Part shown: piece by piece, positions 1 through 49,284 of the stretch
Layout: every line of letters begins with the position of its first letter
How positions within the stretch are numbered: position 1 is the stretch's first letter
Virus record (IMG/VR): IMGVR_UViG_3300032304_000090
Coordinates: 1-49,284 of that record
DNA: 49,284 nt
Source: a virus
Strand: one strand, 5' to 3'
Made by a program: the position numbers and the translations under genes
Notes under the pieces: model-generated
The model's input: only the letters and a program-made list of their open reading frames with translations
Databases searched by the model: none
What the model was told of the DNA's origin: nothing

Positions 1-224
1 CTGAATCGTTTGCATTTGCATACGACAATTTCAGATTGCCAGACTTTACAAAATTGTCAAATACGCCTGTTTACAAGGCTTGTGGCTTGATGCTTTTTAG
101 TTTTGGTTTTTGTTTTGGCTTGCTTTGTGGCTGGCTGGCAGGGGGGTACATGGATTGCGTTTTTGCACCCCCGCCCTATATAGGTAATCCGCTTAAAGCA
201 AGACCCAAAAAAAGGAACGTGTAA
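1..224 (+). CDS. Small membrane protein, 5' end outside window
   Basis: The reading frame is open from the window edge to the stop at 222-224, so this is probably the C-terminal end of a longer gene. A TTG at 36 is the only plausible internal start and would give 62 residues. The frame before that TTG still looks like coding sequence, which favours a partial gene. It contains one hydrophobic, Gly/Leu/Phe-rich segment (around FGFCFGLLCGWLAGG) that could cross a membrane, then a Pro-rich stretch and a basic tail (KARPKKRNV). I recognise no family. Its last codons lie in a 14-base repeat that recurs at the end of the HNH gene. Confidence 0.5.
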   Translation, partial: ESFAFAYDNFRLPDFTKLSNTPVYKACGLMLFSFGFCFGLLCGWLAGGYMDCVFAPPPYIGNPLKARPKKRNV

Positions 225-228
225 AGTT
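215..228 (+). repeat. 14-bp direct repeat, left copy
   Basis: GAACGTGTAAAGTT occurs here and again at 1101-1114. In both places it covers the last codons (Asn-Val-stop) of a gene in the same reading frame. The two copies bracket the GNAT and HNH genes. It may be a trace of cassette insertion or recombination, or simply coincidence. Confidence 0.5.
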
Positions 229-284
229 TCGCCGCTATAATAGTTTCATTACCGTGCCACACAATTGTGTTATCAACTACACAT

Positions 285-797
285 ATGGAACTAATCATAC
301 GCCGCGTCAATACCAACGACACCCAAGTAGTGGCGACACTCACGTATCTCCAGAAAAAATGTCTGCCGCAAGACCAAGTGTGTGATGTGACCAAAGGTTG
401 GTGGTGGATTGTGTACGCAGATAAAATACCAATTGGTTTTGCTGGACTGGTTCGGTCGCAGACATGGTACGACTGTGGATACCTGTGCCGTGCAGGAGTG
501 CTATCTGCGTATCGGGGTCTTGGTCTACAGAAAAAATTAATTGCGGTCAGAATCAAAAAAGCAAGACAAGTCAATTACAAATGGGTAATATCAGACACGA
601 GAGATAACCACCCATCGGCAAACAATCTTGCAGCGTTGGGTTTTAAAATGTTTGACCCTACTAAACCGTGGGGGTATAACAACTCGTTGTATTGGAGAAA
701 GTGTTTAGATGCCACACAAAGACCCCGAGATAAGGAAGCAAAAACAAAAGTTATACTCGAAAAAATATTACGAGAAAAACAAAAAAGAAATAATTAA
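285..797 (+). CDS. GNAT-family N-acetyltransferase
   Basis: This 170-residue protein resembles GCN5-related acetyltransferases, which transfer an acetyl group from acetyl-CoA to an amine. The sequence shows an N-terminal beta strand (MELIIRRV), a central strand pair (WWWIVYADKIPIGFAGL), the acetyl-CoA loop region with an RGLGLQKKL motif matching R/QxxGxG/A, and a final half with NxxAxxxLGFKMF typical of the family. I chose the ATG at 285 because the GNAT fold begins there; a TTG at 267 would only add six residues. The last roughly 29 residues are highly charged and overlap the HNH gene by 89 bases, so they may be a secondary extension. The substrate is unknown; phage GNATs can modify host proteins or DNA bases. 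Confidence 0.8.
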   Translation: MELIIRRVNTNDTQVVATLTYLQKKCLPQDQVCDVTKGWWWIVYADKIPIGFAGLVRSQTWYDCGYLCRAGVLSAYRGLGLQKKLIAVRIKKARQVNYKWVISDTRDNHPSANNLAALGFKMFDPTKPWGYNNSLYWRKCLDATQRPRDKEAKTKVILEKILREKQKRNN

Positions 798-1110
798 AAG
801 CATTGGTGCACATAAGAAGAGGGTTGCCAAACGCTTTGCGGAGTATAAGGCAACGCTACACTGCACACGGTGTGGACAGAACCATCCAGCAACACTGGAC
901 TTCCACCACGTAGAAAAAAGCAAAGACAACGTGCACCTCCACCAGTTGGTGCGCGGCGGACACTTCTGGAAACGCATCATGCGAGAAGTGGATAAATGCG
1001 TGGTGCTATGCGCTAACTGCCACCGGATACACCACTACGATGAGGAGCAAGAAAGGAAAGCTATGCGGCGGCAAAAGAAAAAGAAGATGAAAAAGAAAAT
1101 GAACGTGTAA
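709..1110 (+). CDS. HNH endonuclease
   Basis: This 133-residue protein is a small zinc-binding HNH nuclease. A basic N-terminal helix (LYSKKYYEKNKKEI) typical of phage HNH proteins is followed by CTRC (C52, C55), the DFHH catalytic pair (H66, H67), and CANCHRIHH (C101, C104, H105, H108). The four cysteines can form the structural zinc site. The C-terminus is almost entirely Lys/Arg/Met. The gene sits just before the terminase genes, where HNH proteins in some phages are required for packaging, for example HK97 gp74. It could equally be a homing endonuclease. It starts inside the GNAT gene in another frame, suggesting the two travel together. Confidence 0.9.
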   Translation: MPHKDPEIRKQKQKLYSKKYYEKNKKEIIKSIGAHKKRVAKRFAEYKATLHCTRCGQNHPATLDFHHVEKSKDNVHLHQLVRGGHFWKRIMREVDKCVVLCANCHRIHHYDEEQERKAMRRQKKKKMKKKMNV

Positions 1111-1114
1111 AGTT
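1101..1114 (+). repeat. 14-bp direct repeat, right copy
   Basis: Second copy of GAACGTGTAAAGTT, overlapping the stop codon of the HNH gene. See the copy at 215-228. Confidence 0.5.
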
Positions 1115-1135
1115 AACTCACCAAACATAAACTTG

Positions 1136-1166
1136 TTGACACCTAAGTAAATTGCTATGTTATATT
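1136..1166 (+). promoter_or_regulatory. Sigma70-type promoter for the terminase operon
   Basis: A perfect -35 hexamer TTGACA lies at 1136-1141. An extended -10, TG at 1158-1159 followed by TATATT at 1161-1166, lies downstream. The spacer is 19 bases (18 if TTATAT is used), slightly long, which an extended -10 can tolerate. Predicted transcription start is about 1172-1174, at the ATG of the small terminase gene, so the mRNA would have almost no leader. Confidence 0.65.
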
Positions 1167-1172
1167 CCGGCT

Positions 1173-1658
1173 ATGGATACCCTACCACTACACCACACTA
1201 AATGGTCAGATAGGCTGGCGTTCGACATTGCCCTCACACTAGAGGGGAGTGGCGAGACTTTGCAAGAAGTCATGACACGCCACAACATCACGGCTAATGA
1301 GATTCTTATCTTTAATAGCGACCCCGTATTCCTTAAGAAAGTGGAGCACTACCGAGAGGAAGTTCGGGAAAAGGGAATTACATTCCGACTAAAGGCCCGT
1401 GCACAGGCGGAAGAACTCCTAACAACATCTTGGATATTAATACATGACCCCGCTGTATCGCCCGCAGTCAAGGCTGACCTAATTAAATCGACAGTGAAGT
1501 GGGGCGGGCTAGAGCCAAAAACCACTGAGGTCGATAACAATGCTAATGGTGGCGTACGTATCACCATTAATTTAGGTGGGCAGCAGCACGAAGCCCAAGT
1601 CATTGAAGCACAAACAGTCGAGGTTATGGATGCCCCTGCCATTGCACTTAGAGAGTAG
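1173..1658 (+). CDS. Terminase small subunit
   Basis: This 161-residue protein is the likely DNA-recognition subunit of the packaging terminase. It has an N-terminal helical, HTH-like region (LTLEGSGETLQEVMTRHNITANEILIFNSDP), a helical central part with many Glu/Arg/Lys residues that fits an oligomerisation domain, and a Gly/Asn-rich beta C-terminus (GGVRITINLGG). The family assignment rests on that architecture, on its size and on its place one gene before the large terminase. I chose the ATG at 1173; the TTG at 1152 overlaps the -10 box of the promoter. No Shine-Dalgarno is visible, consistent with a leaderless message. Confidence 0.8.
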   Translation: MDTLPLHHTKWSDRLAFDIALTLEGSGETLQEVMTRHNITANEILIFNSDPVFLKKVEHYREEVREKGITFRLKARAQAEELLTTSWILIHDPAVSPAVKADLIKSTVKWGGLEPKTTEVDNNANGGVRITINLGGQQHEAQVIEAQTVEVMDAPAIALRE

Positions 1659-1827
1659 GTTTACTACTTCCTATAATGGGTTTCGTTCGGTGGTGTTAAA
1701 TAGTTCTGTGGAGTATCATAACTTTACAACTATGTTAAAAGACGCAGGTGTGTCCTTCCGGACAAAAATTACGAAGCATAAAAAACGTGGCCGGGAATTT
1801 GTGGTCATGCTAGTACAGGAGATTTAA
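1630..1827 (+). CDS. Small unknown protein between terminase subunits
   Basis: This 65-residue protein has a convincing coding core (VEYHNFTTMLKDAG then VSFRTKITKHKKRG and FVVMLVQEI). I place the start at ATG 1630 because GAGG at 1620-1623 sits six bases upstream; this overlaps the small terminase gene by 29 bases. Its stop overlaps the large terminase start as TAATG, indicating translational coupling. The predicted beta-rich basic character would suit a nucleic-acid-binding or packaging accessory role, but I recognise no family and the start is uncertain. Confidence 0.6.
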   Translation: MPLPLHLESRFTTSYNGFRSVVLNSSVEYHNFTTMLKDAGVSFRTKITKHKKRGREFVVMLVQEI

Positions 1828-3215
1828 TGTCACTGAACATCAACTACACGCCGCCTCCTACCGGGGCAAAATTTATGGAGTCTGACGCTAAGATGCGTGT
1901 GCTTATGGGGCCGGTAGGTTCGGGTAAGTCAGTAACTTCTTCGTTTGAAATTGTCCGTAGGGCCAGTACTCAAGTGCCAAATGCCCAAGGCGTGCGGCGT
2001 ACGCGGGCGGCTATTGTGCGTGAAACCGCACGGCAGCTACAAGATACAACCATCAAGACGTTCCTAGATTGGTTCCCGCCCGGACAGTGCGGGGAGTACA
2101 TGCGTACAACCAAAACTTACTTCTTTAAAGTGGGGGATGTCGAGTGTGAGATTATGTTCCGAGCACTAGATGATGCGGATGACGTAGCCAACTTGAACTC
2201 CTTGGAGTTGACATTTGCTTGGTTTAACGAGTGCCGAGACATTCACCCAGACATTATTGATGCGATGTCCAAGCGTATTGGGCGTTTCCCGTCGGCTAAA
2301 GACGGTGGCCCGACGTGGCATGGGATGTGGGGGGATACCAACCCACCGACTATGGATACGTGGTGGTACTACCAGATGGAGGGGCTTGACCCCAAAGATG
2401 GCGTGTCAGCTAACGACAACGGCTGGGATGTGTTCAAGCAACCCTCAGGTAGAAGTCCACAGGCTGAGAACATTGAGAATCTCCCCGAGGGATATTACGA
2501 TACCCAAGGTCGTTCGGAAGAATACATCCGTGTATATATTGACGGGGACTACGGGTTGTCGTCTGCCGGTATGCCTGTCTATAAATACTTCAGGCCGGAC
2601 TACCACATGGCTAAGCAACGGCTTCGGTTTATATCCAACGGCGTACGCCCCATTGTTATTGGTATGGACTTAGGGTTAACCCCAGCCGCAGTCATTGGGC
2701 AGCAAGACCCACGTGGTCGGGCACTGATACTTGGCGAGTGTGTATCGTTTGACATGGGCATCCAGCGTTTCGTGCGTACTATGCTCAAGCCGATGATTTA
2801 CGAAAAGTTTGGTGGTGCGCCCATCCTAGTGGTTGTTGACCCTGCGGGTGTGCAGCGGGCGCAGACCGATGAGCGCAGTGCAGTAGACATCATCAAAGCC
2901 GAGGGGCTTAAAGTCATTCCCGCTAAGACTAACAATGTGTCGGCACGGCTTAATGCCGTGGACGACTACCTCATGCGGCAAGTAGATGGTGACCCAGCTT
3001 TCTTAGTTGACCCGACATGTACGCAGCTAAAGGCTGCCATGATGGGGGGCTACCGCTATAAACCCAAAGGTGATGGGGATATTGATAAGAACAAACATTC
3101 ACACGTTGCTGAAGCCCTACAGTACTTAATGCTCCATATCGCCAGTGTTGGCGAGGGGCATGGACTAGCCCAGCGTAGAGAGATTCGCCCCGTTGCAAGT
3201 TTAGGTTGGACTTGA
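1827..3215 (+). CDS. terL: Terminase large subunit
   Basis: This 462-residue protein is the ATP-driven DNA packaging motor and nuclease. The Walker A motif GPVGSGKS is at residues 28-35 and the Walker B strand LTFAWFNE at 128-135 ends in the catalytic Glu. The C-terminal RNase H-like nuclease shows GMDLGLTPAA near residue 280, VVVDPAG near 335 and KHSHVAEALQYL near 435; the Asp residues of the first two are the likely metal ligands. In the third motif the usual acidic run is replaced by HSHVAE, so E is the probable ligand. Length is normal. It ends the first operon and is followed by a strong terminator. Confidence 0.95.
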   Translation: MSLNINYTPPPTGAKFMESDAKMRVLMGPVGSGKSVTSSFEIVRRASTQVPNAQGVRRTRAAIVRETARQLQDTTIKTFLDWFPPGQCGEYMRTTKTYFFKVGDVECEIMFRALDDADDVANLNSLELTFAWFNECRDIHPDIIDAMSKRIGRFPSAKDGGPTWHGMWGDTNPPTMDTWWYYQMEGLDPKDGVSANDNGWDVFKQPSGRSPQAENIENLPEGYYDTQGRSEEYIRVYIDGDYGLSSAGMPVYKYFRPDYHMAKQRLRFISNGVRPIVIGMDLGLTPAAVIGQQDPRGRALILGECVSFDMGIQRFVRTMLKPMIYEKFGGAPILVVVDPAGVQRAQTDERSAVDIIKAEGLKVIPAKTNNVSARLNAVDDYLMRQVDGDPAFLVDPTCTQLKAAMMGGYRYKPKGDGDIDKNKHSHVAEALQYLMLHIASVGEGHGLAQRREIRPVASLGWT

Positions 3216-3242
3216 TATAATGGCTTTGCAGCAGTTGTCTCC

Positions 3243-3295
3243 GGCGTCTCCTTCACGCCATTCACCCCGGGGGTCACGTCCCCGGGGATTTTTTT
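3243..3295 (+). terminator. Rho-independent terminator after terL
   Basis: A strong hairpin pairs CCCCGGGG at 3265-3272 with CCCCGGGG at 3280-3287 across a GTCACGT loop and is followed by seven T at 3289-3295. A smaller hairpin (GGCGT 3243-3247 with ACGCC 3255-3259) lies just upstream. Together they should separate terminase transcription from the portal operon. Confidence 0.9.
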
Positions 3296-3310
3296 ACTTG
3301 CACAAAAACT

Positions 3311-3339
3311 TTGACAACCTGTATACTTCTTGCTATGTG
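3311..3339 (+). promoter_or_regulatory. Sigma70-type promoter for the portal/capsid operon
   Basis: TTGACA at 3311-3316 is followed after 17 bases by TATGTG at 3334-3339, preceded by TG at 3331-3332 (extended -10). It shares the string TGCTATGT with the terminase promoter region at 1153-1160. It lies directly after the terL terminator and about 40 bases before the next gene, so it probably restarts transcription for the head genes. Confidence 0.6.
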
Positions 3340-3380
3340 CATACTACAATATCTAGTAGTTTGATAATCGGGGGCTAGGT

Positions 3381-3662
3381 ATGGCAAAGATTAAAGTTAG
3401 CAAGACTTCACAAATCTTCTCGGATAATCCCAAGATGGGAACCCCCTACGTCAGAGGGTATAGAAACGGCGGCGGCATTGAAGAATACTTCAGTGGGCGC
3501 GGGCTAAAAGAAGCTCTTAAAAAAGAAATTGAACGTGGGCCGTACGACCCAAGTAAAGACAAAACAGAAATTGAACGGCTGGGGCCGTACGACCCAAGTA
3601 AAGACAAAACAAAAATTGAACGGCTGGGGCCATATAAAATATCAAAATCGAAAGACGACTAA
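3381..3662 (+). CDS. Small charged protein with 15-residue repeats
   Basis: This 93-residue protein is first in the portal operon, one base before the portal gene. Its N-terminal half includes TPYVRGYRNGGGIEEYFSGRG. Its C-terminal half is three tandem copies of a 14-15 residue unit, consensus EIERLGPYDPSKDKT; the first copy lacks Leu and the third has diverged. GGGGGCTAGGT just before the ATG supplies the ribosome binding site. I recognise no family. Its position before the portal gene and between promoter and head genes suggests a minor head protein or a regulator of packaging, but that is inference. Confidence 0.75.
   Translation: MAKIKVSKTSQIFSDNPKMGTPYVRGYRNGGGIEEYFSGRGLKEALKKEIERGPYDPSKDKTEIERLGPYDPSKDKTKIERLGPYKISKSKDD
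3525..3656 (+). repeat. Tandem 45-bp coding repeat
   Basis: Units lie at 3525-3566 (42 bases, lacking one codon), 3567-3611 (45) and 3612-3656 (45, diverged in its second half). The first two are nearly identical from GGGCCGTACGACCC onward, which indicates recent expansion by slippage or unequal recombination. Confidence 0.9.
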
Positions 3663-5720
3663 ATGGCAGGCTTAACTTTCCTTCGTGTAGTCTCCAACGC
3701 TGAACTCGACAAGCAAGACGAGGAAGCAGCGGCGCAGGCTTTACAGGAACGCCAGAACCAACCAATGATGTTGGGTCTATCTGAGCACGTCCGTATGTGT
3801 TGGGATGTAGCGAAGATTGCTAAGAAGCCTATTGAAGATGAGATGCTGCGTGCACTACGTCAGCGTAATGGACAGTATGAACCTGACAAGCTAAATCAAA
3901 TTAAGCAGCAGGGTGGTTCAGAAATTTATATGATGATTACTGAAGTCAAGTGCCGCGCAGCGGAGTCTTGGCTACGGGACATCTTGCTTGATAGTGGTAC
4001 ACCCCCGTGGGATATTGTTCCTACGCCGATTCCTGATTTGTCTCCGCTTGACCGCCGAGAAATCCAAGACATCTTTGCCAGCGAAGTGCTGACAATGTTG
4101 CAGGAAAATCAGAAAGCTCCTAGTAAAGAGGAGATGGCACAGATTAAAGAGATGGTCTCCCAAGACTATCGCTTCAAAGTTTTGCAAGACGCACAAAACC
4201 GTGCTGACAAAATGAAGTTGAAGATTGAAGACCAGTTCGCTCAAGGCGGCTGGGCTGATTCATTCAACGACTTTATTACTGACCTTGTAACTTTCCCTTG
4301 TGCATTTATCAAGGGGCCGATTGTACGTCGTCAACGTACTCTTGGCTGGAAGACTGTTATGGGTAAGACTGTTGTCGAACCAACTGAACGCCTTGCTCCT
4401 GAGTTTGAGCGGGTTGACCCGTTCCGTATTTACCCTGAGCCGGGTATTACTCGTATTGAAGAAGGATACTTGTTCGAGCATCACCCACTTTCTCGTTCAG
4501 ACCTGTCAGACCTTATTGGTGTGCCGGGCTATGACGAGGATGCTATCCGTCGTATCTTGGATGAAGGCTCTGGCCCATCTTGGATTAATGAAGACGTGGA
4601 ACTCATCAAGAACGAGGAGGAGCGCAAGTTCTACTCGTATATGCGTCCGACCGATGTGTTCGATGCACTTGAGTTCTGGGGTAAGGTCTCCGGCAAGATG
4701 CTTCGTGAGTGGGGTCTGACTGAGGAAGAAATTCCTGATGAAGCTCAAGAGTACGATGCTAACGTCTGGATGATTGGTAACTACGTCATCAAGGCTGTAT
4801 TGAACTATGACCCACTGGGTCAAAAGCCTTATTGCAAGACTTCGTTTATCAAGTGCCCCGGTGCGTTCTGGGGTAAGGGTATTCCTGAAATCATTGAAGA
4901 CATTCAGAACGTCTGTAATGCAGCGGCTCGTGCTCTTGTAAACAACATGGGTATTGCTTCTGGCCCACAGGTCGAAGTAAACCTAGAACGTATTCCTCCA
5001 AACGAAGACATCACACAGATGTCACCTTGGAAGATTTGGCAAGTAACAAATGACCCAATGGGGTCAAGTGCACCTGCCGTACGTTTCACACAGCCTGAAG
5101 ATAACGCTAGTACGTTAGTGGCTGTGTATGATAAGTTTGCTCGGTTGGCAGATGACCACTCTGGTATTCCTGCCTACTTGTATGGCAACACCGATGTGCA
5201 AGGCGCAGGCCGCACGTCGTCTGGTTTATCTATGCTGATGGGTGCTGCTGGTAAAGGCATCCGTCAAGTGGTTGGTCACATCGACGGTGATGTGATTAAA
5301 CCCATTGTCCAACGTCAGTTCGTGTACAACATGCGCTATGACGAGGATGAATCTATTAAAGGTGACGTTCAAGTCGTTGCCCGTGGCGCAGTTAACTTGG
5401 CTGTCAAAGAGACTGTCAACGTGCGCCGTATCGAATTCCTCAACGCAACCGCCAATGAAATCGACATGTCGATTATGGGTCGGGATGGCCGCGCCGCGAT
5501 TCTTCGTGAAGTGGCTAAAGGGTTGCAAATGCCTGTGGACGAACTTATTCCATCTCGGGACAAACTCGCTTATAACGGTCGCGTAGCTGCGGCTGCGGAG
5601 CAAGCGCAAGCACAGGCTGCCCAACAGCAGCCTGCCGCTGCGGCACTCTTGCCCAACGGCGCACCCAAAGGTGGAATGGAAGCGAACACAGTCATGAATC
5701 GTAGTGGAGGTCAGCCGTGA
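3663..5720 (+). CDS. Portal protein
   Basis: This 685-residue protein is the expected portal, the dodecameric ring through which DNA enters and leaves the capsid. Size, position between terminase and scaffold, and sequence character agree with podovirus-type portals. I see a long helical N-terminal region (KCRAAESWLRDILL), a conserved wing/stem region (FDPFRIYPEPGI-like, here VDPFRIYPEPGIT), the PYCKTSFIKCPGAFWGKGIPE segment typical of portal stems, and a C-terminal Gln/Ala-rich barrel-like tail (AAAAEQAQAQAAQQQPAAAA). The stop overlaps the next start, so translation of that gene is likely coupled. Confidence 0.9.
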   Translation: MAGLTFLRVVSNAELDKQDEEAAAQALQERQNQPMMLGLSEHVRMCWDVAKIAKKPIEDEMLRALRQRNGQYEPDKLNQIKQQGGSEIYMMITEVKCRAAESWLRDILLDSGTPPWDIVPTPIPDLSPLDRREIQDIFASEVLTMLQENQKAPSKEEMAQIKEMVSQDYRFKVLQDAQNRADKMKLKIEDQFAQGGWADSFNDFITDLVTFPCAFIKGPIVRRQRTLGWKTVMGKTVVEPTERLAPEFERVDPFRIYPEPGITRIEEGYLFEHHPLSRSDLSDLIGVPGYDEDAIRRILDEGSGPSWINEDVELIKNEEERKFYSYMRPTDVFDALEFWGKVSGKMLREWGLTEEEIPDEAQEYDANVWMIGNYVIKAVLNYDPLGQKPYCKTSFIKCPGAFWGKGIPEIIEDIQNVCNAAARALVNNMGIASGPQVEVNLERIPPNEDITQMSPWKIWQVTNDPMGSSAPAVRFTQPEDNASTLVAVYDKFARLADDHSGIPAYLYGNTDVQGAGRTSSGLSMLMGAAGKGIRQVVGHIDGDVIKPIVQRQFVYNMRYDEDESIKGDVQVVARGAVNLAVKETVNVRRIEFLNATANEIDMSIMGRDGRAAILREVAKGLQMPVDELIPSRDKLAYNGRVAAAAEQAQAQAAQQQPAAAALLPNGAPKGGMEANTVMNRSGGQP

Positions 5721-5932
5721 TACGTCCTGACCCATCAGTTGTAAAAGCTCTTTCTGTCGTTGTGCGTCAGCACCCAGAGATTCTGGAGTGGTTGAAAGCA
5801 TGGCGTATGCATGAGCTAGAGCAACTACCATCTGCGGTAAACAACGCGGCATTGATGCAGGGGCGATGCCAAGTTTTGGGCGAGATTTACAAACTCGCCA
5901 AAGAGTCCCCTGAACTAGCGGCAAAGTCCTAA
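5717..5932 (+). CDS. Small helical unknown protein after portal
   Basis: This 71-residue protein starts with GTG overlapping the portal stop (GTGA), with GGAGG six bases upstream. It is predicted entirely helical (VVKALSVVVRQHPEILEWLKAWR, then LMQGRCQVLGEIYKLAKE). Small helical proteins in this position are common in related phages, but I know no function for them; an accessory head or scaffold role is possible from its place between portal and scaffold. Confidence 0.75.
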   Translation: MIRPDPSVVKALSVVVRQHPEILEWLKAWRMHELEQLPSAVNNAALMQGRCQVLGEIYKLAKESPELAAKS

Positions 5933-5982
5933 CTGATATGACTCGCCGTCTAATCCACGCATACCGATAGGAGCGTTTTACT

Positions 5983-7032
5983 ATGGCACTTCCAGAGCAA
6001 ATTCGTAAACAGACCGAGGCAGTTCAAGAACTGTACGCACAACTCAATGGTGATGGAACCAATGGCGACGGGGCGACCCCTCCAGCCGATGGTGGAACTC
6101 CACCCACTGCAAGTGAAGCTACCAGAACTCCGACCGCCGACGCAGCCGCTGACACGAACAGTGCTACTCAGTCATCCAGTGTTGAGCACGCAAGTGATGA
6201 CGGAAAAGGCTCAGAAGAAAATCTAACTCAGAAATACCGTACCCTCCAAGGCATGTATAACGCCGAAGTTCCACGTCTGCATAGTCAGAACAAAGAACTT
6301 TCAGGTCGTTTGCAGCAAATGGAGCAGTTGCTGGCAACCATCTCAGCACAACAATCTTCTGCTCGTAACATGGCGCAAACGCAAGTTGACCCACTTGTTA
6401 CTGAGAAAGATGTTGAGGAATATGGAGAATCACTTGACGTGATGCGTAAAGTATCCCGTGAGGAGTTAATCCCTGTTGCTCAGAAACTTGTGCAAATTGA
6501 GCGGATGCTTCAGCAGTTGCAGACTAATGTTGTGCCACAGGTGCAAAACCTCGCACATCGTCAGGCTATGACTACTGAACAGCAATTCTGGTCAGATTTG
6601 GCAGGACAAGTCCCCAATTGGAAAGACATCAACGAAGACCCAGAGTTTCAGTCTTGGCTTCTTGAGTTTGACCCCATGTCAGGTATTAGTCGCCAAACTA
6701 TCCTAGAGGATGCACAGCGCAGCCTCGATGTACGCCGAGTTGGTAGTTTCTTTAAGTCTTGGCTTGAGATTACTGGACAAGCCAATGTTGCTCAAAACAC
6801 CCGCCGGAATGTGTCTGCTTCCGAGTTGGAACGCCAAGTTGCCCCCGGTAAAGGGCGCAATACAGGTAATCCGACTGGAACAAACGCCAAGACCTACAGC
6901 CCTGATGACATCAAAAACTTCTTCAACGATGTTCGTCAAGGTAAGTACAAAGGGCGCGAAGCAGAGCGTGACCGCATTGAACGCGATATTTTCGCTGCAC
7001 AGCGAGAAAATCGTATAACTGTTAACGCTTGA
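5983..7032 (+). CDS. Capsid scaffolding protein
   Basis: This 349-residue protein is the probable internal scaffold that directs capsid assembly. It has a low-complexity Gly/Thr/Pro/Ala-rich segment at residues 20-75, a long helical, coiled-coil-prone middle (SQNKELSGRLQQMEQLLATI; VRKVSREELI-like region), and a highly charged C-terminus that ends with KGREAERDRIERDIFAAQRE. Position immediately before the major capsid gene and the acidic/helical composition are typical of scaffolds. There is no protease motif, so removal would be by exit or a host or phage protease. TAGGAG before the ATG is the ribosome binding site. Confidence 0.85.
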   Translation: MALPEQIRKQTEAVQELYAQLNGDGTNGDGATPPADGGTPPTASEATRTPTADAAADTNSATQSSSVEHASDDGKGSEENLTQKYRTLQGMYNAEVPRLHSQNKELSGRLQQMEQLLATISAQQSSARNMAQTQVDPLVTEKDVEEYGESLDVMRKVSREELIPVAQKLVQIERMLQQLQTNVVPQVQNLAHRQAMTTEQQFWSDLAGQVPNWKDINEDPEFQSWLLEFDPMSGISRQTILEDAQRSLDVRRVGSFFKSWLEITGQANVAQNTRRNVSASELERQVAPGKGRNTGNPTGTNAKTYSPDDIKNFFNDVRQGKYKGREAERDRIERDIFAAQRENRITVNA

Positions 7033-7048
7033 TTAGAGGAGTTTTATC

Positions 7049-7954
7049 ATGGGATTTCCCGTCGCCGCAGGACGCCCGAATTATTCGGGTAACTTCATTC
7101 CAGAAATTTGGTCTGGTAAATTAATCGAGAATTTCTACGATGCCACCGTGCTCGCAGCAATCTCTAACACTAACTATGAGGGCGAGATTCGCCGCATGGG
7201 TGATACGGTTAACATCCGTACCACTCCTGAAATCACCATCAAGACTTACGTTAAGGGCCAAACCCTAAGCGTTGAGAATCCTGATAAGCCAAAAATCCAG
7301 TTGGTCATCGACAAGGGTGAGTACTTTGCCTGTATCGAAGACGACGTGGACAAGGTTCAGTCTGATGTGAACATGATGGACACTTGGTCTAAGGACGCTT
7401 CTGAGCGTATGAAGATTAAGATTGACCAACGTGTATTGACAGATATTCTTCCAGACATTGCTGCCTCGAACAAAGGTGCATCTGCTGGTCGTATCTCTGG
7501 CAACATTGACTTGGGTACATCTGGTTCGGCTATCGCTATTACTAAGACCAACGTCCTTGAATACATCGTAGACATGGGCACTGTTCTTGACGAAGCAAAC
7601 TGCCCTGAGAGTGACCGCTTCATTATCATCCCTGCCAAGATGGCTGGCATGATTAAGAAGTCTGACCTTAAGGATGCTTCTTTGACTGGTGACAGCGTGT
7701 CTGTGCTCCGTAATGGTCGTCTCGGTATGATTGACCGATTCACCGTCTACATGAGCCACAACTTGTCTGTAACTTCTGGCAAGTTCAGTCTTATCGCTGG
7801 TCACAAGATGGGCTTTACTTTTGCCTCTCAAATGACCGAGATGGAGTCTCTACGCGCCGAGTCTACTTTTGGTAACGTCATCCGTGGCCTGCAAGTTTAT
7901 GGCTACAAAGTGGTGAAACCTGAAGCATTGGCTCAAGGCATTATTACTCTGTAA
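7049..7954 (+). CDS. Major capsid protein
   Basis: This 301-residue protein is the main shell subunit, assumed to have the HK97 fold. It begins with the conserved segment NFIPEIWSGKLIENFYDATV, followed by RRMGDTVNIRTTPEITIKTY and the E-loop-like stretch with ENPDKPKIQLVIDKGEY. The central helix contains ASERMKIKIDQRVLTDI and the C-terminal part has the FIIIPAKMAGMIKKSDLKDAS and NVIRGLQVYGYKVVKPEAL segments seen in short capsid proteins. It follows the scaffold by 16 bases with AGAGGAG upstream, and is followed by a hairpin that likely reduces transcription of downstream genes. Confidence 0.95.
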   Translation: MGFPVAAGRPNYSGNFIPEIWSGKLIENFYDATVLAAISNTNYEGEIRRMGDTVNIRTTPEITIKTYVKGQTLSVENPDKPKIQLVIDKGEYFACIEDDVDKVQSDVNMMDTWSKDASERMKIKIDQRVLTDILPDIAASNKGASAGRISGNIDLGTSGSAIAITKTNVLEYIVDMGTVLDEANCPESDRFIIIPAKMAGMIKKSDLKDASLTGDSVSVLRNGRLGMIDRFTVYMSHNLSVTSGKFSLIAGHKMGFTFASQMTEMESLRAESTFGNVIRGLQVYGYKVVKPEALAQGIITL

Positions 7955-7959
7955 TTGAT

Positions 7960-7984
7960 GGGGGGCTTCGGCCTCCCGTTTTTA
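7960..7984 (+). terminator. UUCG-loop terminator after major capsid gene
   Basis: GGGGGGC at 7960-7966 pairs with GCCTCCC at 7971-7977 (one G-T pair) around a TTCG tetraloop, followed by GTTTTT. This is a strong rho-independent hairpin, probably only partly terminating because structural genes continue downstream. Confidence 0.8.
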
Positions 7985-8003
7985 ACTTTTTTGGAGATTT
8001 AAA

Positions 8004-8477
8004 ATGGCTACATACACTGACTCTCTGGGCTTTAATAAAGGCTCGGCTGCTTACCCTGCGGATTCTCTTAACAAGACTGTTCGCGTGGAACTTACGCTTG
8101 ATTTTCCTAAAATCATTGCGGCACGTTCTGCTGCTGGTGCTACTGCACTGGCTGCTTCTGATGTGATGGAAATTATCCCTATCCCTGCTGGCACTATTGT
8201 GTCTAACGTAGGTATGGTGGTAACTACCGCCGCTGGCGTAACTAGCACCATCTCTATCGGTGACGGCTCTGCCGCCGCTGGTTACTTGGCTGCTACTTCA
8301 GCGAACGCTACTGGTACTTCTGGTGGTGTTCCTGTGTTGTCGTCTGGTGCATTTGCTCCCACTCTGAGTGGTGGTAAGGTGTACGCTGCTGCTGATACTA
8401 TCGACATCACGCTTGGTACTGCTGTACCAGCCGCTGCTGTTGTGCGTGTCTTTGCATTGTTCACAGACATCAACTAA
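8004..8477 (+). CDS. Probable capsid decoration or minor head protein
   Basis: This 157-residue protein is Ala/Thr/Gly/Ser rich, with few charged residues and an alternating beta pattern (VRVELTLDFPKIIA; IIPIPAGTIVSNVGMVVTT; STISIGDGSAAAGYLAA; IDITLGTAVPAAAVVRVFALF). That fits a beta-sandwich virion protein. Its position right after the major capsid gene and its isolation between two strong hairpins suggest a separately dosed virion component such as a decoration protein. I do not recognise a specific family. GGAG nine bases before the ATG gives a good start. Confidence 0.65.
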   Translation: MATYTDSLGFNKGSAAYPADSLNKTVRVELTLDFPKIIAARSAAGATALAASDVMEIIPIPAGTIVSNVGMVVTTAAGVTSTISIGDGSAAAGYLAATSANATGTSGGVPVLSSGAFAPTLSGGKVYAAADTIDITLGTAVPAAAVVRVFALFTDIN

Positions 8478-8483
8478 AAGGCG

Positions 8484-8505
8484 GGGGGCTTCGGCCCCCC
8501 TTCTT
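8484..8505 (+). terminator. UUCG-loop hairpin after decoration gene
   Basis: GGGGGGC at 8484-8490 pairs perfectly with GCCCCCC at 8495-8501 around a TTCG loop and is followed by TTCTT. It nearly repeats the hairpin at 7960. The short T tract suggests a partial terminator or an mRNA-stabilising 3' structure. Confidence 0.75.
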
Positions 8506-8520
8506 ACATAGGAGAACAAG

Positions 8521-8799
8521 ATGGCGAATGTAACAACTGTACATAGAGAAACAACGGGGACTCTTGTCACCGGACGGTATCAAATGCGTGGACATCAGAG
8601 CGTAGGTGGTGGTACTGCTGGCGATATTATTTATCGTGACGGCGGCGCATCTGGAACAATTAGATTCCAATTCAACATTGGTGGTGGTACACAACCTATC
8701 GGGTTGACGTTTCCTGATGATGGCATTTTGTTTTTGACGGATGTCCATGTCACGTTACCTACCAGTGCTAAAACTACTGTGTTTGTGCAGAGTGTGTAA
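8521..8799 (+). CDS. Small beta-rich unknown protein
   Basis: This 92-residue protein is predicted mostly beta (GTIRFQFNIGGGTQPIGLTF; ILFLTDVHVTLPTSAKTTVFVQ) with Gly-rich turns. It has an excellent ribosome binding site (AGGAG) and its stop overlaps the next start as TAATG. It lies among head genes and is probably a virion component, but I recognise no family. Confidence 0.7.
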   Translation: MANVTTVHRETTGTLVTGRYQMRGHQSVGGGTAGDIIYRDGGASGTIRFQFNIGGGTQPIGLTFPDDGILFLTDVHVTLPTSAKTTVFVQSV

Positions 8800-9080
8800 T
8801 GGCTACCAAAGACTCTCGACTTGAGCGTGCTGGGGTATCAGGCTATAACCAGCCTAAGCGTACTCCGGGCCACCCGACTAAAAGCCACGTTGTCGTAGCG
8901 AAGTCTGGCACTGAGGTGAAGACGATTCGCTTCGGGCAGCAAGGTGTCAAGGGTGCTGGTGCAAATCCAACGACGGCTTCTGAGAAAGCACGTAAGAAAA
9001 GTTTCGAGGCACGTCATGCGAAGAACATCGCTAAGGGAAAAATGTCAGCCGCTTATTGGGCAGATAAGGTAAAGTGGTGA
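8799..9080 (+). CDS. Small basic phage protein 1 of 3
   Basis: This 93-residue protein is rich in Lys/Arg/Gly. It carries the signature GYNQPKRTPGHPTKSH, then VVAKSGTEVKTIRFGQQG and a C-terminal SFEARHAKNIAKGKMSAAYW. Proteins with this signature recur in many tailed phages and are usually uncharacterised. It is the first of three consecutive small basic genes, overlapping its predecessor by one base. The composition suggests DNA or RNA binding, perhaps packaged with the genome; this is inference. Confidence 0.85.
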   Translation: MATKDSRLERAGVSGYNQPKRTPGHPTKSHVVVAKSGTEVKTIRFGQQGVKGAGANPTTASEKARKKSFEARHAKNIAKGKMSAAYWADKVKW

Positions 9081-9081
9081 T

Positions 9082-9276
9082 ATGGCTACGAAACCTAAAA
9101 CCAAATCCAAAGTAAACGCCGCAGGTAACTATACGAAGCCTGAGTTGCGTAAGCGGATTGTGTCGCAGGTTAAGGCCGCAGCAGTGCAAGGTACAGCCGC
9201 AGGTCAGTGGTCTGCACGCAAAGCACAGCTTGTTGCAAAGAAATACAAAGCTGCTGGTGGGGGGTACAAAGATTGA
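9082..9276 (+). CDS. Small basic phage protein 2 of 3
   Basis: This 64-residue protein is about a quarter Lys/Arg. Its core YTKPELRKRI, then QWSARKAQLVAKKYKAAGGGYKD is a recognisable small phage motif, but I know no function for it. It starts two bases after the previous stop and its stop overlaps the TTG start of the next gene, indicating coupled translation of the trio. Confidence 0.8.
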   Translation: MATKPKTKSKVNAAGNYTKPELRKRIVSQVKAAAVQGTAAGQWSARKAQLVAKKYKAAGGGYKD

Positions 9277-9506
9277 AAGCCCCGCAAAAGTCGCTTAAAG
9301 ATTGGACTGCACAGAAGTGGCGCACCAAGAGTGGTAAGCCGTCGTCAAAGACAGGTGAGCGGTATTTACCTGAGTCGGCTATTAAAGCGTTGACCCCCGC
9401 AGAGTATGCTGCTACAACTAAAGCGAAACGCGAAGGCAAAGCAAAAGGGCAACAGTTTGTAAAACAGCCAGCTAAAATAGCGGCTAAGACCAGTAAGTAT
9501 AGATAG
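9273..9506 (+). CDS. Small basic phage protein 3 of 3, DUF5872-like
   Basis: This 77-residue protein starts at a TTG that overlaps the preceding stop (TTGA), after a G-rich ribosome binding stretch. A longer frame from 9207 would overlap the previous gene without a better signal. It has the pattern KSLKDWTAQKWRTKSG, SSKTGERYLPE, AIKALTPAEYAATTKAKREG and VKQPAKIAAKTSKYR. I recall this pattern as widespread in phages, bacteria and large DNA viruses and believe it is DUF5872, but the number is from memory. Its net positive charge suggests nucleic-acid association. Function is unknown. Confidence 0.8.
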   Translation: MKAPQKSLKDWTAQKWRTKSGKPSSKTGERYLPESAIKALTPAEYAATTKAKREGKAKGQQFVKQPAKIAAKTSKYR

Positions 9507-9515
9507 GAGAATTAA

Positions 9516-9761
9516 ATGGCACGTTACCTACGAAACAAACGCGATGGCTTTATTTACGATTACACTGAGATGTTGGCTGAGAACCCACTGGTTGAGGAAG
9601 TAACTGAGGAAGAAGCCTTTCCTGAGAAGTTTATCCCAAAGAAACAAGCTGGTCGTAAAACCGGTTTAAAGTTGGAGACTCCAACAGAAGAAATTCCAGT
9701 TGAACCTCCTATCGAAAACCATGAACTCAACGCAGATGCATCTAAGGGATTACCCGAATGA
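9516..9761 (+). CDS. Small acidic unknown protein
   Basis: This 81-residue protein has an N-terminus typical of small phage head genes (MARYLRNKRDGFIYDYTEMLAENP) followed by a strongly acidic, Pro/Glu-rich tail that looks disordered. GGAG lies upstream and its stop overlaps the next start (ATGA). No function is known to me; the contrast with the three basic proteins just upstream is notable. Confidence 0.75.
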   Translation: MARYLRNKRDGFIYDYTEMLAENPLVEEVTEEEAFPEKFIPKKQAGRKTGLKLETPTEEIPVEPPIENHELNADASKGLPE

Positions 9762-10408
9762 TACTCAATGATGTAGTTACAGAGGCTCGCCGTCTTATAC
9801 AAGACATTAGTGCACCGCAACGATATAGTGATGCGGTGTTGCTAGGCTTTGCTAATCAGGCGCTAAAGCGTATGGCAGTACTACGCCCCGACCTCTTTGC
9901 CTACATTGGAGAGATTCCTTGTACGGCTGGAACTGTTATTCAGTCCCCGCCATCTGACTCTATTCGTATTATTGAGATTTTCCAAGTTAAAGACGGAGCA
10001 GGTGTCACTGAGGTTGACCGTACTGTTCTTGACCAAACTCTCCCTAACTGGATGAACGACACGGCGGCAACTACTGTTAACTGGATGCGTCATGTACGCA
10101 ACCCTAACAAGTTCTTTATTTATCCTAAAGCCCCCGCAAACCTTATTCTTATTGGGGAATACGCACAGACCCCTCCTAATTACACAGGCGCACAGACTGT
10201 AGCGCTATTGCCTGATGCTTTCTTTCCTGTTGTAGTTGATGGTACTGTATTCCTAGCTGAGTCGGTTGATAATGAGCATGTAAACTCTAACCGTGCTCAG
10301 TTGTTCCAGCAGGCGTTTACCCAAGCATTGGGTGTAAGTGCACAGGCAAGAACTCTAACTGATACAGAAGAAGCGGGCTTACCTAACGAATCGGTGGTCG
10401 CATCATGA
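9758..10408 (+). CDS. Head-tail adaptor protein
   Basis: This 216-residue protein resembles phage adaptor proteins that sit below the portal. Recognisable segments are an N-terminal helix pair (VVTEARRLIQDISAPQRYSDAVLLGFANQAL), a beta region (AGTVIQSPPSDSIRIIEIFQV), FFIYPKAPANLILIGEYAQ, and a C-terminal helix with NSNRAQLFQQAFTQALG. Size and location between capsid and tail genes agree with a T7 gp11-like or DUF6682-type adaptor. Starts and stops overlap both neighbours by four bases. Confidence 0.8.
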   Translation: MILNDVVTEARRLIQDISAPQRYSDAVLLGFANQALKRMAVLRPDLFAYIGEIPCTAGTVIQSPPSDSIRIIEIFQVKDGAGVTEVDRTVLDQTLPNWMNDTAATTVNWMRHVRNPNKFFIYPKAPANLILIGEYAQTPPNYTGAQTVALLPDAFFPVVVDGTVFLAESVDNEHVNSNRAQLFQQAFTQALGVSAQARTLTDTEEAGLPNESVVAS

Positions 10409-11058
10409 GTACTCGTACATTTCTTTCTTTGGCTAACCGCCTTGCACCTAGTGTGCCGGGGTGTCCTCAGCCTATCTTAGAGCAATATATTCGGGATGCA
10501 GCAATTGAGTGTTGTGAGAAAACTCTTGCGTGGCGCTATGAGCAGCCTTCAATTCGTCTAACACCGGGGGTGTTTGAGTACCCCTATAACAATCCGTTGC
10601 AGACAGAAGTTCATGCTTTTCTAACTGCTGCTGTTAATGGCTCACCTCTTACACCTTTAACGCTTGAAAAATTGTATATACATTACCCCAACTGGCCTGA
10701 CTTAGACCCAGACCAGAGGGCTGACCCTAGGTATATTTGTCAACTAGACCCTGATAATTTTGTACTTGCCCCACTACCTGATGCTTCTGTAACCTATGAC
10801 CTTAAGATGATTGCTGTCTTAAAGCCGCTACGTACTGCTACGGGTATGGACAAGACAATTATGGATGACCTAGAAAATACCATTATGCATGGTGCATTGC
10901 AGCATTTATTGGTTATGCCAAACAAAAATTGGAGTGACCGTGAATTGGCAACGTACCATGCTAAGCAATACATTTCTAAAATAACCGAGCGCAGAGCAAG
11001 GGCTAATCTAGGTGCAGCACGTGCCTCGATGAGTGTCCAAATGCGCCCTTTTGCGTGA
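10405..11058 (+). CDS. Second adaptor-type or tail protein
   Basis: This 217-residue protein has the layout of the preceding adaptor: an N-terminal helical part (QPILEQYIRDAAIECCEKTLAWRY), a beta part (FEYPYNNPLQTEVHAF; NFVLAPLPDASVTYDLKMI), and a C-terminal helix that carries an Arg-rich patch (TERRARANLGAARASM). It may be a tail gatekeeper or a paralogous adaptor. It is coupled to the upstream gene by ATGA. Confidence 0.75.
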   Translation: MSTRTFLSLANRLAPSVPGCPQPILEQYIRDAAIECCEKTLAWRYEQPSIRLTPGVFEYPYNNPLQTEVHAFLTAAVNGSPLTPLTLEKLYIHYPNWPDLDPDQRADPRYICQLDPDNFVLAPLPDASVTYDLKMIAVLKPLRTATGMDKTIMDDLENTIMHGALQHLLVMPNKNWSDRELATYHAKQYISKITERRARANLGAARASMSVQMRPFA

Positions 11059-11065
11059 GGCTACT

Positions 11066-11401
11066 ATGGCTGTCGATGTCATTCGTTTAGTAAAAGGCGA
11101 CGAGAGACCAGTCATCGTTCTGACGTTGACTGATGATTTAACTGGTTCGCCTATTGATTTGTCTTTAGGTACAACGGTTGTCACAATTAAGTTTCGTGAA
11201 TCTGGTACAACTACACTGTTGTCCACCATTGCTACTTCCAAGCTGAGTGGCGGCACAACTGGGCAAGTACAATTTAGTTTTACTGGTGGTGTGCTTAATG
11301 TAGACCCCGGCATGTACGAAGGCGAGATTGTGATTAACTTCAATGGTGAAGTACAGACTGTGTACGACACTTTACGTTTCACGGTTAGAGAGAACTTCTA
11401 A
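11066..11401 (+). CDS. Baseplate/fibre-type beta-sandwich protein, BppU-like
   Basis: This 111-residue protein starts at ATG 11066, eight bases after the previous stop; the GTG at 11033 would overlap it. It follows the pattern of the N-terminal domain of phage baseplate upper proteins: RLVKGDERPVIVLTLTDD, then a polar loop (SPIDLSLGTTVVTIKFRE), GTTGQVQFSFTGG and MYEGEIVINFNGE. That domain usually attaches receptor-binding proteins to the virion. Assignment is by motif memory. Confidence 0.65.
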   Translation: MAVDVIRLVKGDERPVIVLTLTDDLTGSPIDLSLGTTVVTIKFRESGTTTLLSTIATSKLSGGTTGQVQFSFTGGVLNVDPGMYEGEIVINFNGEVQTVYDTLRFTVRENF

Positions 11402-12792
11402 TGGCTAACATCCGTGCCTCTGCTGTCGTATCAACTTTACTGGTAGCTGCCGTTTCGGCAGTCTCTATTGGTATTGCTGCTGCGGGTGGAGTTACGGCTA
11501 CAGCCCAGCCAAACACGGTTATTCGGGCATCTGCATTTGTTGTACCAATTAGCGTTCTTGAGAATCAGATTGTTACGATGTCTGACTTCCGTGCGCTGTC
11601 TATTAACCGAATTAGTATTGACGTAGCTACAGCCACAGATGATGTGGCAATTTCGTTTGATGCTGCGTTTACGGACTCAGTTACTGCGGTTGACGTTCTT
11701 AACAAGATGTTCTATGGGAACATTGACTTTGATTTAACTGACCCAGATGTTGACCCAGAGCCAATCAATATTGCTGATTCAGATGCAAAAGATGTAGAGA
11801 AAACCCTAGCTGATACTGCTGAAGCTACTGATGCTGACGCTAAAACCCCCGGCAAAGTATTAACAGACTCAGTTACTTCTGTTGACGTAATCACTACCAA
11901 AGATGTTGGTAAGTCACTGACGGATTCTGCTGCTGCAACTGATGTAGTAACAGAATTCAACACAGCCAAAGTTCTTGTTGATAGTGCGACGGTTACAGAC
12001 GCAGCGGCTAAAGACTTCACACGCCCCAATCTTACCGACTCGGTGACTACGGCTGATGATTCTTCACGCCAGCCAGAATTAGGTAAGACTGAGACAGTTA
12101 CAGCTTCTGATGCGTTTGGCCCGTTTGATATAGGGGTAAACCCTAGTGATACGGCAACAGCAACAGATGTGGTCAGCACTCTTGCGGTCAGTAAAGTCTT
12201 GACTGATTCCGTAGAGATGACAGACTTCATTGCTAAAACACCGGGCTATGAGTTTGACTTTGACGTAGTAGATGCTGATGCTGACCCAGACCCAGTGACG
12301 ATGGCTGATGTCATGGCAAAAGAGTTTACCCGCCCAGAAACAGACACCATCTCTGCAACAGACGTTTTAAATTTATTTGCAGTTACCACAGTACTGACAG
12401 ACTCTGTTTCAATAGCTGATTCTGTTGCAACTTTGTTAGTTCTCGGGCAAACTACGCCAATCTATCCCGACTACGTGTCAATGGCGGACGGCGGTGGTTT
12501 TGTGTTCCATCGCTACACAACAAACGTTCCTGACTATACAGAGGCGTTAGGTGGCGCAGATAGTTTGTTGAACTCTAGCTATTTGCAAAATGCAAGCGAT
12601 AGTCATACACACGAGAATTACACTGGGCTTATCAATGGCCCGGGACTATTGCTCACTGCACCACTAATAAGTGGTGAATTTATTACGTATGCTGATACCA
12701 GCGGCGCTGGATTAGTTGTAAACTTCCACTATACTGATGCGGCAGACCGCACGGTTGGTGGTTATCAATTTAACGAAACACCAATTCTTTAA
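11401..12792 (+). CDS. Repeat-rich structural protein
   Basis: This 463-residue protein has a hydrophobic Ala/Val-rich N-terminus (AVVSTLLVAAVSAVSIGIAAAGG), then roughly a dozen degenerate repeats of about 16-25 residues around residues 80-360. Their consensus is L/K-T/A-D-S-V-x-x-x-D-V/A-x-x-K (for example LTDSVTSVDVITTKDVGKS, LTDSVEMTDFIAKTPG). Two Asp/Pro-rich inserts (DLTDPDVDPEPINIADSDAK, VVDADADPDPVTMADVMAK) are also repeated. The C-terminus is a globular domain. The acidic repeats look like a fibrous or beta-solenoid stalk and might bind cations. The position among tail genes suggests a fibre or whisker. It overlaps the previous stop (TAATG). Confidence 0.75.
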   Translation: MANIRASAVVSTLLVAAVSAVSIGIAAAGGVTATAQPNTVIRASAFVVPISVLENQIVTMSDFRALSINRISIDVATATDDVAISFDAAFTDSVTAVDVLNKMFYGNIDFDLTDPDVDPEPINIADSDAKDVEKTLADTAEATDADAKTPGKVLTDSVTSVDVITTKDVGKSLTDSAAATDVVTEFNTAKVLVDSATVTDAAAKDFTRPNLTDSVTTADDSSRQPELGKTETVTASDAFGPFDIGVNPSDTATATDVVSTLAVSKVLTDSVEMTDFIAKTPGYEFDFDVVDADADPDPVTMADVMAKEFTRPETDTISATDVLNLFAVTTVLTDSVSIADSVATLLVLGQTTPIYPDYVSMADGGGFVFHRYTTNVPDYTEALGGADSLLNSSYLQNASDSHTHENYTGLINGPGLLLTAPLISGEFITYADTSGAGLVVNFHYTDAADRTVGGYQFNETPIL

Positions 12793-12803
12793 GGGGAATT
12801 ACG

Positions 12804-13250
12804 ATGCTAAACGATGCTATTAAAGTAACAGGCGAGTTGCGGATTACTCTAACTAATCCTGAAGGCAACATCAAACAAGAAGTTGTTATCCCAAACCTTG
12901 TTGTGACTGTAGGTAAAAACTACATTGCTTCACGCATGAAGGACGCAACTGCTACCGCTATGACTCACATGGAAGTCGGTACTGGTACAACTGCTGCTGC
13001 GGTAGGTGACACTACTCTCCAAACTGCTGTTGCAAGTTCGCGTGTGACGTTGACTTCAACAACTGTGACCACCAATAGCGTCGCATATGTAGCTACGTTC
13101 CCAGCAGGTACTGGTACTGGTGCATTGACAGAAGCAGGTATTTTTAACGCTTCGTCTGCTGGTACGATGTTGTGCCGTACAGTGTTCTCAGTTATCAATA
13201 AGGGCGCAGCAGACACACTTGGTATCACTTGGACTGTGACTGTTAACTAA
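12804..13250 (+). CDS. Small virion protein, beta-rich
   Basis: This 148-residue protein has AIKVTGELRITLTNPEGN, VVIPNLVVTVGKNYIASRMKD, AMTHMEVGTGTTAAAVGDTTL and TGALTEAGIF segments. Similar small proteins sit next to phage tail fibre genes and are thought to be structural. The ribosome binding site is AAGGGGAATT just before the ATG. No specific function can be named. Confidence 0.7.
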   Translation: MLNDAIKVTGELRITLTNPEGNIKQEVVIPNLVVTVGKNYIASRMKDATATAMTHMEVGTGTTAAAVGDTTLQTAVASSRVTLTSTTVTTNSVAYVATFPAGTGTGALTEAGIFNASSAGTMLCRTVFSVINKGAADTLGITWTVTVN

Positions 13251-13260
13251 GGGGTAGAAC

Positions 13261-14124
13261 ATGGGAATCAAATTCGCAAATAGCGCATTTGCTACGTTAG
13301 CTGCTGGTATCAACAGCAGTGTGACTAGCATTACGCTAACTACTGGGCAAGGTGCTCGTTTCCCATCCTTAGCAGGCGGAGACTATTTCTTTGCCACACT
13401 AATTGACACCTCTAACAACTTAGAAATTGTTAAGTGTACGGCTCGTTCAACGGATGTCCTTACAGTTGTTCGCGGCCAAGAGTCTACAACTGCTCGTGCA
13501 TTTAGCACAGGTGACCGCATTGAGTTGAGAATTACGGCTCAGGGTTTGGTTGATGCTGTACCTGTGACTAGCGTTGCAGGTAGAACTGGTGCAATTACAT
13601 TGGCTGCTGCTGACGTGTCTGGCCTTGCTACTTCTGCTACAACAGATACAACCAACGCCTCAAACATTAGCTCAGGTACATTGGCAATTGCTAGAGGTGC
13701 TAGGAAGTTATTAAAAGCAACTGAATTTGTAAACAGTACAAGACAGACATTTAGTGTGGCTGAGCCGCTTACATATTGGTCAATTACCTATACTAAAGAT
13801 TCATCGACTAGCGATTTATATATCCATGTTATGTTACCTGTTAAAGATACTTACAACGGCGGTTCTTATGTAGGAATTAACATTGACGGTTCAGTTAGTT
13901 TTAAAGGATATGGGCGGGCGACTTTTTCTGGTGAATCTGGAATGAACACTATATTACAAAAACGCTCGGGTCTTGCGGCAGGTTCTAGAACAATTAGCAT
14001 TTATCAAGATTCTTTTGACAATAGTGCTAACTACGTTATTCCAGTACTAAATCCAAACAATACTGATGACGGACGAAATCAGCAAAACAGTAGCGTCATG
14101 GTTATTTATGAAATTGAACCGTAA
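13261..14124 (+). CDS. Tail fibre protein A
   Basis: This 287-residue protein has an N-terminal module of about 95 residues (NSAFATLAAGINSSVTSITL, GQGARFPSLAGGDYFFATLI, ARSTDVLTVVRGQESTTARA) that is duplicated in the fibre gene at 14484. A Thr/Ser-rich linker (GAITLAAADVSGLAT) follows, then a variable C-terminal domain that could bind the receptor. A shared N-terminus with different C-terminus is the usual fibre design, in which the N-terminal module anchors to the virion. Confidence 0.8.
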   Translation: MGIKFANSAFATLAAGINSSVTSITLTTGQGARFPSLAGGDYFFATLIDTSNNLEIVKCTARSTDVLTVVRGQESTTARAFSTGDRIELRITAQGLVDAVPVTSVAGRTGAITLAAADVSGLATSATTDTTNASNISSGTLAIARGARKLLKATEFVNSTRQTFSVAEPLTYWSITYTKDSSTSDLYIHVMLPVKDTYNGGSYVGINIDGSVSFKGYGRATFSGESGMNTILQKRSGLAAGSRTISIYQDSFDNSANYVIPVLNPNNTDDGRNQQNSSVMVIYEIEP

Positions 14125-14133
14125 GGAATTGAT

Positions 14134-14481
14134 ATGACACGAATTGACCAAGCAATGTATAACTTACCCGGTTTTCCGGGGTACAAGGGCAATCCACCTA
14201 CTAACGAAACTGAGTTTAATGCTTTATTCGGGGCAGATAATCCGTGGGTAAACAAACCTACATGGGTGCAAGTCCAAGCCGAACTACAGAATGTTAAAGC
14301 CCAAGACAATAAAAAAGAAGCTAAGAAGCGTATTGCTACAACTGACTGGGCTGTACTGCCTGATGTAGGTTTGGCTAACGTCGCTGCGTTTGAAACTTAT
14401 CGTGCGGCTCTGCGCGAACTGATTAAGAATCCAGTTGCCGAACCAACTTGGCCTACTGAACCTGAGCCTATCTGGAGTTAA
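14134..14481 (+). CDS. Tail fibre assembly chaperone candidate A
   Basis: This 115-residue protein follows the fibre gene and has the C-terminal pattern AKKRIATTDWAVLPDV then YRAALRELIKNP and a Pro/Trp/Glu-rich tail. That pattern (TDW...YR..LR) is common in phage tail-assembly proteins. The N-terminal half (YNLPGFPGYKGNPPTNETEF) is not familiar. Position between two fibre genes supports a fibre folding or attachment role. Confidence 0.65.
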   Translation: MTRIDQAMYNLPGFPGYKGNPPTNETEFNALFGADNPWVNKPTWVQVQAELQNVKAQDNKKEAKKRIATTDWAVLPDVGLANVAAFETYRAALRELIKNPVAEPTWPTEPEPIWS

Positions 14482-14483
14482 AC

Positions 14484-15470
14484 ATGGGATTAAAAGTCAC
14501 CAATAACGCCTTTGGCACACTGAACGCTGGTATCAATAGCAGTGTGACTACGATTGTGCTTTCTGCGGGCGAAGGTGCTCGATTCCCTACTCTGACTGCT
14601 AGTGACTATTTCTACGCTACACTGATTGATACATCGAACAATCTGGAGATTGTAAAAGTCACGGCTCGTAGCACTGACACAATGACAGTTGTGCGTGGAC
14701 AAGATAACACCACAGCCCGTGCGTTTAGCACCAACGACCGTTTTGAACTGCGCCCAACGGCAATACTGTTTAACGAATTAGCTATTGGCTCGGTAGTAGA
14801 TGGGGACAAAGGAGATATTACTGTTTCCGGTACTAACACTGTCTGGACAATCGACAACAACGCAGTTACTACTGCAAAAATTGCGGACAACAACGTCACT
14901 CGTCAAAAACTTGCTGGCGCAGGTGCGATTGTTCAAACGCAAGGCTATACAAGTGGTTATGGTGCTGGGGCAAGACTGTTTACCACTTCGGTTTCTTGGA
15001 CTACAGTACCAATTGGTGGTGGTAGCTACGACGGCCCAAGAGATATTATTACCCCCAACACTAACGTATTCCGGTTTGAAAAACTTCGCAGTGATACACA
15101 ACTTCGTATTCATGTAGTTGGTTTTCCTTGGTACATGTCTGCGGGTACTGCTGGTTTTGGTATTCGTACTAAATACTATGCGGGGGCTGGTTCAATTGCT
15201 AGTGGAACTAACTATAATGTACTTGAAAAGGTATCAGAGGGTATAGCGAACGGATGGGGCTTTGGTGGTTACGGTGGCAATGCTGGTGTTGCGAACTATG
15301 CAATTGATACTGCCCATAGTAGTGCCCCATCATTTTTTACAGCCCGCACAGGAGCGCAGTATTTTTACTTTGAGGTTTATTGCTGGACTGGTACTAGCCT
15401 ATATTTTATGGACTACGATGCTACATATCCTAAATATGGTTCGTGGATTGTTGAGGAGTACATTGCATGA
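14484..15470 (+). CDS. Tail fibre protein B
   Basis: This 328-residue protein begins with a diverged copy of the module found at 13261 (NNAFGTLNAGINSSVTTIVL, ARSTDTMTVVRGQDNTTARA). The middle contains a short fibre-like segment (GDKGDITVSGTNTVWTIDNN) and a Gly/Tyr-rich C-terminal domain (YGGNAGVANYAIDTAHSS) distinct from fibre A. It is coupled by ATGA to the next gene. The two fibres may broaden host range or form a mixed fibre; which one binds the receptor cannot be seen. Confidence 0.8.
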   Translation: MGLKVTNNAFGTLNAGINSSVTTIVLSAGEGARFPTLTASDYFYATLIDTSNNLEIVKVTARSTDTMTVVRGQDNTTARAFSTNDRFELRPTAILFNELAIGSVVDGDKGDITVSGTNTVWTIDNNAVTTAKIADNNVTRQKLAGAGAIVQTQGYTSGYGAGARLFTTSVSWTTVPIGGGSYDGPRDIITPNTNVFRFEKLRSDTQLRIHVVGFPWYMSAGTAGFGIRTKYYAGAGSIASGTNYNVLEKVSEGIANGWGFGGYGGNAGVANYAIDTAHSSAPSFFTARTGAQYFYFEVYCWTGTSLYFMDYDATYPKYGSWIVEEYIA

Positions 15471-15781
15471 GAAATTCGTCTATTGTTGATGCGCTTAATC
15501 GTCTACGTCCAAATGCTCAGTGGACATTTGCAGGTGACTTTACCTATGCTTGTTTAGAATGGAAAGACGAAGTTTTTCAAAAGCCGTCTGAGGCTGAAAT
15601 CCTTGCTGCAATGGCAGCAGTGGACGCTGAGTACGAGCGTAATGAATATCAGCGAAAGCGTGTTCTTGAGTACCCGCCTATCGAATACTATATTGATGGC
15701 GTAGTAAAAGGAGACCAAGACCAAATTCAAGCATACATTGATACATGTTTAATGGTTAAAAGAAAGTATCCGAAGCCATGA
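15467..15781 (+). CDS. Tail fibre assembly chaperone candidate B
   Basis: This 104-residue protein matches a common phage pattern next to fibre genes: ALNRLRPNAQWTFAGDFTYA, KPSEAEILAAM, RVLEYPPIEYYIDGVVKGD and VKRKYPKP. The W...W...KPS..E...EYPPI...D..VKGD...YPKP layout is seen in XkdW-like tail assembly proteins. It overlaps the fibre B stop (ATGA) and is followed by another overlapping gene, so it is co-translated with its likely client. Confidence 0.7.
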   Translation: MRNSSIVDALNRLRPNAQWTFAGDFTYACLEWKDEVFQKPSEAEILAAMAAVDAEYERNEYQRKRVLEYPPIEYYIDGVVKGDQDQIQAYIDTCLMVKRKYPKP

Positions 15782-15963
15782 TAGACGGACGCAGACTTCC
15801 TCTTGTTATGTTTCCAAACGGCGCATTGATGCGTTGCGAAACTGTGCCTGAGGGTTGCGTTCTTGTAGTTGAACCTGAAGAACCGCAAGAGAGTGATTTC
15901 CCTGCAATCATCGACCAAACCCAAGCCGTTAAGGAGGCTGACCGTGGCAGCAACAACCCATGA
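15778..15963 (+). CDS. Small unknown protein
   Basis: This 61-residue protein overlaps its neighbours at both ends: ATGA with the chaperone candidate, and 20 bases with the next gene. It contains LPLVMFPNGALMRCETVPEG and an acidic middle (VEPEEPQESD). Small size, overlaps and good reading-frame continuity support a real gene, but I recognise no family. Confidence 0.55.
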   Translation: MIDGRRLPLVMFPNGALMRCETVPEGCVLVVEPEEPQESDFPAIIDQTQAVKEADRGSNNP

Positions 15964-16126
15964 ACTAGAAGTACAACTCACCTCTCATGAGGCTGTCTGT
16001 GCCGAACGATACCAAACATTTATCCAACGGGTTGACCGCTTGGAATCTTTAATCATTAAAACCGCAGGTGCTCTGATAGTCGGCATGGCGGGTCTCCTCG
16101 TGGCTATCATCTTTAAAGGACTTTAA
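15944..16126 (+). CDS. XhlA-like holin-associated membrane protein
   Basis: This 60-residue protein has a GTG start at 15944 with AAGGAGG at 15931-15937, a near-perfect ribosome binding site that decides the start. It has a polar helical N-terminal half (EVQLTSHEAVCAERYQTFIQRVDRLES) followed by one transmembrane helix (TAGALIVGMAGLLVAIIF) and KGL. That layout is like the XhlA family of phage lysis proteins. It opens the lysis cluster that ends at 17620. Confidence 0.65.
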   Translation: MAATTHELEVQLTSHEAVCAERYQTFIQRVDRLESLIIKTAGALIVGMAGLLVAIIFKGL

Positions 16127-16128
16127 TC

Positions 16129-16275
16129 ATGATGAACAAAAAACCTACTGCAAAAAAAGCCGCTGGTAAGCCTATGGGCTATGCTAAAGGTGGTATGACT
16201 TTTAAGCCATGCGCTGGTTGTCCTAATGCTGCAAAGTGTAAGGCAATGGGCAAGTGCATGAAAAAAGCAAAATAA
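16129..16275 (+). CDS. Cys-rich 48-residue basic peptide
   Basis: ATG 16129 and a second ATG at 16132 open a 48-residue frame. The sequence is Lys-rich at both ends with a Gly/Met stretch (GYAKGGMTFKP) and four cysteines in C-x2-C-x5-C-x5-C spacing (C28, C31, C37, C43). That spacing could bind one zinc or a metal cluster. It lies only two bases after the previous stop. I recall similar tiny proteins in uncultured freshwater phages, without known function. Confidence 0.7.
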   Translation: MMNKKPTAKKAAGKPMGYAKGGMTFKPCAGCPNAAKCKAMGKCMKKAK

Positions 16276-16300
16276 CCATTGCGAGGTTTTAAATTGAGCT

Positions 16301-16753
16301 ATGTCAGACGAACTGGGGTTGTCGATTGGTGCCAAGGGTATCAGCGAAGGATTAAAAACTGGTAGAGAAGCTGGTCGAGAAATTGGCAAGAACATCGAGG
16401 ATGTTCAGAAAGAAGCAGTTGACGTAGCAAGGCAACAAGCGAACGCTAAGATTCGCGAGCGCAAAGAAGCAGAGTTTAGAAAAGAACGAGCAATATTTAA
16501 AGCTCTTGATGAGTACCGACACCGAAAGAAAATTTCGGATGAGGAGTACAAAGTAAGGGTAGATTTTATAAAGAAGTACGGCACTAAAGAGTGGCAAAAG
16601 GTTTTGGATATAAAAGCCGAGATTGAACGGTTGGAAAAAGAAGACAAGAAGTACTTTGATGCAGAGTTGTCAAAGGTTAAGTGGGTGCAGTTTTGGTGTT
16701 TTTTGGCAGCAGCTTGGATTGCTTACTTCATAGTATGGGGGGATAAAAGATAA
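16301..16753 (+). CDS. Coiled-coil protein with C-terminal membrane anchor
   Basis: This 150-residue protein is highly charged and helical (residues 20-115, rich in Glu/Lys/Arg, likely coiled coil) and ends in a single Trp/Phe-rich hydrophobic helix (VKWVQFWCFLAAAWIAYFIVW) with a basic tail. It is a tail-anchored membrane protein placed directly before the holin and overlapping it by one base. It could be a lysis regulator or spanin-like factor, although a classical spanin would have an N-terminal anchor. Confidence 0.7.
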   Translation: MSDELGLSIGAKGISEGLKTGREAGREIGKNIEDVQKEAVDVARQQANAKIRERKEAEFRKERAIFKALDEYRHRKKISDEEYKVRVDFIKKYGTKEWQKVLDIKAEIERLEKEDKKYFDAELSKVKWVQFWCFLAAAWIAYFIVWGDKR

Positions 16754-17172
16754 TGTTTCCATTAACCGCATTAGTAGATGTCGGGATGAAAGTCCTAGAC
16801 AAATTTATTCCTGACCCTGAAGCTAAAGCAAAAGCCCAGCAAGAACTTCTTAAGATGCAACAAGAAGGCAGGCTGGCTGAGCTTAACGCCGATAACATTG
16901 AAGCCCAAGAACTAACTAAACGGCATGAAGCCGACATGGCTAGTGATAGCTGGCTGTCTAAGAACATTCGCCCCGGCACATTAGTGTTTATCCTGATTGT
17001 GTATTCCACCTTTGCGATGATGTCCGCTTGGGACATCGAGGTCAACAATAATTATGTTGAATTGCTTGGACAATGGGGTATGCTTATCATGTCTTTCTAT
17101 TTTGGCGGTCGTACGCTAGAGAAGATTATGGACATGAAAGCTAAGGAAAAGAAAAATGCAACTGACAAATAA
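16753..17172 (+). CDS. Holin
   Basis: This 139-residue protein resembles the 3TM holin family. An N-terminal amphipathic part (LTALVDVGMKVLDKFIPDPEAKAKAQQELLKMQQEG) leads to a linker, then hydrophobic segments GTLVFILIVYSTFAMMSAW and LLGQWGMLIMSFYFGGRTLE, ending in a Lys-rich tail. Family members usually open membrane pores at lysis time. It overlaps the peptidase gene by 17 bases, a typical holin-endolysin pairing. Confidence 0.85.
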   Translation: MFPLTALVDVGMKVLDKFIPDPEAKAKAQQELLKMQQEGRLAELNADNIEAQELTKRHEADMASDSWLSKNIRPGTLVFILIVYSTFAMMSAWDIEVNNNYVELLGQWGMLIMSFYFGGRTLEKIMDMKAKEKKNATDK

Positions 17173-17620
17173 TTTTTCTTTAACCGAGATGGTTAAATCT
17201 GAAACAGCGTTGCGTCACGACATGGACAATACGCCGGGGGAGAGTGAGATTGAAAACCTTAAAAAACTATGTGAGCAGATTCTTCAGCCTGTTCGGGAAC
17301 ACTACGGCAAAGGAGTTAAAGTCAACTCCGGTTTCCGACATCCCGAAGTTAACGCCAAAGTTGGAGGTTCCAAAACCAGCGACCACTGCAAAGGTCAAGC
17401 GGCAGACATCGAAATCCCCGGTGTCGCAAACGCGGAACTCGCGCAGTACATCGCAGAAAACTTCTCGTTCACGCAAGTCATCTTAGAGTTTTACACTCAA
17501 GGTATTCCTGATTCTGGTTGGGTACATGTGTCTTATGACCCAGCTAATTTAAAAAAGCAAACACTGACTGCTGTTAAGCAAGACGGCAAGACTGTGTACT
17601 TACCCGGATTGGTTGCCTAA
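17156..17620 (+). CDS. Endolysin, M15 peptidase
   Basis: This 154-residue protein is a peptidoglycan peptidase of the D-Ala-D-Ala carboxypeptidase M15 type. The zinc site is visible: S75-D-H77-C-K-G-Q-A-A-D84 (SxHxxGxAxD) and H124 in GWVHVSYD. The N-terminal FSLTEMVKSETA motif and NSGFRHPEVN are also family hallmarks. It cleaves cell-wall peptides after the holin opens the membrane. There is no signal peptide, so release depends on the holin. Confidence 0.95.
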   Translation: MQLTNNFSLTEMVKSETALRHDMDNTPGESEIENLKKLCEQILQPVREHYGKGVKVNSGFRHPEVNAKVGGSKTSDHCKGQAADIEIPGVANAELAQYIAENFSFTQVILEFYTQGIPDSGWVHVSYDPANLKKQTLTAVKQDGKTVYLPGLVA

Positions 17621-17621
17621 T

Positions 17622-20240
17622 ATGGCCGCAGTAAAAATCGTTAAATTTCTTGGGGAAGCCCCGAAGATTGCTTCGGAGTTGCTACCTGACGCTGCGGCGC
17701 AAACTGCGTTTAACGTCAAGTTGTACTCAGGCGATTTGATTCCCTATCGTTTACCCTACCTAGCTGGTAGCGTAGACCGTGTGGGTACGATTAAGACACT
17801 ACATGCTTTACGTGACCCAAGTAACGGCGATTTAAAGTGGCTGACTTGGACAACTGACGTTGACATCATTACAGCCTCCGCTTCAGAAGACGGCGAGCAG
17901 CGTTTCTATTACACGGGTGATGGCGTACCTAAAGTTAGCAACTATGAGTTGGCTACTGCTACGGGTGTACCCTACCCTAATAATTCTTATGACTTGGGTT
18001 TATCCTTACCTGAGACAGTACTAACCACGTCGTCTACATCGTTTTCACAAAAGTCTTCTACTACCCGTGCCCGTGATGCTGGTAACTACGCAACGGTTGT
18101 AACCTCTGCAAATCATGAGTTGCGCACAGGTATGATTGTAACTATCAGCGGATTTCCTGCGGCGACTACTTCAGTAGCTACGTTTAATGCGACTAACGCT
18201 GAAGTAACTGTGGTAAACGACACTACGTTTACATACTTTAGTCCCGGCGAACAAGTTAGCACTACATCTGATACAAACGGTAGAGTATCCCTTGCGGGTA
18301 ATACAATTCCTCGAAACTACGTATACACATGGTATACACCGTGGGAAGAAGAATCTATTGCGTCTGAGCCATCTGATAACTTGTATATTAAAGAAGGTCA
18401 GTTAGTTACAGTCAGTAATCTACCTACAGCAAAACCTACCGGCAGCAACTTTGTACGTGGGGTGCGGCTGTATCGTACGCTTGCATCTTCTGGCGGTACA
18501 GAATATTTTCGGTTAGCCACTTTGTGGTTCCCCACTGGTACGGCTCGTGTAAGTCGTGCTAGTAACGTGTCTCGTGTGACACTTAACAACCATCACAATC
18601 TTGCAATAGACGACCGCTTTAAACTAAGTGGTTGTACTGATACGTCGTTTAATATTACAGGCGGTGTTGTACTTGACATTATTGACGATTACACATTTGA
18701 GTATGCACAAACCGCAGGTAACGTAGCAGATAAGGCTGAGACTGCTGGTACTGTGTACCATGATGTTGCGGAGACTCTCGATAAACCAGCACGTTACTGG
18801 GGTGATGCAAGTTATACCTTTACGGATGACTTTGACGCTCGTAACCTGTTTGATATTTTGGAGACCAACGAATATGACCCACCTCCTGAAAATCTTAAAG
18901 GTCTTATTGCAGCACAAAATAACATTCTGGTTGGTTTTGATGGCAATCAGTTATTCTTTTCCGAACCAAATGTTCCACATGCTTGGCCTGCCAAATATGC
19001 GCTAACTTTTGAGTACGACATTGTAGGTGTTGCTTCTGTCGGTGGTTACATCCTTGTACTGACTGAGGAATACCCATACCAAGTTTCAGGCAACAACCCT
19101 GCGACGATGGCGTATGCCCGTATTGATACCCTTTACCCCTGCTTATCCAAGCGTTCTATTGTGAATATGGGCTACGGCGTAGCATATGTAACGTATGGTG
19201 GTTTGGCTGTGTACAACCCGTCGGGCGGTATGGACTTGATTACAAAGTTTGTGCACGACTGGGATACATGGCCTGAAGCAGTTGATTTGACTAACGTAAC
19301 TGGTCGTTTTTACAACGGCAAATACTTTGGCTCTGACGGTACAGCTTCGTTTATCTTTGAACGTGACGACCGCATTGGTGGTTACTTTGTTCAAATCAAC
19401 TACAAATTTACTGCTGCGTGGTACGACCCACAGTCTAATGATTTTTACTATATTGCCGATAACCTTGGCAACTTATATGAGTGGGACAGAAGTACTCAGC
19501 CTTTGTCTGCTGGCGAGTGGAAATCTAAAACCATTGTGACCAAGGACTTTCTCAATCTTGGTGCGGCTCGTATTGTTGCTGACTATGCTACCCCTGATGC
19601 TGAGACAGAAGCAATTGCGGCTTACAACGCTGGAGTTCCAGCATATAACGCTCAAGTTTGGACAGACTACTACAACCCAGTAGCTACTGTGTCTTATGCC
19701 CGTGCGTCTAACGTAGCAACGATTGTGACTGCCGCAGCACATGGGATGATTACAGGGTCAAAGGTGGACATATCTGGCTTTACCGGAGGTGCTGCGTCGA
19801 CATTCAACACACAACAAACTGTGGTAACAGTTACTAATGCCACCACGTTTACCTATGCTAGTGTGGGCACAACCGTTGGTACGACTGCCGATACAACAGG
19901 TACAGTGGCGTCTCTCAAAGGACTAGGCGACCTTAATGGCCCATATGACCGAGTTGATAGCCTTGGCAATCGCATTACTAATTTTGGTACGTTGAACTCT
20001 ACTGTAATTAATGGCGATAACTTTACACGTACTCTTAGAACAGTTGAGGGTTTACTACCAATTACCTTCCGTTTGTGGGTAGACAAACAACTTGCCTTCC
20101 AAGCTACTGTGTCTACGGATGAGGTGTTCCGTCTTCCTACAGGCTATCGTTCCGACACATTTGAGGTGGGGGTATCAGGTTCTGCACGGGTTAGAGCTAT
20201 CCACTTTGGCGAAACTCCCTTTGGATTAAGGACAGCATAA
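17622..20240 (+). CDS. Large tail nozzle-like protein
   Basis: This 872-residue protein starts at ATG 17622; a TTG at 17613 would overlap the endolysin gene. It resembles large tail tubular/nozzle proteins (T7 gp12-like) in length, position and beta-rich sequence, for example YLAGSVDRVGTIKTLHAL, NLKGLIAAQNNILVGFDGNQ, YALTFEYDIVGVASVGGYIL and KRSIVNMGYGVAYVTYGGLA. Three degenerate copies of a beta module with a conserved end FxY are seen near residues 155-220, 305-375 and 695-765 (HELRTGMIVTISGF; HGMITGSKVDISGF; TTFTY). It probably forms part of the tail tip. Confidence 0.75.
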   Translation: MAAVKIVKFLGEAPKIASELLPDAAAQTAFNVKLYSGDLIPYRLPYLAGSVDRVGTIKTLHALRDPSNGDLKWLTWTTDVDIITASASEDGEQRFYYTGDGVPKVSNYELATATGVPYPNNSYDLGLSLPETVLTTSSTSFSQKSSTTRARDAGNYATVVTSANHELRTGMIVTISGFPAATTSVATFNATNAEVTVVNDTTFTYFSPGEQVSTTSDTNGRVSLAGNTIPRNYVYTWYTPWEEESIASEPSDNLYIKEGQLVTVSNLPTAKPTGSNFVRGVRLYRTLASSGGTEYFRLATLWFPTGTARVSRASNVSRVTLNNHHNLAIDDRFKLSGCTDTSFNITGGVVLDIIDDYTFEYAQTAGNVADKAETAGTVYHDVAETLDKPARYWGDASYTFTDDFDARNLFDILETNEYDPPPENLKGLIAAQNNILVGFDGNQLFFSEPNVPHAWPAKYALTFEYDIVGVASVGGYILVLTEEYPYQVSGNNPATMAYARIDTLYPCLSKRSIVNMGYGVAYVTYGGLAVYNPSGGMDLITKFVHDWDTWPEAVDLTNVTGRFYNGKYFGSDGTASFIFERDDRIGGYFVQINYKFTAAWYDPQSNDFYYIADNLGNLYEWDRSTQPLSAGEWKSKTIVTKDFLNLGAARIVADYATPDAETEAIAAYNAGVPAYNAQVWTDYYNPVATVSYARASNVATIVTAAAHGMITGSKVDISGFTGGAASTFNTQQTVVTVTNATTFTYASVGTTVGTTADTTGTVASLKGLGDLNGPYDRVDSLGNRITNFGTLNSTVINGDNFTRTLRTVEGLLPITFRLWVDKQLAFQATVSTDEVFRLPTGYRSDTFEVGVSGSARVRAIHFGETPFGLRTA

Positions 20241-20587
20241 TGGCTCGCTTTACTGCAATACCTTCTGTCCCCACTGGTAACGTTACCGAGTGGCAAGGAC
20301 AAATTTTCCGAGCTTTAAAAGAAGATGTTGAGCTTCTTGCGGGTATTCGAGGCGAAGCAGACTTAGCCAGTAAAGCAGTGACCCGAGGACAGCTTCGGGT
20401 TAACCAGACGGCACAACCTACATTTTCTCGTGTATCTGCGACCGGTAAAGGGTATACTATTAGCGGGCAGAATGTACCGGATTTGGACGACTACGGAAAG
20501 TTAATTAACGATGTTCAACTTCTTGCAAATGATGTGGCGACCTTACGAAATGTTGTCAATCTACTCATTGCCCAATTGAAAGGATAA
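20240..20587 (+). CDS. Small tail-associated protein
   Basis: This 115-residue protein has an N-terminal part (FTAIPSVPTGNVTEWQGQIF) and a central Gly-rich beta stretch, ending in a predicted helix (YGKLINDVQLLANDVATLRNVVNLLIAQLKG) that could form a trimeric coiled coil. It overlaps the nozzle-like gene by one base. It may be a small tail tip or needle-like protein; I recognise no family. Confidence 0.65.
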   Translation: MARFTAIPSVPTGNVTEWQGQIFRALKEDVELLAGIRGEADLASKAVTRGQLRVNQTAQPTFSRVSATGKGYTISGQNVPDLDDYGKLINDVQLLANDVATLRNVVNLLIAQLKG

Positions 20588-20590
20588 ATC

Positions 20591-21565
20591 ATGGCTGCAC
20601 CGAACCCAGTACTGTCTATTTTAAACATGCAACAAAAGGCTCCGGCTTCGATGCCGCAAGCAGCACAACCTACTCCACAGGGGCCAGCGGCAGTAAACTT
20701 GACAGGCACTCCTGCTCCTGTTATGACCCCTGCGCCTGTAATGTCTGCTGACCTTCCAGCACCTACAACGTCCCTTGATTTACCTGCTTCGCTGCAAGGT
20801 TTGCTTGGGTCTAGTAGCCCACAGGTTGCTATAAATGAACCTGCATTGGCACAGCAAAGTCAACAGTTTACACAGACTGGCACAGTTGCTGCTAACCCTA
20901 ACGCTCCTGCGTTGGATTTTCGTTTACAACCTACATATGCGGAGGGCGGTATGGTCGGTCAAAATGGTATGCCTATGCGTCCTGCGGGTATGCAGAGTGG
21001 GCAGCAACAAGCAATGTCCCCACAAATGATGGAAATGCAGCTTCAAGAATTTATGCGTAAGAACCCACAACAGGTTCAGCAAATTGCGCAAGCCATCATG
21101 GCAGGGTTCCAGTCTGGTGAAATTACTCCTGAAGAATTAAACATGGCAGGGCAATTAGCTATGACTGCTCTCCAAAATCCTGAGATGTATCAGTATGTAC
21201 GGCAGTTTGCTATACAACAAGGTATAGCTACTGAGCAAGATTTGTCCCCTGAATATGACCAAGGTCTTGTATTTGTTCTACTTTTAGCCGTTCGTTCTGC
21301 ACAGCAACAAACTGGCAATATGGGTGGTATGGGTACGCAAACTGGTATGGCAGAGCAACCAATGATGAGTATGGCTAATGGTGGTTATATATCAATGGGT
21401 GACAATGCACGTAATGGCGGCAAGGTAGTTGGCCCCGGTACTGGTACTAGCGATAGTATTCCAATCCGTGTGTCAGCAGGTGAGTATGTAATTCCAGCTA
21501 AGATTGTCCAAGCTAAAGGTAAAGACTTCTTCGACTCCCTCCTTAAGAAATACCAAGACGCATGA
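20591..21565 (+). CDS. Gln/Met/Pro-rich virion protein candidate
   Basis: This 324-residue protein is rich in Pro, Gln, Met and Ala. It has two Gly-rich motifs, YAEGGMVGQNGMP and SMANGGYISMGDN, and a C-terminal block GGKVVGPGTGTSDSIPIRVS then AGEYVIPAKIVQAKGKDFFD. That block is a recognisable recurring segment in phage virion proteins from uncultured phages. The middle (MMEMQLQEFMRKNPQQVQQI) is helical. It is coupled to the next gene (ATGA). Its function is unknown; position suggests an ejected or internal head protein. Confidence 0.75.
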   Translation: MAAPNPVLSILNMQQKAPASMPQAAQPTPQGPAAVNLTGTPAPVMTPAPVMSADLPAPTTSLDLPASLQGLLGSSSPQVAINEPALAQQSQQFTQTGTVAANPNAPALDFRLQPTYAEGGMVGQNGMPMRPAGMQSGQQQAMSPQMMEMQLQEFMRKNPQQVQQIAQAIMAGFQSGEITPEELNMAGQLAMTALQNPEMYQYVRQFAIQQGIATEQDLSPEYDQGLVFVLLLAVRSAQQQTGNMGGMGTQTGMAEQPMMSMANGGYISMGDNARNGGKVVGPGTGTSDSIPIRVSAGEYVIPAKIVQAKGKDFFDSLLKKYQDA

Positions 21566-22050
21566 GCACACTACCAGCAGGGTACGACCCAATACCATTA
21601 GATGACTTTGAGCCTTTGCTCTTAGCCACTAAAGAGCATTTTGATGCGTATTGGCCTTCGACTAAACCTTTGTTGGAGCGTTGTATAAAACGTGCTATGC
21701 ATGGAGAGATGAGTGTAGACGACATTTATAACGCAGCACTTGCTGGCAAGATGTATATATTTGTTGTGAAATGTGATAAAACGATTACTAAGAGTGTGAA
21801 GCTGACACTTGCGATTGAAATTATTCCTTACCCAAAGTTGGCTGCGATGAATATTGTTGCGCTGGGTGGGAATGACTTGGACGCCTTACATGATAAGTAT
21901 TGGAAGATGCTTTGTGGTTGGGCGTATATGAACAGTGTCCGTGCTATTGAGGGATGGGTTTCCCCAGCAATGGAGCGGGTGATTTCTCGATATGGTTTTA
22001 AACCTGTGTATACACACATGCGACTCGAATTGACGGAGGCTATGAAATGA
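21562..22050 (+). CDS. GNAT-fold-like protein, possible internal virion protein A
   Basis: This 162-residue protein has the strand-helix order of a GNAT fold (MYIFVVKCDKTITKSVKLTL; LAIEIIPYPKLAAMNIVALGG; AIEGWVSPAMERVISRYGFKPVYTHMRLEL), but the acetyl-CoA R/QxxGxG loop is not visible. T7 gp13-type internal proteins are reported to resemble this fold. The gene immediately precedes large internal-virion-type genes, which fits. It may be enzymatically inactive. This is a fold-level guess. Confidence 0.55.
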   Translation: MSTLPAGYDPIPLDDFEPLLLATKEHFDAYWPSTKPLLERCIKRAMHGEMSVDDIYNAALAGKMYIFVVKCDKTITKSVKLTLAIEIIPYPKLAAMNIVALGGNDLDALHDKYWKMLCGWAYMNSVRAIEGWVSPAMERVISRYGFKPVYTHMRLELTEAMK

Positions 22051-23711
22051 ACACAACTAAATTTGTCCGTATGCCCACCAGCAAACAAATGCTGATGATG
22101 GGTATTCCTGAACTGCCTGAAGCAGCATTTGGTGGCGACTTGCCTCCGATGCAACGCACGGCTCTTGTCCGAGCAATGGGCATTAGACCTCAAGGCGGCG
22201 GCGGTGGCGGTATTGCGGCGGTAATTGGTGTTGTTGCTGCTGTTGCTATTCCGTTTGCTGCGCCTGCGATTGTTGGTGCGATGGCTTCTAGTACAGCGAT
22301 TGCTGCGTCTATGCCGTTTGTAACTGCTGCGTTGAGTACCACGGCTGGTGCTGTGATTGGTTCTGCGATTGTTGGTGCTGGTTTAGGTGCGGTAACTGCG
22401 GCGGCAACTGGCGGTAACGTTGGTCGAAGCGCATTGTTCGGTGCAATCGGCGGCGGTATCGGCGGCTACTCACAAGCTGGCAGTATTACAGCACAAGGCA
22501 CAAACGTCGGTACTGGTGCTACAACACTTGCTGATGCAGGCACTGCGCAATTAGCTACTACCCCAACAGCTAATGCTGTTGTTACTAACGTCGGGTCAGG
22601 TACTGGTTATTGGTCTCCTGAGCTTGGACAGTTTGTTGACCCATCTACAGGTAATACTATTTTGAGTCAAAACATTGCTTATGGCGGTACAGTTGATAGC
22701 GCACTTTCGAGCCAGCTAAGTCAAGGAGCAGTAAGTTCACAAAGTCTTGCTAATTCGATTAGTGCTAATGGAACTCTAGCTGTTAACACACCAGTAGCTG
22801 CTGGCGGTAATGCGGCTGCGTTTGGTGCTGGTGGTGGTACATACTATGACCCAACCACTGCGGTGGCTGGTTCTGCTCCAGCGTATTCTCAAGCAGGTTT
22901 GCAGTACACACCTGCAATGGAACAAGCTGCGGCTAACCAAGCTGTACAGTCTGGGCAATTAACGAACGTAGTTAGTAAAACTGGTGGGGCAACACAAACT
23001 GTTCCGTCCGCTGCTGCTACTACCACTGGAGGGGCTGCTGCTCAAGCTGCTCCAACGACATTTAGCGAAGCTCTTAAACAGAAATTTACTGACCCGCGTA
23101 ATCAAGCTGATTTGTTCTTGCGTGCTGCTGGTCAGATTGCTGGCTCTCAGATTGCTGGTGATGGTTTGTCAGATGAAGAAAAAGCATTGCTTAATCAACA
23201 AACTGCTGAACTTCGTCAGTTGCGTGAAACTAACCAAGAATTGTTTAATCAACGTCTGCAAGAAGCACAAGGACTTATTGGTGAATCCAAGTACTTTGAC
23301 CCAGCTTACTTCGGTATGCAAAGTGAACGTGCCGTTAGAACTGCTGGTGCTCGTGCAAAACGTGAAGCACTTGGTAAATTTGGCCCACAACGTGCTGGCT
23401 TACGTGCTTCTGAGGAACGTCGTTTTGACCTAGGTATTTCTACTGGTGGTCAGACTGCATATCTCCAAGGTGCTGATGCTGCACAACAAAATAAAGTTCG
23501 TACACAAACTGCGGGTCTTAACTTAATGCCAACAGGTGCTCCTACAGGTGCATTGCAGTACGGTTCGTATGTTGGTAGTTTGTATGATGCAGCAGACCGC
23601 CGCCGCCGTCTAAACGCTGGTGATGTTGGCGAGTTGTTTGGGTCGTTCACTGGTAGACAACAGGCAAACAGCACAGGACTGCCTATTAATATTAATGTTG
23701 GTCGTGGGTAA
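22047..23711 (+). CDS. Internal virion protein B-like, Ala/Gly-rich membrane-active protein
   Basis: This 554-residue protein has an N-terminal Gly run and an extended Ala/Gly/Val/Ile-rich hydrophobic region (residues 50-140, for example IAAVIGVVAAVAIPFAAPAI) that could insert into a membrane. A Gln/Ala/Thr-rich middle follows, then a charged helical C-terminus (EEKALLNQQTAELRQLRETN; REALGKFGPQRAGLRASEER). T7-like gp14 ejection proteins share the hydrophobic plus helical design. It sits between two other ejection-type genes, consistent with a trans-envelope channel component. Confidence 0.75.
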   Translation: MNTTKFVRMPTSKQMLMMGIPELPEAAFGGDLPPMQRTALVRAMGIRPQGGGGGGIAAVIGVVAAVAIPFAAPAIVGAMASSTAIAASMPFVTAALSTTAGAVIGSAIVGAGLGAVTAAATGGNVGRSALFGAIGGGIGGYSQAGSITAQGTNVGTGATTLADAGTAQLATTPTANAVVTNVGSGTGYWSPELGQFVDPSTGNTILSQNIAYGGTVDSALSSQLSQGAVSSQSLANSISANGTLAVNTPVAAGGNAAAFGAGGGTYYDPTTAVAGSAPAYSQAGLQYTPAMEQAAANQAVQSGQLTNVVSKTGGATQTVPSAAATTTGGAAAQAAPTTFSEALKQKFTDPRNQADLFLRAAGQIAGSQIAGDGLSDEEKALLNQQTAELRQLRETNQELFNQRLQEAQGLIGESKYFDPAYFGMQSERAVRTAGARAKREALGKFGPQRAGLRASEERRFDLGISTGGQTAYLQGADAAQQNKVRTQTAGLNLMPTGAPTGALQYGSYVGSLYDAADRRRRLNAGDVGELFGSFTGRQQANSTGLPININVGRG

Positions 23712-23722
23712 AGGAGAGCATC

Positions 23723-25930
23723 ATGGCTCTTAACTTTGGGCAATTAATCGGTGGTGCTGGTATTGTTGCGGGTCGTCAGCGACAAGCTGAAAACGCAGAG
23801 ATTGAGCAACGTGGCAACTTGATGCGAATCCAAGAGGCTAATCGCCTTATGGAGATTCGTGCCCGTATGGGCGAAGGTACAAATGAAATAGCTAACGCTC
23901 CACTGCCACAGTTTGTGCAGACTCCGGGTACAGTTATTGGTAACCCCAATGCACCTACTGCACCTGCTCCTGCACCTGTTCCTGCACCTGCTCCTGCACC
24001 TGCTCCGGCTGCTGCACCTGCGTCTGCTACGTCTACGCCTGTTGCACCTCCTGCAAATGTACCTACAACTGCACTTCCGGCTGCACCTGCTGCGGGGTTG
24101 CGTACTCCTGCACAACTGGTTTCTATACCAACCGACCAGTTAACTTCTGCTGAGTTCCAAGCGCTATCGCCTCAAGAACGTCTTAAGCGATTGCAGATAG
24201 AAAATGACCGCCGCAAACTTAGTCGTATTGACACGGCTGTTGCTGCGCCACCTGCGGCTGCTTTTGATGTAGTAACACTCCCTTACACTGGGGCAGCTAC
24301 GCTTTTACAAAAAGGTCTTAACGCAGTTGACTTTGCTAGATTTGGTCGTGCCGCAGGTTTTTATGACCCTGATGTAACTAGCGTAACGATTCCGGGTGCA
24401 GGGTCAATTACTCCTTTTACCGACCGCCTACGTAAGTCAGATGCAGAAAACCAACCTATAACAGAAGCACAATTACTCGAGCGTTTAAAAGCAGGCGAAG
24501 CTACTAAAGCAAAAGCAATAGAAACTGAGCGTGTTAAAAATGCAGAGGTCGCCCAGAAGCAAGGTTTGGAAGACTGGCAACTGGATGCTAAGGGTAAACC
24601 CGTACGTGGTCTAGTAAATAACAACCCCGGCAATATCCGTCCTAGCACTCAGTACACATGGCAAGGTCAGGTTGGGATTGATAAAGGTGCGAAAGAAGCC
24701 GCAGGCTTTGTGCAATTTGCTTCACCTGAAGCAGGTATCCGTGCCATGACGCTAAACCTGTTGTCTTATGACCAGCAGGGTATTAACACAGTACAAGGAA
24801 TTATTAATCGCTGGGCACCTCCGTCTGAAAATAAGACAGGTGCATATATAAATCAAGTCGCAAAAGAATTAGGTGTTAAACCCACTGACACAATAAATCT
24901 CAAAGATGCAGCAGTTATGCGTCAGTTGGTTACTTCTATCATTCAATTTGAAAACGGAAAGAACCCATATAATGCTCAAATCATTGACACAGGCATTGCG
25001 CTCGGCTTTAACAAAGAGTCGCCAATTGTTACAGCAAGTACTGGAAAAGCTCCGCCAGTACCTACTCAAGCTCAAACAGTTACTCAAGCGGTAAACACAG
25101 GTACACCTAAAGATGTGGCAACTGCTGCGTCTACTGCTGTACCAGTACAACCTGCTAAAGATGGTGTGATGTATGGCCCTGCTCAGATTGACGCAAGTGC
25201 CCGCAATCCGCAAATCCAACAGTTATTAACTACTCGTGCTATGTTGCAAAAGCAAGTAGCTCTTTACAATCAGTATGGTATGGGTGACAAAGCCATAGAA
25301 GCTGCGGCTAAGATTCAAGCTATTGACCTTGGTATGTACAAGAACCAAGCAGACATCGGGCTTTATGAGGGCGCAACGACTGGTAACTTTAGCCGTGCTA
25401 TGTCTGTATTGTCTACCTTTACTGGTGCACCGCATCAAGTTCTTAGCCGTAACGATGGCAAGTTTGATTTGTATATTAACGGCAAGGTTGCTAAGTCTGG
25501 TCTTGAAGGGCCACAGGTCGAGCAACTTGTTCGTACGCAAGTGGATACAGATTACCGCCAACAACTTGCTAAACTACAAATTGAGCGTAGCGCAAAACGC
25601 TTTGATACTGATGAAGAAATTCGTAAGAAAGCTAGTGAAGAAACTTTACGTTCTGCTCGTGAGATTCAGCTTGAAATCCTCAAAGGTAATACCAAACTGG
25701 CTGAGGAAAAAATTAAATTGGCTGGCTTTAAACTTATTGGCTCTGGTGCTGGCGATGGTAAAGCCTATTACTCCAACGGTCTAGGCGATGTGTTTGTGAT
25801 TGATGGACAAAATAAAACAGCCACTATCAATGGTGCTAAAGTTGACCTTGGAGTAGTTGCACAACAAGTTTCCGGAGTAGATAGGAGTATTTGGAGTACC
25901 GTGAATCCTCCCCAACAAGTAGTCAGGTAA
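23723..25930 (+). CDS. Internal virion protein with lysozyme-like domain
   Basis: This 735-residue protein has an N-terminal segment similar in style to the preceding ejection proteins, a Pro/Ala-rich linker (residues 75-125), and a recognisable peptidoglycan hydrolase-type domain at about residues 295-430. That domain shows LVNNNPGNIRPSTQYTWQGQ, GFVQFASPEAGIRAMTLNLL, IINRWAPPSENKTGAYI and QVAKELGVKPTDTINL, a pattern of phage and PRD1-like virion transglycosylases. The C-terminal part (EEIRKKASEETLRSAREIQL) is helical. It probably opens the cell wall locally during DNA entry. I cannot see a proven catalytic residue by eye. Confidence 0.8.
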   Translation: MALNFGQLIGGAGIVAGRQRQAENAEIEQRGNLMRIQEANRLMEIRARMGEGTNEIANAPLPQFVQTPGTVIGNPNAPTAPAPAPVPAPAPAPAPAAAPASATSTPVAPPANVPTTALPAAPAAGLRTPAQLVSIPTDQLTSAEFQALSPQERLKRLQIENDRRKLSRIDTAVAAPPAAAFDVVTLPYTGAATLLQKGLNAVDFARFGRAAGFYDPDVTSVTIPGAGSITPFTDRLRKSDAENQPITEAQLLERLKAGEATKAKAIETERVKNAEVAQKQGLEDWQLDAKGKPVRGLVNNNPGNIRPSTQYTWQGQVGIDKGAKEAAGFVQFASPEAGIRAMTLNLLSYDQQGINTVQGIINRWAPPSENKTGAYINQVAKELGVKPTDTINLKDAAVMRQLVTSIIQFENGKNPYNAQIIDTGIALGFNKESPIVTASTGKAPPVPTQAQTVTQAVNTGTPKDVATAASTAVPVQPAKDGVMYGPAQIDASARNPQIQQLLTTRAMLQKQVALYNQYGMGDKAIEAAAKIQAIDLGMYKNQADIGLYEGATTGNFSRAMSVLSTFTGAPHQVLSRNDGKFDLYINGKVAKSGLEGPQVEQLVRTQVDTDYRQQLAKLQIERSAKRFDTDEEIRKKASEETLRSAREIQLEILKGNTKLAEEKIKLAGFKLIGSGAGDGKAYYSNGLGDVFVIDGQNKTATINGAKVDLGVVAQQVSGVDRSIWSTVNPPQQVVR

Positions 25931-25938
25931 GGTGAATT

Positions 25939-28900
25939 ATGGCGACTAAAGCCACACAGTCATTTGAAAATCCACTGTACACTAGCTCTGGCGGGTCGCT
26001 TGCCAGTGACATGAGTGGCTATACGTTTTTAAATCCTGCGGTTAGTACAGGGTCGGACGCTCTCCAGCAAGGGTTGGCTGACATTGCTGCAATGGGTGCA
26101 AGGGCGCAACAAATAACGCAGTTTGAACTGCCGCAGATTAAACGCCCACCTGCTATTCAGTACAGTCCATCACAGAAAAAACTTGCTGTACAGGGCGTTA
26201 CCTTTGACGAAGATGACTCCGAGATGACCCTGCGTGCGGAGGCTTTGCTAGACCAGCCCCCCGTTGGAACACTAAAGGGTGGCGACTGGGTAACACTTAC
26301 ACCGCAAGCATACGGGCAAATTACCAGTGGTATCCGTAACCCTAGTCTTGGTCGTCTTATGTCCAAGAACTTTGGCATTGGTGTTGACCAGTTGCAATTA
26401 CTTGCAGGTCGTGGGCTTCAGCTTGCTGGCGCAGAACAAACAGGTCAGGCTATCGTTGACCAGCAGATGGATGACATACGTAAGAACCTTCCGTTCCGTC
26501 GTGAGTTCTCTGAAATTGATTCTTCTAGGGGTGCTATTGAGTGGCTGGCTGCAACTGTTGCCCAACAAGGGCCGAACATCCTTGAGTCTATTGGTGTTGC
26601 TGCCGCAGGTTTCTTTGCAGGTGGCGCAGCAGGTGGCCCTTTGGGTGCAGCAGGCGGTGCACTGGCTGGCTTGGCAGGTAAAACTGCCTTTAAACAATCT
26701 GTACTTGCGGCTCTAAAGAAACAAGCAGCAGGCGAAGCATTAGATGCAGCCGAAACTAAACTGCTTAAAGAAGCGGCTGGTATTGCAGGTGCAACAATTC
26801 TTAGTGTAGGTCAGAACTACGCCACTGGTGCGGCTGATATTTATGGTGAGTTTCGTGAGCAAGGGTCGGGTGCTGATGATACCAATGCTCGTCTTGCCGC
26901 TTTGTCAGGCGCAGTTCCTTATGCTGTTCTCGAATCTCTCCCTGAGTTCTTACTAGCTTCCCGGCTATTTGGGCGTGGTGGTATATCTGCCAGAGGTGGT
27001 TCAACTAACCTACAAGATATTCAGGGTAAAACATTCTTAGGTACTCAAGCTCTCCGTGGTGGTGAACTACTCAAGCGAGGAGCAAAAGGCGCAATCGTTG
27101 GTGGTACAGCCGAAGGCGCAACTGAACTAGGACAAGAGAGTTTGCTCATTGGTATGACAGGGCAAGACTTTACTGATGCTGATGTACAGAATAGACTCCT
27201 TGAATCCTTTGCTGCTGGCTTTGGCGTTGGTGGAACGATTGGTGCTGGTGCGAACCTACGACGCGGCCCTATTAACAAACAACCTACAAATTTGTTGAAC
27301 CCAAGTCAGACTACTGAGCCACCCCTCAGTGACTCTCGTGAAGTAACTCCCGTAGGCGAGCCAACCCCCTCAGGTGGTATGGGCGCACGCCCTGACTTTG
27401 TGGCTGGTGCTGCTGGCGTTCGTGCTTCTACGCCGGGCGACCGCATCTATACTGGCCCAGTTGAGCCTAATCAGTTTGGTGGTGCACAAGGCGTGCTCGA
27501 CCTCGGTGGTATCCCTGTTGCTGAAGCCAAGGCTCGCAGTATGCAGGGCAATGTGCAACCACAACGAGTATGGGATGTAACTACCCAGTCGTGGCGTGAA
27601 GTTAGCCCGCAAAGTGCTGATGAACAAGTAGCCGCTAATTTCCAACAGAAACGTCAGGAACGTATTCAATTAGGGCAATACATCAATGTTCTAAGACAAC
27701 AACTTGCTAATCCTAATCTACCCCCACAAGAGCGGGTTAATTTAGAACGTCAATTAGCGCAAGCTACTGAAGCGATTCGTACTACGACTGATGTTATAGA
27801 TACCATTCAGTTTGCTAGAGAGCAAGCTGGGCAACCACCTATTCGGCAAGAATCTCCAACAGTAGACCCCAACCAGTTGGCATTGCAGTTTGCCCCACCT
27901 GCTCCAAGTGGTGTAGGTTTTACAGACCAAGCTGCACCTATCGTAAACCCTGCTATGCAGCAGGCAATGAACTTGGCACAAAGCCGTAACGCTCAGGTAC
28001 AAGCACAAGCCGCAGCCGCCGCACAGCGTGAGGCTGACCTTAATAAATTGCAAGCACGGGGGCAAGCCCAACGACAACTGGATATTGCTCAGCAAGCTAT
28101 GGACGCTGCCCGGGCACAACAGCAACAGACACAGCAACAACTTCCTACAAAACCGTTGCCTGTGCGTGCACCCCAGCAATTGGAATTGTTTAGCCGTAGA
28201 GAAGCCCCACGCCCATCCCGTGCTGAAGGTCTACGCCGTGGTGTAGGTACGCAACTTCCTGAGCCAACCACTTCCGTGTCGCCTATTCAAGACTTGCGCC
28301 GTAGTGCTCAAGTGCCTTTGTTTACACAACAAGGCGCTCCATCTATGGCCGCTCTCAAAAGCGCAGGGACACAGCAACAAGTTGTACCAACAGTGCAGCA
28401 AGGCGCTACCCAGATTCCTCCAACAGGTGCACCTGTTACTGCGGTTACTTCTGAAGCAGCCAAGGGTGCAGCACTTAAGAAAGAAAAGACAGGCACTATT
28501 ACTTTTGAAGATGGCTCTATATATACAGGGCAATTGAAAAAAGGTGAGCCTAATGGTCAAGGCACTCTGATTTACTCTGATACATCCACATACACGGGGC
28601 AGTTTAAGAACGGCAAGCCACAAGGTACAGGTCGTTTTGAAGACGCAGATGGTACTGTATTTGATGGTCAGTTTGAAGATGGGGATTTTATACAACCGGA
28701 GGTAACAGAAGATGCCGTTCAAGAGCCAAGCCCAGCGCAAGTACCTGTACGCCAACGAACCAAAGGTGGCAGCGAAGTTCGCAAAGGAGACACCAAAGGG
28801 GGCAAAGCTCCCACAAAAGGTCAAGCCCTCAAAGCCAAAGAAAAAGTAACCCCTGAAGAAACACCTCCACCCCCATCTCCTAAGGGGGGTAAGGCACTAA

Positions 28901-31900
28901 AGAAAGCCCCAGCAAAAAAAACTGAGGCTAAGGCTGAAGCCGCACCAAAAGCAGCCAAGTTGCAAAAAGGCCCGAGTGGTTTAGCTGCAATGGTTGGGCA
29001 ACTTATGGGTACAACGGCTCAGCCTACTGTGGTCGAAAGCCAACCTAAACGTGGGCCGAATGAAGCTAGTGCTGAGACAGTTGCAGCCAACGAAGAACTT
29101 GACTTGGCTATTGAAACTGCCGAAACAACTAAAAACGCAGCAGCTTATGCTGAGGCTTTGTATGACATTGTGTCTGCTTATGTAACCTCAGCAGACCGTA
29201 CGTATCTACGTAAGACATCTACAAAGTTCTTGACAGATGAAGGCGGTGTACCGAAGGGCGACTATGTAGCCGCTCTGCGTGAGATTGCATTGGATGAAGA
29301 ATCTATCTCTCCGAAGTCACGCCTGTATGGTCTGTTGGCTGATGCTGGCTTGTTAAACGATGTGAACGTACTGAAAAACGTACGTGTCCCCGGCGCAAAA
29401 ACTACACAAGAAGCAGTGGTAGGAGAAACCATTGGGGCAAACTCTGAGATTACTCCTGAAGAAAGCCTTGCTAACTTCATTGACTCTAATCCACAATGGC
29501 CTAACCGCAAGCAGTTGATTGACAAACTTAAACAACTCTATGGCAAGATTGACGATGATACTTTCCTTGTCGGTAAACGTGGTCGCATCAAAGACTTCTT
29601 TGACACTAATGGAAATCCCTTAGTAACCCAACCTGCTGGTACGTCTTACTTTATCCCTAATACTGTGGCTGAAGAAAAGACTACTAAGACTGAGTTTGTA
29701 GCAAAGCATGAAACCGCTCGTAAAGAATTGCGGGACTTGGAAGATACTGAAGACCAGACCACATTGGATGACCTCCAGTTTGACCCATTCTATGACCGCA
29801 AGCCAAATAGTGATGACGACTGGCGTGCTTTCCGTTCTAATGGTAAACCCTTAACGCCAATGAAAGTTGGCCCATTGCGCTTGTTTGCGGCTCGAGTTAT
29901 TTCTAAGTACGCTCGTAAGCCACGGGTATCTGTGTTTGCCAATATCCAAGACATGAAGCGTAGCAACCCTGCCCTGTTTGAAGCGGCAGCAAAAGCCCGT
30001 AGAGATGGTGACATCGAAGCGGTCAACGCCGCAGGTATGGCTTGGGGTGACAACGTGGTTCTGTTTGCAGACCTCATCCACTCTGAAGAACACGCTCGCT
30101 TTATCATTGCCCATGAAACTCTTGGGCACGTAGGTTTCCGTGGATTGTTTAGTAATCAAGCACTTAACAAGATTCTCCAGTTCGTTGCCGATGCTGACCC
30201 TCATCTCACAAATGAGGCAATCGTATATGCGAACGGCAAAGGAATCCCATTCCTCGAAGCAGTCGAGGAGGTGTTGGCAGACCGCGCTGCTGCCATTGAC
30301 AATAACACAATCCTTAGATTTTGGAACTGGTTAAAAGACCAGTTGAATAAACTCGGCTTTTCGTTCAATGACGACGCAGCCCGTTACCTTATCAGCCTAT
30401 CACGCAAGTACGTGCGTCAAGGCGTTGGGCGTAGTGAAGTAAACACCTCTGGTTTGTTTAAAGAAATCAGCGAAGCACTGGCTACTGAACAGTCTGATAT
30501 TGAAGTATTACGCTTTGCCCAGTCTGCTGCCCAAGGTTCTGCTAACTTTGCACAGAACTTTGTAAACCGCAACTTTGCCGTTTATGGAAACCTTGAGCGT
30601 TCCATCCGTGATATTGTGGATGCTTCACAGAAGTCTGCTGAAATGCGTAAGCAAGGCAAGGGTGTCCTTGCCAACGTAAGTAACGTGGTTCAAAAGGTTC
30701 TTGATGGTATTCAAACTCAAGACAACATGGCTCGTAAGTCTAAGGGCTACTTCAATATCTTTAGGTTGCTACAAGACCAAGCGGCTCGTCAGACTGAACT
30801 TAAGACTCAGTATGCTGAGATGACCAATATTGCCCATGAAGCTAAGTTCCTTGGGTTTGGACAGGGTTTAACGGCTGAGCAAAGTGTCCGTGCCGGTGAG
30901 TTGATGGCATACGCTACGCTGTTTAAGATGAACCAAATGTCGGATAACGCCATCGCTAAGATGGACAACATTGTGTTCTATGACCCTAACAATCTTGAAC
31001 CAATACCTAAGATAAACGTAGACGGATTTAACCAGTTAAAACAGGCTGGTCGTATGACGCCTGAAGAATTCCGTAGTGGCTTTAAAGTCCAACAGGGTAC
31101 GGAAGAACGCCCAATGACCGAGGAGTACAAAGCGGAACTGGCTGCGCAACGGGACAGAGAGCTTGCCATTATGGAAGCAGGTAAGGACAGAGAACTTGCC
31201 CGTCTGCAAAAGAAACTGGCTGCGGCTACTAATGAAGAAGCCAAACTAGAGTTTGAACTACGCATTAAACGTCTTGAAAATAGATACGCTAGTAATGTAG
31301 AAAGTACCAAGCGGTACTATACCAAGCAGATGAACGATAAGACCTATGAGGCTCCTCGTTTAACGGATTCGCTTGGCTGGTTTAAAGATGTTGATGGTAC
31401 TGTAATCGAGAATGACGATGGCACTGTGACTTACACAGGTACAAGTATTGAGTATCAGGTGTACTTGCAGTTCCACGAAGCTATCTCTAAGTCGGCGGCT
31501 GACGTATTGATTGGTAAGTATCTTGGTGCTATCCACGAGCAAGCCCGTGCCATTACTTCCGGTGTTGGTGCATCGTTTAGCCAGTCATTGACGGCACAAG
31601 AAACTAAGTTCATTGAGGATATAGTTGAGCAGTACGACCGCATGCGCCTAAAGGATTCAGGCTACAAGAACAACCGCTTTGAAATGAGCGAGGCTTCTCA
31701 AGAGGATGCCAACGAGTGGCTACGTATGAAGTTTGCCCGTGCGTTCTACACTGACTTTGCACTAACTGACCTGTCCAAAATGGTCGAAGGCTATACCCCC
31801 GCAGAGGTTGATACGATTGTGCGTGGTATGCGCAAGAAACTCCGCACCAAGGGAGACCCTGATATAGACGATACTCGGGATAGTTCTATTTGGGCATTGG

Positions 31901-34404
31901 AGCATCGCATTGAAGAACGTGCAATGTTTGCCGCTTCTATTAATGATGACCAGTTCTACGCCAAACGAACCATTGCTGGTTCGTACGTTCCCCTTATTCG
32001 TGAAGGCGATTGGCAAATTCGTATTCAAGCCTATAAGACTGTCAACGGACAAGAAGTTCCTATTAAGTTACGTCAAGGGCAACAAGACTCTTTGTTCTAC
32101 GGCAAGACCGCTAACCAAAAAGATGCCCAAGAAGTTCAAGACGAACTGGACAACTTGTTTGCAGGTGAGCACGATATGCGTGACGCCGATGGCAATATGC
32201 AGACAGTTAAGTTGCGAGCCATTGCATCGGTTGCAGAGCAGACTCCTGCCCTTGTGGACATCCTTCACTATGACGAGGTAATGTATTCGCTAAGCCGTTT
32301 GGGTATTAACATTACTCCCGAGCAACGGACAACCTTGGTTCAGAAACTTACGGCACAGAACACTCGTGCTCGTGCAAACTTAAAGCGTTCGGGTGTACCG
32401 GGCTGGGACAAAGATGTTGTCAAGAGTGCGTCAGCCTACCTAGAACAGCAGGCATATACCGCAGCCAACAAAGAGTTCCGCCATCAGTACGACGAAGTAC
32501 TAGACAACCCATACAACTGGCAGGGCGACCCAACTCGCTTGGAAGAACTCCGTGTTAAATGGGAAAGCAGCACTGGTGAAGCCAAAGAAATTGCCGCTCG
32601 TGACTACTTCCAAGAGAAGTTCTATTACGACAATGCCGTTGAAGTTATTGATGGTAAGCGTGTAGAGCGTGGCAACTGGTACAAAGAACGTGCTAAGTCT
32701 TTGCTCGACTGGAAAGAATCCACGGGTGACATTGTTCATGCTGACGACATTTGGACAAACAACGAATGGTCTGTTGCGGCTCGTACTTGGGCGGCTATTG
32801 CTCAACTTGGTGGCTCTATTGCTACTGGTGTCACACAGATGCTTTCGTTGCCAACCAACTCATGGGCGTATCTCTCAGCTTTCAATCCTAAGAATGGATT
32901 TGGCTTAGGGTTAGGCGCAGGTCGTGCCGCCACATTGTTATTTGACTATGGTCGCAAAGCAGGTAGCTTCCGTTACGCCAACCTAGACTACATCAAAGGA
33001 CAGATTAAAGAACTGCAAGACAGTGGTGAAGATAGGAACAAGGATGGGTTGACGTTTGCCGAACTGAACTTCCTCCAAACCATGACTGAGGAACAACGCC
33101 TTGATGCGGCACAGTTTAATGCTCTGACTGGTACTAGCCGTGGTCGTAAGATTACTGGCAATCCAACCGCACAAAAAGTTATTCAGGTATGGATGCTTCC
33201 ATTCAGTTACTCCGAACAATTTAACCGCCGCACCACACTCCTAGCAGCATATCGTGGTGAGTATGACCGCCAACGTGCTGCTGGCCTAGCCCACAATGAA
33301 GCTGACCTTGCCGCCCGTGCTGCGGCATCTCGTGCCGTTGATGCTACCCAAGGTGATTACGCCCAGTACAACCGTCCTGCTTTTTTCCGTGGTGGACTCC
33401 AGTCGTTCATCTACATGTATAAGCAGTACCCAATCCTGATGGTTCAGTTATTGAAGAACATGAACTATGAAGGTCGCATCATCATGCTCGGGTCGTTGCT
33501 CTTGCTATCCGGAGTACGAGGCATACCGGGTTCTGACGACATCTTGGACATTGTTGACGGCATCGCACAACGCCTTGGCTTGAAGGTCGGCTCGGTTGAA
33601 AAAGAGTTTGCACGTCTGACCCGTAGCGTATTCGGTGAGGAGTTGGCGGCTGAGATTAACCCAATCATCATGCGTGGTTTGCTTGACCATTTCACTGGTC
33701 TGTCGTTCTCTAACCGCTTAGGTCTTGGCGACATAATCCCCGGAACTGGCCTACTTAAACCATCGGCTACCAAGCAAGAAATTCTGCGTGAGGTGGTAAA
33801 TATTGCAGGTGCACCAACGTCTTTCTTGGCGGGTGCATTTGAATACACGTTCAACACATTACCTGCCGTAGCCACAGGTCGTAAAGGCATAACTTCTTTA
33901 GCGACTGACTCTCCCTTTACGGCTATCAAGAACTTGGGTACTGCGTTTAAGTTCTACGATACTGGTGCGATTGTTGACACCAAGGGATATGTTGTGGCGC
34001 AAAACGCTACTGCTTGGGAAATACTTGGTAAGGCTCTTGGCTGGTATCCATCCCGTGCTCAGGCACAAATGGACTGGTTGATGGCTGACTCACAGGAACA
34101 AGCATACATGTCTATGATTAAGACTGAAGCTACCCGCCAAGCAGTTGCCGCTCGACTGTCAGGCGATGTGGAAGCTGAGAAGGATGTCAAGGAATACATC
34201 AAGTCATGGAACGAGAGCACCAAAGGCACACGTTTAGAGATTCGTAACTTCGAGAAAGGCTTGAGTCAAGCCTATCGTGAAGCACAGAAACCACTTGCGT
34301 TACGTGCCCTTAAGTCCTCCGCCAAAGGTGGTAGAGCAGAAGCAAAAGAAATGCTCCGCCTCTATGGGGTAGACGAGGAAACCCTTTCGGGAATCCCCGA
34401 CTAA
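25939..34404 (+). CDS. Giant (2821 aa) polyvalent internal virion protein
   Basis: The largest gene in the window. It begins with a helical, Gln-rich region and an Ala/Gly hydrophobic stretch (residues about 205-250, VAAAGFFAGGAAGGPLGAAG) that may cross a membrane. A Gln/Pro/Lys-rich disordered section follows with MORN-type repeats at about 855-915 (YTGQLKKGEPNGQG, YTGQFKNGKPQGTG, FDGQFEDGDF). Residues 1392-1397 read HETLGH and 1443-1448 EEVLAD, the zinc-site layout of dipeptidyl peptidase III-type gluzincins. Long helical regions follow, and a C-terminal part with VDATQGDYAQYNRPAFFRGG and FIYMYKQYPILMVQLLKNM, typical of very large phage polyvalent proteins. It is probably packaged and injected into the host. 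No RNA polymerase motif was seen. Confidence 0.85.
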   Translation: MATKATQSFENPLYTSSGGSLASDMSGYTFLNPAVSTGSDALQQGLADIAAMGARAQQITQFELPQIKRPPAIQYSPSQKKLAVQGVTFDEDDSEMTLRAEALLDQPPVGTLKGGDWVTLTPQAYGQITSGIRNPSLGRLMSKNFGIGVDQLQLLAGRGLQLAGAEQTGQAIVDQQMDDIRKNLPFRREFSEIDSSRGAIEWLAATVAQQGPNILESIGVAAAGFFAGGAAGGPLGAAGGALAGLAGKTAFKQSVLAALKKQAAGEALDAAETKLLKEAAGIAGATILSVGQNYATGAADIYGEFREQGSGADDTNARLAALSGAVPYAVLESLPEFLLASRLFGRGGISARGGSTNLQDIQGKTFLGTQALRGGELLKRGAKGAIVGGTAEGATELGQESLLIGMTGQDFTDADVQNRLLESFAAGFGVGGTIGAGANLRRGPINKQPTNLLNPSQTTEPPLSDSREVTPVGEPTPSGGMGARPDFVAGAAGVRASTPGDRIYTGPVEPNQFGGAQGVLDLGGIPVAEAKARSMQGNVQPQRVWDVTTQSWREVSPQSADEQVAANFQQKRQERIQLGQYINVLRQQLANPNLPPQERVNLERQLAQATEAIRTTTDVIDTIQFAREQAGQPPIRQESPTVDPNQLALQFAPPAPSGVGFTDQAAPIVNPAMQQAMNLAQSRNAQVQAQAAAAAQREADLNKLQARGQAQRQLDIAQQAMDAARAQQQQTQQQLPTKPLPVRAPQQLELFSRREAPRPSRAEGLRRGVGTQLPEPTTSVSPIQDLRRSAQVPLFTQQGAPSMAALKSAGTQQQVVPTVQQGATQIPPTGAPVTAVTSEAAKGAALKKEKTGTITFEDGSIYTGQLKKGEPNGQGTLIYSDTSTYTGQFKNGKPQGTGRFEDADGTVFDGQFEDGDFIQPEVTEDAVQEPSPAQVPVRQRTKGGSEVRKGDTKGGKAPTKGQALKAKEKVTPEETPPPPSPKGGKALKKAPAKKTEAKAEAAPKAAKLQKGPSGLAAMVGQLMGTTAQPTVVESQPKRGPNEASAETVAANEELDLAIETAETTKNAAAYAEALYDIVSAYVTSADRTYLRKTSTKFLTDEGGVPKGDYVAALREIALDEESISPKSRLYGLLADAGLLNDVNVLKNVRVPGAKTTQEAVVGETIGANSEITPEESLANFIDSNPQWPNRKQLIDKLKQLYGKIDDDTFLVGKRGRIKDFFDTNGNPLVTQPAGTSYFIPNTVAEEKTTKTEFVAKHETARKELRDLEDTEDQTTLDDLQFDPFYDRKPNSDDDWRAFRSNGKPLTPMKVGPLRLFAARVISKYARKPRVSVFANIQDMKRSNPALFEAAAKARRDGDIEAVNAAGMAWGDNVVLFADLIHSEEHARFIIAHETLGHVGFRGLFSNQALNKILQFVADADPHLTNEAIVYANGKGIPFLEAVEEVLADRAAAIDNNTILRFWNWLKDQLNKLGFSFNDDAARYLISLSRKYVRQGVGRSEVNTSGLFKEISEALATEQSDIEVLRFAQSAAQGSANFAQNFVNRNFAVYGNLERSIRDIVDASQKSAEMRKQGKGVLANVSNVVQKVLDGIQTQDNMARKSKGYFNIFRLLQDQAARQTELKTQYAEMTNIAHEAKFLGFGQGLTAEQSVRAGELMAYATLFKMNQMSDNAIAKMDNIVFYDPNNLEPIPKINVDGFNQLKQAGRMTPEEFRSGFKVQQGTEERPMTEEYKAELAAQRDRELAIMEAGKDRELARLQKKLAAATNEEAKLEFELRIKRLENRYASNVESTKRYYTKQMNDKTYEAPRLTDSLGWFKDVDGTVIENDDGTVTYTGTSIEYQVYLQFHEAISKSAADVLIGKYLGAIHEQARAITSGVGASFSQSLTAQETKFIEDIVEQYDRMRLKDSGYKNNRFEMSEASQEDANEWLRMKFARAFYTDFALTDLSKMVEGYTPAEVDTIVRGMRKKLRTKGDPDIDDTRDSSIWALEHRIEERAMFAASINDDQFYAKRTIAGSYVPLIREGDWQIRIQAYKTVNGQEVPIKLRQGQQDSLFYGKTANQKDAQEVQDELDNLFAGEHDMRDADGNMQTVKLRAIASVAEQTPALVDILHYDEVMYSLSRLGINITPEQRTTLVQKLTAQNTRARANLKRSGVPGWDKDVVKSASAYLEQQAYTAANKEFRHQYDEVLDNPYNWQGDPTRLEELRVKWESSTGEAKEIAARDYFQEKFYYDNAVEVIDGKRVERGNWYKERAKSLLDWKESTGDIVHADDIWTNNEWSVAARTWAAIAQLGGSIATGVTQMLSLPTNSWAYLSAFNPKNGFGLGLGAGRAATLLFDYGRKAGSFRYANLDYIKGQIKELQDSGEDRNKDGLTFAELNFLQTMTEEQRLDAAQFNALTGTSRGRKITGNPTAQKVIQVWMLPFSYSEQFNRRTTLLAAYRGEYDRQRAAGLAHNEADLAARAAASRAVDATQGDYAQYNRPAFFRGGLQSFIYMYKQYPILMVQLLKNMNYEGRIIMLGSLLLLSGVRGIPGSDDILDIVDGIAQRLGLKVGSVEKEFARLTRSVFGEELAAEINPIIMRGLLDHFTGLSFSNRLGLGDIIPGTGLLKPSATKQEILREVVNIAGAPTSFLAGAFEYTFNTLPAVATGRKGITSLATDSPFTAIKNLGTAFKFYDTGAIVDTKGYVVAQNATAWEILGKALGWYPSRAQAQMDWLMADSQEQAYMSMIKTEATRQAVAARLSGDVEAEKDVKEYIKSWNESTKGTRLEIRNFEKGLSQAYREAQKPLALRALKSSAKGGRAEAKEMLRLYGVDEETLSGIPD
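28501..28692 (+). repeat. MORN-type repeats inside the giant protein gene
   Basis: Three consecutive units encode YTGQLKKGEPNGQG, YTGQFKNGKPQGTG and FDGQFEDGDF, each matching the MORN pattern YxGxxxxGxxxGxG at least in part. They sit in a low-complexity section between Gln-rich and Lys-rich stretches. Confidence 0.8.
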
Positions 34405-37265
34405 ACCGCTTTGAGTTGACCGTAGGTTAAGTCTGTTACTGCTTGGTCAGCGTCATCCAAGATTCCCAGTAAGCGTGGGTGATTGAGGTTGATGCCGATT
34501 ACGTAGCATTGTGGAATCTTAATGCCAACATCTTTACCGAAGTATGCTTTCTGTGATTTCGGTGTGGCAATGATGCCCTCTGTTTCAAACTCTTGGACAA
34601 ACGCTTTGTAGTCATAGCCACGGGTGCTAAGCCACTTGCGTAACTTGGTTCTTTCAACAAGCACTGTGCCGCTTTCAAACTTACCATCGTAGGTTCTGCG
34701 ATACAAGTCATAACGCACAAGGATGTCTGCAATATACGGACGGTTGTTGTCCCGCATTGGCTTCTGACCGGGGGTGTGCATCACAGTCAAAGTTGCATCC
34801 ATGTTCTCGTTAATGAACTCGCCCAGTGCATCAAACGCATCCATACGATTAGTTGCCGCAGATACTTTCATGGACTTCAGTTCACCCAGTGCCCACTCAG
34901 TTGCGTCTTGATAGTCATACTGGATAAGCCCATACTCTTTAGCCAACTGGTTGCCTAAGTCTGAAAGCACAACACCGACCTCCCAAAAGCGTTCGTCTCC
35001 AGTAAAGCTAATTCCATACTTCTTAGGGAACTCATTGATGGCGTGGTCGAGCATTGCCTTTAGTCCATCTATACCCAACGGCATCAAGTGTTTAACAAAC
35101 TCTTGCCCTACTGTGCCGTAGTTATTCATTAGGAAAGCGTGAATCTGCCGACCCACTTGGCTACCCTTAGTAAACAATGGGTGCGGTGCAACATTAAACT
35201 CAAGCAGTCGAGCAAGCTTGGCGTCCGTAGCATGACCACCTGCGTACAACATACTGTGCAGTGATTCGTTAGTCGATACAGTCATAGTGGTCGCCCACTC
35301 TTTGGTTGCTCGTTCTTCTGCACTGCGGTTAAGTCGTGCCTTATCCCTACCTTGGGATGTCCAGTAGATAAGGTCGCCTGCTTCTTCACGGTCAAGCATT
35401 GTCAGTTCGTCTACTGTCATGGGTAGGTTGCCATGCAATGAAAGGCGTGAGAACAAACTGTTCTGTGTGAACTTCCCACCGAAATGGAGTTGGTCAGGAT
35501 TGCCCCATATGGATTGCATCATGTACTGACCTAGTGTCTTACCCCCGCCAGTCTTACCATACAAAGAAAGAATCAAACCTTTTAAGCCACTGACCTTGAG
35601 CAATGGTGTTGCAAATGAAAAACCGATTAGGAACTTGTGGAGTTTTAAATCAGCAGAGTCAAGGATGCGGGTAAAGTTAACCCACTCCTGCAAGTCGCCT
35701 TTCGTGCCGTACATATCCTCAGATATTTTTCCTACCCCTTGGGCTAGGTTGACTTGCTCAGTAGTGACTGTGCCGTTGGAGTCCCGGCGTAGAAGCGAAC
35801 TACCAATGACAAACTCGTTGTAGTTTGATTTCCAACCCATTGATGAATACAAGTTTGTTAGTCCTCGGCGTTGCTTCAACTCCTCCATGTATGAACGTAA
35901 AAGCATTTGGAAGTTTTCCGTTTGTGACTTGTTAAAAAGAAGGATGCCTTGGTCTGCGATTGTGGTAGAGAAGTCACGACTACCCTGCGCCAAGTTAGCC
36001 TGACGCATTACCAACTCAGTCCATCCAACGTGTGGACGATTCCACATAAAGCGAACAACCTCGTAGCCAAGTCCTTCATCTTTGCCATACCCCACTGGGT
36101 ATAAGTCGAACTTGCATACGTCAATATCTGTTTCCTCAATGACCATCTTCATACCATCAGTGGTACGTTTAAATGGCTTGGGTACTGGTACAACTGCGGC
36201 AAGAGGGTCAACCATAGCTGCCGTTGATTTGACTTCAGCTAGTTGTGTACCTAGTCTTGCGGGGCTACCAATCTTGTCCTTAAACTTACAACCCTTACAA
36301 CCATCAGGTCGCTCAAGCATAAACTTCTCGCACAGTGTTGGGCCTGTTGCGCCATTCTTCCAGTTCTCAATTTTGGTGATTACTTCACTCTCATTAAAAT
36401 TTTTATATTCTTTGCTCCATGTAATCGCAGTAGCTACTGGTTCTTGACAATAAGCGGCGACACCCATCATCTTCCACCAAAAGGGTTCAGTCACATTGTT
36501 CTGATTCTCAATACCCCATTTAATCTGTTGGCATCCTGCAACCACTCGCTCTGCATTTGCAGGTTGGTATTCATGTTTGACTGCTAGATTATCTAGCAAC
36601 GAGTTGCTGCGTGTCTGTTCAACGGGTAGCTCATAAGATGAGCCATGAGTAAAAGGTTCGAGTACCGCCCACAACTGGTTGTAGGTTACATCAGGTGCAT
36701 CACGCAACAATACCGCAGTCTTATTACCTTTGGGATTTATGCATCCAATCGGTCTAAGAATACGTGCACTATCCCCTGTCACACCAATATCAGGTGTGAA
36801 CCCTTTCTCTAAGCAAGCCGCTTTCAATGCGTTAGCCAATGGCTTCCACTGCGCAGGCGCAACCGCTACATCAAGAATCCAGTAAATATGTAATCCGTTA
36901 CCCGACGAAACAATCATCGGCATGGGTAGTCCAACATCTTTGACAAAGGCAATCAGAGCCTTGGCCCCTTCGCTTGCATCAATGAATGGCTTTGGCTTTC
37001 CATTCTTACCAATACCGCAGTCAACGTCTATCGCAAGTACTTTTGTACGCTCAACAAACTCCTGCTTCCTACGCTTCTCTGTGAATGTAGAGATGGCGTA
37101 GTACGTGTTTTGCCCCCTGCTATTTAGGGCAAGTGCAACTTGTGCGAGTTTTTCTACCGAATCAAAGTAGCCATGTCTTGGTGCAGGGTTATCCCGCTCA
37201 AAACTAGCTATACAATACAATCCTTCAGTTGGTAGTACTCGCTGAAAAAAACTCAGCGTGTCCAT
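34401..37265 (-). CDS. Primase-helicase (AEP-like primase with DUF927-type ATPase)
   Basis: This 954-residue protein combines primase and helicase functions for replication. The N-terminal part shows archaeo-eukaryotic primase-like motifs: AIDVDCG (D80, D82), SSGNGLHIYW (H126) and ARILRP (168-172). A Cys cluster (CEKFMLERPDGCKGCKF) follows. The C-terminal part has a Walker A GKTGGGKT inside LILSLYGKTGGGKTLGQYM, WGNPDQLHFGGKFTQNSLFS and DELTMLDREEAGDLIYWTSQ, as in DUF927 helicase-like ATPases. It should unwind DNA and make primers for the polymerase at 42072. Its stop overlaps that of the giant virion gene by four bases on opposite strands. Confidence 0.85.
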   Translation of the reverse strand: MDTLSFFQRVLPTEGLYCIASFERDNPAPRHGYFDSVEKLAQVALALNSRGQNTYYAISTFTEKRRKQEFVERTKVLAIDVDCGIGKNGKPKPFIDASEGAKALIAFVKDVGLPMPMIVSSGNGLHIYWILDVAVAPAQWKPLANALKAACLEKGFTPDIGVTGDSARILRPIGCINPKGNKTAVLLRDAPDVTYNQLWAVLEPFTHGSSYELPVEQTRSNSLLDNLAVKHEYQPANAERVVAGCQQIKWGIENQNNVTEPFWWKMMGVAAYCQEPVATAITWSKEYKNFNESEVITKIENWKNGATGPTLCEKFMLERPDGCKGCKFKDKIGSPARLGTQLAEVKSTAAMVDPLAAVVPVPKPFKRTTDGMKMVIEETDIDVCKFDLYPVGYGKDEGLGYEVVRFMWNRPHVGWTELVMRQANLAQGSRDFSTTIADQGILLFNKSQTENFQMLLRSYMEELKQRRGLTNLYSSMGWKSNYNEFVIGSSLLRRDSNGTVTTEQVNLAQGVGKISEDMYGTKGDLQEWVNFTRILDSADLKLHKFLIGFSFATPLLKVSGLKGLILSLYGKTGGGKTLGQYMMQSIWGNPDQLHFGGKFTQNSLFSRLSLHGNLPMTVDELTMLDREEAGDLIYWTSQGRDKARLNRSAEERATKEWATTMTVSTNESLHSMLYAGGHATDAKLARLLEFNVAPHPLFTKGSQVGRQIHAFLMNNYGTVGQEFVKHLMPLGIDGLKAMLDHAINEFPKKYGISFTGDERFWEVGVVLSDLGNQLAKEYGLIQYDYQDATEWALGELKSMKVSAATNRMDAFDALGEFINENMDATLTVMHTPGQKPMRDNNRPYIADILVRYDLYRRTYDGKFESGTVLVERTKLRKWLSTRGYDYKAFVQEFETEGIIATPKSQKAYFGKDVGIKIPQCYVIGINLNHPRLLGILDDADQAVTDLTYGQLKAV

Positions 37266-37280
37266 AATATCCCCGTTATT

Positions 37281-37299
37281 GGGGGGTAGTTAGCCCCCC
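37281..37299 (-). promoter_or_regulatory. Hairpin upstream of primase-helicase
   Basis: On the minus strand GGGGGG pairs with CCCCCC around a seven-base loop (CTAACTA), just before AATAACGGGGATATT and the ATG of the primase gene. There is no T tract, so it is more likely a message-stability or translation-modulating hairpin than a terminator. Confidence 0.5.
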
Positions 37300-37306
37300 C
37301 TGTCCC

Positions 37307-37594
37307 TCAGTTAAAACGCTTCATAAGTTCGTCAAGGCGTTCTTTCCTCTGCTTTTGTTCCATAGCAATGACGGCAGGTGTAGGCCATTTGTCATCTACC
37401 ATAATAGAAAGCAATTGTTTGAGGACAGTCCTGACAGTACCATCGTTAGCTTTGCGGATAACTTTCCCCCGCACCCAACCATAATACGTCATACGACTGA
37501 CACCGAATAGGGAAGCCATGTCACTGGTTGTCAGCATCATGTGCTTCCGCAATGCCTCGACCTTTGTAAAGTCAATAGGCATATTAGGCGTCAT
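37307..37594 (-). CDS. Small HTH DNA-binding protein
   Basis: This 95-residue protein contains a helix-turn-helix at about residues 20-42 (MLTTSDMASLFGVSRMTYYG), typical of Cro/C1-type regulators, and a helical charged C-terminus (EQKQRKERLDELMKRFN). The ATG at 37594 is supported by GGGGAGG nine bases upstream and overlaps the stop of the upstream gene by 11 bases. It probably regulates early or replication transcription or binds an origin. Confidence 0.8.
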   Translation of the reverse strand: MTPNMPIDFTKVEALRKHMMLTTSDMASLFGVSRMTYYGWVRGKVIRKANDGTVRTVLKQLLSIMVDDKWPTPAVIAMEQKQRKERLDELMKRFN

Positions 37595-38552
37595 CTGCGG
37601 CTACCTCCCCGACAAGTGCGGCAATCTCATCAGCCAATGATGCGGCAGATGGGGCAGTAGCAACAGGCTGAGCCTTAGCCTGTGGGGTAGCAACTGCCTT
37701 TTTAGGAGCACCAAAACCACGCTTCGCAGGAGCAGGTTGTTCTGCCACGGGGATAGGAGCAGGTTCAGGTTGAGCCACTACGGGAGCGGGCTTCGGTGCA
37801 ACTTGTTGTGGTGCGGCAATCTTTGGTACTGCCGGGGCAGCAGACGTACGCAACTCACCTGTAATCTGACGAACTTCTTCTGTGCCAAACAGTCTATCAA
37901 CTTCTTGTTGGGTCACTTCATCCAAGAAACCGCCAAAGTCAAACTTCAGTTTGGGGAATGATGCATCGGTATCAAAGGACACACGAGTACGGACAATCTC
38001 AGCAGGGATACCACGCAGAGACAACTCCTTTTGGTATTTGCTTAAGCCTTGCAGTGCGGCAGGGGTAACTTGCAACAGGTAGATTGGGCCTGTTGGGTCA
38101 TCGGCAGACACAACTGCTAAACGCTTTTGGTCAGAGCAGGCTTTGATTTGCTTGCCTTGCGGAGTCACTTTGCTACCCCATGCGTTTTGTGGGCAAGATG
38201 CACACAGGTCATTCTGTGGTTCAGTGGCTTGGGTATCAGGGCTAACACCATCCAAAGAGAAACAGTCAGGGCTAGATGGTTCGCTCTCAGGTGTCCACGC
38301 CTTGGCATACCAAGTCTTAGATAGGCGTGGGTTAGCACCGACTACAACAATGTCCAAAGACGTAGAGTCAAGCACAGTCTCAGTACCACCTTCGGCAATA
38401 CGGAAGCGACTACCTTTAATAGAGATACGTGCAGTAGCTTCGCCACCACCAATACCGCCACTTAAGGACTGAGATAAAACAGAAGGGACACCAACACGTT
38501 GGGCGAGGTGGGAAGGAACTTGCACGTTAGCAAGAGTAATTGCATTGCTCAT
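37584..38552 (-). CDS. Putative ssDNA-binding protein
   Basis: This 322-residue protein has an N-terminal beta-rich domain with four cysteines at C97, C117, C120 and C139 (DCFSLDG, DLCASCPQNAWGS, KACSDQKRL), suggesting a zinc site. A beta stretch (KRLAVVSADDPTGPIYLLQV) follows, then a Pro/Ala/Gln/Lys-rich disordered linker (residues 240-305) and an acidic C-terminal end (AALVGEVAADDA). That layout is typical of phage ssDNA-binding proteins, whose acidic tails recruit partners. It lies among the replication genes. The name is inferred from architecture; an unknown zinc-binding replication protein is possible. Confidence 0.6.
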   Translation of the reverse strand: MSNAITLANVQVPSHLAQRVGVPSVLSQSLSGGIGGGEATARISIKGSRFRIAEGGTETVLDSTSLDIVVVGANPRLSKTWYAKAWTPESEPSSPDCFSLDGVSPDTQATEPQNDLCASCPQNAWGSKVTPQGKQIKACSDQKRLAVVSADDPTGPIYLLQVTPAALQGLSKYQKELSLRGIPAEIVRTRVSFDTDASFPKLKFDFGGFLDEVTQQEVDRLFGTEEVRQITGELRTSAAPAVPKIAAPQQVAPKPAPVVAQPEPAPIPVAEQPAPAKRGFGAPKKAVATPQAKAQPVATAPSAASLADEIAALVGEVAADDA

Positions 38553-38576
38553 AGATATTCTCCTTTAGTGAGCGGG

Positions 38577-38798
38577 TTAAATACGATTGGTCGCACGTTT
38601 AGCTTTAGCAAAACCACTGGTTAAGCTATTGTTTTGCATTGCCACTGCTCGTGCTTTTTCAGTGGCAAACATCTCTAGTTGATTCTCATTACTGATATTC
38701 AGCTTGCGCTTTACTTTATCTGCCGTAACATGTTCTGTTATGGCTTGGTGTGCCCCATCGTAAGCGGCTTGCATAATCCATCTACGTAGCCATTCCAT
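38577..38798 (-). CDS. Small unknown protein
   Basis: This 73-residue protein begins after a clear GGAGG ribosome binding site and has one base between it and the next gene upstream. It is helical with basic ends (WLRRWIMQAAYDGAHQAITE; SGFAKAKRATNRI). I recognise no family. Position between the ssDNA-binding and coiled-coil genes suggests a replication or recombination accessory role. Confidence 0.65.
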   Translation of the reverse strand: MEWLRRWIMQAAYDGAHQAITEHVTADKVKRKLNISNENQLEMFATEKARAVAMQNNSLTSGFAKAKRATNRI

Positions 38799-38799
38799 G

Positions 38800-39204
38800 T
38801 TAGTCCTCCACTCGGTTAGCGGGTTTACGAATGTTCACTTCTAACTTTGTGCCGTAGTTAACTCCGGGGGGTACGGCTTTATTTGCCTCAATATATCCAC
38901 GTACGGCAATCTTACTGATGCGTTTCTCAAGCATGTCAAACGCTTCTTGTGTGCGGATAAAATCAAGTACTGCATCCCAGTCGCCTACGTTGGCATAGTC
39001 TGTGGTGGTTAAGAACGCAGTGCCATGCTTGGTCTTGAACGATGTCACACCTTGTATGTCAGCTTGTTCTTTAATCCATGCTTCTAACTTCTCCATCTTG
39101 GCTTTGATGGTAGACACTCTGTCCTTCACCTCAGCCTCCATAGCTTCCTTCTGCGACCTCAACTTCATGTAGGTCGCCACTACATCATCTACTTGTACAG
39201 TCAT
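38800..39204 (-). CDS. Coiled-coil protein, unknown function
   Basis: This 134-residue protein starts at ATG 39204 with AGGTGA upstream; a GTG at 39213 lies inside that site. It has an N-terminal coiled coil (ATYMKLRSQKEAMEAEVKDR; KAKMEKLEAWIKEQADIQG), then beta segments (SFKTKHGTAFLTTTDYANVG) and DMLEKRISKIAVRGYIEANK. Similar helical proteins in phages are sometimes annotated as Gam-like nuclease inhibitors; I can only say that layout and location among nucleases and a helicase would permit this. Confidence 0.65.
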   Translation of the reverse strand: MTVQVDDVVATYMKLRSQKEAMEAEVKDRVSTIKAKMEKLEAWIKEQADIQGVTSFKTKHGTAFLTTTDYANVGDWDAVLDFIRTQEAFDMLEKRISKIAVRGYIEANKAVPPGVNYGTKLEVNIRKPANRVED

Positions 39205-39209
39205 AGTTG

Positions 39210-40763
39210 TCACCTATTAGTCTGTTGTTGAATTAAATCAAGAAGCAGTCCCTGCAATTTCTGCTTGTTCTTCAATCGCTCGTACATCTTGTACTCAAGG
39301 TCTGTCGCCTCGATGTGAATGACGTTCGATACATGCTTCTTGCCGATACGCTCAATGCGCCCGTTTGCCTGAACATATTGTTCGTTGCTAGTTATCGGGC
39401 CATACCAGACAATGGTGGATGCACTTGTTAGCGTTAAGCCGTGCGCCATTGTTGCGGGGTGAGCAATTAACACACGTGGATTTTTCTCATGCTGAAAGTC
39501 ATGGAAAATTTGGTTGCGCTTTGATGCAGATACCTCACCATTCACAACCGCTACTGTCCAATGCTTGCTAAGTTCTTTCTCCAACATATGCAAAGTACCC
39601 GTCAGTGGTACGAATACAATTACCTTTTCTCCTGCTTCTTCAATTACCTCCTTTACTAAGTTAACACGTGGGGTACAGTCCAACTCAATGTTCTGTCCAT
39701 CGTCACCATAGGCTACACCACAGGCTATCTGAACTAACTTCTGAATTTTGACTGCTTCATTAACTGCCGTGATAGTTCCATCGGTAGTCATCTCGGTTAC
39801 GAAATGCCGTAGCATTTGCGAATAATGTTTCTTCTGTTCGGGTGTCAACTCTACCTGTCTTGTCTGTACAACTGTATCAGGCAAGTCAAAGCACTCATCA
39901 CGGGTATACCTTACCGCAGGTTGTAGGATGTGCTTCACTATATCTACTGACTCAGGGCGAGGTACAAACTTCCATTGCCCAATCTTCATCATGACCTGTT
40001 CACGGAAAGCCGTATATGTTTTTGTACAGTATGGACTGTTAACTAATTTAGCCAGTGCCCATGCATCTGTTGGGTCGTTGGGTGTAGGTGTCCCAGTCAT
40101 CAACCACAAACGTGTTGCTGAATTAGCTTCCAACCATTTACGGAATACCTTAAACCTTTGTGTCGATGGGTTACGTAGCACCGCCGCCTCATCAATGATT
40201 ACCAAATCAAACATACCTAATGCTTGTTCAGAGATGATGTTAAAGCCATCATGGTTAATGATGTAGAAGTCAACCTCTTTCCTAAGAAGTTGTTTGCGTT
40301 TGTCTGCCGTACCATGAAGCACAGTAAATTTACGATGAGGGAATCCTGTAAAGATTGCATCGCCCCATACCCGTTCCAATGTGGATAGTGGAGACATGAT
40401 GAGCACCTTCTTGACCTGCTTAGTCTTAATCAAATAGTCCGCCGCCCATAGTGCAGATTGGGTTTTACCAGTGCCGATTTCATTCAACACTAACCCGCGT
40501 TGATTAAGCGTCAAGAACGCTGATGTTTGTTTCTGATGTTCGTATGGGGTGTACTGTCCACACCAATCGTAGTAATGTAGGATGGGTGAGGGCGCATCAA
40601 TACCCAAGTTGCGTAGCACACGTACTTCATCAAGGCTATGTGGAGTAAGGACAAGCGGGATACCCCGAACCATCACAGTCTTTGCAGTCGGAATACTGTC
40701 AAGTACCCGATTGGGATTGTTTAATTTAAGTGCAAGGGTCTTAGCCCTTTCAACTACTAGCAT
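39210..40763 (-). CDS. SNF2-type DNA helicase
   Basis: This 517-residue protein is a superfamily 2 helicase/translocase. It has a Q-like region (YTPYEHQKQTSAFLTLNQRG), a Walker A box (LVLNEIGTGKT) near residue 95, motif II DEAA in LVIIDEAAVLRNP, motif III LWLMTGTPTPNDP, and C-terminal motifs V-VI (HPATMAHGLTLTSASTIVWY, VQANGRIERIGKKH). The spacing and TGTP signature match SNF2-like proteins of phages. I chose the ATG at 40763; the alternative TTG at 40778 overlaps the upstream stop. It is coupled to a VRR-NUC nuclease gene, a common phage pairing in repair, recombination or host DNA processing. Confidence 0.92.
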   Translation of the reverse strand: MLVVERAKTLALKLNNPNRVLDSIPTAKTVMVRGIPLVLTPHSLDEVRVLRNLGIDAPSPILHYYDWCGQYTPYEHQKQTSAFLTLNQRGLVLNEIGTGKTQSALWAADYLIKTKQVKKVLIMSPLSTLERVWGDAIFTGFPHRKFTVLHGTADKRKQLLRKEVDFYIINHDGFNIISEQALGMFDLVIIDEAAVLRNPSTQRFKVFRKWLEANSATRLWLMTGTPTPNDPTDAWALAKLVNSPYCTKTYTAFREQVMMKIGQWKFVPRPESVDIVKHILQPAVRYTRDECFDLPDTVVQTRQVELTPEQKKHYSQMLRHFVTEMTTDGTITAVNEAVKIQKLVQIACGVAYGDDGQNIELDCTPRVNLVKEVIEEAGEKVIVFVPLTGTLHMLEKELSKHWTVAVVNGEVSASKRNQIFHDFQHEKNPRVLIAHPATMAHGLTLTSASTIVWYGPITSNEQYVQANGRIERIGKKHVSNVIHIEATDLEYKMYERLKNKQKLQGLLLDLIQQQTNR

Positions 40764-40767
40764 GTTG

Positions 40768-41076
40768 TCACCTGTCAAGTTTCTCTTGTATAACTACACT
40801 CAGTTGGTCAGTGGTTTCTTGGTCAAAAACAACCATCCACCAACCACCTGCCTTCTGTATCTTTGCACCGCACTGCATCTGCAAGGCAGTAGGCTTCTTT
40901 GTCCTATCTGCTTTAACCTCAATGCCAAGGAACTGCCCCCTGACTATGGCTATGATGTCGGGTATTCCTGCCATCCCAAAGCCGTTGTTTGCAGGGAAGA
41001 AATACCAAATACCTTTTGCCTTTAACACCTCGACAACCTTACGTTTTACCTTACCTTCGGGTGTCATAGCACTCAT
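40768..41076 (-). CDS. VRR-NUC domain nuclease
   Basis: This 102-residue protein is a single VRR-NUC nuclease domain of the PD-(D/E)XK superfamily. The catalytic pattern is complete: PD at 39-40 (AGIPDIIAI), EVK at 53-55 (FLGIEVKADRTKK) and Q66 in TALQMQCG. Stand-alone phage VRR-NUC proteins are structure-selective or Holliday-junction-like nucleases. It ends four bases before the helicase start, so the two are likely produced together. Confidence 0.92.
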   Translation of the reverse strand: MSAMTPEGKVKRKVVEVLKAKGIWYFFPANNGFGMAGIPDIIAIVRGQFLGIEVKADRTKKPTALQMQCGAKIQKAGGWWMVVFDQETTDQLSVVIQEKLDR

Positions 41077-41118
41077 CTTACGCCCCTTTACACACTTGTC
41101 AAGTTTTATTTTATTAGG

Positions 41119-41778
41119 TTAAACCCTAGCACTGTCACAGTCATGACGAGCAGGGCAAAACCTGCACAATCCTGATGGTCTAGCAGGCCAGTTGTCGTGC
41201 TCTAAACTTGTATGAATACGTTGTATACGCTTCATAATGTCTGCCCATAGCGTGTTGGTTTCCCCTCTGTGGTAGGTCTCTGTGTCCATCTCCATTGTCT
41301 TGAGCCATACCAAAGAAGTGCGTACTGATTGCACGTCAGGGAAGTGCTTGAACACTTGCGCAGCGAACAGTTGCATTTGGAATTGGTCAGCATTTCGCTT
41401 GCCTGTTTTCCAATCCATCACGTTCGCAATGTTTTTATTGATTACAAGAATGTCAAGTTTAGAACGTAGCCATGCGTCAGCATCCCACCAACCTGTTGGT
41501 GTAAGGTTGTCGTTAAGGACTAGCTCTTTCTCGATGTGTAGTTCACCCCCCTTTGAGATACGCTCGACCGATGCACACAGGGGTTCATAGTGAGCAATCT
41601 CTTGGGGCAGTAGGGAAGCAGACTTAAGCCTATGCTCAAGGTATTCATGGATGCGTTCGCCATACTTACTAGCCTCACCACCTGCATCAACAACATCTTT
41701 AACAATGCGTTGCCGAAAGTAGCGATACGGGCAGTTCTCGTATAGCTTAATTGCCGAATAGGAATGGCTTAAGTGCAT
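41119..41778 (-). CDS. Cas4/RecB-like PD-(D/E)XK exonuclease with Fe-S cysteines
   Basis: This 219-residue protein resembles Cas4/RecB-type exonucleases. It shows C16 in YENCPYRY, H44 in GERIHEYLE, D109 in RSKLDIL and the DWKTGK box with D122 and K124. A C-terminal cluster, C205, C208 and C214 in GLCRFCPARHDC, completes four cysteines that could hold a 4Fe-4S cluster. It probably processes DNA ends in recombination or replication. There is no CRISPR array or other cas gene, so it is not part of a CRISPR system here. TATAAT lies two bases upstream of its start. Confidence 0.85.
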   Translation of the reverse strand: MHLSHSYSAIKLYENCPYRYFRQRIVKDVVDAGGEASKYGERIHEYLEHRLKSASLLPQEIAHYEPLCASVERISKGGELHIEKELVLNDNLTPTGWWDADAWLRSKLDILVINKNIANVMDWKTGKRNADQFQMQLFAAQVFKHFPDVQSVRTSLVWLKTMEMDTETYHRGETNTLWADIMKRIQRIHTSLEHDNWPARPSGLCRFCPARHDCDSARV

Positions 41779-41838
41779 AAATTATAGCCCCTCGGGGTGT
41801 CCTTGGGGTTCTCTGTTTGTTGGAAAGTACAGTGTACC

Positions 41839-42072
41839 TCACTCATGCATACGGCGCAAGATGTCGTACTTTAATATTTCCAACTGGGCAATTACCTCAG
41901 TTACGTTGTCTATCTTGGTGGAGTAGCGCATGTATTTGTCATCTGCCTTAAGCATGATAAGAACATCAGTCGCACCCCCCTCCTCGACACGTGCCATTGC
42001 CGACTCCAACATGGCAACAACTTCCTGCTTGCGGGTATTTCCTACTATTTCAGTCAAGTTTGTGATGCTCAT
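41839..42072 (-). CDS. Small unknown protein downstream of polymerase
   Basis: This 77-residue protein begins at an ATG overlapping the polymerase stop by one base (TAATG), with GGAGA upstream. It is helical (NTRKQEVVAMLESAMARVEE; VTEVIAQLEILKYDILRRMH) with a short beta pair (ATDVLIMLKADDKYMRYST). I recognise no family; position suggests a replication accessory. Confidence 0.65.
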   Translation of the reverse strand: MSITNLTEIVGNTRKQEVVAMLESAMARVEEGGATDVLIMLKADDKYMRYSTKIDNVTEVIAQLEILKYDILRRMHE

Positions 42073-43949
42073 TATGTATCTCCATAGTTAGTTGCGTAGC
42101 CTGCTTCGCAAGCCACAGGTAAATCGGTACACCAGCTAGGTGCAGTGGACATAATCCTGACAAGATGTTGCTCTGCCTCTGATGCCCTGTCCTCCGGGGC
42201 CGTGATGATAATCTCATCATGTACTTGGAAAGCCACGTGGTAGTGTTGCCCAATGGCAGTCATCTGTTCTGATACAACAATCCTAGCCATCGCTTGAATG
42301 AGGTTCTCTGTGACCTTACCCCCATAGATTTTTGTCCATGAGATTTCGTCTACCTGTCCAGTTATGACTCGTTCTTTGATTGCCTTACGATATGTTCGTG
42401 CATCACTGATGTATTCATAGTTCGTTCCGTTGGCACGGAGTGCGGGATAGCGGATGTACAAGCTGTTGGGTAGCCTAATGCCTTGCTCGTCATACTCCAA
42501 CATCTTTGCAATAGAGCCTGTCTGTCTTGCTACGATGCCACCCAGTGCGCTTCCACACTTCTGCCATAGAGAAACAATCTTGTGATTCTTCTGTCTATAT
42601 AGACGCACAATCCTGTCAGCTTGGTCTAGGCTAATCTTCACACTAATATCACCTTGCCCAATCTCTAGGGTACGTCTGAACTTCTCAGCCCCCATGCCAT
42701 AGCCAAGTCCCAAGATACAAGTCTTACCAACAAATCGTTCTACCTTGTCATCCTTGGTGATGGCTCGCCCATAAACTTCTGATGCGAACTCACTATATAC
42801 ATCACGACCTTGTGCAAACGCACTAACTAAATCGTGTTGCTCTGCTACCCACGCTACCATGCGGGCCTCAATCTGTGATGAATCACATGCCACAAGAACT
42901 TGTCCTTTGGGTGCTTTCAATGCCCGTCGGATTGTGTTGTTCCCACGAGCAGGTAAGTTCTGCAAGTTCAGCTTGTCACCACCCGAGAACCTGCCTGTGT
43001 GCGCACCATAATAGTTGAGCATGATTGGCAGGCGACCTCGCTCGGACACTCCAATCAAATTTTCGGTGCGAGTTTCTTCTAGTGTGGACTTCACGCCGAG
43101 CCTCGCAGCGACCGCAACCTGAACCTTCTCATTAGGATGCTCGAGAAGTTCGATGAACTCTTTGTCGGTCTTTCCGAACGCAAGCGTTTCCTTGCCTGTG
43201 CGAGGGCTTATCTTTTTTGGTGGCTCGACCCCGAGGTTGGTGAGATACTTCGCAAAGATTTGATTACTCATCAACGTCTTGGTGATTGCTTCGTCACTGA
43301 TACCAGTGAGTCCCATGTCAGTGATAAGGTCACGCTTTTTTGCTTTGACTTCCTCAAGATGTTGCTCTAAGAGTTCCCTGTCAAGTTCAATCGTAGGCTC
43401 GGTGTACATGCGTAGTGTTTGGTCAATGACCATCAACTCACTGGTAGGAAATCCTTTGCATAACTTCTTGAACAACTGATAGGTTAAGTCCACATCGTTT
43501 TTGCAGTACTCCCCATATCGTGCAAGTTCTTCGGGTGTGAAGTCTGCTTTGCGTTTACCTAGTGCAAGGATAACTTCTTCACCTTTAGCCCCCAACTTAT
43601 AGTAAGTAGCCAATGCTTTGAGCGAACCCCCCACAGTCATCTGATGGGTTGGTCTTGCCATAGATAAAGTATCAAGCCACAACTTCGGCTTGATTCCATA
43701 ATGCCACGATAAGATTGCACCATCAAAGGCGGTGTTATGACAAAGGATTGCCTTGTCTGAATAGTCAAGCGACTTCAGGAACTTGGCAGGGTCACTGCCT
43801 GAGTACCAGTCCGTAGGGTAATTGTTAACCTTGATGCCTACCCCGATGACCTCAAACAAATCGCTACGAACATACTGTTCGGTGGTCATCTTCGATAGAC
43901 TAAAGTCTTTGTCATAGTACGTTTCAAAGTCTATGGTCACGATGTCCAT
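42072..43949 (-). CDS. DNA polymerase, family A with 3'-5' exonuclease
   Basis: This 625-residue protein replicates the phage genome. The N-terminal DnaQ-like proofreading domain has DFETYYD, LCHNTAFDGAIL and YGEYCKNDVDLT (exo motifs I, II, III). The polymerase domain shows motif A CDSSQIEARMVAW, motif B around KTCILGLGYGMGAEKF, and motif C QVHDEIII. It has no 5' nuclease domain. I chose the ATG at 43949, preceded by GAGAG; the ATG at 43973 lies inside the upstream gene. Length and layout fit T7-like family A polymerases. Confidence 0.95.
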   Translation of the reverse strand: MDIVTIDFETYYDKDFSLSKMTTEQYVRSDLFEVIGVGIKVNNYPTDWYSGSDPAKFLKSLDYSDKAILCHNTAFDGAILSWHYGIKPKLWLDTLSMARPTHQMTVGGSLKALATYYKLGAKGEEVILALGKRKADFTPEELARYGEYCKNDVDLTYQLFKKLCKGFPTSELMVIDQTLRMYTEPTIELDRELLEQHLEEVKAKKRDLITDMGLTGISDEAITKTLMSNQIFAKYLTNLGVEPPKKISPRTGKETLAFGKTDKEFIELLEHPNEKVQVAVAARLGVKSTLEETRTENLIGVSERGRLPIMLNYYGAHTGRFSGGDKLNLQNLPARGNNTIRRALKAPKGQVLVACDSSQIEARMVAWVAEQHDLVSAFAQGRDVYSEFASEVYGRAITKDDKVERFVGKTCILGLGYGMGAEKFRRTLEIGQGDISVKISLDQADRIVRLYRQKNHKIVSLWQKCGSALGGIVARQTGSIAKMLEYDEQGIRLPNSLYIRYPALRANGTNYEYISDARTYRKAIKERVITGQVDEISWTKIYGGKVTENLIQAMARIVVSEQMTAIGQHYHVAFQVHDEIIITAPEDRASEAEQHLVRIMSTAPSWCTDLPVACEAGYATNYGDT

Positions 43950-44130
43950 TGGTTCTCTCAATCTCCTGTGCAATCCACAGGTTTAGTAGCCGAGTTTGAA
44001 ATAAAAGTTCCTGTGACTTAGCACGAGCATCGGCATACTCGTGTGATAACAAGCACTGGTGGATTTCTTTATTAAGTCTGTCCATACACAACATGATTGT
44101 TGAGTAATCAAAGAACTCATAGTTATTCAC
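43924..44130 (-). CDS. Small helical unknown protein
   Basis: This 68-residue protein most likely starts at GTG 44130, which overlaps the membrane peptide stop by eight bases (GTGAATAA), the same arrangement as at the preceding junction. ATG codons at 44094 and 44085 are alternatives. It is helical and charged (RLNKEIHQCLLSHEYADARA) and overlaps the polymerase start by 26 bases. No family is recognised. Confidence 0.5.
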   Translation of the reverse strand: MNNYEFFDYSTIMLCMDRLNKEIHQCLLSHEYADARAKSQELLFQTRLLNLWIAQEIERTNGHRDHRL

Positions 44131-44236
44131 GGTCTTGCACCCATATGAAAGTGAGGGCAACGACTATACCCAATGCAGTAAAGCATCCGAGTAAGAACAT
44201 TGCCCATTTGAATACCTCCCAGATAACCTCAGTCAT
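44123..44236 (-). CDS. 37-residue single-pass membrane peptide
   Basis: ATG 44236 overlaps the upstream DUF3310 stop (ATGACTGA). The peptide begins MTEVIWEVFKW and then has one clear transmembrane helix (AMFLLGCFTALGIVVALTFIW) and a polar end (VQDRE). An upstream TTG or GTG would give a longer frame, but the overlap supports this start. Function is unknown. Confidence 0.6.
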   Translation of the reverse strand: MTEVIWEVFKWAMFLLGCFTALGIVVALTFIWVQDRE

Positions 44237-44621
44237 CTTCACGCACCTCAACAAGTTTATCGATGTAGTGCCGTGCTTTCTTGATGTCAGCAATGCCCCC
44301 TTTGACATCACACCTTGCAAGATATTTGATAGCGTTACCACGTAGGAATCCTGCGAACTGCTCAGGTGTCATCCATGCTTCCATTGCTATCCAAGGTTGT
44401 ACCCCCATGTCTTTGTAGTGTGTCCCACCAACTTGTTGTTGGTCGACATTGCCACCTACTACTGGGTGTGCTTTGTCTAGCATAGAACCACTAAGCACAC
44501 GCTTGCGTATCGCATAAATAAGGGGTAGTGCACACTTGAACTTCGTGGCAACTTCTTTGGGTATGGCACTTGGGTTTGCCAAGAGATACTCTGCGACCTT
44601 CGTTGATTTAGATTTTTTCAT
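44229..44621 (-). CDS. HTH plus DUF3310 (SaV-like) protein
   Basis: This 130-residue protein joins an N-terminal helical HTH-like part (residues 7-40, KVAEYLLANPSAIPKEVATK, LIYAIRKRV) to a DUF3310 domain. The latter has the signature GGTHYKDMGVQPW (residues 65-77), AGFLRGNAIKYLARCDVKGG and KKARHYIDKLVEV. DUF3310 is common in phages and sometimes called a nucleotide kinase-like protein; its activity is not established. The HTH-like part suggests DNA binding. Confidence 0.88.
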   Translation of the reverse strand: MKKSKSTKVAEYLLANPSAIPKEVATKFKCALPLIYAIRKRVLSGSMLDKAHPVVGGNVDQQQVGGTHYKDMGVQPWIAMEAWMTPEQFAGFLRGNAIKYLARCDVKGGIADIKKARHYIDKLVEVREDD

Positions 44622-44821
44622 TTGTCTTTTCCTACTGAGTTAAGCCATGCACATTCTTCTTCCAACACCTTGACCCGTGCACGTAATAGGTCAATGTACT
44701 TCTGTTGTTCAGCCCATGAGGCATCCCATACTTCCTTACTCCATCCACCATCATCTTCAAAAGCTACGCTACCGATAAAGTTTGCGTAAGTACCATCACG
44801 TTTAAAGTTATCGACCATCAT
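44618..44821 (-). CDS. Small acidic unknown protein
   Basis: This 67-residue protein is coupled to both neighbours by ATGA overlaps. It has GTYANFIGSVAFEDDGGWSK and a helical C-terminal half (EQQKYIDLLRARVKVLEEEC). The overlaps support a real gene. No function is recognised. Confidence 0.6.
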   Translation of the reverse strand: MMVDNFKRDGTYANFIGSVAFEDDGGWSKEVWDASWAEQQKYIDLLRARVKVLEEECAWLNSVGKDK

Positions 44822-45180
44822 CTATCTCCTTTAGGTATATCTAAACCAAGGTCAGAAAAATCATCGTAGTATTTATCCTCATCTACATCTTCAAACATTG
44901 ACTTAGTTGGGGTATGTTCAACAACAACTTGTTTCTCTGTCTTTGGCTTAGTCTTTTTAGGCACACCATAGAAAGCAGACATAAGCGTATCGGTTGCCTT
45001 CTCTACGTTTATCTTCTTAGCTTTCTTTGGTGCTTTGCGTAAAGGGGTACTCTCCCATCTTTCAAGAGTAGCACCCCTAACACCACACTTACATGACCAT
45101 TGCCTGCGAGTCTGTACTGTGGCTTCGTTCCATCGTGTGTCTAGGCACTTCATTCTTGTCTTGCACTGTGGGCACTTCAT
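44818..45180 (-). CDS. Zinc ribbon protein
   Basis: This 120-residue protein begins at ATG 45180 (a TTG at 45192 lies in its ribosome binding region) with the zinc ribbon MKCPQCKTRMKCLDTRW then RQWSCKCGVRGATLERW. The C-x2-C...C-x-C layout resembles NrdR-like or transcription-factor-type ribbons. A Lys/Pro-rich middle and an acidic end (DVDEDKYYDDFSDLGLD) follow. The start lies 92 bases inside the upstream gene in another frame, much longer than other overlaps here. It may bind DNA or RNA. Confidence 0.7.
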   Translation of the reverse strand: MKCPQCKTRMKCLDTRWNEATVQTRRQWSCKCGVRGATLERWESTPLRKAPKKAKKINVEKATDTLMSAFYGVPKKTKPKTEKQVVVEHTPTKSMFEDVDEDKYYDDFSDLGLDIPKGDR

Positions 45181-45988
45181 TGAACACTCCAAATCGTCTG
45201 CGTAAATCTATACTGTAAGTAGTACATACTTTGTCTACTTCCTCAATAACTTCTTCTACTGATACTGTTGAGGAATAGTACCCCGTACTAACGGATTTAA
45301 TAAATCCTTTTAGTAGTTCCATTGAGCACTCACTATCTCGGATGGAAGTATAGAGTACTTCTTGCCATGTATCAGAACCCCAGTCAGGCATCTCCCATTG
45401 GTGACGATTGATACCTACACGTTCTGCTTCTACTTTTTTAATGAGTGATTCAAGTACACCCATCCTTGCTCGTACTTTAATCGCCATTTTGAATTTACGC
45501 AATGAGCGTAACCACATTAGTTTGTTTTCTTTTATCACATCAGTACTGTTGAGAGGTGGCTTTGCATTAGTAGGTTCATAAGTGTTAAGGTCAAACTGTA
45601 AGCCATCAAACACATCATAAGCAGGCGCAGTTTTAAAGTAGTCCCATCTATAACCATCAGGATTATCTTCACAATACTCTCTGAATCCAGTAGTACATGT
45701 TACTGTGTATCTACCAGTAGCTACACGTGTCCATAGGAATGGAATAGCACGTTGGAGTGCTTGACTTAGAGTGATGCTACAACGTCTTGCTTCTTGTGAG
45801 GTTAACTTAAACGTAAACTTGTTGTCAGGTGTGAATACACCGACTACTGCTGTATCGAATCGTAGTTCATAGGTATCACCTACCTTATACATACGTGCCC
45901 ATGACATAACGGGTCTACCTGCATCAGGGTTACGTGCCCTTGTAAACCACTCAGCAACTTCTTTATATGAAAGTTTATCTGTACGCAT
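45089..45988 (-). CDS. Unknown 299-residue protein
   Basis: I do not recognise this protein. The N-terminal part has a mixed alpha/beta pattern (LSYKEVAEWFTRARNPDAGR; YELRFDTAVVGVFTPDNKFT; ITLSQALQRAIPFLWTRVAT). The middle is helical with basic residues (ENKLMWLRSLRKFKMAIKVR), followed by the dry C-terminal end NEVPRHTMERSHSTDSQA. Start ATG 45988 has AAGGAA upstream. Its last 92 bases overlap the zinc ribbon gene. Confidence 0.65.
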   Translation of the reverse strand: MRTDKLSYKEVAEWFTRARNPDAGRPVMSWARMYKVGDTYELRFDTAVVGVFTPDNKFTFKLTSQEARRCSITLSQALQRAIPFLWTRVATGRYTVTCTTGFREYCEDNPDGYRWDYFKTAPAYDVFDGLQFDLNTYEPTNAKPPLNSTDVIKENKLMWLRSLRKFKMAIKVRARMGVLESLIKKVEAERVGINRHQWEMPDWGSDTWQEVLYTSIRDSECSMELLKGFIKSVSTGYYSSTVSVEEVIEEVDKVCTTYSIDLRRRFGVFNEVPTVQDKNEVPRHTMERSHSTDSQAMVM

Positions 45989-45997
45989 ATCTATTCC

Positions 45998-46633
45998 TTA
46001 TCGTGTTAGTTTGTGTGCTACTACTGTGGCAGTTAAAGAACCCAAGTCAACATCCACTTGCGTGTCGTTCTTGGTACGTTCTACTACCTTGCGGTGGCGT
46101 TCCTTATACTCCTCGGGAATCAAGTCCCATAAGGGTTGCCACATCTTTAGGGCAGGGGCTAGTGTTGCATGAGCATTGATAATCTTCTTGACTTGTTCCA
46201 CAAAAAGAACTCTGCGTTCAGTCACTACATGTACTCGCTCTTTGTATGCGATAGCTTCTGCTTTGATGTCCTCAAACATAGAAATATCTTTGAGTGTGAG
46301 TTCCGTATTAGAGTAATAGCCTGTGTTCTGTACTGGAAAGTCATCAGTCTTAGGTATGCTATACGGATAGGGGCGCTTGTTAGTTAAAGGACATGTTAGG
46401 TTTAAGCCAACATCACCAATTTTAGCAATAGTTATTTTTTCTACCTCATTAAAAAAGCAAGAAGGTAATGAGTTCATTGATGGAATATACGATGCAAACA
46501 TGCGGTTGTATATTCTGTCTGCCCAGTCTTTAGGATAAGATTGTATTGCTTCATCCATCTGCTTATCAAAAATCTTCATTGCATTTTTAACAATCTCCTC
46601 TTGTAATTCTTTACTAAATCTTACTGTTGCCAT
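45998..46633 (-). CDS. Unknown protein, possibly Nmad5-like
   Basis: This 211-residue protein starts after a good GGAGG site. It has a charged N-terminal helix (RFSKELQEEIVKNAMKIFDK), several polar/aromatic segments and a helical C-terminal half (AYKERVHVVTERRVLFVEQV; NAHATLAPALKMWQPLWDLI). The style resembles the phage-specific domain called Nmad5 (nucleotide-modification associated), but I cannot verify this by eye. Nothing nearby is a clear base-modifying enzyme except the GNAT at 285. Confidence 0.55.
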   Translation of the reverse strand: MATVRFSKELQEEIVKNAMKIFDKQMDEAIQSYPKDWADRIYNRMFASYIPSMNSLPSCFFNEVEKITIAKIGDVGLNLTCPLTNKRPYPYSIPKTDDFPVQNTGYYSNTELTLKDISMFEDIKAEAIAYKERVHVVTERRVLFVEQVKKIINAHATLAPALKMWQPLWDLIPEEYKERHRKVVERTKNDTQVDVDLGSLTATVVAHKLTR

Positions 46634-46634
46634 G

Positions 46635-46844
46635 TTACTCCTCCTTCTTACTTAGGTTATATACTGTTATCTGTGCTTGCTCTAACACCTCGTCAATGTT
46701 AAGCATCTCTTGTGTCGCAGGGTCATCAGGATATAACTCTTTGACAAGATACGATAAGTTGTTGATTGTTTGTATTGCTTGGTCTGCTACGTTCATACGT
46801 ATCTCCTGCTTTAGTTGTTTATAAAACGGACTCTCTATCGTCAT
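46635..46844 (-). CDS. Small helical unknown protein
   Basis: This 69-residue protein overlaps the stop of the vWA gene by four bases (ATGA). It is helical and acidic (FYKQLKQEIRMNVADQAIQT; LNIDEVLEQAQITVYNLSKK). No family is recognised. It may work with the adjacent MoxR/vWA module. Confidence 0.65.
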   Translation of the reverse strand: MTIESPFYKQLKQEIRMNVADQAIQTINNLSYLVKELYPDDPATQEMLNIDEVLEQAQITVYNLSKKEE

Positions 46845-48007
46845 TTCATCACCACCACTTCACCGAATGGGGCATCACCTTCCATTGTGGATACCCACAG
46901 TACAGGGTATGCAGGTTGGTCACCGAAGTCATTACAACATAAGTCAGTCAAGAATACACAGGCTACGGGGTTGATGTCATAGTCAGCAAAGTACTTGAAC
47001 ACAGGGCTAAAGGCAGTACCTCCACCGCCGTGTGCCTTGATGTTTAAGCTATCGTCACGCTCATACTTCTCGTAGTGTGATACCTCGCTATCGAAGTACA
47101 CCACATGGATACGTACTGGGTTGCCATCTTCCTTGATAGCAGTAATCTCACCTTCAAACTGGGCAAGAATGTCATCGTCAATAGAACCTGAGCAGTCAAC
47201 TGCGATAGCCATTTCACCGAGTGCTTCACCACTTACGCTTGGTAGATATAGCCCTTGTGATAAGAACCTACGATTAGGTCTAGCGAATGTACGTTGGTCA
47301 CTCTTGCACTTTTCTACAAACTTATGAAGCACATCACGCCAATCTACTTTAGGTGCAAGTACATCATTGACCAGTCGCTCTAGTCCTGCACTCATTTTGC
47401 CCATCATTTTAGCGGCTTGTGCCGCTTGTGCTACACGGACTTTCCACTCTGCTTGTTGTTGGGCTTGTTCGGCAGGGGTGTTGCCACCATCTTGGCAGTC
47501 ATCCATAGCTTCAGTACCATCACCGCCACCACCTTCATCAGGTTCATCAGGCAACAAGTTGTAGATACCATCGGTCGTTTGATTACCTGCTTGGTACAGT
47601 TGTGGGTTAAGCAGTCCGAAGGATGGCATCTTGCCAATATTCTCATCGGTCAGCAGTTGATTAATCACATAGTCACCTGCCTTATTCCACCGCTTGTGCT
47701 GACGCTCACCTCGTCTGAAGTTATGGTCAAGCATGGGGTGTAAGCACTCATGGGCTACAACAAACTTACGTTCCTCATCGTTTAGTTCCTTGATGAAGTA
47801 TGGGTTGTAACCTATACGCTTGCCATTTGTCCATGCAGTCTTGCATGTATAGTCTTTAGTAAAGGGCATATTCAATGCCACGTTACCAATGAAGGGGTGT
47901 TCAAGTACCAATGCGGTACGTGCCTTGGCAAGTAGTCGGTCAATGGCTACTTCCTCTGCACTGGTCATTGGCTCTCTGTCTTTATGGTTAGGTACGACTG
48001 AGGTCAT
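46841..48007 (-). CDS. Metallopeptidase-like / vWA-like protein (DUF2201 type)
   Basis: This 388-residue protein joins an N-terminal metallopeptidase-like domain to a C-terminal von Willebrand A-like domain. HECLH at residues 86-90 is the zinc-binding motif (KFVVAHECLHPMLDHNFRRG). A Gly/Asp/Gln-rich linker follows at 155-205. The vWA-like domain has DCSGS at 271-275 (AVDCSGSIDDDI), a MIDAS-type metal site, and FLTDLCCNDFG near the end. This two-domain layout is known from proteins paired with MoxR-like ATPases, as seen just upstream. It may act in remodelling a target complex. It is coupled to the small gene at 46635. Confidence 0.88.
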   Translation of the reverse strand: MTSVVPNHKDREPMTSAEEVAIDRLLAKARTALVLEHPFIGNVALNMPFTKDYTCKTAWTNGKRIGYNPYFIKELNDEERKFVVAHECLHPMLDHNFRRGERQHKRWNKAGDYVINQLLTDENIGKMPSFGLLNPQLYQAGNQTTDGIYNLLPDEPDEGGGGDGTEAMDDCQDGGNTPAEQAQQQAEWKVRVAQAAQAAKMMGKMSAGLERLVNDVLAPKVDWRDVLHKFVEKCKSDQRTFARPNRRFLSQGLYLPSVSGEALGEMAIAVDCSGSIDDDILAQFEGEITAIKEDGNPVRIHVVYFDSEVSHYEKYERDDSLNIKAHGGGGTAFSPVFKYFADYDINPVACVFLTDLCCNDFGDQPAYPVLWVSTMEGDAPFGEVVVMK

Positions 48008-48008
48008 A

Positions 48009-48857
48009 TCAAATTCCTTTCATGAATACGGACATCTTGTCCATGATTTGTTTAGCTTCTACTGCCGTGTCACGGCGTAGGTCGGGGTCATTACGTAGTG
48101 CTTCAGGATGTTTAAGTAACGCACCTTCTACTTCTAGTCTTAAGGCTTCAAGGTTAGGGTCATCCATGAAGTTAAGTCTTGGCAGTAGGGCACACATCTC
48201 TTTGGTGTTCTCTACTAGGGTGTCACGGAATATAGCTTTGGGGTCTGCTAACTTCTCAGCCATATGCTTGACACGTTCGTATAGTCTGTCCCATACCTCT
48301 TTCATAGCTACGTTCTGTGCTTCTGCTACTCTACGCTCAACATCTTCTTGGATGCGAGTAAGTTCTTCAGAAGCAATGCTCACACGGAAGTCGCTACTGG
48401 GCACAGGGAATATCGCCATGTCCATTCTGAACTTACGTGCTATCTCCACCTCATCAGGGTAGTCAGCATCGTTGTATAGCCCGTTGAGTAACCGCTTGGC
48501 ATCCAGTCGCAACTGGTCATAGTTCTGTATGAACTGGTCAACAAGGTACTGCCACTCATTCTTTTCCTTACGGAAGTCAGTCATGAAGGCAAGGTAGTTG
48601 GCAGAGGGTAGCATCTGCGTACCCTCCATACCCCAAGGTAAAGTGTTGTCGTAGAACTTAGTGCGGATATGGGTAGTTTTCTTATGTACATGGTCAAGCA
48701 GGTCATTGGCAGGCAGTAATGCCTTGTTGTATCTACCTGCTTGGGTAGATGTGCCGTAAGTATTGGCAACATCTTGTGTTGCTTTTTTGTCATACTTGCG
48801 AGCAGTCCATTGGGATACGGATAACTGTACAAGTAAGGCTCTGTCATTCAGATTCAT
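48009..48857 (-). CDS. DUF3150-like protein of MoxR/vWA module
   Basis: This 282-residue helical protein matches DUF3150-like phage proteins by length, context and pattern: LVQLSVSQWTARKYDKKATQ, SANYLAFMTDFRKEKNEWQY, PSSDFRVSIASEELTRIQED and RLYERVKHMAEKLADPKAIF. The family occurs between MoxR ATPase and vWA genes in phages, and its function is not known. It begins after GGAGTACC and ends one base before the vWA gene. Confidence 0.8.
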   Translation of the reverse strand: MNLNDRALLVQLSVSQWTARKYDKKATQDVANTYGTSTQAGRYNKALLPANDLLDHVHKKTTHIRTKFYDNTLPWGMEGTQMLPSANYLAFMTDFRKEKNEWQYLVDQFIQNYDQLRLDAKRLLNGLYNDADYPDEVEIARKFRMDMAIFPVPSSDFRVSIASEELTRIQEDVERRVAEAQNVAMKEVWDRLYERVKHMAEKLADPKAIFRDTLVENTKEMCALLPRLNFMDDPNLEALRLEVEGALLKHPEALRNDPDLRRDTAVEAKQIMDKMSVFMKGI

Positions 48858-48884
48858 AGTAGGTACTCCTTCTGTTGGTTAGGT

Positions 48885-49284
48885 TTAGAACAATACGTCT
48901 TGGTGTTTCATTGCCCACTTGGTAAACGCTTGCGTGTTAGACAGTTCGGGTTTCTTACGTGAGGCATACGACACAGTAAGCACCGAGAAGTCAGCAGGCA
49001 TACGCTCTGCATAGGTACAGACCCGTTCAAAGTTGCCTTCAGTAGCACGTTCAGCAATAGCACCACTCAGGGCATACAGGGTGGCAGGGTCAGTCGGCAC
49101 GTCAGCAGTTGTCGGGTTCATCAGTACTGCATCAGGGTTAGGTAGCTTACGGAATACCTTTACAAAGCCTACAAACTCAGCCGCCGCACCTTCACCCACT
49201 GCACCCTTGAAGGACTCATACTCTGCATCAAAGGGCACAGTACCAATCACATCAGATACACCCTCTACCCATGAACGAGGCGTA
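48885..49284 (-). CDS. MoxR-like AAA+ ATPase, C-terminal part
   Basis: The frame is open to the right window edge, so only the C-terminal 132 or so residues are present. It opens with TPRSWVEGVSDVIG, a segment typical of the AAA+ C-terminal lid (sensor 2) of MoxR-like ATPases, and continues with a helical domain (AAEFVGFVKVFRKLPNPDAV; ALSGAIAERATEGNFERVCT). Walker motifs lie outside the window. GTG 49250 is not the true start. The neighbours (DUF3150-like and vWA) strongly support this identification. Confidence 0.75.
   Translation of the reverse strand, partial: TPRSWVEGVSDVIGTVPFDAEYESFKGAVGEGAAAEFVGFVKVFRKLPNPDAVLMNPTTADVPTDPATLYALSGAIAERATEGNFERVCTYAERMPADFSVLTVSYASRKKPELSNTQAFTKWAMKHQDVLF

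What the first reader, a model, noticed from the sequence alone, without database searches (positions are those of the whole stretch)
46841..49284. Phage MoxR-DUF3150-vWA/metallopeptidase module
Three consecutive genes encode a MoxR-like AAA+ ATPase (partial), a DUF3150-like protein and a protein with HECLH and DCSGS sites. In cells, MoxR-vWA pairs act as chaperones that activate or remodel target proteins. The phage version has intact metal-site motifs in both domains of the vWA protein, and its purpose is not established. It may remodel a host complex, assist virion assembly or counter defence.
Basis: partly seen in the sequence, partly recalled or inferred. Interest (0 to 1): 0.65.

Follow-up and report, generated by a model that had tools for sequence, protein, structure and literature searches.

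The report
Phage/plasmid MoxR–DUF3150–metallopeptidase-vWA trio
Three neighbouring genes of a freshwater phage encode a ring-type ATPase, a helical partner and a protein joining a zinc-peptidase site to a metal-binding adhesion domain; the same three-gene set, in the same order, sits on conjugative plasmids, so its job is unlikely to be only building virus particles.

Summary
On the minus strand at 46841-49284 lie the C-terminal 132 aa of a MoxR/midasin-like AAA+ ATPase, a 282-aa protein distantly related to DUF3150, and a 388-aa DUF2201 protein (HECLH zincin site plus complete MIDAS). The window ends inside the ATPase; full-length relatives carry Walker A, sensor 1, arginine finger and sensor 2, but Walker B is DD instead of DE. 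The ATPase was adjacent in 106 of 107, and the vWA gene in 110 of 110, viral loci long enough to show it. The phage MoxR/metallopeptidase-vWA pair was described before (jumbo phages; N4 gp24-gp25 is another). New here: the third component, the same trio on Burkholderiales plasmids, and a parallel ATPase-DUF3150-HExxH/vWA set on pCAR1, IncC and related plasmids near ssb/recT/exo genes. In two plasmid lineages the peptidase site has decayed while MIDAS stays intact. The trio lies with replication/recombination genes, opposite the virion genes. I favour an ATP-driven remodelling machine with an optional peptidase, acting on replication-stage or host proteins rather than virions. Its target is unknown.

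The parts
48885..49283 (-). C-terminal 132 aa of a MoxR/midasin-like AAA+ ATPase (5' part beyond the contig end); contains the sensor-2 PRSW motif but not Walker A/B
   Evidence: PHROG 1297 E=1.5e-23; 100% identical to the C-terminus of complete relatives (L003:4968-5951) that carry Walker A/B
48009..48857 (-). 282-aa, predicted mostly helical DUF3150-like third component
   Evidence: ORF; remote match to PF11348; AlphaFold2 pLDDT 77, no PDB match at E<=0.001
46841..48007 (-). 388-aa DUF2201 protein: N-terminal zincin-type putative metallopeptidase plus C-terminal vWA domain
   Evidence: PF13203 E=7.7e-47, PF09967 E=4.1e-26; model pLDDT 81, C-terminus aligned to vWA domains at Z about 12
47738..47752 (-). 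HECLH zinc-site motif (residues 86-90)
   Evidence: HExxH in every viral relative examined; decayed in two plasmid lineages
47672..47674 (-). Asp112 of the WNxAxDxxIN motif, proposed third metal ligand
   Evidence: invariant in A6; in Paraburkholderia it becomes Gln together with loss of HExxH
47183..47197 (-). MIDAS DCSGS (residues 271-275); completed by T331 (47015-47017) and D355 (46943-46945)
   Evidence: DxSGS-T-D invariant in A6 and kept even where HExxH is lost
46635..46844 (-). 69-aa ORF overlapping the end of the vWA gene; often separated from it by an inserted ORF in relatives
   Evidence: not a constant part of the module
34401..43973 (-). Co-oriented replication/recombination genes downstream: PolA (42072-43973), PD-(D/E)XK exonuclease (41119-41778), Hjc-like resolvase (40768-41076), SNF2-type helicase (39210-40778), primase/helicase (34401-37265)
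1827..25930 (+). Virion genes on the opposite strand: terminase, portal/head-tail adaptor, major capsid, internal virion proteins (context, not part of the module)
   Evidence: PHROG matches

Best explanation
The three genes encode one ATP-driven protein-remodelling machine. The MoxR-like ATPase forms a ring (inferred from its family). The vWA domain docks on the ring and holds a target or partner through its MIDAS metal (inferred from NorQ-NorD and midasin). The N-terminal zincin can cut the presented protein, and the helical DUF3150-like protein is the dedicated third subunit that bridges or selects targets (inferred). It acts during the early/replication phase on nucleoprotein or host complexes, not on virion proteins. 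The peptidase is an optional output: some plasmid lineages lost it while keeping the ring, the third subunit and MIDAS. Shown here: gene identity, motifs, conserved order, purifying selection, occurrence on plasmids, neighbourhoods, coordinated loss of the peptidase site. Inferred: assembly, catalysis, role of the third subunit, timing, target.
For: Conserved trio order: ATPase next to the middle gene in 106/107 and vWA in 110/110 viral loci with room to show it. Among contigs chosen by capsid gene only, 8 of 12 have the middle gene and the same 8 have the vWA gene. Contiguous trio on Burkholderiales plasmids (in Simplicispira, several small ORFs intervene), often beside type IV secretion genes. 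Related trio with true DUF3150 and an HExxH-vWA protein on pCAR1, IncC and other plasmids, mostly near RecT/Bet, lambda-type exonuclease or ssb. In the phage it is co-oriented with PolA, exonuclease and helicase, opposite the virion genes. N4 gp24-gp25 lies ahead of the replication genes. ATPase profile matches midasin best in the PDB (E=5e-32). MIDAS is kept where HExxH is lost, and that is the only copy found in the genomes or plasmids searched. NorQ-NorD structures give the docking model (PMC13036017).
Against: No target or interaction was tested. Walker B is DD in the window clade, which could weaken ATP hydrolysis. Phage genes of unrelated function also share operons, so position is weak evidence. 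The link between the phage middle protein and Pfam DUF3150 rests on one domain-sized remote match, and the two kinds of HExxH-vWA protein could not be shown to be homologous (hhalign probability 9).
Confidence: 0.42

Rival explanations
1. Virion-assembly chaperone with processing peptidase, as proposed for the jumbo-phage MoxR/metallopeptidase-vWA pair and for ATV p618/p892.
For: Published proposal for the same pair architecture (PMC7824862); vWA-MoxR pair reported for Acidianus two-tailed virus tail development (cited in PMC7911831).
Against: The same trio is on plasmids without virion genes; in the window it lies with replication genes on the strand opposite the virion genes.
Confidence: 0.18
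2. Counter-defence or host-takeover machine: the ring and peptidase dismantle a host defence or regulatory complex that threatens incoming phage and plasmid DNA alike.
For: Shared by tailed phages and conjugative plasmids, which meet the same defences; MoxR-vWA-third-component sets are known in conflict systems (PMC7159879).
Against: Presence in most long contigs of the phage clade and strong purifying selection fit a core function better than a patchy anti-defence gene; no convincing match to PADLOC families.
Confidence: 0.25
3. Metal-cofactor or metallo-enzyme maturation factor, like NorQ-NorD, CoxD-CoxE or CobS-CobT.
For: Well-studied MoxR-vWA pairs insert metals or activate metallo-enzymes (PMC13036017).
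Against: No cognate metallo-enzyme next to the trio in phage or plasmids inspected; the phage ATPase shows no CbbQ_C domain whereas pCAR1's does.
Confidence: 0.06
4. Largely non-catalytic scaffold: the DD Walker B ATPase hydrolyses poorly and the peptidase is vestigial, so the complex only holds partners through MIDAS.
For: DD Walker B across the window clade; peptidase site lost in Paraburkholderia and Variovorax relatives.
Against: Walker A, sensor 1, arginine finger and sensor 2 kept; HExxH and Asp112 kept in every viral sequence examined.
Confidence: 0.09

Closest known systems
Jumbo-phage MoxR AAA+ / metallopeptidase-vWA chaperone pair (Iyer et al. 2021, PMC7824862)
   Same: MoxR ATPase next to a vWA protein with N-terminal metallopeptidase domain, in phages
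   Different: The published passage describes no DUF3150-like third gene; here a trio, DD Walker B, plasmid counterparts, and a replication-side location
Phage N4 gp24-gp25 and other Schitoviridae
   Same: ATPase plus DUF2201-type protein, placed ahead of the replication genes
   Different: No DUF3150-like gene between them; Walker B is DE; gp25 is labelled HNH endonuclease although its sequence has the HExxH and MIDAS motifs
pCAR1 ORF101-ORF103 block and kin on R478, Rts1, SXT, R391 (PMC2642839)
   Same: MoxR ATPase, DUF3150 protein and HExxH plus vWA protein in one operon
   Different: vWA protein about 600 aa and not demonstrably homologous to DUF2201; ATPase has a CbbQ_C domain and a DE Walker B
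NorQ-NorD, RavA-ViaA
   Same: MoxR ATPase with vWA/MIDAS partner
   Different: Two components with cellular targets; no peptidase part mentioned in the passages read
MoxR-vWA ternary conflict systems (VMAP, iSTAND, FtsH, beta-propeller; PMC7159879)
   Same: MoxR-vWA couple plus a third conserved protein
   Different: Third component here is a helical DUF3150-like protein; carriers are phages and plasmids; no attached effector domain seen other than the zincin

Membership tests
MoxR-type AAA+ ATPase | Walker A GxxxxGK[ST] | tested here: met
   GSPGGGKT and variants in complete relatives; not inside the window
MoxR-type AAA+ ATPase | Walker B with catalytic Glu (DE) | tested here: not met
   FDD in the window clade, LDD in D3150-type plasmids; DE in N4, SBP1, L047, MinM2. 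Membership of the wider clade does not depend on it; canonical catalysis does
MoxR-type AAA+ ATPase | Sensor 1 Asn, Arg finger, sensor 2 Arg | tested here: met
   STGN, LRNR, PRSW
MoxR-type AAA+ ATPase | Sequence kinship to midasin/MoxR clade and gene next to a vWA gene | tested here: met
   Profile match to midasin E=5e-32; linkage via the middle gene
DUF2201 (PF13203 + PF09967) | Both Pfam domains above the curated cut-offs | tested here: met
   160.6 vs 23.2 bits and 92 vs 26.4 bits
vWA domain with MIDAS | DxSxS, Thr, Asp and vWA fold | tested here: met
   DCSGS-T331-D355; model Z about 12 to vWA structures
Zincin metallopeptidase | HExxH plus third ligand | tested here: inconclusive
   HExxH met; Asp112 proposed from invariance and co-loss; geometry and zinc not tested
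Zincin metallopeptidase | Peptidase activity | not testable with these tools
   needs purified protein
DUF3150 (PF11348) | Pfam match at gathering score | tested here: not met
   window protein has no PF11348 match; plasmid relative 22.1 vs 24.9 bits; profile-profile 88.5% over about 116 columns, hence 'DUF3150-like' only
Jumbo-phage MoxR/metallopeptidase-vWA pair | Neighbouring MoxR and metallopeptidase-vWA genes in a phage | tested here: met
   (one gene apart)
Jumbo-phage MoxR/metallopeptidase-vWA pair | Role in virion assembly (proposed) | not testable with these tools
   position and plasmid occurrence argue against
MoxR-vWA ternary conflict systems | Third component of VMAP, iSTAND, FtsH or beta-propeller type | tested here: inconclusive
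   third protein has no Pfam, NCBIfam or PADLOC match of these kinds and is predicted helical; no direct profile comparison with VMAP or iSTAND was made

The most novel reading that the evidence does not exclude
An unnamed three-part remodelling machine (MoxR ATPase, DUF3150-type subunit, HExxH-vWA protein) is shared by tailed phages and a large share of the more than a thousand plasmid records that carry DUF3150, where it services ssDNA replication/recombination or disarms a host barrier common to both kinds of element.
Probability: 0.3. Interest if true: 0.75.

Novelty: new variant of a known kind. Interest (0 to 1): 0.47.

Why it matters
MoxR-vWA machines have known targets in only a few cases. 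This variant is conserved in many freshwater phages and has a counterpart on IncC and related plasmids, yet I found no tested function. Its presence on both kinds of element makes the published virion-assembly idea testable and points to a shared need of invading DNA. Naturally peptidase-dead relatives give a ready comparison of the remodelling and cutting roles.

Tried and rejected
Structure search with the middle protein gave no PDB match at E<=0.001; its fold stays unassigned, and the model is only moderate (pLDDT 77). Weak Pfam hits to the middle protein (PspAA and others) are chance level. The PHROG/GenBank label 'HNH endonuclease' for the vWA protein was rejected: Pfam finds only DUF2201 domains above cut-off. 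Homology of the DUF2201 protein to the pCAR1/IncC HExxH-vWA protein was tested and not shown. I first suspected that DD Walker B goes with having the DUF3150-like partner; two trios (L047, MinM2) have DE, and the tree makes DD one clade (93/96 support) rather than a rule. PADLOC and NCBIfam gave only generic P-loop or HExxH hits. No paper in the library mentions DUF3150. A paper on genome-wide knockdown of phage genes (PMC11879866) had nothing on N4 gp24/gp25 in its main text. The SetCD-regulon paper had no mention of the genes searched for. Host could not be assigned; no tRNA in the window.

Full report
What is there. The window is a single 49,284-base virus record, cut at the end that matters here. 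It encodes a tailed phage with terminase, portal/head-tail adaptor, major capsid, internal virion and tail-fibre genes on the plus strand and PolA, a PD-(D/E)XK exonuclease, a Hjc-like resolvase, an SNF2-type helicase and a primase/helicase on the minus strand. The three genes of the finding head this minus-strand block: ATPase (partial, 48885-49283), middle gene (48009-48857) and vWA gene (46841-48007), with gaps of 27 bp and 1 bp.

The vWA protein. It is a full DUF2201 protein: putative metallopeptidase domain PF13203 (E=7.7e-47) and vWA-like domain PF09967 (E=4.1e-26). HECLH lies at residues 86-90 and the MIDAS residues are D271, S273, S275, T331 and D355. An AlphaFold2 model from 28 relatives has mean pLDDT 81; its C-terminal part aligns with solved vWA domains at Z about 12. 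The HExxH part matches the small archaeal peptidase selecase weakly by sequence (E=0.009) and by fold.

The peptidase site can be lost. In every viral relative examined HExxH and the following Asp motif are intact. In Paraburkholderia loci (L052, L064-L066) HEVLH has become LKVMQ and the N and D of the second motif have changed with it; in a Variovorax plasmid (L147) HExxH is gone as well. These are separate branches of the vWA tree: pIII (L052) is sister to a relative with an intact site. The decayed copy is the only one found in the genomes or plasmids searched (L065 could not be searched). MIDAS is complete in all of them. Coordinated change suggests that Asp112 is the third metal ligand (inference) and shows that peptidase activity is not always needed.

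The ATPase. Complete genes in relatives, 100% identical to the window over the 132 aa it holds, show Walker A, sensor 1, arginine finger and sensor 2. The best solved relative by profile is midasin (E=5e-32). Walker B ends in DD, not DE, across the window clade and in the related plasmid and Cloacimonadota-MAG copies; N4, SBP1, phiFa, pSYSA, pTHEOS01, pRBH2-3 and two D3150-bearing phage copies (L047, MinM2) have DE. On the ATPase tree the DD forms are one group (93/96). Whether the DD ring hydrolyses ATP well is open.

The middle protein. The window protein matches no Pfam family. Its family matches DUF3150 (PF11348) by profile-profile comparison over about 116 N-terminal columns (probability 88.5, E=2.7e-6), and the Cupriavidus plasmid member scores 22.1 bits against a cut-off of 24.9. 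It is predicted mostly helical (pLDDT 77) and has no PDB match.

Co-occurrence. In viral loci with enough flank the ATPase lies upstream in 106 of 107 (the exception has another ORF and then the contig end) and the vWA gene downstream in 110 of 110; about 81 of the 119 loci are distinct, and two scans overlap in contigs. In 12 long contigs picked by capsid gene alone, 8 have the middle gene and the same 8 have the vWA gene; the four without may be incomplete. All three genes are under purifying selection (dN/dS 0.07-0.19).

Beyond phages. The middle protein finds 44 plasmid records, mostly Burkholderiales. In pBMC401, P. dioscoreae pIII, C. taiwanensis and pRK1-1 the order ATPase, middle, vWA is exact; in Simplicispira small ORFs intervene. 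Several lie near PRTRC genes and type IV secretion genes. True DUF3150 proteins occur on 1,118 plasmid records, 969 of them typed conjugative. In the six inspected (pCAR1 and five others) they lie with a MoxR ATPase and a protein of about 600 aa with its own N-terminal HExxH, a conserved EDxxIE and a C-terminal MIDAS; RecT or Bet, lambda-type exonuclease or ssb genes are close by in the five other than pCAR1, and on pCAR1 an ssb-recT unit lies some 10 kb away (PMC2642839). On IncC, ssb, bet and exo sit between ATPase and DUF3150. The pCAR1 block and its kin on R478, Rts1, SXT and R391 were noted in 2009 (PMC2642839). The two kinds of HExxH-vWA protein could not be shown homologous.

Mechanism. 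From NorQ-NorD, where the vWA partner inserts a finger into the ATPase pore and its linker is twisted (PMC13036017), I infer that the ATPase ring here moves the vWA domain relative to the N-terminal zincin, while MIDAS holds a target. The third subunit may select targets or couple the parts. The published idea for the phage pair is virion assembly (PMC7824862). Against it stand the location with replication genes, N4 gp24-gp25 ahead of the replication genes, and the plasmids. I therefore favour an early, replication-stage or host-directed role, with counter-defence as the main rival. None of this has been tested.

Verdict. Real, conserved, and a new variant of a known kind: the MoxR/metallopeptidase-vWA pair is known; the third component and the shared phage-plasmid distribution were not found described in the papers searched. 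Interest moderate.

Noticed in passing
46841-48007; PHROG 1314; N4 gp25 (L148:2165-3307): The DUF2201/vWA family is labelled 'HNH endonuclease' in PHROGs and in many phage records, yet Pfam finds only DUF2201 domains; probably a propagated misannotation.
   Followed up: partly
L052, L064-L066, L147: Peptidase-dead DUF2201 proteins on Paraburkholderia and Variovorax elements, MIDAS intact, only copy found.
   Followed up: yes
L051, L052, L053, L056: The plasmid trio lies several kb from PRTRC genes (ThiF-like, protein A and others); a possible tie between protein tagging and the ATPase/peptidase module.
   Followed up: partly
L055:4027-5838 and kin: NorD- or VWA-annotated proteins of pCAR1, IncC and other plasmids carry an unannotated HExxH plus EDxxIE motif, suggesting a zincin domain.
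   Followed up: partly
45998-46633: ORF with a sub-threshold match to Nmad5 (nucleotide modification associated domain, E=9e-5).
   Followed up: no
between the vWA gene and the 69-aa ORF, e.g. L069:9023-9613: Accessory ORF (about 197 aa, no Pfam match) inserted in many relatives, absent from the window.
   Followed up: no
25939-34404: Very long ORF of 2,821 aa after the virion genes; not examined.
   Followed up: no
L149 (A. baumannii pRBH2-3): Listed as a plasmid but carries a DNA-directed RNA polymerase and an N4-like ATPase/HNH/DUF2201 cluster; may be an N4-like phage or phage-plasmid.
   Followed up: no
L061: A contig binned in an 'uncultured actinobacterium' MAG has the trio (middle protein 67% identical) and looks like phage DNA.
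   Followed up: no
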